Shown here: positions 1 to 64,000 of the stretch, piece after piece | How positions within the stretch are numbered: the first letter of the stretch is position 1 | Layout of the letters: each line of letters starts with the position of its first letter | The notes under the pieces: model-generated | Databases searched by the model: none | What the model saw: only the letters and a program-made list of their open reading frames with translations | What the model was told of the DNA's origin: nothing | Made by a program: the position numbers and the translations under genes | NCBI RefSeq assembly: GCF_000384335.2 | Contig: NZ_KQ031382.1 | Span: forward strand, 1,736,001-1,800,000 | Direction: 5' to 3' | DNA: 64,000 nucleotides | Source of the DNA: Hyphomicrobium sp. 99 | GTDB lineage: Bacteria; Pseudomonadota; Alphaproteobacteria; Rhizobiales; Hyphomicrobiaceae

Positions 1-2
1 AA

Positions 3-101
3 CGTCAGCCTACGTGGGATGGCATAGAATTTGCGCTTGCTCATGCGATACCGGGGGCGCCGTTTCTCAAAAATCTCAATCGGCCGCGATACTTGCGATG
101 A
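3..101 (+). CDS. possible C-terminal end of an upstream gene
   Basis: The third forward frame is open from the window edge to a TGA at 99-101 and gives about 32 residues ending in a basic tail (NRPRYLR). The composition is plausible for a protein C-terminus, but the fragment is too short to assign to a family and the start is outside the window. From 102 to 210 I see no gene; this stretch would hold the promoter of the glutaminase gene. Confidence 0.3.
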   Translation, partial: RQPTWDGIEFALAHAIPGAPFLKNLNRPRYLR

Positions 102-210
102 AAAAACGGTTTGTCGCCAAGCCTGCACACTTCACGGATTTGCGAAACTTATGCTCATTCGCGAGCAAGATCTGACCAAGAAATGAGCAATTTGTGTTCT
201 GAGAGCGAAA

Positions 211-1383
211 ATGGCGTTCTGGAAAAAACGAGAGGCTGGGGGCCAATCAGGACAGATGGATGATGTTTCACGACCGACCGACAAATCGGAATTGATCGAT
301 GCGAAGAGGGGCGAAGCGTTGGATACGCTTCCAGCCTCATCCGATCCACTCACTTTTGCATCTCGGGAACTGGCTGGCGAGACGACCACAACGTCCGACC
401 ACCATTCCCAAGTCGATCGGATGTTGACGGACATTTATGAGCAAGCACGCCCTCTGACCGACGGAATGCTAGCAGACTACATTCCGGAACTAGCCAAGGT
501 GCCTCCGGACTCATTTGGTATCGCGATTGCCACGACAAAAGGACAAGTTCATACGATCGGAGACGCCGACGTCGAATTCACAATACAGTCGACGTCCAAG
601 GCACTGACCTTCTGCATGGCGCTCGAGCTTTCCGGGCGCAAAGAGGTTCTATCGTGTGTCGGGGTTGAACCGAGTGGAGATCCGTTCAACGCGATCGAAT
701 TCAATCCGGTCACCCGCCGGCCGTTCAACCCGATGGTCAATGCCGGAGCTATCGCCATTTCCGGAATGCTCCGCGACACCCTCGGTCCAGACGCCGCCTT
801 TGATCTCGTTCTCGCGCGATTTTCCCAGGCCGCAGGCCGGCAACTGAAATTAAATGAGGATGTATACCGTTCGGAAGCTCTCACTGGGCACCGCAACAGA
901 GCGATCGCGTATCTTCTTCTTAGCGTCGGCGCGTTGAAAGAGCCCGTCGAGCCCGCGCTCGACCTCTATTTCAAACAGTGCTCGATCATGGTGACGGCCA
1001 CCGACTTGGCATTCATGGGCGCGACTATCGCGAACCTCGGCGTGCATCCGGTCACCAATCAGCATGTTTTCGATATTGAAGCGGTACGCGACGTGCAATC
1101 GGTGATGTTCACCTGTGGAATGTACGATTACTCCGGCGGATGGGCGTACGAAGTCGGAATACCTGCGAAGAGCGGCGTCGGGGGCGGCATCCTCGGCGTG
1201 GTCAACCGTCAATTGGGGGTCGGCACGTATTCGCCGCGCTTGGATAGCAATGGCAATTCCGTGCGCGGCATTGCGAGTTTTAGGATGATGTCGGACAGCC
1301 TTGGTCTTCACTCCTTCGATCTGACAAATGCCGGCTCAGGATTCGTCAGCTCCTTTTTCACCTCCGACACCGCTGACGCATAG
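211..1383 (+). CDS. glsA: glutaminase with N-terminal extension
   Basis: This gene encodes a serine-dependent glutaminase that hydrolyses L-glutamine to glutamate and ammonia in the cytoplasm. The beta-lactamase-like fold is recognised by the S-T-S-K motif at residues 127-130 (catalytic Ser127 and Lys130), the PMVNAGAIA segment, and a glycine-rich SGVGGGILG segment near the C-terminus. GlsA proteins are usually about 310 residues. This one has 390, because roughly 70 polar residues precede the catalytic domain; that extension has no motif I know. A STAS protein gene starts 51 bases after the stop and an RsbW-like kinase follows, so the enzyme is probably cotranscribed with a partner-switching module. 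Some bacterial glutaminases are, as I recall, fused to STAS domains, which makes a functional link plausible. The assignment is secure; the role of the extension is unknown. Confidence 0.9.
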   Translation: MAFWKKREAGGQSGQMDDVSRPTDKSELIDAKRGEALDTLPASSDPLTFASRELAGETTTTSDHHSQVDRMLTDIYEQARPLTDGMLADYIPELAKVPPDSFGIAIATTKGQVHTIGDADVEFTIQSTSKALTFCMALELSGRKEVLSCVGVEPSGDPFNAIEFNPVTRRPFNPMVNAGAIAISGMLRDTLGPDAAFDLVLARFSQAAGRQLKLNEDVYRSEALTGHRNRAIAYLLLSVGALKEPVEPALDLYFKQCSIMVTATDLAFMGATIANLGVHPVTNQHVFDIEAVRDVQSVMFTCGMYDYSGGWAYEVGIPAKSGVGGGILGVVNRQLGVGTYSPRLDSNGNSVRGIASFRMMSDSLGLHSFDLTNAGSGFVSSFFTSDTADA

Positions 1384-1434
1384 GGCGCTTCAGCGAACCC
1401 AACGCGACCCCAATAAAACTACTGGGAAGAAAAA

Positions 1435-1770
1435 ATGCGCTTAGATCAAGTTGGACTGCCGGGAGACATCCTCAGAGTGAAGCTCACCGGCGCGCTCGAT
1501 ATCGCGGGGGCAGGCGAGATCGATGTGCCCTTCAGCACGATTTCCGGAAAGAACAATAAGGTCATCGTCGATTTTGCCGACGTTACGTTTCTCGCCTCGA
1601 TTGGCATCAGGCTTCTTGTCAAGGCTGCGCGCGACATCGGCAAAAGAAACGGGCGCCTCGTCGTTTTCGGGCCGACGGCCGATGCGCGAAAGGTGCTTCG
1701 CTCGACTGGTATCGACTCTATAATTACAGTCGTCGCGGACGAAACGGCCGCAATCGCGGCATGCGCCTAG
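1435..1770 (+). CDS. STAS-domain anti-anti-sigma factor
   Basis: This 111-residue protein consists of a single STAS domain. In partner switching, such a protein binds an anti-sigma kinase when unphosphorylated and so releases the kinase's target. The segment VDFADVTFLASIGIRLLV matches the STAS loop that carries the phosphorylated serine; the Ser before Ile-Gly is the likely site. A GGAAG ribosome-binding site lies five bases before the ATG. The kinase gene starts 14 bases after the stop, and a PP2C phosphatase gene lies beyond it on the other strand, so all components needed to phosphorylate and dephosphorylate this protein are adjacent. No sigma factor is visible nearby; the output target is unknown. 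Confidence 0.88.
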   Translation: MRLDQVGLPGDILRVKLTGALDIAGAGEIDVPFSTISGKNNKVIVDFADVTFLASIGIRLLVKAARDIGKRNGRLVVFGPTADARKVLRSTGIDSIITVVADETAAIAACA

Positions 1771-1784
1771 CAGACAAAGTTTAG

Positions 1785-2201
1785 ATGAACCTAGCGGATC
1801 AAATCAGGCTCCAACCTACTGCCGCAGACGTAAAACGACTTAATGCGTGGCTCGACCAGAAGTTTGTTGAGAGTGGCATTGAGGCGTCTCTAGCCGCCGA
1901 TCTGAAGCTTTGCCTCAATGAGGCTATGGCAAATCTCATTAGTTACGGTTTTAGGGATACCGTTGAACCGATGACAGTTGTGGAGATCAAGCTTCAGCGC
2001 GGCCTCGCAAACGCGACGGTCACCGACAATGGGACGTACTTCGATATCCGCCGGTGGGAATTGCCGAAGGATCGCGATTTGATGATTGGCGAGCCTGGCG
2101 GATTCGGCATCGCGCTGATCAAAGAGCGAGCCAGCCACGTCGATTATTCTCGATACGGCGGACTAAATCGGCTCAAGATCGTCTGTGCCGCTAACCCTTG
2201 A
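1785..2201 (+). CDS. RsbW-like anti-sigma factor / serine kinase (HATPase_c)
   Basis: This 138-residue protein is a GHKL-type ATP-binding domain of the RsbW/SpoIIAB kind. It would bind or phosphorylate the STAS protein encoded just upstream. The N box is seen in LCLNEAMANLISYGF, the G1 box in VTDNGTYFDI and the G2-like glycine segment in GEPGGFGIALIKE. The length is normal for a stand-alone anti-sigma kinase. The gene ends 11 bases inside the end of the convergently transcribed CHASE2/PP2C gene, so the two transcripts overlap at their 3' ends. The kinase family is clear; whether it controls a sigma factor or the neighbouring glutaminase cannot be read from the sequence. Confidence 0.85.
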   Translation: MNLADQIRLQPTAADVKRLNAWLDQKFVESGIEASLAADLKLCLNEAMANLISYGFRDTVEPMTVVEIKLQRGLANATVTDNGTYFDIRRWELPKDRDLMIGEPGGFGIALIKERASHVDYSRYGGLNRLKIVCAANP

Positions 2202-4287
2202 ACCGCATAGCGACGCAAGTGATATCGTCTGACTGCTCCATTCCCTCCGAAAAACGTGCCACCTCTTCGGTCAATGTTTGAACGAGATCGGCAGAGGAGG
2301 TCTGCGCCTGCCGGCTCACCCATTTCACGAGCCGGTCCGAGCCAAATACTCGGCCGTCGATGTTGAAAGCCTCCGTGATGCCGTCCGTGAGCAACAAAAT
2401 GCTGTCGCCAGCCACCAATTGGTGGGTTTCCGTCGGATAGTCGGCGAAATCGAAAATGCCAATGGCGGGCCCCATGTAGTGCAACGGTTTGCAGTCTTTG
2501 CCGCCAACTAGGAGAAGCGCATCGTCGTGACCTGCGCTCGACAGGTTGAGTGCGCCGGTTTCAAGGTCGAGAACGGCATAGAAGATTGTGACGAACATTC
2601 CTTCGGAGTTGTCTCGGGAGAGGATTGCGTTGACTTTCGACAGCACGCGCCCGGGATCCTCGTCCTCGACAGCTATTGTCCGAAGAACGGTGCGCGACAC
2701 ACTCATGAAGAGCGCAGCCGGCACGCCCTTGCCGGAAACATCGCCGACGAGGAAACCGAGCTTGGTATCGTTGACGAGGAAGTAATCGAAGAAATCGCCG
2801 CCCACCGACTTGGCGGGCTTCATGACTGCGAAGATATCGAACTTGTCAGCGAGCGGACCGCCGGGCGTTTCTTTCGGAAGAAAGGTGCGCTGAATCTGTG
2901 CAGCAGCCTCCATTTCGCGCGCAATCCGCTGCAGGGCTTGACGCCCACGGTCTCGTTCGCTTTCCGCGTGAAAATAGAGGTAACCCGTTCCGAAAATGTA
3001 GGCCGCAGAATTCGTCATTATCGGAAAGACGGCGTCGAGCAGGACCCCTTGGGAGAATGCCCAAAGGGCACCCAGGGCATACAGACAAACGGCGGCAAAT
3101 CCGACGGCCGCAGCGATGCGAGGACCCGCGAGGTACACTATGGCTGCGAGCAGCAGCGCAGACGCGACGGCAAGAACAAATTCCAGTCCCTTCGCATAAT
3201 CGGGCCGGAGCAACATTCGCCCATCGATCATTTGCTCAAGGGCTTGGGCGTTAATCTCGACGCCAGAGATGACCGGGTCGAGAGGCGTCGCGCGCAAATC
3301 CAGGAGGCCCGGTGCGCTGGTTCCGATAATTGCGATACGTCCGATGAGGTTATTCGCGGGGGCTTTGTCGTTCAGCACGTCAGCCGCTGAAATCGCGCGC
3401 CTCGGATCGTGATGCGAAAAGTAGAGCCAGAGTTGGCCGTCGCCATCGGTGCGGACCACCGTATTTCCGACCCCGACCGTCGTAATGCCTCTGTTGCCGG
3501 TAAAGCCGCCGTCCCCCGCCGAGCGCACACCGATGGTCTTTGCGCCATTGAAGACCCGGAGCGATTCGGTGACGAGTGATGGAAAGAGGCCGTCCGATAT
3601 TTTCACCACTGTCGGTATGCGACGGAGGATTTGGTCATGATCTGGAAACCAGTTGAGGGCACCCACACCAGCTGCGGCCTTTTCGAGGACAGGAAGATTT
3701 CCGGTCGCAGCTGGAAAGCCTTGCGCGAAGTCCGCAACATTTTCGCCAATTGTCGCGAATGAAGCTTTGGCTTTTGGCGTGGAACCAGTTGCCTGCGATG
3801 TCCCGATGGTACCGAGCACGACTGGTCGAGCCCGGATGGATTCGGCGAAGATATCATCGGGCAATCCGACCTCGGCAAGCTTCGCGATGAACGGTTTTAG
3901 CTCGTCCGAATTGCGCAAAGTCTCGGGCAACTGATCCAGTGGACCCGGGGTCGCATCCGGAAAGACCATGTCAAAGGCGACGACGCGGACGCCCGCGGCG
4001 AGCAACTTATCAACGAGCTTGGCGAGAAGATCCCGTCGCCATGGCCAGTTGCCGAATGTCTCTATCGATGGCTCATCGATATCGATGATCCGCACCGGAT
4101 AGTCCGGATTGGGCACGCGTGGCAGCGTCTGCTGCAGCATGTCGAAGCCGAGCAACCGCAAGCGCGCGACAAAATCGGGATTGGCCTGCCGAAGTAGGAC
4201 GGCCGTTACAAGAACGCTGCCAATTATCAAGCAATACGTTGTTCGAATGCTTAACCGGCGTTTGTGGATTAGCCGCTCATTCTGCAT
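2191..4287 (-). CDS. CHASE2 sensor / PP2C (SpoIIE/RsbU-type) serine phosphatase
   Basis: This is a 698-residue membrane-bound signalling phosphatase. An N-terminal transmembrane helix (about residues 17-33) is followed by a large extracytoplasmic CHASE2 sensor, with the typical DIDEPSIETFGNWPWRR start and AFDMVFPD segment. A set of transmembrane helices lies at about 360-440, and a cytoplasmic PP2C domain fills residues 480-698. The PP2C metal-binding signature is seen as GGDFFDYF near residue 497 and VGDVSGKGVPAALFM. In partner switching such enzymes dephosphorylate a STAS protein in response to an outside signal, and a STAS/kinase pair lies immediately next to the gene. The start is divergent from the FecR-domain gene 87 bases away; CHASE2 and FecR proteins often occur together. 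Confidence 0.9.
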   Translation of the reverse strand: MQNERLIHKRRLSIRTTYCLIIGSVLVTAVLLRQANPDFVARLRLLGFDMLQQTLPRVPNPDYPVRIIDIDEPSIETFGNWPWRRDLLAKLVDKLLAAGVRVVAFDMVFPDATPGPLDQLPETLRNSDELKPFIAKLAEVGLPDDIFAESIRARPVVLGTIGTSQATGSTPKAKASFATIGENVADFAQGFPAATGNLPVLEKAAAGVGALNWFPDHDQILRRIPTVVKISDGLFPSLVTESLRVFNGAKTIGVRSAGDGGFTGNRGITTVGVGNTVVRTDGDGQLWLYFSHHDPRRAISAADVLNDKAPANNLIGRIAIIGTSAPGLLDLRATPLDPVISGVEINAQALEQMIDGRMLLRPDYAKGLEFVLAVASALLLAAIVYLAGPRIAAAVGFAAVCLYALGALWAFSQGVLLDAVFPIMTNSAAYIFGTGYLYFHAESERDRGRQALQRIAREMEAAAQIQRTFLPKETPGGPLADKFDIFAVMKPAKSVGGDFFDYFLVNDTKLGFLVGDVSGKGVPAALFMSVSRTVLRTIAVEDEDPGRVLSKVNAILSRDNSEGMFVTIFYAVLDLETGALNLSSAGHDDALLLVGGKDCKPLHYMGPAIGIFDFADYPTETHQLVAGDSILLLTDGITEAFNIDGRVFGSDRLVKWVSRQAQTSSADLVQTLTEEVARFSEGMEQSDDITCVAMRFKG

Positions 4288-4374
4288 GCGGTGTAAAAAA
4301 GCCCATGGCGCATTTCACGGCCCATGTTACATATGGGCTCATATTGAGGGAAATATAAACTTCGGGTCATCGCC

Positions 4375-5175
4375 ATGGCGATCGCGTATTCGCTGCCTTC
4401 GCTTCGGAATAGGCGTCTTATTGCTGCGTTTTTGGTATCGATCGCGGCATCTGGCTTGCCGGCTCTCGCCGACGATGCGACGCCGGAGGTCGGTACTGCC
4501 ATCACGATAAAGCGCGATGTTCTGGCGACGCTTGGCGACGACAAGCGCAATTTGCAGGAGGGTGGCCGCGTTCATCGAAGCGAGTACCTGGAAACTGGCG
4601 ATGCGTCGGAGGCCGAACTCAAACTTGATGATCAAACCAAGCTTGCGATCGGCCCGAACGCTGATTTGAAGCTCGATGATTTTGTCATCGGAAAGTCTGC
4701 CGGAGTGACAAGTATCGGCGTGAACTTCCTCAAAGGGACGTTCAGGTTCATCACCGGCTCAGAGAAGAAAGACGCCTACCGTATCGAAACGCCTTCCGCG
4801 ACCATCGGCGTGCGAGGAACCGTGTTTGACGTGTATGTCGACGGCAATGGCGACACCCTCGTGCTTTTGCAAGAGGGCGAAGTCAACATCTGCACCAAGA
4901 CGAAATCCTGCAAGCGCCACAATACCGTTGGGCGGATCATTCACGCGACGATCGGCGGCGTACTTTCCGAGCCGCTCAGATTTTCGAAAGGCCTAATCCC
5001 CGGCATAGGAGTCGGGACGGCATTTCCATTCGTCGGCAAAACCTTGCGGATTGATCCTCTACGCCGGCTAAAGACAGCCGATATCATTGAGAATCCTGCG
5101 ACTAAAGCCGGAGGCGCTGTAAAGAAGGGTGCAGGATCACTGGGACGAGCACTCCGAAAGGCGTTGCCGTTTTGA
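4375..5175 (+). CDS. secreted FecR-domain protein
   Basis: This 266-residue protein has an N-terminal signal peptide (a basic start, a hydrophobic stretch around residues 15-30, and cleavage probably after ALA). A FecR domain follows at about 45-180. The FecR core shows in LKLDDQTKLAIGPNADLKLD, in GTFRFITG and in TPSATIGVRGTVFDVYV, followed by LLQEGEVNIC. The C-terminal 80 residues are basic and hydrophobic and match nothing I know. Two close cysteines (CTKTKSC) follow the domain and could form a disulfide. FecR domains of this type, unlike FecR itself, are periplasmic modules found next to CHASE2 sensors. The divergent neighbour is exactly such a sensor, so this protein may present the signal. 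Confidence 0.8.
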   Translation: MAIAYSLPSLRNRRLIAAFLVSIAASGLPALADDATPEVGTAITIKRDVLATLGDDKRNLQEGGRVHRSEYLETGDASEAELKLDDQTKLAIGPNADLKLDDFVIGKSAGVTSIGVNFLKGTFRFITGSEKKDAYRIETPSATIGVRGTVFDVYVDGNGDTLVLLQEGEVNICTKTKSCKRHNTVGRIIHATIGGVLSEPLRFSKGLIPGIGVGTAFPFVGKTLRIDPLRRLKTADIIENPATKAGGAVKKGAGSLGRALRKALPF

Positions 5176-5641
5176 CGCATGGAGGCGGAAAGAAATTGAG
5201 ATCGGCAGCGCCAACATGGCGATGGGCCGCGCGATATCCAGGAAGACCTAATGGGCCATAAGCGGCTGTATGGCGAAGGGACGACGCTTGCTCACCAGCA
5301 GCACTGGCTGCAACGCATCGCGTTCATGCCACCGATATCGATCTAACACGTTGAGGTCTGATTCCGTCTGCTGCTGGCCCAAAGCGGAACTCCGAACTCG
5401 ATCTGACTGGTTATCGGCGATGACTATCCCCAGAGATGGCGGACATATCATGCCCTAACACCGGGACTCGGGTCTCCGGCCACCCTCGCGTCAGCTGGCG
5501 GGTCCGGACACGCGCCGGCCGGAGCAGCATCGGCATTGCCGCTCCGCCGACCCTTGGAAGCTTGATGAACCCCCTCAGCAAATCCGAAATGCGCGGCCGC
5601 GCGAAGCGTGTATGGGGATTTGGAATCGAGGGAGCTCTGAA
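5176..5641. repeat. intergenic region with degenerate dispersed repeat
   Basis: No gene is supported in these 466 bases. Between about 5350 and 5400 there is a segment reading TCTGCTGCTGGCCCAAAGCG, close to the short dispersed element that is frequently mistranslated as MSALGQ-type peptides in Bradyrhizobium-like genomes. Related degenerate pieces occur at 21.3-21.6 kb and 27.9 kb. The element marks the left side of the accessory region. Recognition is by eye and the copies are decayed. Confidence 0.45.
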
Positions 5642-6082
5642 ATGCGGTATCTGCACACAATGGTCCGGGTGACGGACCTCGAAGAGGCAATGGGCTTCTA
5701 CTGCGGCAAGCTGGGGTTGGTGGAGGTGCGGCGGCGCGAAAGTGAGACGGGGCGATTCACGCTCGTCTATTTGGCCGCGCCCAAGGACCTGACCGACGCG
5801 AAGGCCTCCAACGCGCCGATCCTCGAACTCACCTACAACTGGGATCGCGAGGAATATGGTGGCGGCCGCAATTTCGGGCACCTAGCCTTTGAGGTCGACG
5901 ATATCTACGCCTTCTGCACGAAGCTTGCGGATGGAGGCATCGTCATCAACCGGCCGCCGCGCGACGGCTACATGGCTTTCGTCCGCTCGCCCGAGGGAAT
6001 ATCCATCGAGCTTTTGCAGAAGGGCGAGAAACTTCCGCCGGCCGAGCCGTGGATCTCGATGCCGAACATCGGAAGCTGGTAA
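5642..6082 (+). CDS. VOC-family glyoxalase I-like protein
   Basis: This 146-residue protein belongs to the vicinal-oxygen-chelate family and looks like lactoylglutathione lyase (GloA). Two beta-alpha-beta-beta-beta units are visible, and the four expected metal ligands can be placed: His in RYLHTMVRV, Glu in LELTYNW, His in FGHLAFEV and Glu in GISIELLQ. Glyoxalase I turns the methylglyoxal-glutathione hemithioacetal into S-lactoylglutathione. The length fits single-domain GloA. It stands first in front of a Rieske-oxygenase operon but is separated from it by about 280 bases, so it may detoxify reactive aldehydes from that pathway or be independent. The ATG at 5642 matches the family N-terminus; an in-frame ATG ten codons upstream is less likely. 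Confidence 0.85.
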
Positions 6083-6365
6083 CTGAAGCTGAGAGGCGGC
6101 GTGTTCGCGCGCCGGTTTCAAGCCACTTCGCTGGCTGAGATCTGTCTCCATCCAGAGAAAGCACCGATCCTGGGCTCTCCATCCAGAGCTGGTCAGGCTC
6201 CGGCTCATTCAGACCGCCTGCGGCCGGCTGTCAGCGGCCGCCCGCACGCGTGCTCTTAGGTTTTGCTGAGGTCTTGCCTTGTGTTTTTGGCGGTTTTCGT
6301 GGTGTGCGACCGAGCAATATAACTCGCTCGGCCATCGCAAAAGCATCGCAGCCAAAGACCCTAAG

Positions 6366-7559
6366 ATGAGATCGATAATGATCGAGAAGAGCAGCTCCGC
6401 CGCAATCAAATGTCCGATTCCGCTGCATGAATTCGACAAATCCGACGGCATCAAAGGTCCGGCTCATGCGTTGCCGGGCGCCTGCTTCACCTCGAGCGAA
6501 TTCTACGATTTCGAATTCAAGGCGGTCTGGGAGAAGGAGTGGTTCTGCATCGGCCGCGCCACGGACATTCCCAATAGCGGCGACTACTTCACGATCACTG
6601 TGGGCAAGGAGCCGCTGTTTGCCATTCGCGATGGTGCGGGCAACGTCAATGTGCTGACCAACGTGTGCCAGCATCGTGCCATGCTGCTTCTCGACGGGCA
6701 CGGCAACACGAAGCGCATCCGCTGCCCGTTGCACTCATGGGTCTACAGCCTGGATGGCAATCTGCTTTCCGCGCCGGCGCTCAACGATGTCGACGACTTC
6801 GACAAGGGCGCCGTGTGTCTGCCGCGCATCCGCAGCGAAATCTGGGAAGGCTTCATCTTTATCACCTTCGATGAGAGCCTGGCCCCCGTCGGCGAGCGCC
6901 TTGCGCATCTCTCCGGGCAGTTGGCGAACTTCCGTATGTCGGAACTCTCCGCCGCTACGCCGTTGGAGATGATTCCCTATGACTGGGATTGGAAGATCTA
7001 CGGCGACGAGTGCTACCACTGTACGCATCTGCATAGCGGCACCTGGTGCAACTTTTATCCGACGCCGGAAGACTGCATCGACGAGGACACCCACCTTTCC
7101 GATCCGGAACGCGGCATCATCGCCTATCAGCTGAAGAGCGAAGTGCTCGACCCCGCGCCGACGCGCACCGGCAAGATCCTGCATCCGCTGCTGCCTGATC
7201 TCACAAAGCTGGAGCGCTCTGGCCTGCAGTACGTCACGGTTATGCCGAACCTGCTGATCGTGACACAGTCGGACAAGGTGAAGTACTTCCTGTGGCTGCC
7301 ACGCGGCCCGGAGCAATCCTATTTCGGTGTCTCCTGGCTATTCCCGAAGTCGACCCTGGAGGGGCCGAATTTCGCCGAAACAGCCGCCATGGAGAAGAAC
7401 GACCTCGGGCCGGTGATGGAGGAAGACCTCTATGCTTGGAGCCGCAGCCAGGCAGGCTTGCGCTCGCGCTTCGCGCCGCGCGGACGTCTGTCGCCGAAGG
7501 AGAAGGTGATCGCCCAGTTCTACGGCTGGCTGATCGACCGCTACCGCGCCGCGTCGTGA
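6366..7559 (+). CDS. Rieske non-heme iron oxygenase, alpha subunit (quaternary-amine type)
   Basis: This is the catalytic subunit (397 residues) of a two-component Rieske oxygenase. The Rieske cluster ligands are Cys101-x-His103 and Cys120-x2-His123. The mononuclear iron ligands are His218 and His223 in the segment GDECYHCTHLH, with a later acidic residue (EEDLYAW) as the likely third ligand. Glu215 lies three residues before the first His, where naphthalene dioxygenase has the electron-bridging Asp205; carnitine monooxygenase CntA also uses Glu here. With the adjacent reductase and betaine-type ABC importer, this points to the GbcA/CntA/stachydrine group, which oxidises N-methylated zwitterions. 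The exact substrate is not readable. The ATG at 6366 gives the normal family length. The preceding 6083-6365 stretch holds no other gene. Confidence 0.85.
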   Translation: MRSIMIEKSSSAAIKCPIPLHEFDKSDGIKGPAHALPGACFTSSEFYDFEFKAVWEKEWFCIGRATDIPNSGDYFTITVGKEPLFAIRDGAGNVNVLTNVCQHRAMLLLDGHGNTKRIRCPLHSWVYSLDGNLLSAPALNDVDDFDKGAVCLPRIRSEIWEGFIFITFDESLAPVGERLAHLSGQLANFRMSELSAATPLEMIPYDWDWKIYGDECYHCTHLHSGTWCNFYPTPEDCIDEDTHLSDPERGIIAYQLKSEVLDPAPTRTGKILHPLLPDLTKLERSGLQYVTVMPNLLIVTQSDKVKYFLWLPRGPEQSYFGVSWLFPKSTLEGPNFAETAAMEKNDLGPVMEEDLYAWSRSQAGLRSRFAPRGRLSPKEKVIAQFYGWLIDRYRAAS

Positions 7560-7572
7560 GCGGAGTGCGTCG

Positions 7573-8568
7573 ATGAACCAGATGAGCCCGATCGAAAAGG
7601 CCGCAGGCGAGAAGCCGGCCGCGATTTCGCTAGTCCTTGAGGTAACCGGACGCCGTTCGGTTGGCGAAGGAATTGAAGAGTTCACATTTGCAAGCGCCGA
7701 CGGCGCGCCATTGCCAGCTTGGCAACCGGGCGCGCATGTCGAGTTCCTTCTTCCGCTAGCGGGCAGGACGGAAGGGCGGAGTTATTCCCTGCTCGGCAAT
7801 TACTCTGATCGCCAGCACTGGCGCATCGCCGTGCAGCTGCAGCCGGAAGGGCAGGGCGGCTCGGTGTGGATGCACAAAAACGCAGTGCTCGGCGCAATGG
7901 TGCCCGCGATCGGCCCACGCCAAGCCTTCACTTTCTTGAAAGCCGAGCGTTATCTCTTCATCGCAGGCGGCATTGGCATCACGCCGCTTCTGCCGATGAT
8001 TGCGGCCGTCTCGGCGCGCGGCAAATCGTGGGAGCTGGTCTATCTGGCGCGCAGCGAATCCCGCTTCGTCTATGCTGAGCAGCTGCGTGCCTATCCGGGC
8101 GGAAAGGTCCAGTTCTACGCGTCCGCTGAGCCCAATTTCGATCTGGCGGCAAAGCTCGAATCGCTGCTCGCCGGTACAGCCGTGCAAGCCTGCGGGCCGG
8201 CGCCGATGCTGGACGCTCTCGAAAAGCTGGCTGCGACTGCAAATGGGAGTTGGAGCCTTTCGATTGAGCGTTTCACCCCGCCCGAACTCGGCAATGGCGA
8301 GCGCACCTTCGAGCTGAAGCTGGCGCGCAGCAACAAAGTGCTGATGGTATCGGCCAACCGCTCGATCCTTGAGGTGCTGCGCGCGGAGGGCATCAAGATC
8401 GACTCGACGTGCCGCTCGGGCTCATGCGGCACGTGCGAGTGCGGCGTGCTCGAAGGCCGCATCGATCACCGCGACCAAGTGCTGACGCCGGCAGAGCGCG
8501 AGCGAGGCAACACCATGATGGTTTGCGTTTCCCGCGCCGCCGGCGATCGTCTCGTGCTCGATATCTAG
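7573..8568 (+). CDS. flavin/2Fe-2S oxidoreductase partner of the Rieske oxygenase
   Basis: This 331-residue protein carries electrons from NAD(P)H to the oxygenase encoded 13 bases upstream. Domain order is flavin binding (RSYSL motif), nucleotide binding (GGIGITPLLPMI) and a C-terminal plant-type ferredoxin domain. The 2Fe-2S ligands are Cys280, Cys285, Cys288 and Cys318. This arrangement is that of phthalate dioxygenase reductase, VanB and CntB, in which the ferredoxin lies at the C-terminus. All cofactor motifs are intact. Pairing with the Rieske alpha subunit is certain from position; the preference for FMN or FAD is not decided here. Confidence 0.9.
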   Translation: MNQMSPIEKAAGEKPAAISLVLEVTGRRSVGEGIEEFTFASADGAPLPAWQPGAHVEFLLPLAGRTEGRSYSLLGNYSDRQHWRIAVQLQPEGQGGSVWMHKNAVLGAMVPAIGPRQAFTFLKAERYLFIAGGIGITPLLPMIAAVSARGKSWELVYLARSESRFVYAEQLRAYPGGKVQFYASAEPNFDLAAKLESLLAGTAVQACGPAPMLDALEKLAATANGSWSLSIERFTPPELGNGERTFELKLARSNKVLMVSANRSILEVLRAEGIKIDSTCRSGSCGTCECGVLEGRIDHRDQVLTPAERERGNTMMVCVSRAAGDRLVLDI

Positions 8569-8584
8569 GGGGAGTGCTTTCTCA

Positions 8585-9454
8585 ATGATCAGAAAAGTGG
8601 TGGTGACAGGAGGATCCGGCCGAGTGGGGCGCTACGTCGTGCGCGAGCTGGCCAAGTCCTATGACGTGATCAACGCCGATCTTGTTGCCGACGACAGCGG
8701 CGTGCAGCATGAAACTGTGGACGTGATGGATCTCGATGCGCTGCGGCGTGTCTGCAAGGGCGCCGATGCGCTGGTGCATCTGGCCGCGATCGACTTCGAC
8801 TGGAAGGCGGCGCCTGAGAAATATATCCGCGTTAACACGCTCGGCACTTGGCATGCGCTGCAGGCGGCGAGCGAGAACAATCTGTCAAAGGTTGTGCTGT
8901 GCTCCAGCATCTCGGCCTGCGGCCTTTCCGAAATGCGGCCCGAGTGGCGTCCGCATTATCTCCAGGTGAATGAGCGGCACGAGAATCGCCCTGTGCAGGC
9001 CTATAGCGTCAGCAAGCTGCTGATGGAGAAGATGGCGCTGAGCTTCGCGCAGGGAACGTCGATGAGCGTGCTGTCGCTGCGGCCGCTCGCGGTGGTGCTG
9101 CAGGAAACCTTCGCTCAGTATGTCGAGTTCGTCGAGGCACCCGATCGCAATTGGCTCTTCTATTACGTGACAGCCGAGGATGTCGCCCGCGCCTTTGCCG
9201 CCGCGTTGGTCTCTAATGTGCGGCAGGGCGAGTTCTTCCTGAGCGCAGCCGATACTTCGCGTCCCGAGCCGACGCTGGAGTGGTATGCCGACCGTTTCGG
9301 CGCGCTGCCCGAAATTCCCAATCCGCGCATCTTCGAACAGAACCCGCGCGCGTCGATCTTCTCGAGCGCGAAGGCACGCGACTATCTCGGCTGGGAACCC
9401 TCTTCCAACTATCTCGAAATGCGCAAGACTTTGACCAAGGAACAGACAGTATGA
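8585..9454 (+). CDS. NAD-dependent epimerase/dehydratase (extended SDR)
   Basis: This 289-residue protein is an extended short-chain dehydrogenase. The Rossmann motif GGSGRVGRYVV lies at residues 9-19, the acidic cofactor-binding region DLVADD follows the second strand, and the catalytic YSVSK (Tyr-x3-Lys) lies near residue 140. LHL-type substrate residues are not evident, so reduction, epimerisation or lactone formation are all possible. The stop codon overlaps the start of the next gene by four bases (ATGA), which indicates translational coupling inside the Rieske operon. It probably acts on an oxidised intermediate of the same pathway. Confidence 0.85.
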   Translation: MIRKVVVTGGSGRVGRYVVRELAKSYDVINADLVADDSGVQHETVDVMDLDALRRVCKGADALVHLAAIDFDWKAAPEKYIRVNTLGTWHALQAASENNLSKVVLCSSISACGLSEMRPEWRPHYLQVNERHENRPVQAYSVSKLLMEKMALSFAQGTSMSVLSLRPLAVVLQETFAQYVEFVEAPDRNWLFYYVTAEDVARAFAAALVSNVRQGEFFLSAADTSRPEPTLEWYADRFGALPEIPNPRIFEQNPRASIFSSAKARDYLGWEPSSNYLEMRKTLTKEQTV

Positions 9455-10062
9455 CCAATGGTGTTCGCGCGGGCGTTGTTGATTGGACCGGTGACAATCC
9501 ATTTGTCTATCTGAAGACGGACCCGTCAGGTGACTGGTCGAGCCTGTCTCTGTTCTTCCGCGTCGTCTTCTCCGACAAGGGGCGTGGCAACGTCATCCTC
9601 GTGCTCGAAAACCCCTACGATCCGGAGCGCGAAGGCCGCCGCGTGTGTCTGACCGATAATGTGCCGCTGGCGCACGACTTGATTGAGCGTTTCGTCAAGC
9701 GCTTCGGCCTGTTCCGCCCCGCGCATGCGGCGTTGGCCAAGATGGAGATCATCGGCGACGCGACCTTCAGTGTCAGCCACAGCTATCCGGGTTTTGCCAC
9801 CGAGTACGCCGAGACCGCCGACGGCCGCAGCGCAAGCCTGACCTGGCGCGACCTGCAGACACCGTTTGCCGCCGACGTACCCGCCAACCAGACCCAAACG
9901 CTCGAGCACGTCATGCTGAGCATCTTCCAGCCGGCGTCTTCCGCCGAGGTGCGGGTTAACGGCGAGGTTCTGCCCGGTAGTACGGTGGAGCGCGACTTCT
10001 TCGGAGGCCGGGCGCAGTCGGCTGCATTGGCGCACAGCGAAACCTGGATCAAGGCTGAGTAG
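9451..10062 (+). CDS. hypothetical protein in the Rieske operon
   Basis: I do not recognise this 203-residue protein. It is soluble, has no signal peptide or membrane segment, and starts at an ATG that overlaps the preceding stop by four bases. Its own stop is directly followed by the ATG of the DUF1116 gene. Aromatic and acidic residues are frequent in the N-terminal half (GDWSSLSLFFRVVF), and the pattern of alternating hydrophobic residues suggests a mainly beta fold. A segment near residue 110 (FSVSHSYPG) and one near 175 (VERDFFGG) stand out. Its tight placement between a dehydrogenase and an AllG-like protein implies a role in the same pathway. Confidence 0.75.
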   Translation: MTNGVRAGVVDWTGDNPFVYLKTDPSGDWSSLSLFFRVVFSDKGRGNVILVLENPYDPEREGRRVCLTDNVPLAHDLIERFVKRFGLFRPAHAALAKMEIIGDATFSVSHSYPGFATEYAETADGRSASLTWRDLQTPFAADVPANQTQTLEHVMLSIFQPASSAEVRVNGEVLPGSTVERDFFGGRAQSAALAHSETWIKAE

Positions 10063-11250
10063 ATGCACGGACAGCTCAACGACACCGGTCCGGCAACGGC
10101 CACTGCAAATGACGAGGCATTGAGGCGCGTCATCGCCACGCGTCCGCGCTGGGACGGCGTCGTGAAGATCGGCGACGTCGCTCCTCAGAAAAGCCCCTGC
10201 CTGTTCCATGCGGGCCCGGCGTACGACTCGGCCGAAGTCATTCCCGCGCCGGTGCGCAATTCGCTGGCGTTCGGCTGCCTGTATGAAGGCTGGGCAAAAA
10301 GCTGGGACGAGGCGGAAGCGCTGATCGCGGCCGGCGCGGTCGCGGTCGAACCGGCACAGGACCATGGCCTTCTCGTGCCGCTTGCAGGTGTGGCGTCACC
10401 GTCCATGGCAGCGGTCCGGATCAGCGATCCGGCCAGCGGTCGCGCACGCTATTGCGTGCTCAACGAAGGCGCCGATATCGCCACCCGCTTAGGACGGCGG
10501 GACGAGCGCCTAATGGATCAACACCGCTGGCTGAACGGCGAGCTTGCCGACTGGCTGACCGGTTGCCTGGCCGAACCGCTGGATGTGCTTCCGCTGATGC
10601 TCGAGTCCTTCAGTCATGGCGACGACGGCCACGCCCAAACCAGCGCTGGCTCCGGGCTCATCGCCAGCGCGTTGCGGCGGCGAGCCTTCGACACGCCGGG
10701 CCGCGTTTCGGAGTTTCTCAACGGGGCGGCCGCCTTCGCGTTGAACATATGGATGGCGTCGATTGCGCTTAAATCCAGCGCGGCGGAGGGAGTGGAGGGC
10801 TCGTCACTGGTGTCGCGCGCTGGCGGCAACGGCGTAACGTTCGGCTACGTGCTGGCCGGAGAGCCAGGCCGCTGGAAAATTTCGGACGCACTCAAGCCTG
10901 TCGGCACCGTCGATCCGCGCTTTGCCGGCAGCGGACCGACTGGCGCGCTTGGCGACAGCGCCGTGATCGACTTCTTCGGACTCGGCGGCATGAATCTTGC
11001 GACGGCGCCGGTCTTGGCAGCGAACCTGGCTGCTTATCTGCCCGACGACGCACTCCAGCGGGGTGCTGCCATCCTCGGCGGCAAGCATCCGGGGCTCGGT
11101 GGGCGCCTGGTCGGATGTCTGGCCGACCGAGCAGCAAAAGCTGGCAAGGGACCGATCATTCTACTTGGCATGATCGACGAGCGCGGCGAAGCGGGCCGGC
11201 TTGGCGGCGGCGTAGTGGATGTGCCGGGCTGCGTGTTTCAGACAACTTAG
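10063..11250 (+). CDS. DUF1116 / AllG-like protein
   Basis: This 395-residue protein matches the DUF1116 family, which includes YlbE/AllG, a component of the E. coli oxamate carbamoyltransferase. The recognisable pieces are the LNEG segment near residue 135, the GDDGHAQTSAGSG stretch near residue 190 (family pattern G-D-E-x-H-x-R-T-x-A-G), and GDSAVIDFFGLGGM near residue 305. The partner families AllF/FdrA and AllH (DUF2877) are absent from the window, so this is a lone AllG homologue within an oxidative operon. Its function here is therefore open. It begins directly at the stop of the preceding gene. The family call rests on remembered motifs. Confidence 0.8.
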   Translation: MHGQLNDTGPATATANDEALRRVIATRPRWDGVVKIGDVAPQKSPCLFHAGPAYDSAEVIPAPVRNSLAFGCLYEGWAKSWDEAEALIAAGAVAVEPAQDHGLLVPLAGVASPSMAAVRISDPASGRARYCVLNEGADIATRLGRRDERLMDQHRWLNGELADWLTGCLAEPLDVLPLMLESFSHGDDGHAQTSAGSGLIASALRRRAFDTPGRVSEFLNGAAAFALNIWMASIALKSSAAEGVEGSSLVSRAGGNGVTFGYVLAGEPGRWKISDALKPVGTVDPRFAGSGPTGALGDSAVIDFFGLGGMNLATAPVLAANLAAYLPDDALQRGAAILGGKHPGLGGRLVGCLADRAAKAGKGPIILLGMIDERGEAGRLGGGVVDVPGCVFQTT

Positions 11251-11275
11251 CCCATGTGGTGGGTGCTTTTTTTTT
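11251..11275 (+). terminator. weak terminator-like CCCA...TGGG plus T-run
   Basis: A short stem (CCCA/TGGG) just after the DUF1116 stop is followed by nine consecutive T. The stem is only four base pairs, so it would be a weak terminator or an attenuator that lowers expression of the downstream LysR gene. It could also be chance. Confidence 0.35.
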
Positions 11276-11306
11276 AAGCACGGAACCACTGGGAGGAGCC
11301 GGATCT

Positions 11307-12242
11307 TTGCGCTTCACACTCAAGCAACTTGAATACTTCCTGGCGGCTGCGGACGCCGGCAGCATCACCATTGCAGCGGCGCGAGCCCGGATATCGCAGC
11401 CTTCGATTTCGGCGGCCATCTCGTCGCTGGAAGCCGAGTTCGGCGTGAATCTATTCGTCCGCAATCCGGCGCAGGGCATCATCCTGACGGTTGCCGGTCA
11501 ACGGCTGATGCGCGAGGTGCGGGACATCATCAACCGCATGGGCGGATTATACGTCGTTGCCAACGAGCTGAGCTCGGTGGTGCAGGGGCCGCTGTCGATC
11601 GGATGCTTGGTGACCGTCGCCCCGGTGATCCTGCCCAGCCTTCTGGAGCCTTTCCGTTCTGCGCATCCGGCGGTTCAGCTCGCGTTCGCTGATCTCGACC
11701 AGGCGGAGATCATCCGGCGCCTTCGGCTGGCCCAGATCGATGTCGCGCTGACCTACGACATGCAGCTGCCCAAGGACATCCGCTTCACCACGCTGGCGAA
11801 CCTGCGGCCGCATGTGGTGGTGGCGCGCGATCATCCGCTTGCGCAGCACGAGGAGGTGCAGATCAGCGAGCTCGCGGAGTTCTCCTACATCATGCTCGAC
11901 CTGCCACTCAGCCGCGAATATTTCCTCTCGGTCTTCGAGCAAGGTGGGGTGTCGCCCAACATCACCCAAGTCACGAAGAGTCCGGAGGTCGTGCGTTCGC
12001 TGGTGGCCAATGGCTATGGCGCGACCATACAGACGATGCTGCCGCGCTGTGAAATCGCGCTGGACGGCCACCCGCTGGTCAGCATTCCGCTAACCGGCAA
12101 CATCTCACCCCTCGCGCTCGGCATGGCCACGCTCGAGCAGGGCGCGAGCACCGCGTCGGTGCGAACCTTCGAACAATACTGCGTGGACCGTTTCAAAGGG
12201 GGCGTTCCCGGCATGCGGACCCCCTGTGATGGCGGCGCTTAA
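11307..12242 (+). CDS. LysR-family transcriptional regulator
   Basis: This 311-residue protein has an N-terminal winged helix (residues 1-60, LKQLEYFLAAADAGSITIAA and ISQPSISAAISSLE) and a C-terminal type-2 periplasmic-binding-like effector domain. I take the TTG at 11307 as the start because a strong GGAGGAG lies eight bases upstream and the family usually begins two or three residues before the LKQLEYF helix. It lies inside the catabolic gene run on the same strand and is the likely activator of that operon, responding to its substrate or an intermediate. The effector-binding residues cannot be matched to a known ligand. Confidence 0.88.
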   Translation: MRFTLKQLEYFLAAADAGSITIAAARARISQPSISAAISSLEAEFGVNLFVRNPAQGIILTVAGQRLMREVRDIINRMGGLYVVANELSSVVQGPLSIGCLVTVAPVILPSLLEPFRSAHPAVQLAFADLDQAEIIRRLRLAQIDVALTYDMQLPKDIRFTTLANLRPHVVVARDHPLAQHEEVQISELAEFSYIMLDLPLSREYFLSVFEQGGVSPNITQVTKSPEVVRSLVANGYGATIQTMLPRCEIALDGHPLVSIPLTGNISPLALGMATLEQGASTASVRTFEQYCVDRFKGGVPGMRTPCDGGA

Positions 12243-12248
12243 ATTCTG

Positions 12249-13523
12249 ATGCAGGAGGGGGAACTGGATATCGCTGCTGAGCAAACGTCCGGACGCGAGC
12301 ACATCGAACGCTGCCTCGCACGGATCGAGACTTTCGAACCCGAACTGCGTGCTTTCGTCGTGCGGGACGCCGAAGTGGCTCTTACTGAGGCTGCCGAGGT
12401 CAACGCGCGGGCAGACGCATCGCCGTTGGCTGGACTCGCGCTCGGGGTCAAGGACATCATAGATGCAACGCCCTATCCCACGGGGTGCGGTTCGCCGATC
12501 CATGCCGGAACCATGCCGGTACGCGACGCAGCGGCGGTGGCCCAGCTTCGTGCAGCCGGCGCGGTGGTGATGGGCAAGACGGTGACGACTGAATTCGCTT
12601 TCTTCTCGCCGGGGCCGACGCGCAACCCGTATGACGGCGCGCGCACACCCGGCGGCTCGTCGAGCGGCTCGGCAGCGGCAGTGGCCGTGGGCTTAATCGA
12701 TGCCGGGCTCGGCTCGCAGACCGCCGCTTCAATTACGCGGCCGGCTTCCTTCTGCGGCGTCGTCGGCTTCAAGCCGAGTTACGGCACCTACAGCCTCGCC
12801 GGTGTCAAAGGTCTTGCGCCGTCCTTCGACACGCTGGGAGCGTTGAGCCGCGACGTCGCCACCATGGCGGCGGTGCACTCGGTTCTGGCCAATCCTATAC
12901 CGGCGCTCCCGGTTACTGATCCTGCCACGCCCCGTCGTGTCGGCGTCTGCCGTACGCAATGGTGGAATAAGGCCGAGCAGGCTACGCGCGACGCAATCGC
13001 CGGTGCCGCGGCGGCATTCGCGACGGAGACCGAAGTCGAAGACGTGGACATGGCGAGCTTCGAGGATGCTGCTGATTTGCATGCGAGCATCATGGCATTC
13101 GAAGCGGCGCAGACGCTTGCCTGCGAGCTGGCCTCGGAACCTGACAGGCTGAGTCCCGTGCTGCGCGGCATGCTCGAAACCGGCACGCGCATCGGACGCG
13201 CCGAGCATGTGCGCAATCTGCGACGCGCCGAGGAGCTGCGGGCGCGTGTCCGGGATCTGACCGAACGTTATGACGTGTTGCTTGCTCCGGCTGCAGTGGG
13301 CGAGGCTCCGCTCGGTCTCGGCGCCACCGGGGATCCAATCTTCAGCCGCGCCTGGACGCTGCTACGGCTGCCGGCGATCACCTTGCCGGGATTTGTCGGG
13401 CCCGCCGGTTTGCCAGTCGGCGTGCAGCTGATCTCCGGCCTTCATGACGACGAACGCCTGCTCGCGCACGCCCTGTGGGCTGAGCGACTGCTGCCCCGGC
13501 TCGCGCCGCCTTCTCACTACTGA
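12249..13523 (+). CDS. amidase-signature hydrolase
   Basis: This 424-residue enzyme belongs to the amidase-signature family and hydrolyses a carboxamide. The catalytic lysine is Lys68 in LGVKDI, the cis-serine lies in GGSSSGS (residues 135-141), and the nucleophile is Ser161 in the segment GSQTAASITRP. Most relatives have T-G-G-S at the last motif; here it is T-A-A-S, which may affect the oxyanion loop but keeps the nucleophile. The gene starts seven bases after the LysR stop. It may cleave an amide-linked substrate imported by the nearby betaine-type ABC transporter, or one formed in the pathway. The substrate is unknown. Confidence 0.87.
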   Translation: MQEGELDIAAEQTSGREHIERCLARIETFEPELRAFVVRDAEVALTEAAEVNARADASPLAGLALGVKDIIDATPYPTGCGSPIHAGTMPVRDAAAVAQLRAAGAVVMGKTVTTEFAFFSPGPTRNPYDGARTPGGSSSGSAAAVAVGLIDAGLGSQTAASITRPASFCGVVGFKPSYGTYSLAGVKGLAPSFDTLGALSRDVATMAAVHSVLANPIPALPVTDPATPRRVGVCRTQWWNKAEQATRDAIAGAAAAFATETEVEDVDMASFEDAADLHASIMAFEAAQTLACELASEPDRLSPVLRGMLETGTRIGRAEHVRNLRRAEELRARVRDLTERYDVLLAPAAVGEAPLGLGATGDPIFSRAWTLLRLPAITLPGFVGPAGLPVGVQLISGLHDDERLLAHALWAERLLPRLAPPSHY

Positions 13524-13581
13524 TCTGCGTGACGGGCCCTCGGACACGCACACCGAATTCAGCGACCATTGAGGAATGCAT

Positions 13582-15072
13582 ATGACCAGTTACGCTAAGC
13601 ACGATTGGGTTGCGCTCGCACAAAAGATCTCGCCCCGGACCGAGGCATTCATCAACGGTAAGTTCCAGCCGTCGGCGAGCGGGCGGACGTTCGACAGCAT
13701 CAACCCGGCAACGGGACAGGTGCTCGGGCAGGTCGCGGCTTGTGGCGCCGAGGATGTCGACCGCGCGGTAGCGTCCGCCCGGACTGCTTTTGAGTCCGGC
13801 GTGTGGTCGCGCGCTGCACCGTCCGAACGCAAAGCCGTGCTGCTGCGGCTGGCCGACCTTTTGCGCACGCATCTCGATGAGCTGGCTCTGCTGGAAAGCC
13901 TCGACATGGGTAAGCTGGTGGTAGACGCCAGAACCTATGACGTGCCGGGTTCGGCAGATCTGTTCCAATGGTACGGCGAGGCCGTCGACAAGATCTACGA
14001 CGAGGTTGCGCCGACCGATCCGGGAAATCTGGCACTGGTGCGCCGGCAACCGCTTGGCGTGATTGGCGCGGTTGTGCCGTGGAATTACCCACTCAACATC
14101 GCGACCTGGAAATGCGGACCCGCGCTCGCCGCTGGCAACAGCGTGGTGCTGAAGCCCGCCGAACAGTCGCCTCTGACAGCGCTGCGCCTGGCCGAACTTG
14201 CCATGGAGGCCGGCCTGCCCGCGGGTGTTCTCAACGTCGTTCCGGGCACTGGACCGGAGACGGGCAGGGCGCTCGGACTTCACATGGACGTCGACTGCTT
14301 GGCCTTCACCGGTTCGACGGCCGTGGGCAAGGCCTTCCTCGGCTATGCGGCGCAGTCGAACATGAAGCAGGTCTGGCTCGAATGCGGCGGCAAGTCGCCC
14401 AATCTGGTGTTCGAGGACGTGGAAGATATCGATACCGCGGCGGAGATGGCGGCGTTCGGCATCTTCTTCAACCAGGGCGAAATCTGCTCGGCAAATTCGC
14501 GGCTGTTGGTGCAGAACTCCATCAAGGACGAGTTCATCGAGAAGCTCAAGGAGAAGGCGGCGGGCTTCCGACCCGGTAACCCGCTAGACCCGGACTCCAC
14601 CATGGGCGCAATCGTCGATGCCCGTCACACAGCGCGCATCGAGGGCGCCATCAAGGCGGCACGCGAGACCTCGCGTCTGGTGCTAGGTGGCGAGCGCATG
14701 ACCATCGATGGCGGCGACTGCTTCATCGAACCGACCATCTTCGTCGACGTCGACCCGAAGGACCCGCTGTCGCGTGACGAGATTTTCGGACCAGTGCTGG
14801 CGGTGACAGGCTTCGACGACGAAGCCGAAGCCGTGACGCTGGCCAACGATACAATCTACGGCTTGGCCGCTTCGGTGTGGACCAGCAAGATCTCGCGCGC
14901 TCACCGCGTGGCGGAGGCGCTCAAGGTGGGCACTGTCTCGGTCAACACCGTCGACGCGTTCAGCGCGCAGACTCCGTTCGGCGGGGTCAAGCAGTCGGGC
15001 ATGGGCCGGGACCTGTCGTTGCACGCGCTCGACAAATACACCGCGCTGAAGACGACCTGGATCAAGTTTTGA
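13582..15072 (+). CDS. aldehyde dehydrogenase (betaine-aldehyde/PuuC type)
   Basis: This 496-residue NAD(P)-dependent aldehyde dehydrogenase has the catalytic Cys302 in the NQGEICSAN segment, the general-base Glu in WLECGGKSPN, and the FTGSTAVG cofactor motif. The family resembles BetB and gamma-glutamyl-aminobutyraldehyde dehydrogenase PuuC. I choose the ATG at 13582 because GAGGA lies six bases upstream; the ATG at 13576 would leave no spacing. In context it probably oxidises the aldehyde made by the GMC oxidoreductase encoded downstream, as BetA and BetB do for choline. The substrate is not proven. Confidence 0.88.
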   Translation: MTSYAKHDWVALAQKISPRTEAFINGKFQPSASGRTFDSINPATGQVLGQVAACGAEDVDRAVASARTAFESGVWSRAAPSERKAVLLRLADLLRTHLDELALLESLDMGKLVVDARTYDVPGSADLFQWYGEAVDKIYDEVAPTDPGNLALVRRQPLGVIGAVVPWNYPLNIATWKCGPALAAGNSVVLKPAEQSPLTALRLAELAMEAGLPAGVLNVVPGTGPETGRALGLHMDVDCLAFTGSTAVGKAFLGYAAQSNMKQVWLECGGKSPNLVFEDVEDIDTAAEMAAFGIFFNQGEICSANSRLLVQNSIKDEFIEKLKEKAAGFRPGNPLDPDSTMGAIVDARHTARIEGAIKAARETSRLVLGGERMTIDGGDCFIEPTIFVDVDPKDPLSRDEIFGPVLAVTGFDDEAEAVTLANDTIYGLAASVWTSKISRAHRVAEALKVGTVSVNTVDAFSAQTPFGGVKQSGMGRDLSLHALDKYTALKTTWIKF

Positions 15073-15334
15073 TCGCAAATCGTTGCGCGCGGGCGATCAA
15101 ATCGAGGCGAAATTCATCTGCTCAATGGCGATGTCAAACTGAGGAGGCTTCTCAGGGATTCATATTTGACCGTTGATCTGGATCAATACTGAATGAGCGT
15201 GCTGAAGGTGGGCGCTCATCAGGATAAAAAAATAGAGCAGCGCGAAGCGATTGCTCGTGACCTACGCTCGGGGGATGTCTGTCCAAAACTACAAGAACCG
15301 CACGGCTTCTTTTTCAAAGGTGAAACAAAGAACG

Positions 15335-16285
15335 ATGCAGAATCCTCTCAAGTCGACGTTCACCCGTCGCACATTCTCGCTTGTCGCCGGCGCAATGGCC
15401 GGCGCCTTCATGCTTTCGTCGAGTGCCCTGGCGTTCACGCCGGAATCTTCGGATCCGATCAAGGTCGCTCAGCACGATTGGGCGGGTAGCGAGTTTAGCA
15501 CGGCGCTGTTGGTGCGGTTGCTGAAGGAAGCGGGTTACAATGCCGAGCCCGTGACCATCGATGCGAGCTCTGTCTATACGGCGCTCGAGAATGGTGATGT
15601 CACTTTCCAGCCGGAGTCCTGGACCACGAGTCACCCGGAATTGCCGCCGCTGCTTAAGGCCGCCAAGATGACCAATGTCGGCGAAATCGGCCTTCTAGGC
15701 ATGGATCGCTACTGGTATCCCGACTACGTCAAGGAACAGTGCCCTGGCCTGCCTGACTACAAGGCGCTGAAAGACTGTGCGAAGCTTTTCGCTACGCCCG
15801 AAACTGGCGGCAAGGGCCGCCTGCTGGCATTTCCCGAGGACTGGGGCGGGTTCGACGAGCAGCGTCTCGCCAGTCTAGGCTTGAACTTCGAGGTCGTGCA
15901 CGCCGGTTCGGAAGCCGCGCTACTGGCGGAAGTGAAGTCGGCCGTCCAGCGCAAGGTTCCCATCCTTGCGTGGCTCTATGAACCACATTGGGCTCCCTTC
16001 GTCTTCAAGGGCGAATATGTGGAGCTGCCGCCTTATTCCGACGAATGCTTCGCAAACAAGAGCTACGCTTGTGAGAAGCCGAAGGGTCCGATCCTGAAGC
16101 TGGCCTGGAACGGCGCCAAGGAAAAGTGGCCGCACGCCTACAAGATCTTCGAGGCAGTCAAGCTCGACAACAAAGAATATGCCGAGGCGCTGATAGACAT
16201 CAGCCTCAACGGCAAGAGCGTGCCTCAAGCCGTCGATACCTGGATGCAGAAGAACAAGGACCGTTGGACCGCCTGGCTCCAATAA
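15335..16285 (+). CDS. glycine betaine/proline betaine-type ABC substrate-binding protein
   Basis: This 316-residue protein is an OpuAC/ProX-type solute receptor. A signal peptide covers about residues 1-32 with an RRTF stretch that could be read by the Tat system, ending after ALA. The mature part begins with the typical KVAQHDWAGSEF segment, and tryptophans in PESWTTSHPE and EPHWAPF are candidates for the aromatic box that holds a quaternary ammonium group. Fused permease and ATPase genes follow. The ATG at 15335 fits the signal peptide. The 262 bases before it contain no other gene and probably a promoter. The ligand could be betaine, carnitine, choline or a related compound. Confidence 0.88.
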   Translation: MQNPLKSTFTRRTFSLVAGAMAGAFMLSSSALAFTPESSDPIKVAQHDWAGSEFSTALLVRLLKEAGYNAEPVTIDASSVYTALENGDVTFQPESWTTSHPELPPLLKAAKMTNVGEIGLLGMDRYWYPDYVKEQCPGLPDYKALKDCAKLFATPETGGKGRLLAFPEDWGGFDEQRLASLGLNFEVVHAGSEAALLAEVKSAVQRKVPILAWLYEPHWAPFVFKGEYVELPPYSDECFANKSYACEKPKGPILKLAWNGAKEKWPHAYKIFEAVKLDNKEYAEALIDISLNGKSVPQAVDTWMQKNKDRWTAWLQ

Positions 16286-16295
16286 GCGACGAAGA

Positions 16296-18308
16296 GTGCG
16301 GGTGGTGACATTGACCTATCAGCTTTCGATCTCACCACCCGTCCCTGCACCTGCGCGCGCATACAAGGCGCGGCAGGTTGGAATAGTCGCAAGCCTTCTG
16401 GTGATCGCCGCTATCTACATGCTGGCGCCATTCCTGCCGGCTTGGCTCGTGGCGTGGCCGCGCGAATACATCTTGCCGGCCGCGAAATACCTGAGCTCCG
16501 GACTGAAGTGGATTTCAGAGAGCCACATCGTCGGCGACGTGGCGCTCAAGGATTTAACCCGCTCGCTTTCGGCCGTCATCGAATGGCCGACCAAGATCAT
16601 CCAGGTCGTCCTGGTCGATGGCATCTACAAGGGCTTCGGCTCCCAGCAGGTTACCATCGTGCCGCCGTTGTCATGGCTCGGGCTTTCGGTGGCCGCCGTG
16701 TTGCTCGGCTGGCGGCTGGCCGGTGCACGCCTCGCTTTTCTAACCGCGTTCAGCGCATGCTATCTGCTCGGCTTCGGCCTCTGGCGCAGCGCTATGCAGA
16801 CCATATCGCTTCTCACCATTGCGGTGCCAATTGGTGCCGGACTTGGGCTTTGGCTCGGCATCATGCTGTGGCGCCGCCCGAAGATTCAGACACCGGCACT
16901 GCTGGCCTTCGACCAGCTGCAGACCATGCCGATCTTCGCCTATTTGGTGCCGCTTATTGTCTTCTTCGGACTCGGCTATTCCCCCGCCATCCTGGCAACC
17001 GTCATCTTCGCCGTGCCGACGATGATCCGTACCACGGTGGCGGGCCTCAACCTTGCGCAAAATTCGATTGGCGAACTCGCCCACTCGGTTGGCTGCAACC
17101 GGCGGCAGGAGCTGTGGACGATCCTCATTCCGACAGCGCAGGCCGAACTGCGCGTGGGCATCAATCAGATCGTGATGCTGTCGTTTTCCTGCACCGTGCT
17201 GGCCTCGATGGTGGGAACCAACGGGTTGGGCTACGACATTTTAGTTGCCCTTAGGCAGCTCAATATCGGCCGCGGCCTCGAGGCAGGCCTGGGCATCACG
17301 CTGATGGCGATCCTGCTCGACCGGTTTTTCCAGAGCTCGGTCAAACGCGCTAGCGGCCGCCGCATCGCGCTGCGGAATTTCCTGATCATCATCGGCGCGG
17401 TGCTACTGGTGCCGACGGCCGCGTCGCTGTTCGTGCCGCAGCTGGCCGTATTCCCGGCCGAATGGAATGTATCGACGGGCTCCTTTGCCGACAACATCGT
17501 GGAATGGACCAACGTCAATCTGTTCTGGCTGATGGACGGCATCAAGAACGGGCTACTGATCCATGTACTGATCCCGGTCAAGACCTTCATGGTTGGCATT
17601 CCATGGATCGTGGGCGTGCTGTTCGTTTCGCTGCTTGGCTATCTCATCGGCGGGTGGAGGCGGGCGCTGCTCGTGGGCTCGCTGATGCTCGCGATCGCGG
17701 CGGTTGGCCTGTGGCAGGTGACCATGCTGACGATCTACCTCTGCTCCGTCGCGGTGGTCACGGCTTCCCTGTTCGGCATTCCGCTCGGCATCCTTGCCGG
17801 CCGTAGCCGCACCGCCGCCGGCATCATCATGCCTATCGTCGATACGCTGCAGACGCTGCCAGCCTTCGTCTACCTCATCCCAGTGATCATGTTCTTCGGT
17901 GCCGGCGAATTCCCTGCGTTCGTAGCCATCACCGCCTATGCGATCTGCCCGGCTATTCGCTTCACCGAACTCGGCATCCGCGGAGTTCCGGAGTCGCTCA
18001 AGGAAGCGGGCACGCAGCTCGGCATGACCTCGCTGCAGCGGTTGTTCAAGATCGAGCTGCCAACGGCAGCGCCACAAGTGCTGCTGGGTTTGAACGGCAC
18101 CATCGTCATGGCGCTGGCCATGCTGGTGGTCACCGCGCTCATCGGCACCAAGGACCTGGGCCGCGAGACGCTGAGCGCGCTGGCCAAGGTCGACCCCGGT
18201 CAGGGCCTCACAGGAGGCCTGGCGATCGCATGCCTGGCCGTGATCGCCAATCGCCTTGTGGGCGGGCTCGCCGAAATCCGCCTCGCCGCCCAGACACCCC
18301 GTTCCTAA
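16296..18308 (+). CDS. fused double ABC permease, ProW type
   Basis: This 670-residue inner-membrane protein is two ProW-like permeases joined head to tail. Each half carries six or more membrane segments and an ATPase-coupling loop: GCNRRQELWTILIPTAQAE near residue 270 and GMTSLQRLFKIELPTAAPQ near residue 580. Most betaine importers use a homodimer of one permease of about 280-350 residues, so the fusion allows the two halves to differ. The GTG start at 16296 lies ten bases after the receptor gene; internal GTG/TTG codons a few residues later are possible alternatives. It forms the channel of the importer with the receptor upstream and the ATPase at 19.9-21.0 kb. Confidence 0.87.
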   Translation: MRVVTLTYQLSISPPVPAPARAYKARQVGIVASLLVIAAIYMLAPFLPAWLVAWPREYILPAAKYLSSGLKWISESHIVGDVALKDLTRSLSAVIEWPTKIIQVVLVDGIYKGFGSQQVTIVPPLSWLGLSVAAVLLGWRLAGARLAFLTAFSACYLLGFGLWRSAMQTISLLTIAVPIGAGLGLWLGIMLWRRPKIQTPALLAFDQLQTMPIFAYLVPLIVFFGLGYSPAILATVIFAVPTMIRTTVAGLNLAQNSIGELAHSVGCNRRQELWTILIPTAQAELRVGINQIVMLSFSCTVLASMVGTNGLGYDILVALRQLNIGRGLEAGLGITLMAILLDRFFQSSVKRASGRRIALRNFLIIIGAVLLVPTAASLFVPQLAVFPAEWNVSTGSFADNIVEWTNVNLFWLMDGIKNGLLIHVLIPVKTFMVGIPWIVGVLFVSLLGYLIGGWRRALLVGSLMLAIAAVGLWQVTMLTIYLCSVAVVTASLFGIPLGILAGRSRTAAGIIMPIVDTLQTLPAFVYLIPVIMFFGAGEFPAFVAITAYAICPAIRFTELGIRGVPESLKEAGTQLGMTSLQRLFKIELPTAAPQVLLGLNGTIVMALAMLVVTALIGTKDLGRETLSALAKVDPGQGLTGGLAIACLAVIANRLVGGLAEIRLAAQTPRS

Positions 18309-18329
18309 TCGTGATGGAATAGAGAATAC

Positions 18330-19928
18330 ATGACCTATCAATACATCATCGTCGGTGCCGGTTCGGCCGGCTGCGTGTTGGCGGAGCGTCTCAGCGCCGA
18401 TCCGAAAAACCGGGTCCTACTGCTTGAGGCCGGTAACTGGGACCGCAAGCCGCTCATCCACATTCCGGCCGCGCTGCCGGCAGTGGCCCCGAACCTGAAG
18501 TTGAACTGGGGCTATTACACCGAGCCGGAGCCGCATCTTCACAACCGCTCGCTGTTCTGGCCACGCGGCAAGACGATCGGCGGGTCGAGTTCGATCAACG
18601 GTATGGTCTATACGCGCGGCAATGCCGGCGACTACGACCGCTGGGCCAATCTGGGTGCCGAGGGCTGGTCTCACCGGGAGGTGTTGCCCTACTTCAAGCG
18701 TGTCGAGGCCAATGAGCGGGGAGCCGGCCAGCATCATGGCGCGGACGGCCTGCTGCGGGTCACACGCGCGCGCCGTACGTCTGCATTGTGCGACATGTTC
18801 GTGGATGCCGGAAAGCAGGCCGGCTATAAGCTCAGCGACGATTTCAACGGCGAGGACCAGGAAGGCTTCGGCGATTTCGATGCAACCGTCTATCGCGGGC
18901 GGCGCTGGAGCACGGCGACTGCCTTCCTGCGGCGCGCGCGGGCACGTCGCAACCTTACCGTCATCACCGGTGCGCTGGCTTCGCGCGTTCTATGGAAAGG
19001 CTCGCGGGCGGTCGGCGTGGAGTATCGTCGCCGCAACAAGATCGAACAGGCGCATTGCGAAGGCGAGGTCATCCTGTCGGGCGGGACGATCAACTCTCCG
19101 CAACTGCTGCAGCTTTCGGGCGTCGGCCCAGCCGACCATCTGCGCAAACTAGGTATTCCGGTGGTGGCCGACCGCGCGCAGGTGGGAGAGAACCTGCAGG
19201 ACCATCTGTGCGTCTGCCTGATGTCGCGGATCACCAAGCCAATCAGCCACTATCGCTGGCTGCATCCGGTTCGCGGCACGGCCGTGGCATTGCAATATGC
19301 AGCGACCCGGACCGGGCTCGCCGCGCAGGCGCCGCTGTCAACGGGGGCGTTCCTGAAGAGCAGTCCCGAGCTTCAATATCCCGACCTGCAATTGCATCTG
19401 ACACCAGCGCTGGTTACCAGCCACGACAGCTCGTGGCCGAATGAGCACGGCCTGACCATCTACATCAATCACGGCTATCCGGCGAGCCGCGGCTCAGTGC
19501 GGGCGGCAAGCAGCGATGCCGGTATGCATCCGCGCATTTTCGCCAACTATCTCTCTGCACCCGGGGACCTGCCGATGCTGCGGCAGGGCGTGAAGATGAC
19601 TATGGACGTTTTGGCGCAAAATGCCTTCGACGGGGTGCGCGGCACGGCGCTGACGCTGCGTCATGGTCCGGTTTCGGACGCTGAGATCGACGAGTTCATC
19701 CGCGCTCAGGCAGAGACCGTCTACCACCCCGTCGGCACCTGCCGCATGGGCAAGGACGACGACGCCGTCGTCGATCCTCAGCTGAAAGTGAACGGGGTCG
19801 AGGGCCTGCGCGTGGCCGACGCCTCGGTGATGCCCGCGCTGATCAACGGCAACACCAACGCCCCAACGATCATGATCGCGGATCGCGCCAGTGACATCAT
19901 TCTTGGGATTGGCGAATACAGCAGATGA
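18330..19928 (+). CDS. GMC-family FAD oxidoreductase (choline dehydrogenase-like)
   Basis: This 532-residue flavoprotein belongs to the glucose-methanol-choline family. The FAD-binding motif YIIVGAGSAGCVLAERL is at the N-terminus, GMC signature 1 (RGKTIGGSSSINGMVY) at about residues 85-100, signature 2 (SGGTINSPQLLQLSG) near 250, and the catalytic His in YHPVGTCRMG near 468. It oxidises an alcohol to an aldehyde, and the aldehyde dehydrogenase at 13.6 kb is its probable partner. It sits between the permease and the ATPase genes of the importer, which ties it to the imported substrate. Choline is one candidate; other hydroxylated amines cannot be excluded. Confidence 0.88.
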   Translation: MTYQYIIVGAGSAGCVLAERLSADPKNRVLLLEAGNWDRKPLIHIPAALPAVAPNLKLNWGYYTEPEPHLHNRSLFWPRGKTIGGSSSINGMVYTRGNAGDYDRWANLGAEGWSHREVLPYFKRVEANERGAGQHHGADGLLRVTRARRTSALCDMFVDAGKQAGYKLSDDFNGEDQEGFGDFDATVYRGRRWSTATAFLRRARARRNLTVITGALASRVLWKGSRAVGVEYRRRNKIEQAHCEGEVILSGGTINSPQLLQLSGVGPADHLRKLGIPVVADRAQVGENLQDHLCVCLMSRITKPISHYRWLHPVRGTAVALQYAATRTGLAAQAPLSTGAFLKSSPELQYPDLQLHLTPALVTSHDSSWPNEHGLTIYINHGYPASRGSVRAASSDAGMHPRIFANYLSAPGDLPMLRQGVKMTMDVLAQNAFDGVRGTALTLRHGPVSDAEIDEFIRAQAETVYHPVGTCRMGKDDDAVVDPQLKVNGVEGLRVADASVMPALINGNTNAPTIMIADRASDIILGIGEYSR

Positions 19929-19932
19929 CCGC

Positions 19933-20982
19933 ATGAACAAGACCCAGACGAAACCGAAGCTATTGGTCCGTGGCCTATGGAAGATTTACGGCCCGGGTGC
20001 CGATTCCATCTTCGCGGGGAGGGAAACGCCACCGACGGACGAGGAGCTTCTCAAGCACAATCTGTTCGGTGCCGTCCGCGGCGCGTCCTTCGAGATCTGG
20101 CCGGGCGAGCTGATCACGGTGATGGGCCTGTCGGGCAGCGGCAAGTCGACTCTCGTGCGGACGGTCAGTCGTCTGATCGAGCCCACCTATGGCCAAGTGT
20201 GGATCGACGACGAGGACCTGCTGGCCGCCTCGCCCAAGCGCCTGATCGAGCTGCGCCGCCACCGTATGGGTATGGTGTTCCAGAACTACGCTCTGCTTCC
20301 GCACCGCACGGTGCTGGAGAATGTGGCGCTGCCCCTGGAGGTGCGCGGCGAAAGCAAGGCCAAGCGGGAGGAACGGGCGCGGCAGATGGTGGAGCTCGTG
20401 GGTCTCAAGGACCGCATCGAGCATTTCCCGACGCAGCTTTCCGGCGGCCAGCAGCAGCGTGTCGGCATAGCCCGCTCGCTTGCTGTCGACCCCGACATCT
20501 GGTTCCTCGACGAGCCTTTCTCGGCGCTCGATCCATTGATCCGCCACGAGCTGCAGGAGGAGCTGCTGCGGCTGCAGAAGATCGTCAAGAAGACGATCCT
20601 GTTCATCACGCATGACTTCGACGAGGCGATACGGCTGGCCAATCGCATAGTCATCATGGAAGGCGGCCGTATCGTCCAGATCGGCACGCCCGAGGACATC
20701 GTGCTCAATCCCAAGGATGATTACATCGCGAACTTCACCAAGAATGTGCGGCGCGCCAACGTCATCTCCATCGGGTCGCTGGCGAAGCCGATCGGTGACG
20801 TGACGGGCATCGGCACGACCGTGCCCGCGACGGCCAGGGTAATCGATGTGGCCGAGAAGGTGCTCGCGGCGCTCGGCCCGGTCGGCGTTGTGGACGCCAC
20901 TGGAGCAGTGATCGGCGCAGTGACGCGCGAGGTTGTGATCGCCGTGCTGCTCGAACGGCCGGCCGGCGCTACAGCGGCCTGA
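19933..20982 (+). CDS. ABC transporter ATPase, ProV/OpuAA type
   Basis: This 349-residue ATPase powers the betaine-type importer. Walker A is GLSGSGKST, the signature is LSGGQQQRVG, and Walker B with the catalytic Glu is WFLDEPF. A C-terminal part (about residues 275-345) resembles a single CBS-like regulatory region, shorter than the paired CBS domains of OpuAA that sense ionic strength. The ATG at 19933 lies four bases after the GMC stop. The ATPase is the last gene of the run, separated from the permease by the GMC gene, an uncommon order. Confidence 0.9.
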   Translation: MNKTQTKPKLLVRGLWKIYGPGADSIFAGRETPPTDEELLKHNLFGAVRGASFEIWPGELITVMGLSGSGKSTLVRTVSRLIEPTYGQVWIDDEDLLAASPKRLIELRRHRMGMVFQNYALLPHRTVLENVALPLEVRGESKAKREERARQMVELVGLKDRIEHFPTQLSGGQQQRVGIARSLAVDPDIWFLDEPFSALDPLIRHELQEELLRLQKIVKKTILFITHDFDEAIRLANRIVIMEGGRIVQIGTPEDIVLNPKDDYIANFTKNVRRANVISIGSLAKPIGDVTGIGTTVPATARVIDVAEKVLAALGPVGVVDATGAVIGAVTREVVIAVLLERPAGATAA

Positions 20983-21812
20983 ACTGGAACAGGCATTTCC
21001 GTCACGTAGCGTTGCGTTCTCTAAGCCGGCTCATATCTTGCACTCTCAAGGACACCGCGGCGGCGGACCTACGCTCGAAGATGAGCTTGCGTGCTCCTCC
21101 CGCACTGACCTCTGGACAGGTTTCTCTGAGCCGGAAGGAGGAGCCTTCCTTCCGTTTACCTCGACGGTGATGTATGCCGTCGAAGCGGGCCGCGATTGTC
21201 ATCCGCGGGGGCTATGGGGCTTCTGCAGGCCGACGAATGCCCGATGGCTTTCGAAACCCACGGCCTGAAATCACAGAACGACTCCTTCTGGCCCATCGCG
21301 TCAACTGATGGTTGTCTGCTTTCGAGTGCGTCTCGGACGCTATCGAGGCCAATCCGAACAACGGGGCTTTGGACGACCGGACGTCCGCTTTCTCGGCAAA
21401 GCTGCCTTCAGCGACTGTCGTCTTTGCCGAGATAGCGGACATCCAACGCTCGATCGCGAATACCAGTCATGTCGGTTCGTGGCGCGTCAGCTGCTCATCG
21501 GTAAGCGGACGTTGCTGGTTTGCAGCTATGGGCCACAAGCGGACGTTGATGGAATTTGAAAAACGTCGGGGTTGCCTAAATTCGGGCGCGATGATCGAAA
21601 GTCAGCCCTCTGCAAGTGGCAGGTGTTGCGGAGCGCGCAGGCAAGCCGTCGATTCGATGTATCCAATCCCGAAGGCTCGCGTTTGTGTATTGGCCTCCAT
21701 TATCAACTAAAGCGGCGGCCGCCGCGACCGGCACCAAGGCGTAAGCCGAGGTAGCGCGATGCTGTTTGGGCGTTTTCAAGAGGTTGCGTTCGATGTTGGG
21801 CCTGTCTGTTCT
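20983..21812. repeat. 830-bp intergenic region with degenerate dispersed repeats
   Basis: No gene is supported here. Between about 21270 and 21560 there are several degenerate pieces related to the TCTGC...TGGCCCAAAGCGGAC element seen at 5.35 kb, for example TTCTGGCCCATCGCG and ATGGGCCACAAGCGGACG. All reading frames through the stretch give peptides of the kind that are commonly misannotated from this element. The region separates module A from module B and may be a scar of recombination. Confidence 0.45.
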
Positions 21813-22481
21813 TCAGTTGATCATCATCCCAAATACTTCGTCAATTAACTCGAAGGCGCGTCTTTCAATCTGCCGGGCATGGCTCTCGGCATAGACTGTC
21901 GCTTCTTGCAGTGCGAATTTATCTGGACCGGTCATCGATGTCCGGTACGCGGCCCACTGATGCAAAAGATCGCTCGATATCTCGGGGTGAAATTGAACTC
22001 CGACAGCCGATCCCTGGCGGAAAGCTTGGATCGTGTTCTGGTCGCTGGCAAAAATCTCAACGCCCTCAGGCAGAGTGATGGAATCGCCATGCCAGCGCAG
22101 CCAAGGACCTTCCCAGATTGAATTGACGGCGTGGTCGTTGACCATCCAGCCGCGATACCGATGGCCCATGGGCGCAACCGTTCCACCCAATGCCGTGGCC
22201 ATCAGCTGCGCGCCGAAGCAAATGCCAAAAACGGGAACGGAGTTGGCCATGAGCCGCCGCATCAGAGCGCGCTGGCGCGCAATCCATTGAACATGCGTCT
22301 CATAGACCCCGCGACGAGAGCCGAGGAAGATGACGACATCATCGACAATGTGCGCAAGATCCGTCGTGACCACATCTTTCGGCGATAAGACTTGCCGGCA
22401 GGTCCAGCCTTTGGCGCTAATATATTTTTCGACCAATCCGGCAGGACCGTATGCACTGTTCTGAATAACAGTAACTTTCAT
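21813..22481 (-). CDS. class-I glutamine amidotransferase (gamma-glutamyl hydrolase-like)
   Basis: This 222-residue protein has the class-I amidotransferase triad: Cys88 in GICFGAQLMA, and His-x-Glu in VQFHPEIS. No synthetase domain is attached. Free-standing members act as gamma-glutamyl hydrolases in amine catabolism, as PuuD does for putrescine or, as I recall, AtdA2/TdnT in aniline degradation. A glutamine-synthetase-like ligase gene lies two genes upstream in the same direction, which supports that role. I choose the ATG at 22481 because an AAGTGAG stretch lies at good distance; a GTG three codons upstream is also possible. Confidence 0.82.
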   Translation of the reverse strand: MKVTVIQNSAYGPAGLVEKYISAKGWTCRQVLSPKDVVTTDLAHIVDDVVIFLGSRRGVYETHVQWIARQRALMRRLMANSVPVFGICFGAQLMATALGGTVAPMGHRYRGWMVNDHAVNSIWEGPWLRWHGDSITLPEGVEIFASDQNTIQAFRQGSAVGVQFHPEISSDLLHQWAAYRTSMTGPDKFALQEATVYAESHARQIERRAFELIDEVFGMMIN

Positions 22482-22526
22482 AGTGCTCACTTGAATGTCG
22501 TTTGCGGGACGTCGTCGGTGTGACCT

Positions 22527-23465
22527 TCAGCGCCAAAGCTTACCGGTATCGAAGCGTTCGCCGCGAATTCGAAGATCGAAGATGTCGGGGCGATGGTAGT
22601 GTCCCGTCACGTCGAAGAGCTGGCGGTTTTCGTAAACTTCTTGGACGTCGATGGTGTGTGTGATGAGCCCCTCCAGGCCGACAGCCGGCGCGATAACGGT
22701 CGTTCCATCCGGCGCGACCAGCGATGAGCCCCCGTTAAAGATGACGTCATGGCCTTGAGCGATGAGTTCAGCTTTGAAAGGAAAATCATCGGGAATATCG
22801 CTCATTGAGAGCAATCCGTGCACGCTCAACGACCACACGCGTCCTTCGCGCGCCGTCGCGCCGACGATCCCCTCGGCCACGGCGGCATTGCCGGGCCAGA
22901 GGCTGATGTGGAGTTCCTCGCCACCGCTGTAGAGGGCGAAGCGCGCCATCGGCATCCAGTTCTCCCAGCAGCAGAGCCCGCCGACTTGGACGCCCGCGAT
23001 GCGATGAGTCCGCAGCTGATGCGCGTCGCCGGGAGCCCAGCACAGCCGTTCGTCATGCGTCGGCATCAGCTTGCGATGTACGCCGAGCAAGCCCTCCTTC
23101 GCGTCGATCTTGAGCAACGAGCAGTAAAGCGTGCCACGCCCGATGCTGCTGCCACGTTCGTTGAAGCCGAGGAAAACGGAGACACCGTAATCGCGGGCGG
23201 CTTCAACGATCTGCTGCACTTCCGGAGAGTCCGCCTCCATCGAGGCTTCGAGGAAGCGGGCGTACGCATTGCTTTGCATCGGATTGCCGAACGACGCCGC
23301 GTCCGTTCGGCACAACCAAAAAGGATAGCCACTGACGAATGCCTCGGGAAAAGCGAGAAGATCGACCTTCTCGCTCGCCGCCTGCCGGATTGTATCGATG
23401 ACCTTTGCAATAGTCGCAGGCTTGTTGAGCCACACGGGGCGGATCTGAGCAGCAGCGATTTTCAA
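22527..23465 (-). CDS. nitrilase
   Basis: This 312-residue enzyme is a true nitrilase-branch member of the carbon-nitrogen hydrolase family, converting a nitrile to its acid and ammonia. The catalytic residues can be placed: Glu in AFPEAFVSGYPFW, Lys in HRKLMPTHDERL, and Cys166 in CCWENWMP. The start is a TTG, which is supported by a perfect AGGAGG five bases upstream and by the MKIAAAQ-like N-terminus usual for the family. It lies between the amidotransferase and the ligase genes, so ammonia or a carboxylate released from a nitrile may feed the same pathway. Some relatives also hydrolyse amides. Confidence 0.87.
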   Translation of the reverse strand: MKIAAAQIRPVWLNKPATIAKVIDTIRQAASEKVDLLAFPEAFVSGYPFWLCRTDAASFGNPMQSNAYARFLEASMEADSPEVQQIVEAARDYGVSVFLGFNERGSSIGRGTLYCSLLKIDAKEGLLGVHRKLMPTHDERLCWAPGDAHQLRTHRIAGVQVGGLCCWENWMPMARFALYSGGEELHISLWPGNAAVAEGIVGATAREGRVWSLSVHGLLSMSDIPDDFPFKAELIAQGHDVIFNGGSSLVAPDGTTVIAPAVGLEGLITHTIDVQEVYENRQLFDVTGHYHRPDIFDLRIRGERFDTGKLWR

Positions 23466-23510
23466 TACGGCCTCCTGGACGTGACACTTCGAAAGATTTG
23501 ACGTCCAAGC

Positions 23511-24962
23511 TTAATACATCTCGAAATATTCCTTTTGCTCCCAATCGGTGACGGCTGCCAGAAAACGCCCAACCTCGTAATCTTTCAGCATGACCATATA
23601 ATTCCAGAATTTTTCTCCGAGGGCCTCGCGAATGACCGCGTCTTTTCGAAATCCCTCGATGGCCTCCATCAGGCTACGAGGCAGGACGGGTGCATCAGCC
23701 AGGTACGCCGCCAATGCCGGCTTGCCCGGGTCTTTCTTCGTGGCCACCCCATCGAGTCCGGCGATGAGCTGCGAGGCTATGTAGAGATATGGATTGGCCG
23801 TCGGTTCACCGATCCTGTTTTCGACGCGGGAGGCCGGATCGCCCGGGCCACCGATCACGCGCACCATCGCACCGCGATTTTCGAGCGCCCATCCGGCTTT
23901 AAATGGCGCGAAGCCATCCGGCCGCTGCCGCTTGTAGCCATTGATCGTCGGCGTCGTCATGAGAGATGTTCCTGCCGCGTGCTGCAGAATACCGCCAACG
24001 TAGTTCATACCAAAGTCGGATAGCGGTCCCTCGCCATCCTCAGCCATGAAAATATTCGTCTTGTCCGCAATGCGCCGGATCGATTGGTGCATGTGCCAAC
24101 CACTGGGAAATACATTCGGAATTTGCGGATGGGCCATGAATGTGGCGTGATAACCGTTGCGGCGGCATATCTGCTTAACAGCCGATCGAAAGAGCAGCGC
24201 GCTATCGGCGGCCTTCATAGCCGTCATCGGACTGAATGTTATCTCGCATTGGCCGGGGCCCCACTCATCCTCGACGGTCGCAAGCGGCAAACCGAGCGCC
24301 TCCAAATTGGATTGAAGCAGGCGCAGCACAGGATCGATCTCGTCCCCCCGGTTCTCGGTCAGATACTGATATCCATGCGACAGCATCGAGACGAGCGGCG
24401 GCTCCGGGGGGTATCCGCTTTCTTCGGGCTTTAAGCGCGCGTCTTCAAGCTTGAAGATATAGAACTCGAACTCAAGTCCGACGACCATCTCAAGGCCCTT
24501 CTCCTCCAACCGTTCGATCTGAGCGCGGAGGATCTGGCGCGTGGAAAGCGGGCAGGGCGTGCCATTCGAAAGGTAGGCATCGCTAATGATCCAACCGGTG
24601 TCGGGCGCCCAGGGCAAAACGTGAAACGTCAACGGATCGGGCACAAGGACGCCGTCCGGCAAGCCGATCATCTCGGGGATATTGAGATTATTGGAATCGC
24701 CGAAAGGCGTTACGATCGGATGGTTGGTCGTGTCGAAAATTGCGGTGACGAGCTGGAAATCCTTGCCGCTGCGCAAGCTCGACTTGAACTCGGCGGCCGT
24801 GACGGTTTTGCCGCGCACGATGCCGTGCTGATCGCCCCACCCGATGCGGACGTATTTTATGTTCTCAGCCTCGATCCGGGCGAGCACTTCTACAGCCGCG
24901 CGTTTCTGCTCCTCGCTCCAGAGCCCGTGATCTTCAATGAACTGTGGTTGTCTTACGGCCAT
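23511..24962 (-). CDS. glutamine synthetase-like ligase (gamma-glutamylamine synthetase candidate)
   Basis: This 483-residue protein has the glutamine synthetase fold, with the metal-binding Glu segment EDEWGPGQCEITF and the ATP/glutamate-binding segment starting NGYKRQRP and ending ENRGAMVR. The sequence differs from GlnA and resembles PuuA, GlnA-like polyamine ligases and gamma-glutamylanilide synthase, which join glutamate to an amine other than ammonia. The neighbouring amidotransferase, permease and RpiR regulator support an amine-catabolic role. The ATG at 24962 (MAVRQPQF) follows a GGAAA stretch and fits the family length. Substrate is inferred only as an amine. Confidence 0.83.
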   Translation of the reverse strand: MAVRQPQFIEDHGLWSEEQKRAAVEVLARIEAENIKYVRIGWGDQHGIVRGKTVTAAEFKSSLRSGKDFQLVTAIFDTTNHPIVTPFGDSNNLNIPEMIGLPDGVLVPDPLTFHVLPWAPDTGWIISDAYLSNGTPCPLSTRQILRAQIERLEEKGLEMVVGLEFEFYIFKLEDARLKPEESGYPPEPPLVSMLSHGYQYLTENRGDEIDPVLRLLQSNLEALGLPLATVEDEWGPGQCEITFSPMTAMKAADSALLFRSAVKQICRRNGYHATFMAHPQIPNVFPSGWHMHQSIRRIADKTNIFMAEDGEGPLSDFGMNYVGGILQHAAGTSLMTTPTINGYKRQRPDGFAPFKAGWALENRGAMVRVIGGPGDPASRVENRIGEPTANPYLYIASQLIAGLDGVATKKDPGKPALAAYLADAPVLPRSLMEAIEGFRKDAVIREALGEKFWNYMVMLKDYEVGRFLAAVTDWEQKEYFEMY

Positions 24963-25049
24963 TTTCCTGTCCCTCGATTGTGATCCGTGATCGTTCCTTG
25001 CTTCGGCGCGCGTCTCGCGCCGAAGCAACCAATTCCATCGTCCCATGTA

Positions 25050-26645
25050 TTAGCTCTCGCCGCGTTGGGCGGCCGCAAGCGTTCCCTCAGGGATGCCCCG
25101 GTAGATCAGCCGCCCGATTTTCTCGAACTTGCCTGGGTCGGTCTTTTTGATAATGAGTGCGCCGGCGAGCCCAACGAGGAATATTCCGATATCGAGGGGG
25201 ATGATCCACTCAGCGAAGGCGAAGCCGCCTCCTAGAAAATCCATGTTGGTGGCACACAGGTAGAGCGCGAACGTCTGCGATAGAAAGGCAAGCAAGGGTG
25301 CGACGAAGGTCGACCAGCGACCCGACTCTGCGGGATGATTTTTCTTAAAGTAGGCGATGACCGCAAGCGATACGATCGCCTGCGCAGCGAGCACGAGAAC
25401 CGTGCCCATCAACGCCATCAAGCTGAACAGGCCCGCATAAGCATCTGTTTTCGGATCATCGGAGCCGATGAAGATCGCAAACGCCGCAATCACCAGTATC
25501 GCTAGAACCGACTGCACGAAGGAAGCAATGTACGGCGTTTTGTGAACGATATGTGTGCGGGCCAAAGCCTTGGGAAGGACGCCTTCACGTCCCAGTGCGT
25601 AAAGATACCGAGCTGCTGTGTTGTGGAACGCCATGCCGCAAGCGAATGAGCTCGTGAGCACCAGATAGCTCATCAATGATGTCGTCCAAGGCCCAATCAG
25701 TTTCGCAGCGGGATCGAAGAAAAACGTCGCGGAGTTATTCTGCGCGGCATCGATCAACGAATGAAAGTCGGGGTATGCTGAAACCACAGCCCATGATGTG
25801 ATCGTGTAAAAAATGCCGAGTGAGAGCACCGAAACGTAAAGCGAAATCGGCACGATCTTTTTCGGGTTGATCGATTCTTCGGCATAGTTGGGCGCCATCT
25901 CAAAGCCGACCCACGACCAGAAGGCGAAGAACAGGCCGATACCGGCTGCGCCGCCAAGCAGCTTCCCGTCGGCGGGGAATCCTTGGAACGCCGCAAGGGG
26001 ATTGAGAGCCGCCATCGATGCGGTCACGCCGTTCCCCGAATGCGCGAAAACTCCGACGTCGAAGATGACGAGAATAAACACCTCTGCGACCAGTGCGATG
26101 CCGAGCAATGCAGCCGAGATCTGCACCTCGAAATATGTCAGCAGCGAAATCAGGGCGACCATCCCTATCGCGATCGGCGCCCAGGGAACGTTGACACCAA
26201 AGAGTTCGGCCAGCTTCAGGTTCATGAAGTAGGCAAGGCCGCCTGCGAGTGCCGGCTCGAAAATGGCATAGGCAGCGACGGCGCAGAAGCCGAACGCCAT
26301 GCCCATTTCCCGGCCGAGCCCATGACTGATGAACGAATAGAAACCACCGACTGCCGAGACCTTTGAAGCCATCGCGGCGTAGCCGATGGAGAAGAGCAGC
26401 AGGATGAGGGTCGCGACCAGAAACGCGGCGGGTGCGCCGATACCGTTCCCGTTACCGACCACAATCGGAATGTTGAGCAAGCTCGCCGTGATGGGTGCAG
26501 CGCCCGTCAGTGTCATGAAGAGGACGCCGATCAAGCCAACTGCCCTGGGCTTGAGAAGGTGAACGTTCTTTTGTTGGGTGACGTCGAACGTCGAACTATC
26601 CGCAGGCCGGACGGCGACCGTGCTTCCCCTGGTGGTCGAATGCAT
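25050..26645 (-). CDS. APC-superfamily amino acid/amine permease
   Basis: This 531-residue inner-membrane protein has about twelve hydrophobic segments and the APC-superfamily start GLIGVLFMTLTGAAPI, followed by FSIGYAAMASKVSAVGGFYSFIS. It would import an amino acid or amine such as the substrate of the ligase encoded downstream, as PuuP does for putrescine. The ATG at 26645 has AGGAG six bases upstream. Its promoter faces that of the RpiR-family gene; four copies of a 16-bp motif lie in this divergent region, indicating shared regulation. Confidence 0.87.
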   Translation of the reverse strand: MHSTTRGSTVAVRPADSSTFDVTQQKNVHLLKPRAVGLIGVLFMTLTGAAPITASLLNIPIVVGNGNGIGAPAAFLVATLILLLFSIGYAAMASKVSAVGGFYSFISHGLGREMGMAFGFCAVAAYAIFEPALAGGLAYFMNLKLAELFGVNVPWAPIAIGMVALISLLTYFEVQISAALLGIALVAEVFILVIFDVGVFAHSGNGVTASMAALNPLAAFQGFPADGKLLGGAAGIGLFFAFWSWVGFEMAPNYAEESINPKKIVPISLYVSVLSLGIFYTITSWAVVSAYPDFHSLIDAAQNNSATFFFDPAAKLIGPWTTSLMSYLVLTSSFACGMAFHNTAARYLYALGREGVLPKALARTHIVHKTPYIASFVQSVLAILVIAAFAIFIGSDDPKTDAYAGLFSLMALMGTVLVLAAQAIVSLAVIAYFKKNHPAESGRWSTFVAPLLAFLSQTFALYLCATNMDFLGGGFAFAEWIIPLDIGIFLVGLAGALIIKKTDPGKFEKIGRLIYRGIPEGTLAAAQRGES

Positions 26646-26731
26646 CTGCTGTCTCCTGATTGACCCCGAGATCCTCGCTGGAAGCCGACGCCTTTCTGGG
26701 TGCCGGCTTTCATCAGGCGCATTGCAACCAT

Positions 26732-26747
26732 CGTACCAAATAGAACA
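26732..26747 (+). promoter_or_regulatory. operator-like motif, copy 1
   Basis: The sequence CGTACCAAATAGAACA matches a 16-bp motif found four times between the permease and RpiR genes (consensus TGTrCCAAATwGwACA). It lies about 90 bases upstream of the permease start. Confidence 0.65.
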
Positions 26748-26771
26748 AGTCTGGCGATATGTCCGACCGTA

Positions 26772-26787
26772 TGTTCTATAAGTAACA
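26772..26787 (-). promoter_or_regulatory. operator-like motif, copy 2 (inverted, weaker)
   Basis: Read on the minus strand this is TGTTACTTATAGAACA, which agrees with copy 1 at 11 of 16 positions. It is the least conserved copy and may be a low-affinity site. Confidence 0.45.
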
Positions 26788-26794
26788 GAATTCC

Positions 26795-26810
26795 TGTACC
26801 AAATTGAACA
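26795..26810 (+). promoter_or_regulatory. operator-like motif, copy 3
   Basis: The sequence TGTACCAAATTGAACA is nearly identical to copy 1 and lies 63 bases from it, close to six helical turns, so a protein bound at both would face the same side of the DNA. Confidence 0.65.
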
Positions 26811-26913
26811 ATAAAAATACGTGGTTCGCGCAATTAATCTCTGCATGGGCTGATCTTAACGGCCTAATCGAGGCAGCGCTGCACGAAATCTGGGCGTAAA
26901 AAGCTAAATCTGC

Positions 26914-26929
26914 TGTACTATTTGGCACA
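26914..26929 (-). promoter_or_regulatory. operator-like motif, copy 4 (inverted)
   Basis: Read on the minus strand this is TGTGCCAAATAGTACA, matching the consensus well. It lies 67 bases upstream of the RpiR start, where it would serve autoregulation. Confidence 0.65.
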
Positions 26930-26996
26930 GCTTTCACATTGTGCCGTACCCATGCAGCTGATAGCCCGCAGGAGCTGCGATACCATCCGAGGATCC

Positions 26997-27860
26997 ATGA
27001 CAGCGTCGCCGCACACCGTAGCTGAAATGATTAGACGGCAGCTCGAAGGGCTGACCCCAACCGAGCGGAAAGCCGCGCTCGTTCTGCTTGGCAACTACCC
27101 TGTTCCGGGGTTGCAGACCGTCGCGCAGTTTGCCAAGCAAGCCGAGGTGAGCAATCCCACGATTTTGCGTCTCATCTCGAAATTAGGGTTCAGCGCTTAT
27201 GCCGATTTTCAGCAGCGCCTCAGAGACGAGCTCGAGGACCGGCTGCGTTCGCCGCTGACGAAAGACGTGCGTCCGAGTGAAGTGACTGATGGCGAAGACG
27301 CTACTGCCTACTCCGCCTACTGGGCTTCCGTGACCGAAGCCATGTCGGCGTCCCGACATCTCATTCGCCCGTCCGAATTCGACGGCACTATTGCGCTTCT
27401 TTCCGATGGACGCCGACCAGTCACCATCTTAGGCGGCAGGCTAACGTCGAGCTTGGCCATGCAAATGTATCTGCATTTGCGCGAGCTTCGTTCTGACGTG
27501 CATTTGATCCAAAGCCAGACGGGCTCCTGGGCCGAGCATCTGCTGGATGTGAATTCGTCTCATACCTTCGTGATCTTCGATATTCGCCGCTATCAAGACG
27601 ATGTCGTCCGTATGGGCCAGGAAGCGTCGGCGCGAGGCGCCAAGCTCATACTGTTCACGGACGAATGGCTGTCTCCGCTTTCGGCGGTCGCAAAGCACGT
27701 CTTCGCGCTACGAATAGCCGTCAATTCGAACTGGGATTCTTTTGCCCCCCTCTCCGCGTTGATCGAGGCCATGATCGCGCGTTTGAGCGCGCTCCGCTGG
27801 CCCGAAATCAAAATGCGCATAGAGGAGCTGGAAGCAGCACGTCGAAAACTAGATTTGTAA
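26997..27860 (+). CDS. RpiR-family transcriptional regulator
   Basis: This 287-residue protein has an N-terminal HTH_6 domain (residues 5-80; LTPTERKAALVLL and SNPTILRLISKLGF) and a C-terminal SIS domain (about 120-260; ILGGRLTSSLAMQ). SIS domains usually bind phosphosugars, but members of this family also control amine and amino-acid genes. It is divergent from the permease/ligase operon, and the shared upstream region holds four copies of a 16-bp motif, so it is the likely regulator of module B. The ATG at 26997 with GAGGA just upstream is preferred over earlier in-frame codons. Confidence 0.85.
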   Translation: MTASPHTVAEMIRRQLEGLTPTERKAALVLLGNYPVPGLQTVAQFAKQAEVSNPTILRLISKLGFSAYADFQQRLRDELEDRLRSPLTKDVRPSEVTDGEDATAYSAYWASVTEAMSASRHLIRPSEFDGTIALLSDGRRPVTILGGRLTSSLAMQMYLHLRELRSDVHLIQSQTGSWAEHLLDVNSSHTFVIFDIRRYQDDVVRMGQEASARGAKLILFTDEWLSPLSAVAKHVFALRIAVNSNWDSFAPLSALIEAMIARLSALRWPEIKMRIEELEAARRKLDL

Positions 27861-27887
27861 GATGGCGAATTTTCTGGCCAAGCCAGC

Positions 27888-27925
27888 ATGAATGTCTGCA
27901 CTGGGTCAGGAACAGACGTGGGGTG
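27888..27925 (+). repeat. degenerate dispersed repeat piece
   Basis: The sequence ATGTCTGCACTGGGTCAGGA and following bases translate to MSALGQEQT, the hallmark start of the dispersed element often misannotated as short proteins in Bradyrhizobium-like genomes. It lies 30 bases after the RpiR stop, at the boundary between modules B and C. From here to 28099 I see no intact gene. Confidence 0.5.
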
Positions 27926-28099
27926 TGGAGTTGCCGAAGTTCTGCTTATTCCTCCTTAGCGGAACCCCCATTGGAGATTACGTAAAACGGGCGAAGCCTG
28001 TGACCACTCCTGACGATCATCGACTTCTCTCGACGACGTCAAAGTGTAAAACCCTGCTCGGCGGCCGCTTTTTTGCCGACAACCAAGGCTTCTGCCTGA

Positions 28100-28282
28100 C
28101 GCAACGCGATTCGAAACGATCTCGTCTGGACGGTACTCGCCTTCCTTATGATCCTACCAATGAGGCGCGCACTGGCTGCGTCTGGAATTTATACCTACGT
28201 TTGGCATCGTCCGTTGTTTGACATCGCGCTTTACGTGGTCACTGTCGGTGTCGTTGTTGCAACAGCGAGATCCCTGCAATGA
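28100..28282 (+). pseudogene. remnant of an AaeX-like (DUF1656) small membrane protein gene
   Basis: The frame ending at the TGA 28280-28282 encodes the C-terminal part of a DUF1656 protein: a hydrophobic stretch (WTVLAFLMILPMRRALAA), the hallmark [18 protein letters not shown], and a second hydrophobic stretch. In this frame a stop precedes codon 28100 and no proper N-terminus is present, so the gene is truncated. The stop overlaps the start of the next remnant by four bases, preserving the coupling seen in aaeX-aaeA operons for aromatic carboxylic acid efflux. Confidence 0.75.
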
Positions 28283-28494
28283 CAAATCTCTCCTTGCGGA
28301 ACATTCCTCGCGGTGCTGTCGGCGCGCTCGCGCCGTGGACGCGCATCCGCGCCGACGTCGTCGCCGTGGCTCCCGATGTGTCGGGTCTAGTGACCGAGGT
28401 GCTCGTCAGAGACAACGATAAGGTCAAGGCCGGCGATGTACTGTTTCGTGTCGATCCCGGCTCGATGCCGATTATGTGCGGTACACGAATTTGA
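28279..28494 (+). pseudogene. remnant of an AaeA/HlyD-type membrane fusion protein gene
   Basis: The 71-residue frame keeps the first biotinyl-lipoyl-like part of an efflux membrane fusion protein ([20 protein letters not shown] and [12 protein letters not shown]) but lacks the usual membrane anchor and loses homology after residue 60. Intact relatives have about 300 residues. The FUSC-type pump partner is missing as well. It is therefore a decayed fragment of an efflux operon, next to genes predicted to form 4-hydroxybenzoate, a known AaeAB substrate. Confidence 0.75.
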
Positions 28495-28564
28495 GCTTCG
28501 CAACAGAAAAAAGAAGCGGCCAAATCGGCTGAAACCGCCTATTCTTACCCATGTGGCAAAGCAT

Positions 28565-30097
28565 CTAAAAGGGATAGGCGCCCTGCTCATGCCGGATGGT
28601 CACCCAATGGTCTCTAGTGAACTCGTGAATGATCCACTCGCCCCCAAATCGCCCGATACCGCTGTTCTTCTCGCCTCCGAACGGACCGGTTGGCGTGTCA
28701 TCCACGCTGTGGTCGTTGACGTGGGTCATGCCGGCCTGCACGCCCAGTGCAAATTTCAGCCCGCGCTCTTCGTCGCGAGTGAATACAGCACTTGAAAGAC
28801 CGTACTGAGTGTCGTTCGCAACCAGCAACGCCTCAGCTTCCCCACTCACCTTGATAATCGACACGATCGGACCAAACATTTCGTCCTGCGCGACCTGCAT
28901 GTCGTTCTTGACATCGACGAAGACATGCGGCGGCAGTACCTGCCCCTCCGGCTTTCCGCCGACCAACTGATGCGCTCCGGCGGCGCGAGCGCCTTCTATG
29001 TGCGCAATGTGCGCTTTCAGTTGCTTTTGGTTGATGACCGGACCGATGGAGACCGCAGGGTCCTTGGGATCCCCGTACTTCAGCGTTTTTACATGCGTCG
29101 TGAATTGATCGACGAATTCGTCGTACACCTTGGCATCGACGATGATGCGGTTCGTGCTCATGCAGATCTGGCCTTGATGCAGGAATCTGCCAACAACGCT
29201 GGCGCGCGCGGCATGCTCGACATCGGCGTCATCCAAAACGACACAAGGCGCGTTGCCGCCGAGTTCCAGCGCGACCCGCTTAATCTGAGGACCGCTCATT
29301 GCGAGTCCTCCGATGTGCCGACCGACGCGTGTGGATCCGGTAAACGAGATAAATTTGGGAACCGGGTGCAAAGTGAACTGATCGCCTATCTCGTCAATGG
29401 GCCCTATCACGACGTTGAGTAGGCCAGGAGGCAGGCCCGCTTCCTCATAGATTTTCGCGATCAGTAGTCCGCCTGTCACGGGCGTATCTTCGGCGGGCTT
29501 GAGAACGACTCCATTACCAAGAGCCAATGCAGGGCCGACAGAACGATTGGACAGGTGCATGGGAAAGTTCCACGGGCTGATCACGCCGATCACACCAAGA
29601 GGCTGACGGTATGCCCGGCTCTCCTTCCCTGGTTCGTCAAGGGGGAGTATCCGGCCTTCGACCCGATAGGGGAACGATATGGCCTCCCGCGTCATGGCAC
29701 AAACGGACTGCCACTCTAGCTCCGCCTTGACGTGAGTGCTGCCCGATTCCCGGATCAGCCAGTCCACGATCTCCTCGTGGCGTGCTTCCATGATGCCGAG
29801 GGCGCGGATCATCACGGCGGATCGTTCTGAAGGCAGCGCCGCCGCCCATCCGATCTGCGCTTTTGCAGCGGACTGGTAGGCGTCGTCGAGATCATCCTTA
29901 TTCGCCATGGAGATCTCGACGAGAGTTTCCCCCGAGTACGGGTCTGTGTCTCTCTCTGTTCCGCCCTGTCTGCCGGCTCGCCAGGAGCCGCCGATGTATT
30001 GCCCGTCGAAACCTGCGTAACGCGGCGGCGCTGCAGGAGACGCATTCGTCTGTGAAGTCTGCGATCCCCTGGGGACATTCTTGGCGGCTGTTGACAT
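28565..30097 (-). CDS. aromatic aldehyde dehydrogenase
   Basis: This 510-residue NAD(P)-dependent aldehyde dehydrogenase has the Glu in VALELGGNAPCV, the catalytic Cys in LHQGQICMSTN and the FTGSTRVG motif. The QGQICMST form and the C-terminal NDHSVDDTPTGPFGG segment are typical of benzaldehyde, vanillin and salicylaldehyde dehydrogenases. It is the last gene of the p-cresol-type operon and would oxidise 4-hydroxybenzaldehyde or a related aldehyde to the acid, the role of pchA. The ATG at 30097 has GGAGA five bases upstream. The gap to the alcohol dehydrogenase gene is 134 bases. Confidence 0.87.
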   Translation of the reverse strand: MSTAAKNVPRGSQTSQTNASPAAPPRYAGFDGQYIGGSWRAGRQGGTERDTDPYSGETLVEISMANKDDLDDAYQSAAKAQIGWAAALPSERSAVMIRALGIMEARHEEIVDWLIRESGSTHVKAELEWQSVCAMTREAISFPYRVEGRILPLDEPGKESRAYRQPLGVIGVISPWNFPMHLSNRSVGPALALGNGVVLKPAEDTPVTGGLLIAKIYEEAGLPPGLLNVVIGPIDEIGDQFTLHPVPKFISFTGSTRVGRHIGGLAMSGPQIKRVALELGGNAPCVVLDDADVEHAARASVVGRFLHQGQICMSTNRIIVDAKVYDEFVDQFTTHVKTLKYGDPKDPAVSIGPVINQKQLKAHIAHIEGARAAGAHQLVGGKPEGQVLPPHVFVDVKNDMQVAQDEMFGPIVSIIKVSGEAEALLVANDTQYGLSSAVFTRDEERGLKFALGVQAGMTHVNDHSVDDTPTGPFGGEKNSGIGRFGGEWIIHEFTRDHWVTIRHEQGAYPF

Positions 30098-30231
30098 ATA
30101 CTTCTCCACTGCAGTAGCGCGCATGCGGAACAGAATTTCCTCCGCGTGACGGGGCCTGAAAAGCGGCATTGGGACGGCCCCTCGGACAGCCGCCGCCGAT
30201 TGAACTGCTGAAGTTAACGCAACAACGCCCT

Positions 30232-31368
30232 TCAGGCCGCGGTCCGGATGCGGATGATGGGCTTTATGGTTTCGCCCTTCTCGCTGTCCTCGGCTGCTTC
30301 ATTGATCTCGTCGAAGGAATAGAACTTGACGAGCTTGTCGAAGGGAAAGCGTCCCAGCATGTAGAGATCAACGAGGTGCGGGATGAAAATGTCGGGCACA
30401 CTGTTACCCTCGATGACGCCGCAAATGGTCTTGCAGTTCTGCATCAGGTCGTTGGGGTCGATCTCGACATTGATGCCGGGCTTGGTCACCCCGACGATGG
30501 CGCATTTGCCGCGCGGCCGGAGCGCCTCGACAGCGGCGCGCACCAGTTCGGGACGTCCGGTCGTATCCAGCGAATAATCGACACCGGACCCGGTGATCTG
30601 ACGGATCACCTCGACGGCATTCTGCTCGCGTGTATTGATGACATGGGTGGCGCCGAGCGACTTCGCAAGTTCGAGCCGTGACGGCACGACGTCGATGGCA
30701 ATGATGGTGGTCGCACCGGTGGCGGCCGCGGCCAACACGCCGCTCAATCCCACCGCCCCGGCGCCGAAGACGGCAAGGCTGCCGCCCGGGCCGACCTTCA
30801 GCGCATTCAGCACGGCGCCGGCGCCGGTCTGGATACCGCAGCCGAGCGGTCCAAGCAGCTCGAGCGGTGCATCCTTGCGGACTTTGACGACATTGCGCTC
30901 GTTGGCGATCGCAAAGGCGCTGAACGAGGACTGGCCGAAAAAGCGGTCATTGAGCATGTGGCCGTCGTGATCCGACAGCGCGTGCGAGCCGTCATGCCGA
31001 TGTCCGGAGAAGTTCAGATCGTTGAAGTTCTCGCAACTTGCCGGCGCGCCCTCCTGACAGGCCCGGCAGCGGCCGCACGACAGGAATGTGAGAACGACAT
31101 GGTCGCCAGACGCGACCTTTACCACATCCGCGCCGATCGCCTCGACGATCCCGGCGCCCTCATGGCCGAGCACGATCGGTTGCGGCACCGGAAAGACTTG
31201 ATCTCGGGCCACCATGTCCGTGTGGCACATCCCCGTCGCGACGATGCGAACCAGCACTTCGTCGTGCTCCGGCGCTCCGAGCTTCACCGTCTCGAGTTGG
31301 AACTTCCCGCCTTTCTGCCGAACGACCGCCGCTTCGATACGATCTGTGGACGGGCTACTGCCGTACAT
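30232..31368 (-). CDS. zinc-dependent aryl alcohol dehydrogenase
   Basis: This 378-residue medium-chain dehydrogenase has the catalytic zinc region GMCHTDMVARD and LGHEGAGIVE, the structural zinc cysteines in SCGRCRACQEGAPASC, and the NAD motif FGAGAVGLSGVLAA. It resembles benzyl alcohol dehydrogenases (XylB type). In the operon it would connect a hydroxybenzyl or coniferyl-type alcohol with the aldehyde used by the neighbouring aldehyde dehydrogenase. It starts 61 bases after the flavoprotein gene and is on the same strand. All zinc ligands are present. Confidence 0.88.
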   Translation of the reverse strand: MYGSSPSTDRIEAAVVRQKGGKFQLETVKLGAPEHDEVLVRIVATGMCHTDMVARDQVFPVPQPIVLGHEGAGIVEAIGADVVKVASGDHVVLTFLSCGRCRACQEGAPASCENFNDLNFSGHRHDGSHALSDHDGHMLNDRFFGQSSFSAFAIANERNVVKVRKDAPLELLGPLGCGIQTGAGAVLNALKVGPGGSLAVFGAGAVGLSGVLAAAATGATTIIAIDVVPSRLELAKSLGATHVINTREQNAVEVIRQITGSGVDYSLDTTGRPELVRAAVEALRPRGKCAIVGVTKPGINVEIDPNDLMQNCKTICGVIEGNSVPDIFIPHLVDLYMLGRFPFDKLVKFYSFDEINEAAEDSEKGETIKPIIRIRTAA

Positions 31369-31429
31369 TACGCAGAACCTTTTCTCTGACGATTATGGAA
31401 CATCCCTGACCAAGCGCCACGGATGACGA

Positions 31430-32980
31430 TTAAACCTCGATGCCCGACTTGCCTGGGGCAAAGATGCCATTCGGATCGAGGGCGCGCTTAAGAGTGCGGT
31501 TGATGTTGCGCTGCACGGGACCATATGCCTCCGCGACGCGGTCCATGAAGGCGTTGTTCACGCGGTAAACGCTGTAGCCTTGCTTCGCGAACTCATCGAG
31601 CAGCTCGGCGAAGCAGTCGTAAGCGCGCTTCATCTCTTCCGGATCGGTACGGTCATACAGCACGTCGACGATGTGGTGCATGGCGCGCTGGCCGACGATG
31701 AACTCGCCGACATAGTCGAGGCCGTACTTATTGAGGCTCCTGGTCGCCAGATCGACCTGCTTAAGCGTCTCCGAGCCTTTGGCTTGGCTCACCGGCGCGA
31801 ACCACATGGAGCCGCCGCCGCCCCGCCAGTTATACAGGCCGAACTCGGTCATCGTCATGTTGCCGCGCATCAGATCGGCGCGGTACTTGAAGGCAGGGTC
31901 TTGACCCGCCTGCTCCTCGGTAACGATCTCGCCCTTGCCGGAAGCCTTGACCAGATCGGTGATGATCTTCCAGTTGACGTCGACCTGTTCCTGGGTGCCG
32001 TACAAAGCCGCATAAGCGGTCCAGGCGCCGATCTTGCGTTCGTCGCGGATGCGCTGAATGATTTCCTTGGAGGTGGCGCCCTTCTCATCAGTGAAGTCGG
32101 AGCGCCGCACCGTGGCGCTGGCTTCGTAGAGGGTGCCGACAAGCACCACCCCGTTGGGGATGACGCCCCGTATGCTCAGCGGGCGGAACATCTCCACCAG
32201 ATCATTGATGTCCTCGTCCTTCGCGTACTTGATGGCGAAGGGTTTGTAGACCGGCGGTTCGGGCATCAGCCACAAGCCCATCTTGGTCACGATGCCAAAG
32301 TTGGACTGAGTGAAGATGCCATCGAGATAAGGGCCGTAGCCCCACTTGAACACCTGCCAAGTGTTGGAGCCCTTAACGCCTCCCATGGCAGTGCGCAGCA
32401 CTTCACCACTGGCCAGCACCACTTCCATACCGCACGAAAACATGAAGTGCTCGGAATATGGTGTGTAGCCGACGCCGCGGTCGAGCGTGTTGCCGACCGG
32501 GCCGACGATGGCCGACGGAGCCGGCGGGTCAACCCACAGCTTGTAGCCCTTTTCCTTGAGGTAATCGACCAGCTGCTGGTAGGTCACGCCCGGCTCGATC
32601 AGGGCGGTGCACAACACCGGGTCGACTTCGATAATCTTGTTCATCTTCTTCAGGTCGAGGATCACCTGGCCGCGATGGTGCGGCGCCGCGGTGCCGTAAC
32701 CGAAGTTGTGACCGGTAGAAACCGTCCACACCGGGATTTTGTGTTCGTTGCAGATCGCCACGATACCTTGCACCTGCTCCACCGTCGTGGCGGTCACAGC
32801 GGCCGAGGGCGCGAAGTCGGCTTCCGGCTTCGGCATCATGATCTTCATGTAGGGCGCGAGTTGCTCGTCCTTGACGAGGACGGCTTCGTCTCCAAGCAGT
32901 CTCCGGAATTTATCGATCGATTTCTGAAACTCTTGCTGCGGGACTCCACGCGGGAGCACCGCGTAATTTTGCTCGGCCAT
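31430..32980 (-). CDS. pchF: 4-cresol dehydrogenase-type flavoprotein (VAO family)
   Basis: This 516-residue flavoprotein belongs to the vanillyl-alcohol oxidase family. An N-terminal FAD-binding domain carries the WTVSTGHNFGYGTAAPH and RGVGYTPYSEHF segments; the C-terminal cap domain has GGGGSMWFAPV, GQRAMHHIV and the ending DPNGIFAPGKSG. By comparison with remembered VAO sequence, the position of its FAD-linked His422 is Ser here, so the flavin would be attached through another residue (Tyr in 4-cresol dehydrogenase) or not covalently. With the cytochrome gene upstream this fits a p-alkylphenol methylhydroxylase: p-cresol to 4-hydroxybenzaldehyde, or eugenol to coniferyl alcohol. Confidence 0.87.
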   Translation of the reverse strand: MAEQNYAVLPRGVPQQEFQKSIDKFRRLLGDEAVLVKDEQLAPYMKIMMPKPEADFAPSAAVTATTVEQVQGIVAICNEHKIPVWTVSTGHNFGYGTAAPHHRGQVILDLKKMNKIIEVDPVLCTALIEPGVTYQQLVDYLKEKGYKLWVDPPAPSAIVGPVGNTLDRGVGYTPYSEHFMFSCGMEVVLASGEVLRTAMGGVKGSNTWQVFKWGYGPYLDGIFTQSNFGIVTKMGLWLMPEPPVYKPFAIKYAKDEDINDLVEMFRPLSIRGVIPNGVVLVGTLYEASATVRRSDFTDEKGATSKEIIQRIRDERKIGAWTAYAALYGTQEQVDVNWKIITDLVKASGKGEIVTEEQAGQDPAFKYRADLMRGNMTMTEFGLYNWRGGGGSMWFAPVSQAKGSETLKQVDLATRSLNKYGLDYVGEFIVGQRAMHHIVDVLYDRTDPEEMKRAYDCFAELLDEFAKQGYSVYRVNNAFMDRVAEAYGPVQRNINRTLKRALDPNGIFAPGKSGIEV

Positions 32981-32994
32981 CTGCGTGGATCCCT

Positions 32995-33693
32995 TTACGA
33001 CTCGATCGAGAACGAAACAAAGCTGCCCAACAAAGGTAATGTATCGGCGTCAACCAGCGGTGCGCTCGCGGCCTGCGAGCTACCCACCGAAGCAAGGGCG
33101 AAGCCCAGGGTCGCGGGCCACTGGCTGGCTTCTATGGCTGCTCTCTCTTGCAGCTGAGCCGGCAGTTCCCAGTGCAGCTTCGCGCTATTGATGCGCTGTT
33201 CGTCGAGTCTGTATGGCGTGCCGCAGGACCTCAATTGCTGGCCAAGCTGCGCCGAGCAGCAGTCGGCTGCCTCCGTGCTCAGGACGCGATGGCGCGAGTG
33301 TCCCCCGTCTGTCGAATGCTGGCCCAGCCACTGCAGACGCGCGCCTGCCGAACGCGCGAGCTGGACAATGAAGGCGCCGCTCGCGTCATCCACAAGGCCA
33401 ATCACTCGAATCGGCCACTCGGAACGCAGCCACTGATTGAAAGCCTGCACAAAGCCGACGCTGAGATCCGTGCGCTGGACCTCCACGATCTTTCCCTGGG
33501 GCGCCGCCGCGATACCCTGGAGGAAGCCAGATCGTTCGACCGTGCCACTGATCAGCGTCAAGAGCGGCCGCGTCGGCTGCGCCTGATCACCGGGCATCGC
33601 ATTGGCCAGGGCCAAAACTGGACTGTTCAAGGTCACGCCCGCCAGGCTCGTCAATGCGATGCCATTGAGAACGGAACGACGTTCGACGTCCAT
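32995..33693 (-). CDS. pchX: PchX-like exported protein of the p-cresol operon
   Basis: This 232-residue protein has an N-terminal signal peptide with a twin-arginine pair (ERRSVLNG) and cleavage near residue 30, so it is probably exported by Tat. The rest has no domain I know; a Cys-Cys pair and a serine/alanine-rich C-terminus are visible. Its place between the cytochrome and flavoprotein genes is that of pchX in the Pseudomonas pchACXF operon, a gene of unclear role, possibly in assembly. The ATG at 33693 has AGGGAG seven bases upstream, eleven bases after the cytochrome stop. The name rests on position. Confidence 0.7.
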   Translation of the reverse strand: MDVERRSVLNGIALTSLAGVTLNSPVLALANAMPGDQAQPTRPLLTLISGTVERSGFLQGIAAAPQGKIVEVQRTDLSVGFVQAFNQWLRSEWPIRVIGLVDDASGAFIVQLARSAGARLQWLGQHSTDGGHSRHRVLSTEAADCCSAQLGQQLRSCGTPYRLDEQRINSAKLHWELPAQLQERAAIEASQWPATLGFALASVGSSQAASAPLVDADTLPLLGSFVSFSIES

Positions 33694-33703
33694 TGTGCGC
33701 TCC

Positions 33704-34024
33704 CTATTTTTTGGTCGCAGGCGTTTGTGACACGTAGTTGGCAATGTCCTGCAGGGACCGGTCGTCGATGAAAGATGCGGAAAAGGCCGGCATGGCTCGA
33801 AAGCCGTGACGAACCACCGTCGTGATGTATTCGGGAGGCAAGTGGCGTCCTGTGATCACGGGGCCGACCCCGACTTGATGGCAATAACCACAGACTTTGG
33901 AATAGATATCTGCGCCGCCTTGCCATTTGCCGTCGCCCGCGGCGGATGCGACCGATGAGACTATGACAAGGGAGAGGGGGATACCGGCTGCGCGGATGCG
34001 TTTGAGAGAAGTGCTGAGCACCAT
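33704..34024 (-). CDS. pchC: c-type cytochrome subunit (PchC-like)
   Basis: This 106-residue protein has a signal peptide (residues 1-28, ending VASAA) and one heme c site, C45-G-Y-C48-H49, with the distal ligand Met in RAMPAF. The mature size of about 75 residues is that of the cytochrome subunit of 4-cresol dehydrogenase, which takes electrons from the flavin in the periplasm. The ATG at 34024 is supported by AAGGGGA four bases upstream; an upstream in-frame ATG would place a charged 41-residue stretch before the signal peptide. It is the first gene of the operon. Confidence 0.88.
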   Translation of the reverse strand: MVLSTSLKRIRAAGIPLSLVIVSSVASAAGDGKWQGGADIYSKVCGYCHQVGVGPVITGRHLPPEYITTVVRHGFRAMPAFSASFIDDRSLQDIANYVSQTPATKK

Positions 34025-34203
34025 TACATCCCCTTGCTTCAACGCGAGATTTTTAGTCTTGAGCACGCGCTCTAAGTCTTCAGCGCTGGCTGGATCGGGC
34101 GCGCCGTTATCGCATTGAGATGTTGGTGCCGGACTGTCAGCAGACATGCACCACCATGTTCAGCGCTCTCTTGGAAGGAGAGAAGAACTCCCAATAGATA
34201 AGA

Positions 34204-34223
34204 AATCCTTCAGCCTAAGGATT
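34204..34223. repeat. short inverted repeat at the end of the integrase remnant
   Basis: AATCCTT and AAGGATT form a seven-pair stem with a six-base loop. On the minus strand a T-rich stretch follows, so it could end transcription from the integrase remnant; it may also be chance. Confidence 0.35.
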
Positions 34224-34636
34224 CACTTCTTCGGATTTCCATTGTCCGTGCACGGCGAGTAGATCGAGCCCGAGCTTAATGCACGGCGCGCTGTCGGCAT
34301 CACGAAGGATAGAGATGAACTTTGGAAGCTCGCTGTAAGGAGAGCAGCGAAGTGCTCCGTCGTATCGCCCCGCTTCGGGAGGCCGATGACAGCTAGCCTG
34401 CAATGATTTTCGCCGCTCCGCTGACCATCTGCGTTAGCGTGATCGAGAATGATACGGATGCGCTGGAGCACCTTTCGACCGGTTTCCGGTTTGGTGAGCC
34501 AGATTGGCAAAAGGATCTTGAGAACGTCGGTGCTCTCGACCTTGTTGGCGGCCCGATTTCCGATCACCGGAAAGGCGTACCGCTCAAGCATTGTGAGCCA
34601 CTGGACTGAGGATTTACTGCCCCCGTCGCCACACAA
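34215..34636 (-). pseudogene. P4-type tyrosine integrase remnant, frameshifted and truncated
   Basis: The first frame (from 34636) matches the core-binding part of P4-like integrases: LERYAFPVIGNRAA, DVLKILLPIW, TKPETGRKVLQRI and DGQRSGENHC. Near position 34340 the family sequence jumps by one base into the next frame, continuing as PYSELPKFISILRDADSAP and stopping at 34215. The catalytic domain with the R-H-R-Y residues is gone, and the N-terminal arm-binding domain is missing too. It reads away from the tRNA-Asn gene 113 bases upstream, the usual arrangement for an island integrated at that tRNA. Confidence 0.8.
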
Positions 34637-34748
34637 TTTCGTGGCTTGGACCGGATCAGATCGGACTTCTCAACACCGACGTGGGGCCGGAATATATCGG
34701 AGAAGCAGAGGCTTGAAGGGGTAACTGGGCTGTCTCGGACTTGGCTGT

Positions 34749-34823
34749 TGGCTCCGCGGGTAGGATTCGAACCTACGACCATCCGATTAACAGTCGGACG
34801 CTCTACCACTGAGCTACCGCGGA
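34749..34823 (-). tRNA. tRNA-Asn (GTT)
   Basis: The minus strand folds into a full cloverleaf: acceptor TCCGCGG/CCGCGGA, D-arm AGCTCAGTGGTAGAGC, anticodon loop CTGTTAA (anticodon GTT), T-arm GGTTCGAATCC and an encoded 3' CCA. Its 3' end points to the integrase remnant and the accessory region, so it is the probable attachment site of the island. Confidence 0.97.
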
Positions 34824-35170
34824 ATGCCGGAAAGCGCCCCGAATAGCAGAACGTATCTGCGATGGCGAGACCTTTGGGTCATTTTGTTTCGTGCTTTCAA
34901 CGACGCCAGACGGCGACAAGTGGAAGCACGTACGTCGAAGGCTAAAAGCCGGCGCGAAATCAAAGAGCTCACGCAGGTCCATGGTCCTTCGGACAGGGCG
35001 AGGTTGGTAGCCTTCTTTGCCGGGACGCGCAAGGGCTGAAACCCGATCGGCGAGCGATTATGTTGCGGTCATTCGCGCCCGTCGGTTTCATGGTAGTTTC
35101 GCTGCCATTCCGCCTGAAGGATCAGCGGGATCGCGTGATTGCGTGGGCCTAAGATTTGGAATGTTTGTGA
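34824..35170. other. intergenic region without recognisable gene
   Basis: Short open frames exist on both strands, but none has a recognisable motif or a good ribosome-binding site. The stretch holds the promoter of tRNA-Asn near 34830-34870 and that of the membrane-protein gene at its right end. Confidence 0.5.
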
Positions 35171-35920
35171 ATGAGCAATTTCTCGATTGTATGGCCGGCA
35201 ATCGCCACGGCGTTTCTGGCCTCATTGGTCGAGGCAGTCGAAGCCTTCACCATCGTTCTTGCCGCCAGCACGCTTCGGGGATGGCGTCCTGCAATCTTGG
35301 GCTCTGCGGCTGGCTTGGCGGCGCTGGCGTTGATCGTTGTCGCGCTCGGTCCGCTTCTCGACATCTTTCCCATTCACGCGTTGCAATTCGTCATCGGCGT
35401 CCTGCTTTTGCTGTTTGGCATGCGGTGGCTGAGGAAAGCCATTTTGCGCGCCGCCAGCATCATTCCGCTGCATGACGAAGCGCTCGCCTTCGCTGAGGAA
35501 ACGGAAACCATCCGTGAAGAAGCCGCACGCCATAAATCCCAGCTCGATTGGATCGCGGGCCTGGCCTCGTTCAAGGCCGTCTTGCTCGAAGGTCTCGAGG
35601 TCGTGTTCATCGTGATCGCAGTCGGATCGGTGCGAGACATGCTCTGGCCGGCGAGCGTTGGCGCGCTCGCGGCATGTGCGCTCATTCTGTTGATCGGCCT
35701 CGCAGTTCACAAGCCGCTGTCGCGTGTGCCCGAGAACGCCCTGAAATTTGCTGTGGGCATCATGCTGTCGGCGTTCGGTGTGTTCTGGACAGGAGAGGGG
35801 CTTGGCATCGCGTGGCCAGGACAGGATCTGGTGATCCTTGCATTCGCCGTGGTGTTCTTAATTGCCGGGCTCGCGCTTTCGGCTGTGCTCCAGCGGAGAG
35901 ACGGGAGGATCCCACAATGA
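35171..35920 (+). CDS. FTR1-like predicted membrane protein (COG4280 type)
   Basis: This 249-residue integral membrane protein has about seven hydrophobic segments arranged as two similar halves. Each half begins with an acidic membrane motif: LVEAVEAFTIVLA near residue 18 and LLEGLEVVFIVIA near residue 137. The E-x-x-E pattern recalls the R-E-G-L-E motif of FTR1 iron permeases and the glutamates of related metal exporters. A soluble loop of about 45 residues with many Glu and His lies between the halves. A metal transport role is therefore possible, but no partner such as an oxidase or cupredoxin is present. The next gene overlaps the stop by four bases. Confidence 0.7.
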   Translation: MSNFSIVWPAIATAFLASLVEAVEAFTIVLAASTLRGWRPAILGSAAGLAALALIVVALGPLLDIFPIHALQFVIGVLLLLFGMRWLRKAILRAASIIPLHDEALAFAEETETIREEAARHKSQLDWIAGLASFKAVLLEGLEVVFIVIAVGSVRDMLWPASVGALAACALILLIGLAVHKPLSRVPENALKFAVGIMLSAFGVFWTGEGLGIAWPGQDLVILAFAVVFLIAGLALSAVLQRRDGRIPQ

Positions 35921-36138
35921 CGACGATGCGTGAAATCCTCAACGGTCTGATCGGCCTCTTTCTCGATGATGAGTTCCTGGCCGTTGCAATCCTCGCCGTC
36001 GTGGCGGTCACGGCCCTTCTCAGCCTCGGATTTGAAACTCGCCCTTGGTGGACGGGCGCATTCCTGCTCGTCTCCATCGTCTTTGTTTTGGCGGGAAGCG
36101 TTTTGCGAACAGCCCGAAAAAGCGCTCGGCGAAACTGA
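35917..36138 (+). CDS. small two-helix membrane protein
   Basis: This 73-residue protein begins at an ATG that overlaps the stop of the COG4280-like gene (ATGA). It has two hydrophobic segments (about 20-38 and 45-63) and a basic C-terminus (RTARKSARRN). I know no family for it. The tight coupling suggests that it is a small subunit or stabiliser of the upstream membrane protein. Confidence 0.7.
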   Translation: MTTMREILNGLIGLFLDDEFLAVAILAVVAVTALLSLGFETRPWWTGAFLLVSIVFVLAGSVLRTARKSARRN

Positions 36139-36185
36139 ATTCCTGCATCGACGAAAGAGACGATCCCCGTGTCGCTTCGGTGCAA

Positions 36186-36785
36186 CTAAGAGCGCCTGTT
36201 CGTATATGGCCACTTTGCTTTATGGCGAATAGTGTCGATCAATCGATTTTTTTTGCCCAGGTTGTGACGCACCGTCCACTCGTCCACGGCCGCGTCAAGA
36301 TCCCCTTCTGCGCCGATCCATTCTAGAAATTTCGGAAACTGCTCGTTCGCGTCTTCCATGCGAATCCGCATCACTTGAGACTTGTCCGAAATGAAGTGTT
36401 CAATATTCTTCGTAACAGTATCAATGAATTCCATTATCCATTCGATCGAATCCGGCTCCTTCGGATTCATATGAATTCCGTTCCGGTAAGCTTTCACGAT
36501 GGACGCTTTTTTCTTCCATCGGCGATTATAGCTTTCGGCCACCCGCGCAGGATCTCTCGTTAGGTGTACGTAATAGGCGTCGTCACCGAATCGCTCTTCC
36601 AGCCTTCCAAGCATCCATGAAAGCCGATTGTCAGACTCAATGTGATTATCCGGATAGTTCAGCCTTTCAAAACCTTTCAGCCGTGCGCGAGTTTCGTGGC
36701 CACTGGAGAAATTATTGATGTGCTTGCAGGCCTGCGCAAATGTAGTGCTTCCGCACCGACCTGTAGAAAGAACGAAAACTCTCAT
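36186..36785 (-). CDS. sulfotransferase-family protein
   Basis: This 199-residue cytoplasmic protein has the 5'-phosphosulfate loop of PAPS-dependent sulfotransferases, VLSTGRCGSTTFA, at residues 4-16, and the 3'-phosphate-binding segment HLTRDPARVAESYNRRW near residue 75. It would transfer sulfate from PAPS to a hydroxyl or amine. The family's usual length is 200-300 residues, so this is a short member. It stands alone, convergent with the small membrane protein gene, and nothing nearby suggests the acceptor. The region 36786-37045 upstream contains no recognisable gene. Confidence 0.82.
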   Translation of the reverse strand: MRVFVLSTGRCGSTTFAQACKHINNFSSGHETRARLKGFERLNYPDNHIESDNRLSWMLGRLEERFGDDAYYVHLTRDPARVAESYNRRWKKKASIVKAYRNGIHMNPKEPDSIEWIMEFIDTVTKNIEHFISDKSQVMRIRMEDANEQFPKFLEWIGAEGDLDAAVDEWTVRHNLGKKNRLIDTIRHKAKWPYTNRRS

Positions 36786-37045
36786 TGTTGAACCCAGAAT
36801 CGCAGTCTGTACTGCATAAGTTTGCGTCGTGATTTGCAGATATTCGTTTGCCGCAAATCAAGCCAATCCATCAAGCTACTCTTTTTGTTTCGTGCGGCTC
36901 GCGCCTCGCAACGCGCTGAATCGGCGACACGCGGTGTCCCCGATTTTTGTCCCGACTTGTAATGCGTTTCCTGCGCAACTTGCGCGTCCGACGCGTCTTC
37001 ACCTGCGCCAGTAGTGGATCTCACGGAATTTCGGGGAAATGAGTT

Positions 37046-37119
37046 TGGAGGCCACGCCCGGAATTGAACCGGGGTACGCGGATTTGCAGTCCGCTACGTA
37101 ACCACTCCGCCACGTGGCC
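37046..37119 (-). tRNA. tRNA-Cys (GCA)
   Basis: The minus strand folds into a cloverleaf with acceptor GGCCACG/CGTGGCC, anticodon loop CTGCAAA (anticodon GCA), T-arm GGTTCAATTCC and an encoded CCA at the 3' end. Confidence 0.97.
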
Positions 37120-37363
37120 TCTCTGCGTTCGTGCGGCTGTCCCTGGTAAAACACGGCTCCGAAAGTTTCGGAAAAGCTTACACTGGACCAAGACGAGACA
37201 CCCGCCGACCGAGCGCGCATCTAGCATAGACCAGTCTCCCCTTACAAGCCGTTACAGTAATGAACGAATTTTCCACATGCGACGGCGTTCCCGTCGCGCT
37301 CGTGTGGCCCGTCGTCTATAGAGATACTCTCGATGACGAATTTCGCGGGCGGGGAGACGAGCA

Positions 37364-38017
37364 ATGGCAGACGTCGCATTGCAGCGCAGGAATATGGTCG
37401 AAAGCCAGGTCCGTCCGAGCGACGTGACCGACCGGCGCATCATGGCGGCCATGACGGCGATCCCGCGCGAGACATTTCTTCCGGCCCGCCTCGCGAGCCT
37501 CGCTTATAGCGACGAGCGGTTGACGATCGCGCCCGAACGGGAAGCCTTGCCGCCGCGGGTGCTTGCGAAGCTGATCCAGCTCGCAGAGCTCGAGGCCGGC
37601 GACAACGTGCTCGTGATCAGTGCGTCGGGCTACGCAGCGGCCCTAGTGACTCAGATGGCGAATAAAGTCGTGGCGCTCTTCGCCGACAATGAAGAAGCCA
37701 AGGCCGCCAAGGAGGCTTACGCTTCGCTCGCCATCGGCAATGTCGCAGCCGTCGCTGGGGCAGCGGCCTCGGGCTGGCCAGCCGGCGCGCCCTACGATGT
37801 CGTTTTGATCGAAGGCGGCATCGAGAAGGTGCCGCGCGCCATCGAGGATCAGCTACGCGAAAACGGCCGCTTGGTCTCGATCTCGTTAAATGACAAAATC
37901 GGCCGTGCTGTGCTCATGCATAAACGGGGCGGGCTATTCGCGCGACGCGACGCATTTCAGGCTGCAGCACCCTTGTTGTCTGGTTTTGCAGAAGCCCGGC
38001 CTGCTTTCGTCTTTTAA
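37364..38017 (+). CDS. pcm: protein-L-isoaspartate methyltransferase-family protein with degraded SAM motif
   Basis: This 217-residue protein aligns with the PCMT family: the N-terminal RRNMVESQVRPSDVTDRRI and IPRETFLP segments and LPPRVLAKLIQL are typical. The SAM-binding motif I, normally V-L-E-I-G-x-G-S-G-Y, reads VLVISASGYAAAL, without the acidic residue and the first glycines, and the motif after it (VVALFAD) lacks the usual Glu. It may have lost methyltransferase activity. Alphaproteobacteria commonly have such a gene directly upstream of tolC, as here. The 244 bases before it hold its promoter and no other gene. Confidence 0.82.
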   Translation: MADVALQRRNMVESQVRPSDVTDRRIMAAMTAIPRETFLPARLASLAYSDERLTIAPEREALPPRVLAKLIQLAELEAGDNVLVISASGYAAALVTQMANKVVALFADNEEAKAAKEAYASLAIGNVAAVAGAAASGWPAGAPYDVVLIEGGIEKVPRAIEDQLRENGRLVSISLNDKIGRAVLMHKRGGLFARRDAFQAAAPLLSGFAEARPAFVF

Positions 38018-38302
38018 CTCCTGTGAGTATGCTGCAAACGGGCCACAGGCGGGTGTGTTTCGGCGCTGACAGACGGGATTCATAAGCGTAGACGTTAAGG
38101 GGGAAGCTTCGGGGGAAGCGCGAAAAAAGCAACTCTTTCGAAGAAATTAACGGAGCCTACTGGCGTGGCGTGAAACGCGCCATAAGTTATCCGGCGGACT
38201 TCACGGGACTGAAACCGGTTAGTTGATCCAGATCGAATCGGCTAGACGGAGTAATTGGGGGACCACTCTCTTCAGTAGGGGCAGTGAGTGGTGTGCAGGT
38301 GG

Positions 38303-39769
38303 ATGCAATTGGCTAAAACCAAAGTCAAAGTAGCTCGCAACGACGCGACCTCGGTCGGGCGTTACGCTTCGAAAGCCCTGCTGGCTTTCGCGATCGGCGT
38401 CGCTATGACGGCGACCGCGCAGGCCGAGACGCTCATCGACGCGCTGACAGCCACTTATCAATACAGTCCAACGCTTGATTCCGCACGCGCCACGCAGAGA
38501 GCGCGCGACGAAGATATCTCGAGAGCTAATGCGGGTTATCGCCCGGATATCAACGCCTCCGCCAACGTCGGCCGCGAAAGAAACACCACGACATCGCCGT
38601 TGGCGGGTGGAACGACCCGCAATGTTGGTTCTCCGCGAGGGTATGCTCTCGACTTGGTGCAGCCGCTCTTCACCGGCTTTCAAGTTACGAACGCCGTCAA
38701 CGCCGCCGAAGCCAACGACCGCGCTGGGCGCGAGACACTGAGGCAGACGGAGCAGCAGGTTTTGCTGGATGCCGTAACCGCTTTCGGTGACGTGACCCGA
38801 GACCAGGCGATCGTTAAGCTCAACGAGAATAACCTGAAGTTTCTCGACGCCGAATTGAAGGCCCAACGAGATCGCTTCAGCGTCGGCGAAGTGACCCGAA
38901 CCGACGTTGCGCAGTCCGAAGCACGCCGCGCCCTCGGTCAGTCGGACCTCGATCAAGCCAGAGCCAACCTGAAGTCGAGCCGCGCCATTTTCGAGCAGGT
39001 CGTCGGCCATCCGCCGGCGGGACTGGTGGAAGCAAACCCGAATACGAAGCTCGTCCCGCGCTCGCTCGATGACGCCATCGCGATCGGCACGAAGGAAAAT
39101 CCGCAGGTCGTCCAGGCTCTTTATCTTGAGCAGGCACAGCGCTTCACGGTCGATCAGATCCGTGGAGAGCTGCTCCCCCAGGCGCAACTTGAAGCAAATT
39201 ATACGGATCAGTTCGACCCCAGCGAAGGTATCGACGAGGCAACCTCGGCGTCCATCGTCGGCCGCGTGAACGTTCCGATCTATCCGGCCGGTGGCGAAGT
39301 CTATGCTCGCGTGCGTCAGGCCAAGCACAATCACATCGCAGCGCTTCAGCAAATCGAAGTGTCGCGCGCGGCTGCGCAGTCGCAGGTCGTGCAGGCATGG
39401 GCGCAGCTGCAAGGCTTCAAGGCCCAGCAGGAATCCGACAAGGCTTCGATCGTCGCCAACACCACCGCTCTCAACGGCGTCAGGGAAGAAGAGCGGGTCG
39501 GCCAGCGCACCGTTCTCGACGTGTTGAACGCCCAGCAGGAACTGCTTCAGTCACAGGTGAACCTGGAGACCACGAAGCGTAACATTCTGGTCGCTTCCTA
39601 CACGGTGATTTCCGCAATCGGGCGCCTGAGCGTCTCCGAGGTTGGCGCAGCGACGGCGGTTTATAATCCGGAAGTTCATTACCTCGAAGTTCGCAACAAG
39701 TGGTTCGGCTTGGACATCACGCATGGCGACGGCCGCCAGGAGCACGTGGACGTCGCGCCGATCAAGTAA
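38303..39769 (+). CDS. tolC: TolC-family outer membrane efflux protein
   Basis: This 488-residue protein is the outer-membrane channel of type I secretion and RND efflux systems. A signal peptide covers about residues 1-41 (AFAIGVAMTATAQA). Two outer-membrane-efflux repeats follow, with the family segments ETLIDALTATYQYSPTL, DVAQSEARRALGQSDL and LDVLNAQQELLQSQVNLE. The length is normal. I use the ATG at 38303; a GTG five codons upstream is possible. The 285 bases before it contain no other gene. Partner pumps are not in the window. Confidence 0.92.
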   Translation: MQLAKTKVKVARNDATSVGRYASKALLAFAIGVAMTATAQAETLIDALTATYQYSPTLDSARATQRARDEDISRANAGYRPDINASANVGRERNTTTSPLAGGTTRNVGSPRGYALDLVQPLFTGFQVTNAVNAAEANDRAGRETLRQTEQQVLLDAVTAFGDVTRDQAIVKLNENNLKFLDAELKAQRDRFSVGEVTRTDVAQSEARRALGQSDLDQARANLKSSRAIFEQVVGHPPAGLVEANPNTKLVPRSLDDAIAIGTKENPQVVQALYLEQAQRFTVDQIRGELLPQAQLEANYTDQFDPSEGIDEATSASIVGRVNVPIYPAGGEVYARVRQAKHNHIAALQQIEVSRAAAQSQVVQAWAQLQGFKAQQESDKASIVANTTALNGVREEERVGQRTVLDVLNAQQELLQSQVNLETTKRNILVASYTVISAIGRLSVSEVGAATAVYNPEVHYLEVRNKWFGLDITHGDGRQEHVDVAPIK

Positions 39770-40022
39770 TCGGCGACGAACGTATACTTTGCCGGGGCTG
39801 GATTTTTTGCCCGAAAGATTTAGATTTCAATGTGCCGCCGCCTTGAGAGCGCCGCTCTCCGGGGATAACTGCTCGTGAGATCGTTGCGGATTTTCCGCAA
39901 CCTGCCACCATGCTGGATCTCGAAAGGGCCTTGGTGAGTCCAAGAGAGGGCAAGAGCGGGTTGGGTGCGGTGGTTTCGTCATGCTGTCGGCGAAGACGGC
40001 CGAGTTGCGAAAAAGGTAGGGT

Positions 40023-41744
40023 ATGTCGAGACTTGAATCCACTGCCGAGCCGAGTATGGAGGAAATCCTCGCCTCGATCCGCAAGATCATCGCGGAGGAT
40101 TCGTCAGGTCTGAGATCGCCGTCTTCTTCGCCATCGTCCACGTCCTCTCCAAGACCGGGCGCGCCTTTTTCTCCCGCGATGAGACCATCGGCCGCCCCGT
40201 CGTCGTCGCCCGCTCCGCAGCGTGGATTTATGTCGCGCGAGGCTTTCCTGAAGTCGTCGCAGCCGTCCGATGCAGAGCCCGAGATCAAGCCGGTCCTGGC
40301 ACCCTCGAATTCCGCTCGCTCTATCGATGCCGACAGCCGGCGCGTCGACACCGCATCGCCATCACCATCGCGCTCTCGCGCCGCGGATGAGAGGAACGAC
40401 ACGACCATTCCCGCAGCCAAGGTCGAGCGACGGGAGCCTTCGTTCACGCCGATTGAAAAAAATGATTTCCATAGCGTCGAGCCCGCAGCCAAGCCCCTGA
40501 ACGGCTCGGCGTCGAAAGATAGCATTTCGATTGAATCGATCACGATCCAGTCGATTTCGATCGAAACCGTCGCCAAAAAAGCTGAGCCTGCAGAGCAAGC
40601 CGTGGTGCTCGATGCGGAACCGGTCGAAGTGCATCCCATCATCGAATCCGACGCTGCGCGGATCGAGGCGCAGCTGACCGAGCTATTGAATGACGATCTG
40701 AATGCTCTGCTCGAAGGTCGCGACTCGCCGATATCAGACGCAATCGTCGCCCAAGCTAAGGAAGTTGAAAAGTTGTCGCCTGAGGCGCCTTCAAAAGCGC
40801 TCGCGGATCTCGGCGAGACCGCCGACGCCGTTGATCCATTTGCCTTCGATCTTGGACCTTCTCCATTTGCGAAGATCGCTCCCAAGACCGAGCCGGAGCC
40901 GAAGCCCGAACCCAGGATCGAGCTGAAGACGGAGCCAAAATCTGACCTGAAGCCCGAGCCTAAAGTTGAACTGACGGCCGAGCCCAAGTTTGAGACCAAG
41001 CTCGAACCGAAGATCGAGCCCACGTTCGAATCCAAGCTTGAACCGAAAATCGAAACAAAGGTCGAGCCGAAGTTTGAATCGGCGCGCCCGATCGAAGTCA
41101 CGCCAGCACCACAGTCGCCGATAACGCCGTTTGAGCCGCCCCTCGCCGCGCCTCGCCCGTCCTATTTCAGTGACAACAAGGCAGCGCCTGTGAACGGTGC
41201 GGCCAACGGCTCGCACGCGGGCTATCCTTTCGAGACCGCGAAGGCCCCGATCTTCGGACACACGGAGCCGCCCCCGCCGAAGCCCCGTCAGACGTTTGCC
41301 GTGCCGAGCGTGTCCGCCACGCTTGGACCATCCCGCAAGCTCGAGCCGCTATCGGAAGCGTTCCGTCCGACGTTCGGTCTCAGCCACCAGGAAAAACCAC
41401 TCCCGACTGCTGAACTCGCACCCGAGCCGGCGCGCGCGCCCGAACCAGCTCGGCAACCAGAACCCGTTCAGTCGCCGGAGTTCGTTCGCGGCAATCCCAC
41501 GCCATCGGCTGCGCCCGCACTACGGAGCGAGCCGAACGACACCGCGCTGCAGACGTCGGCATTTCCCCCGCTATCGACCGAATTGAGCGGCGGAGACCGC
41601 CCGATGGAGGACGCGGTCGCCGATCTCTTGCGGCCGTTGCTCAAAACGTGGCTCGCCGAAAATATGCCGAAGATCCTCGAGCGGGCGCTTCGCCGCGAAA
41701 TGTCAGAACGGCTGTTGCCAGGACAGAAGAACCCCCGCGAATAG
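40023..41744 (+). CDS. popZ: PopZ-type polar organising protein (DUF2497), long form
   Basis: This 573-residue protein has the PopZ hallmarks at its two ends: the N-terminal partner-binding helix (PSMEEILASIRKIIAEDS, residues 11-28) and the C-terminal oligomerisation region (AVADLLRPLLKTWLAENMPK, from about residue 526). Between them lies a very long disordered linker rich in Pro, Ser, Glu and Lys, with tandem E-P-K-x-E-x-K units at about 283-356. Caulobacter PopZ has only 177 residues. PopZ forms a polymeric matrix at the cell pole that anchors the chromosome origin through ParB. It lies upstream of valS, the usual alphaproteobacterial position. A second, shorter copy follows. Confidence 0.9.
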   Translation: MSRLESTAEPSMEEILASIRKIIAEDSSGLRSPSSSPSSTSSPRPGAPFSPAMRPSAAPSSSPAPQRGFMSREAFLKSSQPSDAEPEIKPVLAPSNSARSIDADSRRVDTASPSPSRSRAADERNDTTIPAAKVERREPSFTPIEKNDFHSVEPAAKPLNGSASKDSISIESITIQSISIETVAKKAEPAEQAVVLDAEPVEVHPIIESDAARIEAQLTELLNDDLNALLEGRDSPISDAIVAQAKEVEKLSPEAPSKALADLGETADAVDPFAFDLGPSPFAKIAPKTEPEPKPEPRIELKTEPKSDLKPEPKVELTAEPKFETKLEPKIEPTFESKLEPKIETKVEPKFESARPIEVTPAPQSPITPFEPPLAAPRPSYFSDNKAAPVNGAANGSHAGYPFETAKAPIFGHTEPPPPKPRQTFAVPSVSATLGPSRKLEPLSEAFRPTFGLSHQEKPLPTAELAPEPARAPEPARQPEPVQSPEFVRGNPTPSAAPALRSEPNDTALQTSAFPPLSTELSGGDRPMEDAVADLLRPLLKTWLAENMPKILERALRREMSERLLPGQKNPRE

Positions 41745-42065
41745 CGCATTGATCAGCGCCGGAAAATTCGCCGCCATAATTGTGGTGGCGGATAGCCGCG
41801 TCCATACTCCTGTTGCTACAACAAATTTTTTTCTTGCGAGTGTCTTTCGCCACACGGTTGCCTCGACATCGTCCTAGCGTGACTTTCGAGCGGGGGGACG
41901 CTTCGATCACTGCGTAAATGATCGGGACGCCCGCTACGTCACTGGGTTGATGGGGCGCATTTAGACAAATCTCATCTGTCCAGAAGCGACGAACCGGAGG
42001 GGCATCAACGGGGCTGCCGACGCGGTTCTGCGAATTTGAAGTTCGTACGCAGAAGAGGAAGCGTC
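41745..42065. other. 321-bp spacer between the two popZ-type genes
   Basis: No gene is supported. A hairpin, CGCCGCCA/TGGTGGCG with a TAATTG loop, lies shortly after the first gene but has no T-run. The right end carries GAGGAAG, the ribosome-binding site of the second copy. Confidence 0.45.
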
Positions 42066-42767
42066 ATGACAATGATGAATGGTGCGAAGCACGACGTCGA
42101 AGATATTCTGGCATCGATCCGGACCAGCATCGCCGATCGATCTCCGATGTTCGAAAGTGAGAAGCGCGAGGTCCGCATTACGACCCTGCGCGGCCGAAGC
42201 ACGATCGCAGATGAAGCCGCGGAGTTCGAACTGCCGGCGATATTCAAGACGGTGGCGCAGAACACCTCCGAGCGGCCCAATTTACTTGGGAGGCTGAGTG
42301 AAGCATTGGCATCAAGTGGACACCAGGAGCGCGAACGCTCCCGCACGGTAATTCCTTTCGAACCGGCACATGGCCGCATGATCGAGCCGCCGCCGGTGAC
42401 CCTTCATCCGGTCAAGGAAGATGAGGTAGCTGTCGAGAAGATCTCCGCCGAGAACGACAGCATGAAGCGCAACATGCCGACGTTCTTCGACACACGCTTA
42501 AATCGCATGAGCGCGATGTCGCGGCCGGTCGAAGAACCCCGGGTTGAACCCGCACCGCAGCCCCCGGTAGAGCTCCAGCAGCCGCCCCGGCTGCCCGAAG
42601 TTCGCCCATCCTCAGAGCTGGCGGCCGACGGCGTCGACGATGTGGCGGCCCAGCTTTTGCGGCCCATCCTGAGACAGTGGCTAACCGAGAACATGCCCAA
42701 AATCGTGGAGCGGGCCCTCTTGAACGAGGCGGGCGGCACCCCGCCAAGCGGATCTTCGCGTCGTTGA
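42066..42767 (+). CDS. second PopZ-type protein (DUF2497), short form
   Basis: This 233-residue paralogue keeps both conserved ends of PopZ: KHDVEDILASIRTSIAD at the N-terminus and VAAQLLRPILRQWLTENMPK at the C-terminus. The linker is shorter, with Pro-rich stretches but none of the E-P-K repeats of the first copy. GAGGAAG lies five bases before the ATG at 42066, which I prefer to a TTG ten codons upstream. Tandem divergence of the linkers suggests that the two proteins co-assemble or mark different poles; this is inference. Confidence 0.85.
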   Translation: MTMMNGAKHDVEDILASIRTSIADRSPMFESEKREVRITTLRGRSTIADEAAEFELPAIFKTVAQNTSERPNLLGRLSEALASSGHQERERSRTVIPFEPAHGRMIEPPPVTLHPVKEDEVAVEKISAENDSMKRNMPTFFDTRLNRMSAMSRPVEEPRVEPAPQPPVELQQPPRLPEVRPSSELAADGVDDVAAQLLRPILRQWLTENMPKIVERALLNEAGGTPPSGSSRR

Positions 42768-42895
42768 CGCGAGGATCAACTACAACCGGACAATTTCCGG
42801 CCATTAGGGAGCGACGGTTGACAGCCGGCGAAGGTCGGCCGTACGACCGGGGTCCAAAACCTCGGCCCGATAGCTGATAAGCGACGCTCCCACAG

Positions 42896-45661
42896 ATGCT
42901 TGAAAAGACTTTTCGACCGGCCGAAATCGAGCCGCGTATCAATTCCGAATGGGAGAAGGCCAACGCCTTCAAAGCCGGACGGAGTTCATCCGGTGGCAAG
43001 AACGCTGCCTATTCGATCGTAATCCCGCCGCCGAACGTGACGGGCTCGCTCCACATGGGGCATGCCCTAAACAATACGCTGCAGGACATTCTCGTCCGCT
43101 TCGAGCGCATGCGCGGCCGCGACGTGCTCTGGCAGCCGGGCACCGACCACGCCGGCATTGCGACTCAGATGGTCGTCGAACGCCAGCTCGCCGCTGAGAA
43201 ACAGCCCTCGCGCCGCGAACTCGGCCGCGAGGAATTTCTAAAGCGCGTCTGGACGTGGAAGGAAGAGTCGGGCGGCACCATCGTCACGCAGCTGAAGCGC
43301 CTCGGCGCATCCTGCGACTGGAGCCGCGAACGCTTCACGATGGACGAAGGCCTGTCGAAGGCCGTCGTGAAGGTCTTCGTGCAGCTCTACAACGAAGGGC
43401 TGATCTACAAAGACAAGCGCCTCGTCAACTGGGACCCGAAGTTCCAGACCGCGATTTCCGATCTCGAGGTCGTGCAGGTCGAAGCCCGCGGAAAATTCAC
43501 GTGGTCGAAAGAGAGCGGCGAACCGTTTGACGCGGCCGCGCTCGCGAAGGTCCTCGCCAAAGACCCCAGCGGCCACATGTACTATTTCCGCTATCCGCTG
43601 GCGGCCAAGGTTCAGGGCTACGACAAGGATTACATCGTCGTCGCGACGACGCGGCCTGAGACGATGCTCGGTGACACCGGCGTCGCCGTCCATCCCGAAG
43701 ACGAACGCTACGCGGCGCTGATCAAAGCAGGCGCGAAAGTGAAGCTACCGCTCGTCGGCCGCGAGATCCCGATTGTCGCCGACGAATATTCCGATCCCGA
43801 GAAGGGCACGGGCGCCGTGAAGATCACGCCCGCGCACGACTTCAACGACTTCGAAGTCGGCAAGCGTCACGATCTCGCGCAAATCAACATTCTCGACGCC
43901 TACGGCAAGATCAACGACGAGGCGCCCGAAGCCTATCGCAAACTCGATCGCTTCGATGCACGCAAGCAAGTCGTCTCCGATATCGATGCGCTGGGTCTGC
44001 TCGAAAAGATCGAGCCGACCGGACATACGGTGCCGCACGGCGATCGCTCGGGCGTCGTCATCGAGCCGTGGCTGACGGACCAGTGGTACGTCAACGCCGA
44101 AGAGCTCGCGAAGCCCGCGATCGCCGCCGTCGAAAGCGGCAAGACCAACTTTGTCCCGAAGAACTGGGAAAAGACCTATTACGAATGGATGCGCAACATT
44201 CAGCCCTGGTGCATCTCGCGCCAGCTCTGGTGGGGCCATCAGATCCCGGCGTGGTATTCCCCGGACGGCAAATACTTCGTCGCCGCCACCGAAGCCGAAG
44301 CCAAAGCTTTGGCCAACAAGCACTACGGCAAAGACGTCGCTTTAACGCGTGACGAAGACGTCCTCGACACGTGGTTCTCCTCCGCGCTCTGGCCGTTCTC
44401 GACACTCGGCTGGCCGGAGGAAACGCCCGAACTCAAGCAGTATTACCCGACGAGCGTGCTCGTCACCGGCTTCGACATCATCTTCTTCTGGGTCGCCCGC
44501 ATGATGATGATGGGCCTCCACTTCATGAAGGAGGTTCCCTTCAAGGACGTCTACATCCACGCCCTCGTTCGCGACGAGAAGGGGCAGAAGATGTCGAAGT
44601 CCAAGGGCAACGTCATGGACCCGCTCGTCCTGATCGACGAGTTCGGCGCCGACGCGTTGCGCTTCACGCTGGCCGCGATGGCAGCGCAAGGCCGCGACAT
44701 CAAACTCGCGAAGTCGCGCGTTGAAGGCTATCGCAACTTCGCGACCAAGCTCTGGAACGCCTCGCGCTTCGCCGAGATGAACGAATGCGTGCGCCAGCGC
44801 GATTTCAATCCGAAGTCGGCGTCCCTTACATTCAACAAATGGATCATCGGCGAAACCGAGCTGACGGCAAAGGCCGTCACGAGCGCGCTCGAAACCTACA
44901 AGTTCAACGAAGCCGCCGCAGCGATCTATGATTTCGTCTGGGGTCAGTTCTGCGACTGGTATCTTGAGCTGATCAAGCCTGTGCTCGCTGGCGACGACGA
45001 GGCTTCAAAGGCCGAAACCCGCGCCGTGACGGCCTGGACGCTCGATCAGATCCTGAAGATGCTGCATCCGTTTATGCCCTTCATCACCGAAGAGCTTTGG
45101 GACCACATGGTCGAATACGGCGTGAAGCGCGACACCCTTCTCGTCGTCAGCCAGTGGCCGAACCTCGAAGGTCTCGTCGAGACGGATGCCGTCGACGAAG
45201 TGAATTGGCTCGTGAACCTCGTTTCCGAAATCCGTTCGGTGCGAACGGAGATGAGCGTCCCGGCAGGCTCCAAGATCCCGCTCGTCATCGTCGGCGCTGA
45301 CGAGAAGATCCGAGAGCGCGTCCGCCGCAATGACGAGACGTTGAAACGTCTCGCGCGCATCGATGAGATCGACTTCGAGGAAACGGCACCGAAGGGCGCT
45401 GCCCTGGTCGTCGCCGGAGAAACGACGGCCGCGTTGCCGCTCGCTGGCATCATCGACATGGCGGCGGAGAAGCGTCGTCTCGCCAAGGCCATCGAAGGCG
45501 CCGAAAGCGACCTCAAGAAGATGGACGCCAAGCTCTCCAATCCGCAGTTCATCGAGCGCGCCAAAGAAGAAGCGATCGAGGAAGCGAAGGAGCGGAAGGC
45601 CGAACTCGAAGCCGAGATCCAACGCTTCTCGGCAGCCCTCCGCCGCTTGGAAAGCGTCTGA
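42896..45661 (+). CDS. valS: valyl-tRNA synthetase
   Basis: This 921-residue class-I synthetase charges tRNA-Val. The nucleotide-binding motif is H-M-G-H ([14 protein letters not shown]) near residue 51, the editing domain occupies about 200-340, and the KMSKS motif is [12 protein letters not shown] near residue 565. The C-terminal coiled-coil arm with many Lys and Glu (residues 850-921) is intact. Length and order of domains are standard. It ends 21 bases before the convergent AraC-family gene. Confidence 0.97.
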
Positions 45662-45682
45662 CAACCGCTTCCGATTTGCAGG

Positions 45683-46456
45683 CTATTTGTAGAAAGCGCT
45701 CGGCGTCGTGCCGAAGTGCTTTCTAAACATCGCGGTGAAGGCGCTTTGGCTCGCGTAGCCACTGTCCGCGGCGACGTCGATGATTTTATCGCCACGAGCC
45801 AGACGTTCGAGCGCTGAGAGCAAACGCGCTTGTTGACGCCACTGTCCGAACGTCAGCCCCGTTTCCTTCAAAAACAGCCGGTGAACGGTTTTGGACGTCA
45901 CGCCAAAACCCTCCGCCCACTCTTCGGCGGTGCGGACGTCGTCAGGGGAGAGAAGCAGAGCCTCGCAAATGGTCCTCAACCGCGAGTCGTCGGGCATCGG
46001 CAGATGCAGCGGCAGTACGTCCAGCTCGCGCAGCTCATAGAGGAGAAGCTGCATGAGGCATTCGTCGCGCGAGCCGCTGGCGTAATCGACGGGAACCTTC
46101 ACCGCCGCAAGGATCAGTTCGCGCAGCAGCGGGCTAACGGCGATCACGCAATTGCCTCGGGGCAGGTGAGGCGAGGCATCCTGATCCACAAAAACAGTGC
46201 GGATCTTCACGTCTCCGCGCATTTCGACTTCGTGTTCGAGCCCCGCCGCAAGCCAGACCGCACGGTTGGACGGGACGACCCAGGAGCCCGCCGGCGAGCG
46301 AACGATCATGACGCCCGAAACGGCGAAGAGTAGCTGCGCGCGGGGATGGCTGTGCCGCCCCGTCGAAGACCCGCTCGGATAGTCGACCTCCATCGCAGCC
46401 ATCGGGCGCTGGGTCGCGTGAAAATCCAAGTGACGTGAAAGAATGTCTTCGAGCAT
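45683..46456 (-). CDS. AraC-family transcriptional regulator
   Basis: This 257-residue regulator has an N-terminal cupin sensor (GRHSHPRAQLLFAVSGVM) and a C-terminal pair of helix-turn-helix motifs, with EEWAEGFGVTSKTVHRLFLKE and VAADSGYASQSAFTAMFRKH as recognition parts. It is divergent from the EamA exporter gene, with 96 bases between the starts, so it most likely controls that gene. The effector is unknown. Confidence 0.9.
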   Translation of the reverse strand: MLEDILSRHLDFHATQRPMAAMEVDYPSGSSTGRHSHPRAQLLFAVSGVMIVRSPAGSWVVPSNRAVWLAAGLEHEVEMRGDVKIRTVFVDQDASPHLPRGNCVIAVSPLLRELILAAVKVPVDYASGSRDECLMQLLLYELRELDVLPLHLPMPDDSRLRTICEALLLSPDDVRTAEEWAEGFGVTSKTVHRLFLKETGLTFGQWRQQARLLSALERLARGDKIIDVAADSGYASQSAFTAMFRKHFGTTPSAFYK

Positions 46457-46552
46457 GTCCCGATCTCGATAAGGCCGGTTACTTTAGCGTGAGACTGACC
46501 AGATCCGAAAGCCCTACGACCCAAGGCCCATTCCGTAGGGACATCGGACACC

Positions 46553-47476
46553 ATGCTCAGCCAAAGACTTGCTTTTCTCTATCCATTCCTCGCCATCGTT
46601 CTCTGGGCCGGGAACGTCATCGTTTCGCGCCTGTCGGCGCACACCATCGGACCGCAGGCGATCACGTTCTATCGTCTGCTGTTCGCGGTCATCCTCATGA
46701 GTGCGTTTGTCGGCCGGCCGGCGTGGCGAAATCGAACGGCGATCTGGCCGCATATCGGCGAGTTCGCCATCCTCGGCTTTCTCGCGATGTGCCTGTTCCA
46801 AAGCCTCTCCTACCTCGCGGCCGAGACGACGACCGCGACGAACATGGCTGTGTTTACGGCGCTGACCCCACTGCTGACGGTCGCGCTAAGCGCGGCGCTG
46901 CTTGGCGAACCGCCGACCTATGGCGTGGTCTTTGGCGGCGCTATTTCGTTCGGAGGGCTTCTTTATCTCGTAAGTGGAGGCGATATCGCCGCATTGCCGA
47001 GAAACGGCGTCCACCCGGGCGACGCGCTGATGCTGATCGCGGCGCTCGTCTATGCACTTTACGGCGTGTTGCTGAAACGCTGGAACCTGCCGATCACCGG
47101 TTGGCAATCGACGTACATGCAGGCGCTCTGCGCGTTGACCGCGATGTTTCCGGCATTCCTCGCCACCCCCGCGCCGCTCCGTCAGCTGAATGCCGAAACA
47201 TTGCCGTTGATCGCGTATGCAGGCGGCCTCGCGTCGGTCGTGCTGCCGTTTCTATGGATCCGCGGCGTTCAACAATTAGGACCGAGCCGCTGCGCCGTGT
47301 TCATGAACCTGCTGCCGGTTCTGACCGCTGCTGCTGCCATTGTGATGCTGGGAGAACCGGTGAAGATTTTCCACGTCATCGGTGCGGCTCTGACGCTTGC
47401 CGGAGTCGGATGTGCACAAGTTTTTCAGAAACCGATTTTCGCCCCGGCCGGCGTGCAGGGGGCAAACAGCGGATGA
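46553..47476 (+). CDS. EamA-family (DMT) transporter
   Basis: This 307-residue inner-membrane protein has ten hydrophobic segments in two EamA repeats, with the characteristic ALTPLLTVALSAALLGEPP at the end of the first and NLLPVLTAAAAIVMLGEP at the end of the second. Such proteins export amino acids or other small metabolites. The divergent AraC-type regulator probably controls it. Substrate cannot be told. Confidence 0.9.
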   Translation: MLSQRLAFLYPFLAIVLWAGNVIVSRLSAHTIGPQAITFYRLLFAVILMSAFVGRPAWRNRTAIWPHIGEFAILGFLAMCLFQSLSYLAAETTTATNMAVFTALTPLLTVALSAALLGEPPTYGVVFGGAISFGGLLYLVSGGDIAALPRNGVHPGDALMLIAALVYALYGVLLKRWNLPITGWQSTYMQALCALTAMFPAFLATPAPLRQLNAETLPLIAYAGGLASVVLPFLWIRGVQQLGPSRCAVFMNLLPVLTAAAAIVMLGEPVKIFHVIGAALTLAGVGCAQVFQKPIFAPAGVQGANSG

Positions 47477-47495
47477 GAGGCGGGAACGGGGCGCC

Positions 47496-48113
47496 TTAGA
47501 GCGCGCCCTGTTCCGTGCTCGAAAAGCGCTGCACCGCGTTCTTCGCCGTCGCCAGGAATTTGATGCGAAGCTCGGTGAGCTTCCAGCCGGCGGGGCGAAG
47601 TTCAAGCTTGCCGAGATAAATTCGCGTCGGGTCGAGCTTGTCTTCCATGTCGATTTCAAAGCTCGTCAGGCTCGTGAACTCCGCGCGCTTCACGCGAGCC
47701 CACGCGCGCGAGATGCGATCCATGATCGGCAACGTTTTTGCCTCATCGCCCTCGCTTGCGACGAGATCGCGGTACTTGGCTCTGAGCGTGAAGAGCTGAG
47801 GAAGGCCCTCAGGCGTCACGTACTTCTCAACAAGACCATCGACGGCGCTCTGACCCAGATAGGCTTTAAAGCGCGTCCAAAGCCCGGTGCTGGCGGCCGG
47901 ATCGTTTTCAGGATCGGGAAGACCGAGCGCGATCTGAGCAATCGAAGGCTTCAGCGTTTCGCGCACCGTCGGCCACTCGATGGCGGTCGAGAGGTAGTTG
48001 GCATCGCCATTGCGAACGGCTTCCCGAATGCTCCAAGCGGTCGCGAACGGTGACCCGATGTAAATCGATGCGGCGAGCAGAAAAAATCCGACGACGCAGA
48101 AAATCGCCTTCAT
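47496..48113 (-). CDS. DUF2939-family protein
   Basis: This 205-residue protein has an N-terminal signal anchor (about residues 2-20) followed by the DUF2939 segment SPFATAWSIREAVRNGDANYLST and IEWPTVRETLKPSI. The family is of unknown function and occurs in the periplasm or membrane of many proteobacteria. I use the ATG at 48113, which gives the normal hydrophobic N-terminus; an in-frame codon 30 residues upstream would bury it. It lies after the M48 protease gene on the same strand. Confidence 0.8.
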   Translation of the reverse strand: MKAIFCVVGFFLLAASIYIGSPFATAWSIREAVRNGDANYLSTAIEWPTVRETLKPSIAQIALGLPDPENDPAASTGLWTRFKAYLGQSAVDGLVEKYVTPEGLPQLFTLRAKYRDLVASEGDEAKTLPIMDRISRAWARVKRAEFTSLTSFEIDMEDKLDPTRIYLGKLELRPAGWKLTELRIKFLATAKNAVQRFSSTEQGAL

Positions 48114-48221
48114 GCAAAGTCCCGTGGCTAGCGCGAGCAGTGGTGCCGTCCATCCTCTTACGGATGGATTCTGACGAACTTCAGGCTGGCGAAAACGTGT
48201 CACTGTCCGCGTGCGAGGCCG

Positions 48222-49346
48222 CTAGGTCGCGTCTTCCGGAGCGCGCGTTTTCTTGCAAATCGATTTGAGGTCCTGCCAGTCGCTCGCGTCGAGTGCGGGG
48301 CTCGAGGGATAATCTCGCTGCTCGCTGACGAGCCGCGCACGTTCGGCAGGTAACGGATGCGTGCGGAACCAGCTGAAGGCGCCCGGAGCCTTGTCGCCTT
48401 CCTCAGCTTCCAACTTCATCACCCGCGTGAAGAAATTGCCGAGACCTTTGGGAGAAATGTCGGCCGCCTTGAGAAGTTCGAGGGCGTGTTTGTCGGCCTC
48501 ACGCTCGGCCCCGCGCGAATAGCCGAGCTGCGCGAGCATGAGGCCGACGTTGGCGAGACCGCCGCCCGTCGTGCCGCCAAGCATGACTTCGAGCGTCGCG
48601 CCGAGCCCAAAGCCCCGGATGATCGCGGCCTCGGGATGCAATTCGATTCCGTGACCCATTTCATGGGCGAGAACTCCGGCGGTCTCGTCGGGACTTACTG
48701 ATTTGTCGAGCAGGCCCTTGGTCAAAACGATCTGGCCGCCGGGCACCGCAAAAGCATTCATCAAAGGCCAGTCGTAAACATGGACGCTGAACGGGATGTT
48801 TCCCGGCACGCCTTTCGATAGCCGCTCGGTCAAACGCGTCAGGGCCGCAAGACCGGCGGGGTCGATGCATTCCTTGTGACCTTCGGTCATCGATTCGCGC
48901 GTGGCTTTGCCGAGCCGCTCGCGCCAGCTGTCGGGCAGCGCTTTGGCGATCGATTTCGCCGGGCTGACGCCGGCCAGATAGGCCGCAAAAACCAGCGCCG
49001 CGATGATGGCGAGAAGAAAGAACCACATTCGCTTTTCGCGAAGCCATGCAGCGCGTGCGGAAAGATGCGGTGCTCGCAATCTCAGCTCCGCCGCGAATCG
49101 CGCTCCCTGCACGAAGAGCGACGCGCCGGGCTCGTCTTTCGACATCAGCAGAACATCGATGGCATTCGGCCGGATGGGCTCTTCGGAGCGGAGCTGGCCG
49201 TAGGACCAGATATGGCGAGGTTTGTCAGCGCCAAGGTCGACTTCGACCCCCGTCACGCCGAGGGAAGCAGTGCCGTCCAGGGGCGGCGAACCCCGGCGGG
49301 CAATAAAGCGGCAATAACTCGGATCGGGTGCGGCGCCTGATGACAT
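48222..49346 (-). CDS. M48-family metalloprotease with N-terminal accessory domain
   Basis: This 374-residue membrane protein has an N-terminal domain of about 100 residues, a transmembrane segment at about 112-132 (MWFFLLAIIAALVFAAYLAG), and an M48 protease domain with the zinc motif HEMGHGIELH (H-E-x-x-H) near residue 230. Further family marks are NAFAVPGGQIVLTKGLL and the downstream Glu ligand region READKHALELL. M48 enzymes of this kind act in envelope protein quality control. The zinc ligands are intact. The N-terminal domain has an unusual WSYGQLRSEEPIRP segment seen in related proteins of unknown function. Confidence 0.87.
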   Translation of the reverse strand: MSSGAAPDPSYCRFIARRGSPPLDGTASLGVTGVEVDLGADKPRHIWSYGQLRSEEPIRPNAIDVLLMSKDEPGASLFVQGARFAAELRLRAPHLSARAAWLREKRMWFFLLAIIAALVFAAYLAGVSPAKSIAKALPDSWRERLGKATRESMTEGHKECIDPAGLAALTRLTERLSKGVPGNIPFSVHVYDWPLMNAFAVPGGQIVLTKGLLDKSVSPDETAGVLAHEMGHGIELHPEAAIIRGFGLGATLEVMLGGTTGGGLANVGLMLAQLGYSRGAEREADKHALELLKAADISPKGLGNFFTRVMKLEAEEGDKAPGAFSWFRTHPLPAERARLVSEQRDYPSSPALDASDWQDLKSICKKTRAPEDAT

Positions 49347-49761
49347 GAAACGTCTTCCGCGAAGGTTGGAGCCAGCCGATCAGCACGAATCGGCCGCGCC
49401 CGTAAAGAAATGTCTCGCGCACGCCAAAGTCGGGCCCTTGTCGCGACGAAATCTCAGCCCAAATGGCAGGTCATTGGCTGTCGTCGGCGCAACACGCCAT
49501 GACAGAATTTATACCAGCGCAGAGCCTCGTTAAGGATAAACGTCCGCTTGCATAGCTGATGTGGCGGTTTAGCAACTTTCGGGATACATCGCGCCACTTT
49601 CGAGCCACAATGACCGCGCACCTGCTGGCAGCGACGTCTGCTAATGCAGCGTCACTTTTTAACAGGCAGAGCACTTTCGCCGAGCCACCGCGACTGGCAT
49701 CCCTGCGCCATCCAAAGTCGGATGGGGATCGATAAGGGCTAGGATGCCCAAAGAGGAATAA
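49347..49761. other. 415-bp divergent intergenic region
   Basis: The region separates the start of the M48 gene from the start of ilvD and contains no supported gene. It must hold promoters for both. I could not single out a leader peptide or attenuator for ilvD. Confidence 0.45.
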
Positions 49762-51486
49762 ATGGACGCCAAGACGTTCGATAAGTCGAAGTTGCCGAGC
49801 CGCCACGTGACGGAGGGTCCGTCGCGGGCGCCGCATCGGTCCTACTACTACGCGATGGGCCTGACCGAGGAGGACATCAAGCGTCCCTTCGTTGGCGTCG
49901 CTTCGTGCTGGAATGAAGCCGCCCCCTGCAACATCTCGCTGATGCGCCAAGCACAATCGGTGAAGACAGGTGTTCAGGAAGCCGGTGGCACGCCGCGTGA
50001 GTTCTGCACCATCACCGTCACCGACGGCATCGCGATGGGCCATCAGGGCATGAAGTCGAGCCTCGTGTCGCGCGAAGTCATCGCCGACTCGATCGAGCTG
50101 ACGATGCGCGGCCACTCCTACGACGCACTCGTCGGCGTTGCCGGTTGCGACAAGAGCCTACCGGGCATGATGATGGCGATGCTCCGCCTCAATGTCCCGA
50201 GCGTCTTCATGTACGGCGGATCGATCCTGCCGGGCCGCTTCAAGAATCGCGACGTCACCGTCGTCGACGTCTTCGAAGGCGTCGGCATGCACAACGCCGG
50301 CAAAATGTCCGCGGAAGACCTGCACGAGCTCGAATGCGTCGCGTGCCCGTCAGCTGGTTCTTGCGGTGGCCAGTTCACAGCGAACACAATGGCTTGCGTT
50401 TCCGAAGCGATCGGTTTGGCGATCCCGGGCTCAGCCGGAGCGCCCGCTCCGTTCGAAAGCCGCGATGCCTACGCTCAGGAAAGCGGCCGGGCCGTCATGC
50501 GTCTGATCGCCGACGGCATCCGTCCGCGGGACATCTGCACGCGCAAAGCCTTTGAGAACGCTGCGATCGTCGTCGCCGCGACCGGCGGCTCGACGAATGG
50601 CGCACTGCATCTACCCGCAATGGCCCACGAAGTCGGCATCGATTTCGACTTGTTCGACGTCGCCGAGATCTTCAAGCGCACGCCCTATATCGCCGACTTG
50701 AAGCCCGGCGGAAAATACGTCGCCAAGGACGTCTACGATATCGGTGGCGTTCCGCAGATCCTCAAAGCTCTGCTCGAGGGCGGGATTTTGCACGGCGATT
50801 GCCTGACCGTGACCGGCAAGACACTCGCGCAAAATCTCGAGAGCGTGAAATTCAATCACGATCAGAAAGTCGTATTTCCGGTTTCCAATCCGATCACGCC
50901 GACGGGCGGTGTGGTGGGCCTCAAGGGCTCGCTCGCACCCGACGGCGCGATTGTGAAAGTCGCAGGTCTCAAGACGCTGAAATTCCGCGGTACGGCATTG
51001 TGCTTCGACTGTGAGGAAGATGCGTTCCAGGCGGTCGAGGATCGGAAGTACAAGGATGGCGATGTGATCATCATCCGTTACGAGGGACCGAAGGGCGGTC
51101 CGGGCATGCGTGAGATGCTGTCGACGACGGCCGCACTTTACGGCCAAGGCGCTGGCGACAACGTTGCACTCATAACGGACGGTCGCTTCTCCGGCGGTAC
51201 GCGCGGCCTCTGCATCGGCCATGTCGGTCCCGAAGCAGCCGTCGGTGGCCCGATCGCGCTCGTTGAGAACGGCGACATCATCACGATCGACACTGAGACG
51301 GGCACGCTCGACCTCGAGGTCAGTGAGGAAGAGCTGGAGAAGCGGCGCAAGAACTGGAAGGCCCCGCCCAACATGTATCAGTCGGGCGCGCTGCGGAAAT
51401 TTGCAGACCAAGTGGGACCGGCGAGGTACGGCGCCGTAACCCATGCGGGAGGAAAGGCGGAAGTTCACTGCTATGCGGACATTTAG
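49762..51486 (+). CDS. ilvD: dihydroxy-acid dehydratase
   Basis: This 574-residue enzyme makes 2-oxo acids in valine and isoleucine biosynthesis. The cysteines that hold the Fe-S cluster are present in [27 protein letters not shown] and [18 protein letters not shown]; the C-terminal signature [14 protein letters not shown] is intact. Length is normal. The next gene starts 14 bases inside its end. Confidence 0.96.
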
Positions 51487-52564
51487 GCTTGCACTTGCGG
51501 GAAGCGTTGCGTCTCTTCTGATGCTCGGCTCGGCGATGGCGGGAGACGTTGTCTTCCGCTCGCCGGACGATGCGATGAAGCAAGGAATCTCGGCGTTCAA
51601 CGGCGGCTACTACGAGCTGGCGTTGCCCGCCTTTGAAGCCCTTGAGCCCTCGAAGCCGCAGTTGGCGCGTTTTTACATGGCGCGCATCTACGGCGATAAC
51701 GAAGGCGCCTATACCGATCACGGTAAAGCTTTCCGCTTGTACAAGTCGCTTGCAGACGAACTGCAGGACGTCGATCCCGACGACGATTCTCTCGCTCCCA
51801 TCGCCGCCAAATCGCTGACTGCCGTTTCGACGTATTTGAGAAGTGGCCTTGTCAGCGCTGGCCTGAAGCCCGACGTCGAGGCGGCAAACCGCGCTTTGCA
51901 GCGTGCCGCGCTCACGTTCAACGACGAGGATGCCCAGTTCGAACTCGCCAAAGTATTTCTGAGAGGCGAGGGACCGGACATTTCGATCGCGGGCTTCGAA
52001 GATCAGTCGAGCAAGATTGCGAACGGCCGTCATTGGCTGTCGCGGCTATCGCAAGCCGGTCATCCGGGCGCACAAGCCTTTCTTGCTGATCTGATGTGGC
52101 GCGGAAAGTTCGTAGAAAAGAACCCGGCGGCAGCGCTCAACCTCATCGACGTTGCCGTCGCCAACGCGCCGCCAAGCGAGCGCGTGTGGATCGAGGACAT
52201 TTATCAGAACATCTTCTGCAATGCAGGCGAGGGCGTTCGTCAGCAGGCGACGGGACGCGTCGCCGAATGGCATAACCTCTACGGCCGCAGACCCGCAGTG
52301 CTCGACGGCAAGGACGGCCTCGATGATTTGTCGCCCGAACCCGTGAGAACGTGCTCCAACGGCGAACTCGTTCGTCCGATGGGTGTCGCGATGCCTGCAA
52401 CTGCGCAACAAATGATCACGTCCGCGCCGTCGGTTTCGCCTCAGCGAAGCTCTGTCATTCCTGCGGGAGCGACGACGCTGCACCCGGCGGGGCAGTCGGT
52501 GCCTGCGCTGTCGTCGTCATCACCAATGCTTGGATATGCGCCCGACGGCGCCACGGCTCGCTGA
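51473..52564 (+). CDS. exported Sel1/TPR-like protein
   Basis: This 363-residue protein has a signal peptide (residues 1-22, LMLGSAMAG) and then helical repeats of the Sel1/TPR kind: [29 protein letters not shown]-like units such as [21 protein letters not shown], and others to about residue 270. The C-terminal 70 residues are Ser/Pro-rich and disordered. Such proteins act as periplasmic scaffolds. The ATG at 51473 lies within ilvD, which suggests translational coupling; an in-frame ATG ten codons upstream would spoil the signal peptide. Confidence 0.8.
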
Positions 52565-52574
52565 AATTTTCCCC

Positions 52575-52611
52575 GTTTGGCGGCCGGCTCCCCGCAGGGG
52601 AGTCGCCAAAC
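52575..52611. terminator. strong inverted repeat between convergent genes
   Basis: GTTTGGCG and CGCCAAAC form the outer stem and CTCCCC/GGGGAG an inner stem around a GCA loop. It lies between the stops of the Sel1-like gene and xthA. It lacks a clear T-run on either strand, so it may act as a bidirectional barrier or stabilise 3' ends. Confidence 0.6.
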
Positions 52612-52638
52612 GCAAACGTAAAGCCGTCGCCAAACGCA

Positions 52639-53421
52639 TCAAGGATCCAGCTTGATCCACACCGGTACGTGATCGGAAGGCTTTTCCTGCGCCCGCGTAT
52701 CGCGATCGATGCCAGATGAGCGCAAGAGATCCGCGGCCTGGCCCGACAGCAGCATGTGATCGATGCGGATGCCGTCATCCTTCTGGAATGCGCCGGCCTG
52801 ATAATCCCAGAACGTGTAGACGCCGGGTCCCGGATGGCACGCGCGAGTCGCGTCGGTGAAGCCGAGATTAACCAGCGTCCGCCACGCCGCCCGGCTCTCC
52901 GGCTGGAATAGCGCGTCGTTCACCCAAGCCTGCGGACGTTTCGCATCCTCGTTTTCGGGGATGACGTTGAAGTCACCCGCAAGGACGAGCGGCATCTCAT
53001 TTCCGAGCAGAGCCGCAGCGCGTGCCTGCATCCGCTTCATCCAGGCGAGCTTGTAAGAAAACTTCTCGGTCCCGATCGGATTGCCGTTCGGCAGATAGAG
53101 CGAGACGACGCGAACCATGCGGTCGCCGAGCGCAACGGATGCTTCGATCCAACGCGCATGTTGATCAGTATCGTCGCCGGGCAAGCCCCGCGTCACATCC
53201 TCGAGCGGAGATTTCGAAAGAATCGCGACGCCGTTGAAGCTCTTCTGGCCATTGGTCACGACGTTGTAGCCGAGGTCTTGAAACGCCGAAGTCGGAAAGC
53301 CTTCGTCGACCGATTTGATTTCCTGAAGACAGACGACATCCGGCGCGTGCTGGCGCAAGTATGTAAGCGCCGATTCAAGTCGCGCCTTGACGCCGTTTAT
53401 GTTCCAGGTTGCGATGATCAT
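52639..53421 (-). CDS. xthA: exodeoxyribonuclease III
   Basis: This 260-residue enzyme is an AP endonuclease and 3'-5' exonuclease of base-excision repair. All core motifs are present: WNINGVKAR (Asn), LQEIKS (Glu), SLYLPNG (Tyr), AGDFNVIPE (Asp-x-Asn) and SDHVPVW (catalytic His). The ATG at 53421 (MIIATWNING) is the normal start; upstream in-frame codons would add an unrelated 22-residue tail. Confidence 0.94.
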   Translation of the reverse strand: MIIATWNINGVKARLESALTYLRQHAPDVVCLQEIKSVDEGFPTSAFQDLGYNVVTNGQKSFNGVAILSKSPLEDVTRGLPGDDTDQHARWIEASVALGDRMVRVVSLYLPNGNPIGTEKFSYKLAWMKRMQARAAALLGNEMPLVLAGDFNVIPENEDAKRPQAWVNDALFQPESRAAWRTLVNLGFTDATRACHPGPGVYTFWDYQAGAFQKDDGIRIDHMLLSGQAADLLRSSGIDRDTRAQEKPSDHVPVWIKLDP

Positions 53422-53517
53422 GGCGAAGGAGTGATGTTCGAGCGAATGGGAAACGGTTCGCGGCAAACCGGGAACCAGATGTGCCACTCAAACCGGGACA
53501 AATCAAATCGGGAAAGA

Positions 53518-53841
53518 TCAGATCGAAAAACTGGTGCCGCAGCCGCAGGAAGCGGTCGCCACGGGGTTCGAGATCTTGAACGAGGCGCCGATGAGATCGT
53601 CCACGAAATCGATCTGGGCGCCTTCCATGTATTGCGCCGAAACCGGGTCGATCACGACGACCGCCCCATTTCGCTCGATGACGAGGTCGTCATCGGCATG
53701 GTTGCCGACAAGATCGAACTTATATTGGAAACCGGAGCAACCGCCGCCCTCGACCGAAACGCGCAAAATAGGCGCTTCCGCCTCGGTCGCGGTGATTTCG
53801 GCAATTCGCGTCGCGGCGCGTTCTGTGACGGTAATGGTCAT
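53518..53841 (-). CDS. erpA: A-type iron-sulfur carrier (ErpA/HesB family)
   Basis: This 107-residue protein delivers Fe-S clusters to target enzymes. The three conserved cysteines are in EGGGCSGFQY and ASCGCGTSF. The length fits ErpA/IscA. It is next to xthA and divergent from dgt, as in many Hyphomicrobiales. Confidence 0.92.
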   Translation of the reverse strand: MTITVTERAATRIAEITATEAEAPILRVSVEGGGCSGFQYKFDLVGNHADDDLVIERNGAVVVIDPVSAQYMEGAQIDFVDDLIGASFKISNPVATASCGCGTSFSI

Positions 53842-53943
53842 CGGGTATCGATCGGTTGCAGGCAGTTAACCACCCACTAGCGGTGGCGGTACGCAAGAGA
53901 TAGGAAAGCGGCAGACGAAGTCAAATCCTAAGCGCATTGAACG

Positions 53944-55170
53944 ATGGTAGCGAGCCTTAAACCGGTCGCCGAGACCCTGGATTACGGGCAAAATCTAAAG
54001 CCCGGGGAGCGCGCGCCGGCGCCCTATGCCGCGAGCGGGGCCGCTTCGCGCGGGCGCTATCACGCCGAATCGGAATGCGGGGCACGCAGCCCTTTCCAGC
54101 GCGATCGCGACCGCGTTCTCCATTCCACTGCCTTCCGGCGCCTGACCTACAAGACGCAGGTCTTCCTGCCGCACGAAGGCGATCACTTTCGAACGCGGCT
54201 AACCCATTCGCTGGAAGTGGCGCAGATCGCCCGCACCATTGCGCGCCAGCTTCGCCTCGACGAAGATCTGGCTGAGACGATCGCGCTCGCCCATGATCTC
54301 GGACACTCTCCGTTTGGTCACGCGGGTGAGCGGGCGATCGATACCCAAATGCACCCGTTCGGCGGCTTCGATCACAACGCCCAATCGCTTCGCGTGGTGA
54401 CGACGCTCGAGCGTAAGTATCTGGCGTTCGACGGACTGAACCTCACCTGGGAAACGCTCGAAGGGCTCGCAAAACACAATGGCCCCGTTCCCGCGAACTC
54501 CCCCGTCGCCAAAGTCGCGCGCCACATCGAAGCATGGTGCCCACTGAAGCTCGATCAATGGCCCTCTGCCGAAGCCCAAGTCGCGAGCCTCGCCGACGAC
54601 ATCGCCTACCTCTCGCATGACGTCGATGACGGGCTCCGCGCCGGCCTGATCACATTTGAGAAGCTCGATGGCGTTCCGCTGGCCGGTCCGATCGCGAACG
54701 AGGTGAGGGCCGTCGCGCGCGATGCCGAAAGCGGTCGAGCCATTTACGAGGTGACACGGCGCATGATCACCGCGATGGTCAGCGACGTGGTTACCGAAAG
54801 CCGGCGTCGGCTCGCCAAATTGACCCCCGGATCACCCGACGACATTCGCGCTGCAGGCCATGCCGTGATTGCCTTCTCGGACGCGATGACCCTCGATCTC
54901 GCGCATCTGAAGACCTTCCTGTTCGGTGCCGTCTATCATCACCGGCGGGTTCTCGACGTCATGGAGAAGGCGGAAAACGTCGTCCGTGACCTGTTTCAGA
55001 AGTACAATTCCGATGCCGCTTCGCTGCCCGCCGGATGGCGCGAGGCGCTGAGGGGGCTCGACGAACGGCACCGGGCCCGCGTCGCTTGCGACTTTCTGGC
55101 AGGCCAGACCGATCGCTACGCCCTCGCGGAGCATCGCCGCCTGTTTGACGCCACCCCGGAACTGGGATAG
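53944..55170 (+). CDS. dgt: deoxyguanosinetriphosphate triphosphohydrolase-like protein
   Basis: This 408-residue HD-domain enzyme hydrolyses dNTPs to nucleosides and triphosphate. HD residues are seen in [17 protein letters not shown] (first His), [16 protein letters not shown] (His-Asp), and [12 protein letters not shown] (last Asp). Family length is normal for the type-2 subgroup. It is followed by argS after 65 bases. Confidence 0.93.
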
Positions 55171-55235
55171 GCGCGAAGCTCAAGTTTCATCGCCAAATGG
55201 GCCACAGGCCCAAAGACCAAAGGCATCTACCTTTT

Positions 55236-56996
55236 ATGAATGTTTTCGCTGACGTCGTAGCCCGCGTCCGAACTGCGCTGACGGAACTTCAGTCCGAGGG
55301 AGTTCTGCCCAAGGACCTCGCCCTCCCGGCCTTCGACGCCGAGCCGCCGCGCGACGCCAGTCACGGTGATGTCGCCGTCAACGCTGCGATGGTGCTCGCC
55401 AAGCCCGCGAAGATGAAGCCGCGCGATATCGCGGAAGCTTTGAAGGCCAAGCTCGAAGCCGCGCCCGACGTCGCCAAGATCGATGTTGCGGGCCCGGGCT
55501 TCTTGAACATCACCTTCAAAAGCGACGTCTGGCAGGCGCTGATCCGTACGATCCTGAAGCAGGGATCGGCTTACGGCGCAGGCGGAACGGGCCACGGCGA
55601 GAAGCTCAACGTCGAATACGTCTCGGCGAACCCGACCGGGCCGATGCACGTCGGACATTGCCGCGGCGCCGTTTTCGGAGATGCGCTGGCGAACCTCCTC
55701 GTGTTCGCAGGCTTCGACGTTGCGCGCGAATACTACATCAACGACGCCGGCGGCCAGGTGAACGTCCTCGCACGTTCGGCCTTCCTCCGTTACCGCGAGG
55801 CGCTGGGCGAGAACATCGGCGCCATCCCTGAGGGACTTTATCCGGGCGAATATTTGAAGCCCGTCGGCGAAGCGCTGGCAGTCGAACACGGCCCGTCGCT
55901 CCTTGATATGCCGGAAGAGCGCTGGCTGCCGCTCGTCCGTTCGTTTGCGATCTCCAAGATGATGGAGATGATCAAGGACGATCTCGCCGCGCTCAACATT
56001 CGTCATGACGTCTTCTTCTCAGAAGCTTCGCTGACGTCGAACGGCCGCGATCAGGTCAAGGCTGCGATCGAAGTTCTTCGGCACAAAGGTCTGATCTACG
56101 AAGGCACGCTCGAAAAGCCCAAGGGTCATGACGATGCCGAATGGGAAGATCGAGTCCAGACGCTCTTCAAATCGACGGCCTACGGCGACGACGAAGACCG
56201 CGCGCTTCAGAAGTCTGACGGCAGCTACACCTACTTCGCGGGCGACGTCGCCTACCACTACGACAAGTTGCAACGCGGCTTCCGCCACCTGATCAACGTC
56301 TTCGGCGCCGATCACGTCGGCTACATCCCGCGGATGAAGGCGGCCGTCGCCGCGTTGTCTGACGGCGCAGCCGATCTCGATGTCAAGGTCGTACAACTCG
56401 TCAGGCTCTTCAAAGCCGGCGAACCCTACAAGATGTCGAAGCGGGCGGGCACCTTCGTCACGCTGCGCGACGTGGTCGATGAAGTGGGCCGCGATCCGGT
56501 CCGCTTCATGATGCTCTATCGGAAAAATCAGGAGACGCTCGACTTCGATTTCGCGAAGGTGACGGAGCAGTCGAAGGATAATCCTGTCTTCTACGTGCAA
56601 TATGCGCATGCTAGGGCGGCAAGCGTGCTGCGGAACGCAGTCGAGCAGGTGCCTGGATTGGACGTCTCCGCCGAAGCGCTGGAGAAGGCCGACCTGTCGC
56701 TTCTGACCGATCCCGGCGAACTCGATCTGATCCGGCGTCTCGCAGGATTCCCGCGGCTGATCGAGGGCGCGGCGACCGCGCACGAGCCGCATCGGCTGGC
56801 ATTCTATCTTTACGATCTCGCCAGCGCTCTCCACACCCAATGGACGCGAGGCAACGATTCGCCACATTTACGATTTATTCAGTCAAATGACGGGGTTGCG
56901 ACGTCGGCGAGGTTGGGGCTGATTTTCGCGACAAAGACGGTGATAAAATCGGGGCTTCAAATCCTCGGCGTCGAGGCGCCCGAAGCGATGCGCTAA
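55236..56996 (+). CDS. argS: arginyl-tRNA synthetase
   Basis: This 586-residue class-I synthetase charges tRNA-Arg. An N-terminal additional domain (residues 1-110) is followed by the HIGH-type motif seen as [18 protein letters not shown] near residue 130, and the usual KMSKS region is [14 protein letters not shown] near residue 400. The C-terminal anticodon-binding domain is complete. I take the ATG at 55236 ([11 protein letters not shown]); an in-frame ATG thirteen codons upstream is less likely. Confidence 0.96.
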
Positions 56997-57059
56997 GGTC
57001 TCGAATCGACGATTAGGCGCAACCACTGCTTTGCGCCCCACTTTAAGGGGGTTTCCGCG

Positions 57060-58820
57060 ATGTCCTCGCAGAACGCATTTCCCGGGCCGAACGCCAGCAG
57101 GCTGGCTGCCCGCCCCAATGCGCAGGCGAACAACACTCAGCCGCCCTGGGTCAATCCACAGGCGACGGCGGGCCGTCCGCAGCAACAGCACCCGGATAAT
57201 GGCAATGGCTGGCCGGGCCACCAGCAGCCCGCACCGGCAAATCCGAGCTTCCCGCAGCCGGGATTCGGCGCTCACGCTCCCGAGCAGCAATCGGCCTTCG
57301 GTCAGTGGAGCGAGCTTCAGCCGACGCAAGCCCCGAATCGCGGAAATTATGGCGGCTATCAGCAGCAAACCGTTGCTGAACAACCAGACCCTTATGCACC
57401 GCAGTTCGAACCCTACGTGCCCCCGTCACGGCCGAGCTTCGCCCCGCAGCAGCCGGCTCAGAGCTACGGAAACCAACAGCAGCAACCGGCGCCTCAATGG
57501 CCGGCCCGCGATCTTGACCCGCACGGGTTTGATAACGGCGGCTACGCCGCGCCGGGCTTTGCTCCGCAGCCCGCCCGGCAGCAGGCGGCGCATGCACAGC
57601 CCACGTTTGGGCAGCAGCAGTATCATGAGAACGAACTGAGCGCCGCCGATTGGGCCGGCCCTCACGACACTTTCGCCCCTGACTCCTACCAGCAGAATCG
57701 CGGTGACGCCCATCTTGGCTTCGGCCAGGCCGAAGGCGGCGAAGTCGAGCCCGTCTATGCCGAGGAAGACCTCGAATACGAAGACGAGGAAGAGGCCCCG
57801 CGCGGCCGCCGCCCGCTGATGATCGTGGCGGCTCTGATCGGCGCCATCGTGATCGGCGGCGGCATGGCATACGGCTATAAGAAGATTTCGGGCGTAGCCA
57901 ATCCGCAGGGTGACCCGCCTGTCATCAAGAGCGCGGAATTCCCCTCGAAGACGAAGCCCGCCGATGCAGGCGGCAAGCAGTTTCCCTATTCCGACACGAA
58001 GATCATGGGCCGTCTCGGCGACGGCACGTCGTCGGCTCAAGCGGACGAGGCGAACAATTCCCAGGGCGCCGCGCCGGAGAACTCCGACAACCAGGCGAAC
58101 GCATCGCCGAGCGAAGATAGCAGCGGCGCGCGGAAAGTTTCGACCCTCGTCGTCGGCCGCGACGGCTCCATCCAAGCACCGCCGCCCGCTCCCGAGCCGG
58201 AACGTGCGCCCCCGCCGGGTGACACCGGCGTTCCAGGTACGTCGCTTGTCGACTTCGGCCAGCATCAGGGCATGGGAATACAGCCTCCCGTCGCCGTCGT
58301 GAGCGGACCGCCCGTACGGCCGACGCCGTTGAACGCAGAGCCGGCGCCGGCCGCGGCAGCCGTCTCGGCAAAGAAGGTGAAGCCCGTCAAGATCGCAAAG
58401 GTCAACTCGGTCGACACAACCGGCAGCGTTGATGACGCCGCTGAAGCGCCTCCTGCCGTCCCGACCAAGAAACTGAAGAAGGTCGCCCGCGCCCAGCCGA
58501 CGGTCGAAACGGACGCCACGGCGGATGCTCCGCCGGTCGTCGCGTCGTCGGGAGGAGGAGCCGGGTTCGTCGCGGTGCTTGCGTCCATTCCTCGTTCCGG
58601 AACAAGCCGCATCGATGCTCTGAAGCGCTTCGCCGACATGCAGCAGAAGTACGGAAGTGCGCTCGCTGGCAAAACGCCGGACGTCGCCTCCGCCACCCTG
58701 ACGAAGGGCGCCTACGATCGCCTGGTTGTCGGGCCGCCCGGATCGCGCGAAGAGGCGAGCAATGTTTGCTCGCAGCTGAAGGCGCAAGGGTACAAAGATT
58801 GCTGGGTGACCTCCTACTGA
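57060..58820 (+). CDS. SPOR-domain membrane protein
   Basis: This 586-residue protein has a Gln/Pro/Asn-rich cytoplasmic N-terminus (residues 1-240), a transmembrane segment at about 251-274 (LMIVAALIGAIVIGGGMAYG), a disordered Pro/Ala-rich periplasmic part, and a C-terminal SPOR domain (about 500-586) that binds denuded peptidoglycan at division sites. Its place between argS and nagZ is conserved in the order. It probably acts in cell division. Confidence 0.88.
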   Translation: MSSQNAFPGPNASRLAARPNAQANNTQPPWVNPQATAGRPQQQHPDNGNGWPGHQQPAPANPSFPQPGFGAHAPEQQSAFGQWSELQPTQAPNRGNYGGYQQQTVAEQPDPYAPQFEPYVPPSRPSFAPQQPAQSYGNQQQQPAPQWPARDLDPHGFDNGGYAAPGFAPQPARQQAAHAQPTFGQQQYHENELSAADWAGPHDTFAPDSYQQNRGDAHLGFGQAEGGEVEPVYAEEDLEYEDEEEAPRGRRPLMIVAALIGAIVIGGGMAYGYKKISGVANPQGDPPVIKSAEFPSKTKPADAGGKQFPYSDTKIMGRLGDGTSSAQADEANNSQGAAPENSDNQANASPSEDSSGARKVSTLVVGRDGSIQAPPPAPEPERAPPPGDTGVPGTSLVDFGQHQGMGIQPPVAVVSGPPVRPTPLNAEPAPAAAAVSAKKVKPVKIAKVNSVDTTGSVDDAAEAPPAVPTKKLKKVARAQPTVETDATADAPPVVASSGGGAGFVAVLASIPRSGTSRIDALKRFADMQQKYGSALAGKTPDVASATLTKGAYDRLVVGPPGSREEASNVCSQLKAQGYKDCWVTSY

Positions 58821-58916
58821 TATGTTGAAGGTCCGCGGTATTTGCCCGGCTGGTGCACCCGCACCGGCCGGTTGCGTTTGATAGCCAAGACATCGGCCTC
58901 GGAGGGCCAAGCTGCG

Positions 58917-59939
58917 ATGGTCGCAAGCCTCATTGTTGGCCTCTCTGGCGTCGCCTTGACGGACGACGAGCGTCGTTTCTACCGCGACGTCCAACCCGCC
59001 GGAGTGATCCTGTTCGGCCGCAACGTCGCCGACACGGAACAGTTGAAGCGGCTGGTAGAAGACGTCCGCGACGCTGTCGGCCGACAGAATTTTCTCGTCC
59101 TGATTGACCAGGAAGGCGGCCGCGTCCAGCGCCTGAGACCGCCGATCGCACGATCCCTTCCGCCCGCCGCCGCCTATGCCGAACTCTACGCTCGCGATCC
59201 TGAAGGCGCGAAGCGCGCAGCCTTCGCCGTGGCACAGCTGACGGGCGAGGAGCTTCGGGCGTTCGGCATAACGATGAACTGCGCGCCGGTCGCCGACCTC
59301 CCCGTAGAAGGGGCCCACGAGATCATCAGCGACCGCGCCTATGGCTCGACCGTAGCAGAGGTCGTCGCACTGGCACGGGCCGTCGCTGACGGCTATCTCG
59401 CGAGCGGTGTCGTTCCGGTGATCAAACATATCCCGGGTCACGGCCGGGCGACGGCCGACAGCCATCTCGCATTGCCCGTCGTTGCAACCCCACGCGAAAC
59501 GCTGTCAGAAACGGACTTCGTGCCGTTCAAGGCGCTTTCGACCATCCCAGCCGCGATGACAGCCCACGTCGTCTATTCGGCGATCGATGCGGAAAATCCC
59601 GCCAGCACCTCGGCAATCGTGACGAGGGACATCATCCGCGGCGAGATCGGCTTCGATAACCTTCTGATGAGCGACGATCTCAGCATGAAGGCCTTGAGCG
59701 GGCCGATGCGCGCCCGCGCCCAAGCCGTCATTGCCGCAGGGTCCGACCTCGCGCTCCACTGCAACGGCGATCTCGACGAAATGCGCGCAGCCACGGAAGG
59801 CGTGCCCCCGCTCGAAGGGCGCGCCGCGGAAAGATTTGAGCAAGCCTGCGCTTGCATTGGCCAGATCGAACCTTACGATAGGGGGGAGGCTCTACAACTC
59901 CTCGCAGGCCTCCTGGGCCAGCAGACTCCGGTTGTCTGA
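58917..59939 (+). CDS. nagZ: beta-N-acetylhexosaminidase
   Basis: This 340-residue glycoside hydrolase of family 3 removes N-acetylglucosamine from muropeptides during cell-wall recycling. The key segment KHIPGHGRATADSH carries the catalytic His/Asp loop; DQEGGRVQRL and LLMSDDLSMKA (nucleophile Asp) are also clear. I take the ATG at 58917 (MVASLIVGLSG), which matches the family start; upstream in-frame codons add a 25-residue tail. Confidence 0.93.
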   Translation: MVASLIVGLSGVALTDDERRFYRDVQPAGVILFGRNVADTEQLKRLVEDVRDAVGRQNFLVLIDQEGGRVQRLRPPIARSLPPAAAYAELYARDPEGAKRAAFAVAQLTGEELRAFGITMNCAPVADLPVEGAHEIISDRAYGSTVAEVVALARAVADGYLASGVVPVIKHIPGHGRATADSHLALPVVATPRETLSETDFVPFKALSTIPAAMTAHVVYSAIDAENPASTSAIVTRDIIRGEIGFDNLLMSDDLSMKALSGPMRARAQAVIAAGSDLALHCNGDLDEMRAATEGVPPLEGRAAERFEQACACIGQIEPYDRGEALQLLAGLLGQQTPVV

Positions 59940-60009
59940 ATCAGTGTAGTGTCGAGGTCGCGCATCGAAACGAGAGCGGCGCCCGCCACAGAAACATAAT
60001 CGAGACCCG

Positions 60010-60846
60010 ATGGACGAGACGGCAACGCAAGGCGAAAGCGGAGATTCCGGCTGGGACGTCTCGGGCCTTGAGAACATGCCGGCCGAGGGCGAAGCCTTCG
60101 TCGTCGACATCGAGGGCTTCGAAGGCCCGCTCGACCTCTTGCTGGCGCTCGCCCGCACCCAGAAGGTCGATCTGACGAAGATCTCGATCCTCGCGCTCGT
60201 CGAGCAGTATCTGGGGTTCATTGCCGAGGCGCAGCGCTTGAAGCTCGAACTCGCCGCTGACTACCTCGTGATGGCGGCTTGGCTCGCATATCTCAAATCG
60301 CGCCTTCTGCTGCCGAAGGAAAAGGACACAGCCGACACCACGACGGCTGAAGAGTTGGCGCAGCGTCTGTCGTTCCGCCTGATGCGGCTCGAGGCGATGC
60401 GCGACAAGGCGGCGATATTGCTGACAAGGCGGCGTCTCGACCAGGATGTCTTTGCGCGCGGCGCTCCGGAGCACGTCAAGGTCACACGTGACACGACCTA
60501 CACCGCGACGGTCTACGATCTGCTCAAAGCCTACGCCGACCAGAGGAAGCGCACTATCCGCGTTGTCCATGTCGTCAAGGCGCGGCGCGTCTGGTCGATC
60601 AAGGAAGCGCGGACACGCCTCGAAAGGCTGGTCGGAGCAACGGAAGGCGACTGGGCGCAGCTCGATCTTTTCCTCGAGCAATACCTGCCGCGAAATGAAG
60701 AAGAGCGTTCGGCACTTGCAAGTTCGTTCGGCGCGACCCTCGAGATGGCCCGCGAGGGGCTGATCGAGCTTCGCCAGGATGAGCCGTTCGCTCCGATTTA
60801 TATGCGCAAACGCGAAGCTGGAGCGACTTGGGAAAAGATCGGCTAG
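60010..60846 (+). CDS. scpA: segregation and condensation protein A
   Basis: This 278-residue kleisin bridges the SMC heads and binds ScpB. The N-terminal family mark FEGPLDLLLALARTQKVDLTKI is at about residues 38-60; further helices LAADYLVMAAWLAYLKSRLLLP follow; the C-terminal winged-helix part is present. The scpB gene starts 33 bases downstream. Confidence 0.93.
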   Translation: MDETATQGESGDSGWDVSGLENMPAEGEAFVVDIEGFEGPLDLLLALARTQKVDLTKISILALVEQYLGFIAEAQRLKLELAADYLVMAAWLAYLKSRLLLPKEKDTADTTTAEELAQRLSFRLMRLEAMRDKAAILLTRRRLDQDVFARGAPEHVKVTRDTTYTATVYDLLKAYADQRKRTIRVVHVVKARRVWSIKEARTRLERLVGATEGDWAQLDLFLEQYLPRNEEERSALASSFGATLEMAREGLIELRQDEPFAPIYMRKREAGATWEKIG

Positions 60847-60879
60847 CGACGCCGAAACGATAAGGGACTCGAAAACGCC

Positions 60880-61731
60880 ATGGTTCCGCCGAGACTGACG
60901 CTAGTGTCGGACAATACGCGCGAGAAAGGTGAAACGGCTCCAAGCGACGACGCAGAAGCGGCGCGCGACAGTGGACCGTCCTCTCCGCTAAGCGACCCCG
61001 ACTCCGCCATCGACCACCTTTCGAAAAGCGCTGGGCGCGAGAAATTGCGCCGCCTCGAAGCGATGCTTTTTGCGTCATCCCAGCCGCTCGACGCCAAGTC
61101 GCTGGCCCGCTGCCTCGACGCCAACGATGACGTCCATTCCCTGCTGATCGCGCTGCAAGCCGAATACAAAGATCGCGGCGTTGTGCTCGTCCGCGTCGCG
61201 GGCCGCTGGCAGTTCCGCACCGCTGACGATCTCTCGTTTCTGCTCGAACGTCAGCAGAAGGAAGAGCGGAAGCTCTCGAAGGCGGCGCAAGAGACGCTGG
61301 CGATCATCGCCTATCACCAGCCCGTCACCCGGGCCGAGATCGAAGACATCAGAGGCGTATCGACCTCGCCCGGCACGCTCGACGTGCTGATGGAAACCGG
61401 TTGGATTCGTCCGCGCGGACGCCGCAGGGCGCCGGGCCGGCCACTGACCTACGGAACGACCGAGGACTTCCTCATCCATTTCGGCCTCGACAATATCAAG
61501 GATCTGCCGGGCCTCGCCGATCTCAAGGCCGCGGGCCTTCTCGACGCCAACCTGCCGCCAGGGTTTACCGTGCCATCGCCGACGGATGTTGCCGCGCTCA
61601 TGCCGGATGAGCTTCCGCTGACAGATGACGGCGATGAGGAGGAAGAAGAGCAGAAAGTGCTCCCCCTGGACCACGACGGCGAAGAGCCGGACGAAGAGGA
61701 AGACGGCGCCAAGAAAGAGGGCGAAGACTGA
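60880..61731 (+). CDS. scpB: segregation and condensation protein B
   Basis: This 283-residue protein pairs with ScpA in the SMC complex. Two winged-helix domains cover about residues 50-215, with KAAQETLAIIAYHQPVTRAEIE and IRGVSTSPGTLDVLMETGWI as family marks. The N-terminal 45 residues and the last 40 residues are polar; the tail is strongly acidic (runs of Glu and Asp), which is common in this order. Confidence 0.93.
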   Translation: MVPPRLTLVSDNTREKGETAPSDDAEAARDSGPSSPLSDPDSAIDHLSKSAGREKLRRLEAMLFASSQPLDAKSLARCLDANDDVHSLLIALQAEYKDRGVVLVRVAGRWQFRTADDLSFLLERQQKEERKLSKAAQETLAIIAYHQPVTRAEIEDIRGVSTSPGTLDVLMETGWIRPRGRRRAPGRPLTYGTTEDFLIHFGLDNIKDLPGLADLKAAGLLDANLPPGFTVPSPTDVAALMPDELPLTDDGDEEEEEQKVLPLDHDGEEPDEEEDGAKKEGED

Positions 61732-61970
61732 CCGCCGTTCGCCAGTGGACCAAGGCCAACATTACCTATCATTAATTTGGACAGCGATCGTCCCTTGATG
61801 TCAAGCAAAGCGGGCCTAAGCCGTCCTGGCGATTAAGAATTTCGCAAACTCAGTTCCTCACTGGGCGTTTGCAAACCTTGCCCCGCTCTGGCGGTTCTGC
61901 GATAAGGTCCTAAATACGAAGAAGCGATCAGCTGTTGGCCACTGCCAAGCTGCCGCCGAGAGGTCTCTCA

Positions 61971-62183
61971 ATGGGTTTTAGCGCGCAACATATTCTCCTC
62001 CTCCTGGTCATTGCTCTGCTGCTTTTTGGCCGCGGCAAGATTTCGGAGTTGATGGGCGACGTCGCCAAGGGCATCAAGAGTTTCAAGAAGGGCATGGCCG
62101 AGGACGAAGAGCCTGTGGTCAAGCCTGCGCCGCGTACGATCGAGAACGAAGCTATCAATCCGGACCGCACCAAGGTCGGATGA
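61971..62183 (+). CDS. tatA: Sec-independent translocase protein TatA
   Basis: This 70-residue protein has one N-terminal membrane helix ([12 protein letters not shown]), the F-G hinge and an amphipathic helix ([20 protein letters not shown]), the standard TatA build. It forms the translocation pore for folded proteins. The ATG at 61971 (MGFSAQHI) is the family start. The 239 bases before it contain no other gene and probably the operon promoter. Confidence 0.94.
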
Positions 62184-62230
62184 TCCCTTCACACTCATAG
62201 GTTCGCGGCTGATCCCGACAAGGTTGCTCG

Positions 62231-62659
62231 ATGTTTGATATCAGCTGGAGCGAGCTTCTGATCCTTGGGATCGTGACGCTGGTTTTCGTCGGCCCGAAGG
62301 AACTGCCGGTCTTCATGCGGACGCTCGGCCGCTACGCTGGGATCGTGCGCCGCCATGCCAACGAGTTCAAAGGCCAATTCGATGCCGCCATGCGCGAAGC
62401 CGAGCTCGACTCGATGCGCAAGGAAGTCGAGCAGATGCAAAGCTCGATCAACTCGGAAGTCATGAAAGCGAAGACGGCGATCCACGACGCCAGCACGGCA
62501 TCGAACATAGAGCCGAACGCCAGCACCCCGCCGGCTGCATCTTCGCCTCCGCTACCCGCGCCTCCGATGCCCGCACCACCTTCAGCTCTGCCGCCGTCGC
62601 CCGAGGTGATTGCGTCGCCCGAGAAATCTTCTGCCACCGCAGAGCGGACGGAGTCCTAG
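62231..62659 (+). CDS. tatB: Sec-independent translocase protein TatB
   Basis: This 142-residue protein starts with the TatB helix MFDISWSELLILGIVTLVF and the conserved GPKELP hinge, followed by an amphipathic helix and a Pro/Ala/Ser-rich tail. With TatC it forms the receptor for twin-arginine signal peptides, such as that of the PchX-like protein in this window. Confidence 0.94.
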   Translation: MFDISWSELLILGIVTLVFVGPKELPVFMRTLGRYAGIVRRHANEFKGQFDAAMREAELDSMRKEVEQMQSSINSEVMKAKTAIHDASTASNIEPNASTPPAASSPPLPAPPMPAPPSALPPSPEVIASPEKSSATAERTES

Positions 62660-62663
62660 CGCA

Positions 62664-63494
62664 ATGCAGGAGCGGTTACCGCCGTCGGCAACAGGCCCGG
62701 GCATCGAACCCTTGCGCGAAGGCCAAGAGGATATCGACGCCAGCAAAGCGCCATTGCTCGATCACCTGATCGAACTGCGCCAGCGTCTGATCTATGCGCT
62801 CGGCGCCTTCGTCGTCATGTTCTTCCTCTGCTTCGCGGTTGCTGGTCACATCTACAACGTTCTTGTCTGGCCCTACATGTGGGCGTCCGGCAACGACCAC
62901 GTGAAGCTGATCGCGACGCACTTCCTCGAACAGATCATGACGCAGGTGAAGCTCGCGATGTTTGGCGCAGCCTTCCTGTCGTTCCCCGTCGCCGCGACGC
63001 AAATCTATAAGTTCGTCGCGCCGGGCCTCTATAAAAACGAACGCCGCGCCTTCCTGCCGTATCTGATCGCAACGCCCGTGCTTTTCGTCATCGGCGCGAT
63101 GATGGTCTACTTCATCGCGATGCCGGTGTTGATCCGCTTCTCGATCGGCCTCACTCATATGTCGGGCGAGGGCGTGCCCGAGATCGAGCTGCTGCCGAAA
63201 GTATCGGAATACCTCTCGCTGATCATGACGCTGATCTTCGGCTTCGGCATCGTCTTCCAGCTGCCCGTCATCCTGACGCTGCTGGCGCGCACGGGACTGG
63301 TAACGTCGGAAACGTTGGCGAAGGGACGACGCTACGCGATCGTCGCGATCTTCGCCGCCGCAGCGCTTCTCACGCCGCCGGATGCCTTGAGTATGTGCAT
63401 CATGGCGTTTCCGACAATCGGGCTTTATGAAATCTCAATTCTTGCTGTCCGCTTCGTTGAGAGACAACAGGCGAAAGCCAAGGCGCAGACATAG
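62664..63494 (+). CDS. tatC: Sec-independent translocase protein TatC
   Basis: This 276-residue protein has six membrane helices and the family motifs LLDHLIELRQRLIYAL at the N-terminus and VAATQIYKFVAPGLYKNERR in the second half. The ATG at 62664 lies four bases after the tatB stop. Confidence 0.95.
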   Translation: MQERLPPSATGPGIEPLREGQEDIDASKAPLLDHLIELRQRLIYALGAFVVMFFLCFAVAGHIYNVLVWPYMWASGNDHVKLIATHFLEQIMTQVKLAMFGAAFLSFPVAATQIYKFVAPGLYKNERRAFLPYLIATPVLFVIGAMMVYFIAMPVLIRFSIGLTHMSGEGVPEIELLPKVSEYLSLIMTLIFGFGIVFQLPVILTLLARTGLVTSETLAKGRRYAIVAIFAAAALLTPPDALSMCIMAFPTIGLYEISILAVRFVERQQAKAKAQT

Positions 63495-63642
63495 CAGCCA
63501 TTCGTTTGTGCACTGACGTAATTGCGCGCGTTCCACAAATGCCGCAGTAACGCATCCCGATCATCAAACATACTTCTGGAAGCGAGCGTCGCATCGGCGA
63601 GCGGGGCTCGTTGTGTCTCCAATTGTGTTTAGGAGTTTTTTG

Positions 63643-63792
63643 ATGACCACATTTTTGAAAGTCTTCTTTGCCTCCGTGGCACTGTCCTCTGCCGCCGGCA
63701 CCTTGGCGAGAGCCTCGTCAAGCGATGCGGGGACAGTCGCGGCCTGCCAGGCACACGATTTGACTCAGTTCGGGATGTGGGACTGCCATTAA
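63643..63792 (+). CDS. 49-residue secreted peptide
   Basis: A short gene follows a good AGGAG site seven bases before the ATG. The product has a signal peptide (residues 1-24; KVFFASVALSSAAGTLARA) and a mature part of about 25 residues with two cysteines (Cys35 and Cys48) that could form a disulfide. A strong terminator begins eleven bases after the stop, so the gene is a separate transcription unit between tatC and serS. I know no family; the call rests on the ribosome-binding site, the signal peptide and the terminator. Confidence 0.65.
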   Translation: MTTFLKVFFASVALSSAAGTLARASSSDAGTVAACQAHDLTQFGMWDCH

Positions 63793-63802
63793 AGCCCCGC
63801 TG

Positions 63803-63840
63803 GGATGGCGTCCGCTATCGCGGGCGCCATCCTTGTTCTT
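63803..63840 (+). terminator. rho-independent terminator
   Basis: GGATGGCGTCCGC and GCGGGCGCCATCC form a thirteen-pair stem with one wobble pair and a TATC loop, followed by TTGTTCTT. It ends the short gene upstream and shields serS from read-through. Confidence 0.88.
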
Positions 63841-63912
63841 CGCAACCCTGGACCGGGGGAAAAGCATCGTATAGGACGGCTTCACGCACACCCGCACGCG
63901 AAGAGGCCTCCC

Positions 63913-64000
63913 GTGTTCGACATCAAATGGATCAGAGACAACGCCGCGACTTTCGATGAAGGTCTGCGCCGGCGCGGGCTCGAGCCTCAGGCGGCGAGCC
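63913..64000 (+). CDS. serS: seryl-tRNA synthetase, N-terminal part (runs off the window)
   Basis: From a GTG start, 29 codons are visible. They encode FDIKWIRDNAATFDEGLRRR, which matches the start of the SerRS coiled-coil arm. The position after tatABC is conserved in Hyphomicrobiales. The rest of the gene lies outside the window. Confidence 0.88.
   Translation, partial: MFDIKWIRDNAATFDEGLRRRGLEPQAAS

Follow-up and report, generated by a model that had tools for sequence, protein, structure and literature searches.

A probable operon, gained by horizontal transfer, for the catabolism of a small zwitterionic or cationic nitrogen compound in Hyphomicrobium sp. 99

Gene content and limits of the block

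The 64,000-nucleotide stretch of Hyphomicrobium sp. 99 DNA analysed here (the window) contains a block of 12 genes, all open and all on the plus strand, which spans 6366–20982 and was annotated with Pfam and NCBIfam profiles. Together with a gene lying just upstream, its parts are as follows.

5612–6082, plus strand: VOC/glyoxalase I-like protein (PF00903; 156 aa as listed, later start possible)
6366–7559, plus strand: Rieske oxygenase alpha subunit of the CntA/GbcA kind (PF00355, PF00848)
7573–8568, plus strand: FNR/[2Fe-2S] reductase partner, 13 bp after the Rieske gene (PF00175, PF00111)
8585–9454, plus strand: extended short-chain dehydrogenase/epimerase-like protein, SDR (PF01370, 1.8e-24)
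9451–10062, plus strand: UNK, 203 aa, a predicted beta-barrel of no described family
10063–11250, plus strand: AllG (DUF1116) family protein (PF06545, 150.6 bits, cut-off 27)
11307–12242, plus strand: LysR-type regulator (PF00126, PF03466; probable TTG start, from an upstream GGAGG)
12249–13523, plus strand: amidase-signature hydrolase (PF01425, 6.4e-75)
13576–15072, plus strand: aldehyde dehydrogenase, PuuC/BetB-like (PF00171)
15251–16285, plus strand: OpuAC-type substrate-binding protein (PF04069; start uncertain)
16296–18308, plus strand: fused double permease of the ProW/ChoW kind, 670 aa (TIGR03416, 371.4 bits, cut-off 363)
18330–19928, plus strand: GMC oxidoreductase (PF00732/PF05199)
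19933–20982, plus strand: ABC importer ATPase of the ProV kind (TIGR01186, 332.6, cut-off 326.6)

The preliminary description had placed these genes on one strand with a LysR regulator, and all of those it named are present there; what it counted as an AllG-like protein and a DUF1116 protein is a single gene, while the rest of its list stands, and its "unknown protein" is UNK, which matches no Pfam or NCBIfam profile at E 1e-3.

The unit probably begins at 5612 and includes the VOC gene, because a second copy exists elsewhere in the genome (67%, a match with one in-frame TGA), because homologues (68–75%) lie within the corresponding operon at five loci from Rhodobacterales (L012, L016, L020, L023 and L066), and because DNA synteny with two genomes of the genus breaks off at 5042 and 5112, the edge of the island. 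The VOC protein scores 100.5 bits against the glyox_I equivalog TIGR00068, below its cut-off of 120. UNK is absent from all six same-genus genomes, and it is this absence, together with the end of synteny at the island edge, that gives the block the look of a horizontally acquired one.

The conserved core and its enzymes

A total of 66 loci were examined, 35 with UNK and 31 without it. Where UNK is present, the same Rieske oxygenase (32/35), SDR (34/35) and amidase (34/35) are found with it; neither the Rieske oxygenase nor the SDR occurs in any of the 31 loci that lack it. A neighbourhood search for Rieske, DUF1116 and amidase genes had been suggested as a check, and the exact order Rieske-reductase-SDR-UNK-AllG-amidase is seen in 24 of the 35 UNK loci, with SDR-UNK-AllG kept in 34. 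Since gene order and co-occurrence are maintained in this way across proteobacteria and actinobacteria, the gene set is not a chance assembly; it is a conserved multi-enzyme core, with an equivalent in very distant bacteria.

The best solved relatives of the Rieske protein are carnitine monooxygenases (6y8j, E 2.8e-27). It is a Rieske non-haem iron oxygenase by its two Pfam domains, both of which score above cut-off, its ligands (CxH...CxxH) and its metal-site motif DECYHCxxLH, which is common to all 32 aligned sequences, the window's included. With its reductase it resembles CntAB and GbcAB, both in forming a two-component oxygenase and reductase and in the Glu that precedes Tyr-His in the metal-site motif, but it differs from them in sitting within a longer gene set with an SDR, AllG, UNK and an amidase. 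Riboflavin catabolism also employs a Rieske enzyme (PMC12746152), and the terms AllG and DUF1116 are absent from that paper.

Fold searches with UNK (Foldseek) gave weak matches, the best at E 6.3e-3 to another protein, with acetoacetate decarboxylase at 8.7e-3, and those with the AllG-type protein returned only 3clq, an uncharacterised protein. The AllG family, PF06545, is that of a subunit of the E. coli oxamic transcarbamylase AllFGH (PMC11326118), but the window's AllG has other gene partners and no AllH: this known partner was found in 0 of 29 genomes (25 of the window type and four of a sister type described below, own genome included), with a positive E. coli control. On the absence of AllH from these 29 genomes we reject an oxamic transcarbamylase like that of E. 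coli.

The phrase "uncharacterised catabolic pathway" in the preliminary description holds up: the core is conserved, none of its enzymes attains the NCBIfam equivalog cut-off of any betaine or choline enzyme, and no paper combining DUF1116 with a Rieske enzyme was found in the openly licensed PMC literature (CC0, CC BY, CC BY-SA). Among the matches listed in that literature for DUF1116, homarine and Rieske/amidase ring cleavage, no account of the window's operon was seen. Whether it is a new system, as first proposed, is uncertain because the sister operon may be a homarine operon published in 2026.

Uptake and a proposed pathway

The importer is of the betaine/choline type by the scores of its ATPase (ProV subfamily) and its permease (ChoXWV), listed above, and choline-specific ChoXWV scores are missed by both the ATPase (304.1 of 483.75) and the binding protein (41.6 of 379.05). 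The best PDB relative of the latter is 4xz6 (198.7 bits), which we take to be the TMAO-binding TmoX. In other lineages the core is found with TRAP, ProP-like, polyamine-like or NCS1 transporters, a variation that leaves no one class of substrate proved. A TRAP receptor accompanies the core in 12 loci, and the one tested, from L002, is nearest to 2pfy with 2pfz close behind, presumably Bordetella DctP7 and DctP6. Receptors of these names bind pyroglutamate, a cyclic N-C-COOH compound (PMC13274462). The preliminary assignment to a quaternary-ammonium or zwitterionic compound is plausible, on the indirect evidence of the carnitine monooxygenase relatives and the betaine/choline-type importer, but the variety of transporters fits a small zwitterion and not specifically a quaternary amine.

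We consider it probable that the gene block is an operon gained by horizontal transfer that serves to break down a small nitrogen compound, zwitterionic or cationic. Entry would be through the ABC importer, and a compound arriving as an alcohol would be converted by the GMC oxidase and aldehyde dehydrogenase to a carboxylate for the core, much as choline is converted to betaine. The Rieske oxygenase and its reductase may then hydroxylate a carbon adjacent to the nitrogen (N-dealkylation, or attack on a ring carbon), the SDR would oxidise or rearrange the hydroxylated product, and UNK and the AllG-type protein would open or rearrange it to an N-acyl (amide or oxamate-like) intermediate that the amidase could hydrolyse to an amine and an acid. 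We infer each of these reactions, their order and the roles of UNK and AllG, as well as a perhaps cyclic substrate with an N-C-COOH arrangement. More tentatively, UNK and the AllG-type protein might together be a new kind of enzyme pair, which acts on an oxidised N-heterocycle by opening or rearranging it and so gives the amidase its N-acyl intermediate; such a module would have been joined with three or more different Rieske oxygenases against different cyclic zwitterions across bacteria.

The sister operon and competing readings

A sister operon, with another Rieske oxygenase and related AllG and amidase genes, occurs in six alphaproteobacterial loci, four of which carry two UNK-like genes. 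In five of the six it adjoins N-methylglutamate- or sarcosine-oxidase-like genes; SoxBDAG-like genes lie beside it in L034, L068 and L080, and type III glutamine synthetase in L106 and L107, along with GltB-like and amidotransferase genes. Ferrer-Gonzalez et al. 2026 (Nat Microbiol 11:1531) reportedly describe a homarine catabolism (hom) operon. N-methylglutamate dehydrogenase takes part in homarine catabolism (PMC13390433, citing the Nature Microbiology paper), so the sister operon stands beside genes of a type ascribed to that process and may be the homarine operon of 2026. It is on this evidence, and on a pyroglutamate-type TRAP receptor that suits a 2-carboxylated N-ring, that the window's core could be read as degrading homarine (N-methylpicolinate) or a close N-methylpyridinium acid, and hence as a version of the hom operon that is already known or nearly so, a reading that we regard as rather unlikely. 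The window's core is set apart by its SDR, by a Rieske oxygenase other than the sister's and by the absence of Sox-type genes from all 35 window-type loci. Of 25 window-type genomes, only 6 carry a type III glutamine synthetase that scores above its cut-off and 10 lack SoxD; with the Sox set also missing throughout the 35 loci, the core is independent of N-methylglutamate chemistry, which weakens a simple homarine reading. Class-wide searches of 385 genomes matched the sister AllG in 37 (E 1e-3), only two near 1e-153, and the sister Rieske oxygenase in 26 (E 1e-60), of which two lie near 1e-295. Each search located the sister core in G937 and G1020 and in no genome below 1.9 Mb, and seven stretches around other sister-AllG matches (L108–L114) hold AllG without the window-type Rieske oxygenase, SDR or UNK. 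The homarine operon is also present in SAR11, whose genomes are smaller, and this argues mildly against equating the sister core with it. We think it likely that homarine or something close to it is the substrate of the sister core, and that the window's core acts on a cyclic zwitterion of a related kind. In L068 and L081 the sister core lies beside HisC-like, TPP-decarboxylase-like, aldehyde dehydrogenase and DoeB-like genes, which suggested imidazoleacetate or methylhistidine breakdown; nothing in the window favours this, and no related paper was among the matches listed.

It is also conceivable, although we doubt it, that the block consists of two unrelated neighbours acting on different compounds, the core (5612–13523) and a choline/betaine uptake-and-oxidation module (13576–20982). 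The block does resemble BetA/BetB with ProV/W/X or ChoXWV uptake in having a GMC oxidase, an aldehyde dehydrogenase and a betaine/choline-type importer, and since a close GMC gene adjoins the core in only one of the 35 other core loci (L005; a distant one, 39%, in L035), the two enzymes may be a separate choline-like module. In the remaining core loci the transporters are different ones, or none is in view, and a terminator-like hairpin lies 3' of AllG, though such matches are rarer than in shuffled sequence; promoter and terminator scans gave no more matches than shuffles. The enzymes differ from BetA/BetB in falling below the equivalog cut-offs (betA, 588.7 of 732.1; BADH (BetB), 490.1 of 668.6; also PuuC, 630.3 of 850), the GMC oxidase reaching only the broad "choline dehydrogenase" subfamily NF002550 (668.5 of 605). 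It falls in a compact clade, separate from other choline-dehydrogenase-like proteins (24 relatives at 68–90%, the next at 53%, among 120 matches listed), and against the separation of core and module, the only close clade member in the other 28 of 29 genomes searched (Amphritea atlantica L005, 71%) adjoins the core with an aldehyde dehydrogenase (56%) beside it. For four more clade members the longest listed contig is equal in length to that of an AllG or UNK match, and no such coincidence was seen, by eye only, among 95 GMC rows below 68%. A simple demethylation of betaine, carnitine or stachydrine, which the likeness of the Rieske oxygenase to CntA/GbcA would favour, is very improbable: scores of 125.1 of 670 bits (GbcA) and 61.5 of 500 (GbcB) lie far below the cut-offs, and these, with the near-constant company of SDR, UNK, AllG and amidase, are our grounds for rejecting a GbcAB/CntAB route. 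To our knowledge, known demethylation routes need none of these four.

Under the catabolic operon that we favour, a family of 203-aa barrel proteins and AllG proteins without AllH are now tied to a defined catabolic setting, which opens their functions to direct test. Should the compound degraded prove to be an abundant one of the osmolyte kind, for example homarine, trigonelline or a proline-type betaine, the core would represent a further way of turning over dissolved organic nitrogen, one common to widely separated bacteria.

The conserved core and its oxygenase

The window holds a thirteen-gene run arranged as follows:

5612-20982, + strand, genes 1-7: VOC (glyoxalase I-like gene, at 5612), RSK (Rieske oxygenase), RED (reductase), EPI (extended SDR), UNK (203-aa protein that no Pfam or NCBIfam model matches), AllG-family protein (PF06545/DUF1116), LysR regulator
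5612-20982, + strand, genes 8-13: AMI (amidase), aldehyde dehydrogenase, OpuAC-type binding protein, fused double permease, GMC oxidoreductase, ProV-type ATPase

The preliminary description, which proposed an uncharacterised pathway for a quaternary-ammonium or zwitterionic compound, listed these genes correctly, save that its AllG-like and DUF1116 proteins are one gene, not two. From RSK to AllG the genes are tightly packed, with coordinates giving gaps of 13 and 16 bp, then a 4-bp overlap, then no gap.

The core RSK-RED-EPI-UNK-AllG-AMI is genuinely conserved as a unit. Scanned once with an alignment of 28 AllG sequences, including the window's, the species genome collection returned 64 loci, with Amphritea, Marinobacter, Oceanimonas, Alcaligenes, Advenella, Paracoccus, Arthrobacter and Mycobacterium among their taxa; because loci were retrieved via AllG, cores without it would escape. 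Together with a Paracoccus aminovorans plasmid (L066) and genome G092 (L079), this made 66 loci, the window itself being left out of the counts, which were scored by blastp against the window proteins anywhere in the locus at identity thresholds of 45% (RSK, EPI), 40% (UNK), 33% (RED, AMI) and 30% (VOC). UNK was found in 35 of the 66, and these 35 also contained RSK (32), RED (30), EPI (34), AMI (34) and VOC (24); the full core order is kept in 24 of them and EPI-UNK-AllG in 34. By the same thresholds neither RSK nor EPI occurs in any of the 31 loci without UNK, two of which are unclean controls (L034, of the sister type discussed below, and L041, a cut-off contig). As for UNK loci lacking RSK, L019 is a 4.6-kb contig, L028 has a different, GbcA-like Rieske protein (27%), and in L022 blast found no RSK.

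All 32 aligned RSK members retain the Rieske ligands and the motif DECYHC..LH, in which the Glu preceding Tyr-His is, we assume, a mark of the quaternary-ammonium type. Among solved structures, RSK is closest to carnitine monooxygenases (6y8j, E 2.8e-27), and GbcA is the top NCBIfam model, yet at 125.1 bits of 670.

Relatives of single components occur elsewhere. The 203-aa family is wider than the operon, since L082-L085 encode distant UNK relatives (26-30%; L085 with a 33% amidase relative), while a look through their 20-kb stretches found neither AllG nor RSK relatives. A plasmid of Mesorhizobium sp. AR02 (L115:14001-15836) appears to hold a decayed version of the core's first part: a Rieske gene of 73% identity, annotated in two pieces, with a short reductase ORF and then a Tn3 transposase after it. 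On a Kozakia baliensis plasmid (L116, 4569-14821), a 36.6% RSK relative lies with a flavin oxidoreductase, a TauD-type dioxygenase (a second further up), an isochorismatase-family hydrolase, an acetamidase/formamidase-family protein and a reductase, looking like another undescribed cluster.

Signs of acquisition and neighbouring genes

The operon seems to have been acquired. Of 397 genomes of the order, 7 have an UNK match: the window's own, G092 with a window-type core, G039 and G145 of the sister type, and three with distant relatives only (E 1e-16 to 1e-19). Among 398 genomes taken from the phylum there are two, the window's own and one with a distant relative, and the six other same-genus genomes have none. 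Two same-genus genomes align to the window by blast at 71-76% DNA identity as far as 5042 and 5112, with no match in either over the next 13-14 kb. The G+C content is 0.62-0.64 in the island, 0.56 directly upstream, 0.57 directly downstream and 0.61 from 34 kb onward. A VOC homologue (62-70%) is present in 7 of 10 same-genus genomes, and the window's VOC is the second copy in its genome; it is taken as belonging to the island. It may double as the genome's ordinary glyoxalase, because the match to the other copy (G000:C3:2654040, 67%) holds one in-frame TGA.

Downstream, 21813-27860 encodes a class I glutamine amidotransferase, a nitrilase-like hydrolase and a glutamine-synthetase-like ligase, for which no NCBIfam model exceeded its cut-off, and a permease-like ORF (amino-acid type) and a probable RpiR-type regulator, both named by reading only; the set resembles a gamma-glutamyl-amine or nitrile pathway. 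On the - strand, 28565-32980 encodes, by reading only, an aldehyde dehydrogenase, a zinc alcohol dehydrogenase and a large FAD-linked oxidase like 4-cresol dehydrogenase or vanillyl-alcohol oxidase.

The window's GMC and 24 relatives (68-90%) form a tight clade, set off from the next of the 120 matches listed, at 53%. In 29 genomes, the sole close GMC other than the window's own is that of Amphritea atlantica (71%), further matches listed being at most 48% (E 1e-120). An alcohol-to-acid step seems linked to the core in some lineages, because in A. atlantica (L005) this GMC lies next to the core, with an aldehyde dehydrogenase and an NCS1 permease also adjoining, and because clade members P0243, P0252, P0256 and P0260 have a longest contig exactly equal in length to that of AllG/UNK matches P0002, P0083, P0156 and P0145, so that these probably share contigs. 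The remaining 34 of the 35 UNK loci show no close GMC within view.

Substrate, sister core and the homarine question

The window importer exceeds cut-offs for the ProV subfamily (ATPase) and ChoXWV permease models and falls below those for the choline-specific ATPase and binding protein; the nearest relative of its binding protein is 4xz6 (198.7 bits). In other loci, with transporters classified from representatives only, the core is accompanied by a TRAP transporter (11 loci and L079), by MFS proteins resembling ProP, by ABC systems of a polyamine- or opine-like kind or by an NCS1 permease. The TRAP receptor of L002 has as first and third matches 2pfy and 2pfz, which we take to be Bordetella pyroglutamate receptors. 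Pyroglutamate binding by the Bordetella receptors is stated in PMC13274462. Taken together, the importer scores, the likeness to 4xz6, the transporter companions and the pyroglutamate-receptor likeness suggest that the substrate is a small zwitterion, perhaps a cyclic one whose carboxylate adjoins the nitrogen.

A sister core with another Rieske oxygenase occurs in six loci: L068 (Ruegeria conchae, annotated), L034, L080, L081, L106 and L107. Its AllG and AMI are 33-40% and 37-44% identical to the window's, and its Rieske is 71-76% identical to that of L068 in four sequences and, by a separate comparison, 74% in L080. Two tandem UNK-like genes are present in four of the six (L068, L080 and L081, 35-38% to the window; L034, one at 34% and a second too divergent to count) and none in L106 and L107. 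An aldehyde dehydrogenase adjoins in five, none being seen in L034. Also adjoining are, in L106, a protein weakly similar to formamidase (FmdA) and a PcaD-like hydrolase (L106:6993-8330 and 13948-14745), which possibly stand in for UNK, and, in L068 (2908-6267) and likewise L081, a HisC-like aminotransferase, a two-part TPP decarboxylase-like protein and a DoeB-like deacylase, which hint at an amino acid as precursor.

Genes of N-methylglutamate or sarcosine-oxidase-like type adjoin the sister core in five of the six loci. In L106 a type III glutamine synthetase (666.5 bits against a cut-off of 469.6) stands beside a glutamate-synthase-like protein of 446 aa and a protein with an amidotransferase domain, an arrangement we understand to be that of N-methylglutamate synthase loci, and L107 has the end of such a synthetase at the contig edge (83%). 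A four-subunit sarcosine-oxidase-like set adjoins in three of the six loci (L034, L068, L080), all four subunits in L068 being below sarcosine oxidase cut-offs, and in none of the 35 window-type loci. The homarine operon has reportedly been found, in a 2026 study, in SAR116 and SAR11; two genomes with the sister core are, we believe, SAR116, but two class-wide searches (385 genomes) gave no sister-core match in genomes below 1.9 Mb. The sister core may be the homarine operon, because such genes adjoin it and N-methylglutamate dehydrogenase participates in homarine catabolism, according to another 2026 paper (PMC13390433).

For the window core N-methylglutamate chemistry is dispensable, because its markers are missing from many window-type genomes: a type III glutamine synthetase over the cut-off is found in 6 of 25, versus 4 of 5 sister-type genomes or records (none in the L066 plasmid record), and SoxD anywhere in the genome in 15 of 25, versus 6 of 6. 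In the window's own genome there are three such synthetases and two genes for SoxD, none of them within the window. The amine product would be ammonia, or would first be demethylated by RSK.

The window thus carries a conserved catabolic operon that has apparently spread horizontally. Our best inference, somewhat favoured, is that the operon oxidises a zwitterion which is small and probably cyclic, with amide hydrolysis as the last step; that it represents the route for homarine, or a related one, is a rather doubtful proposition, and is the main question about the operon.
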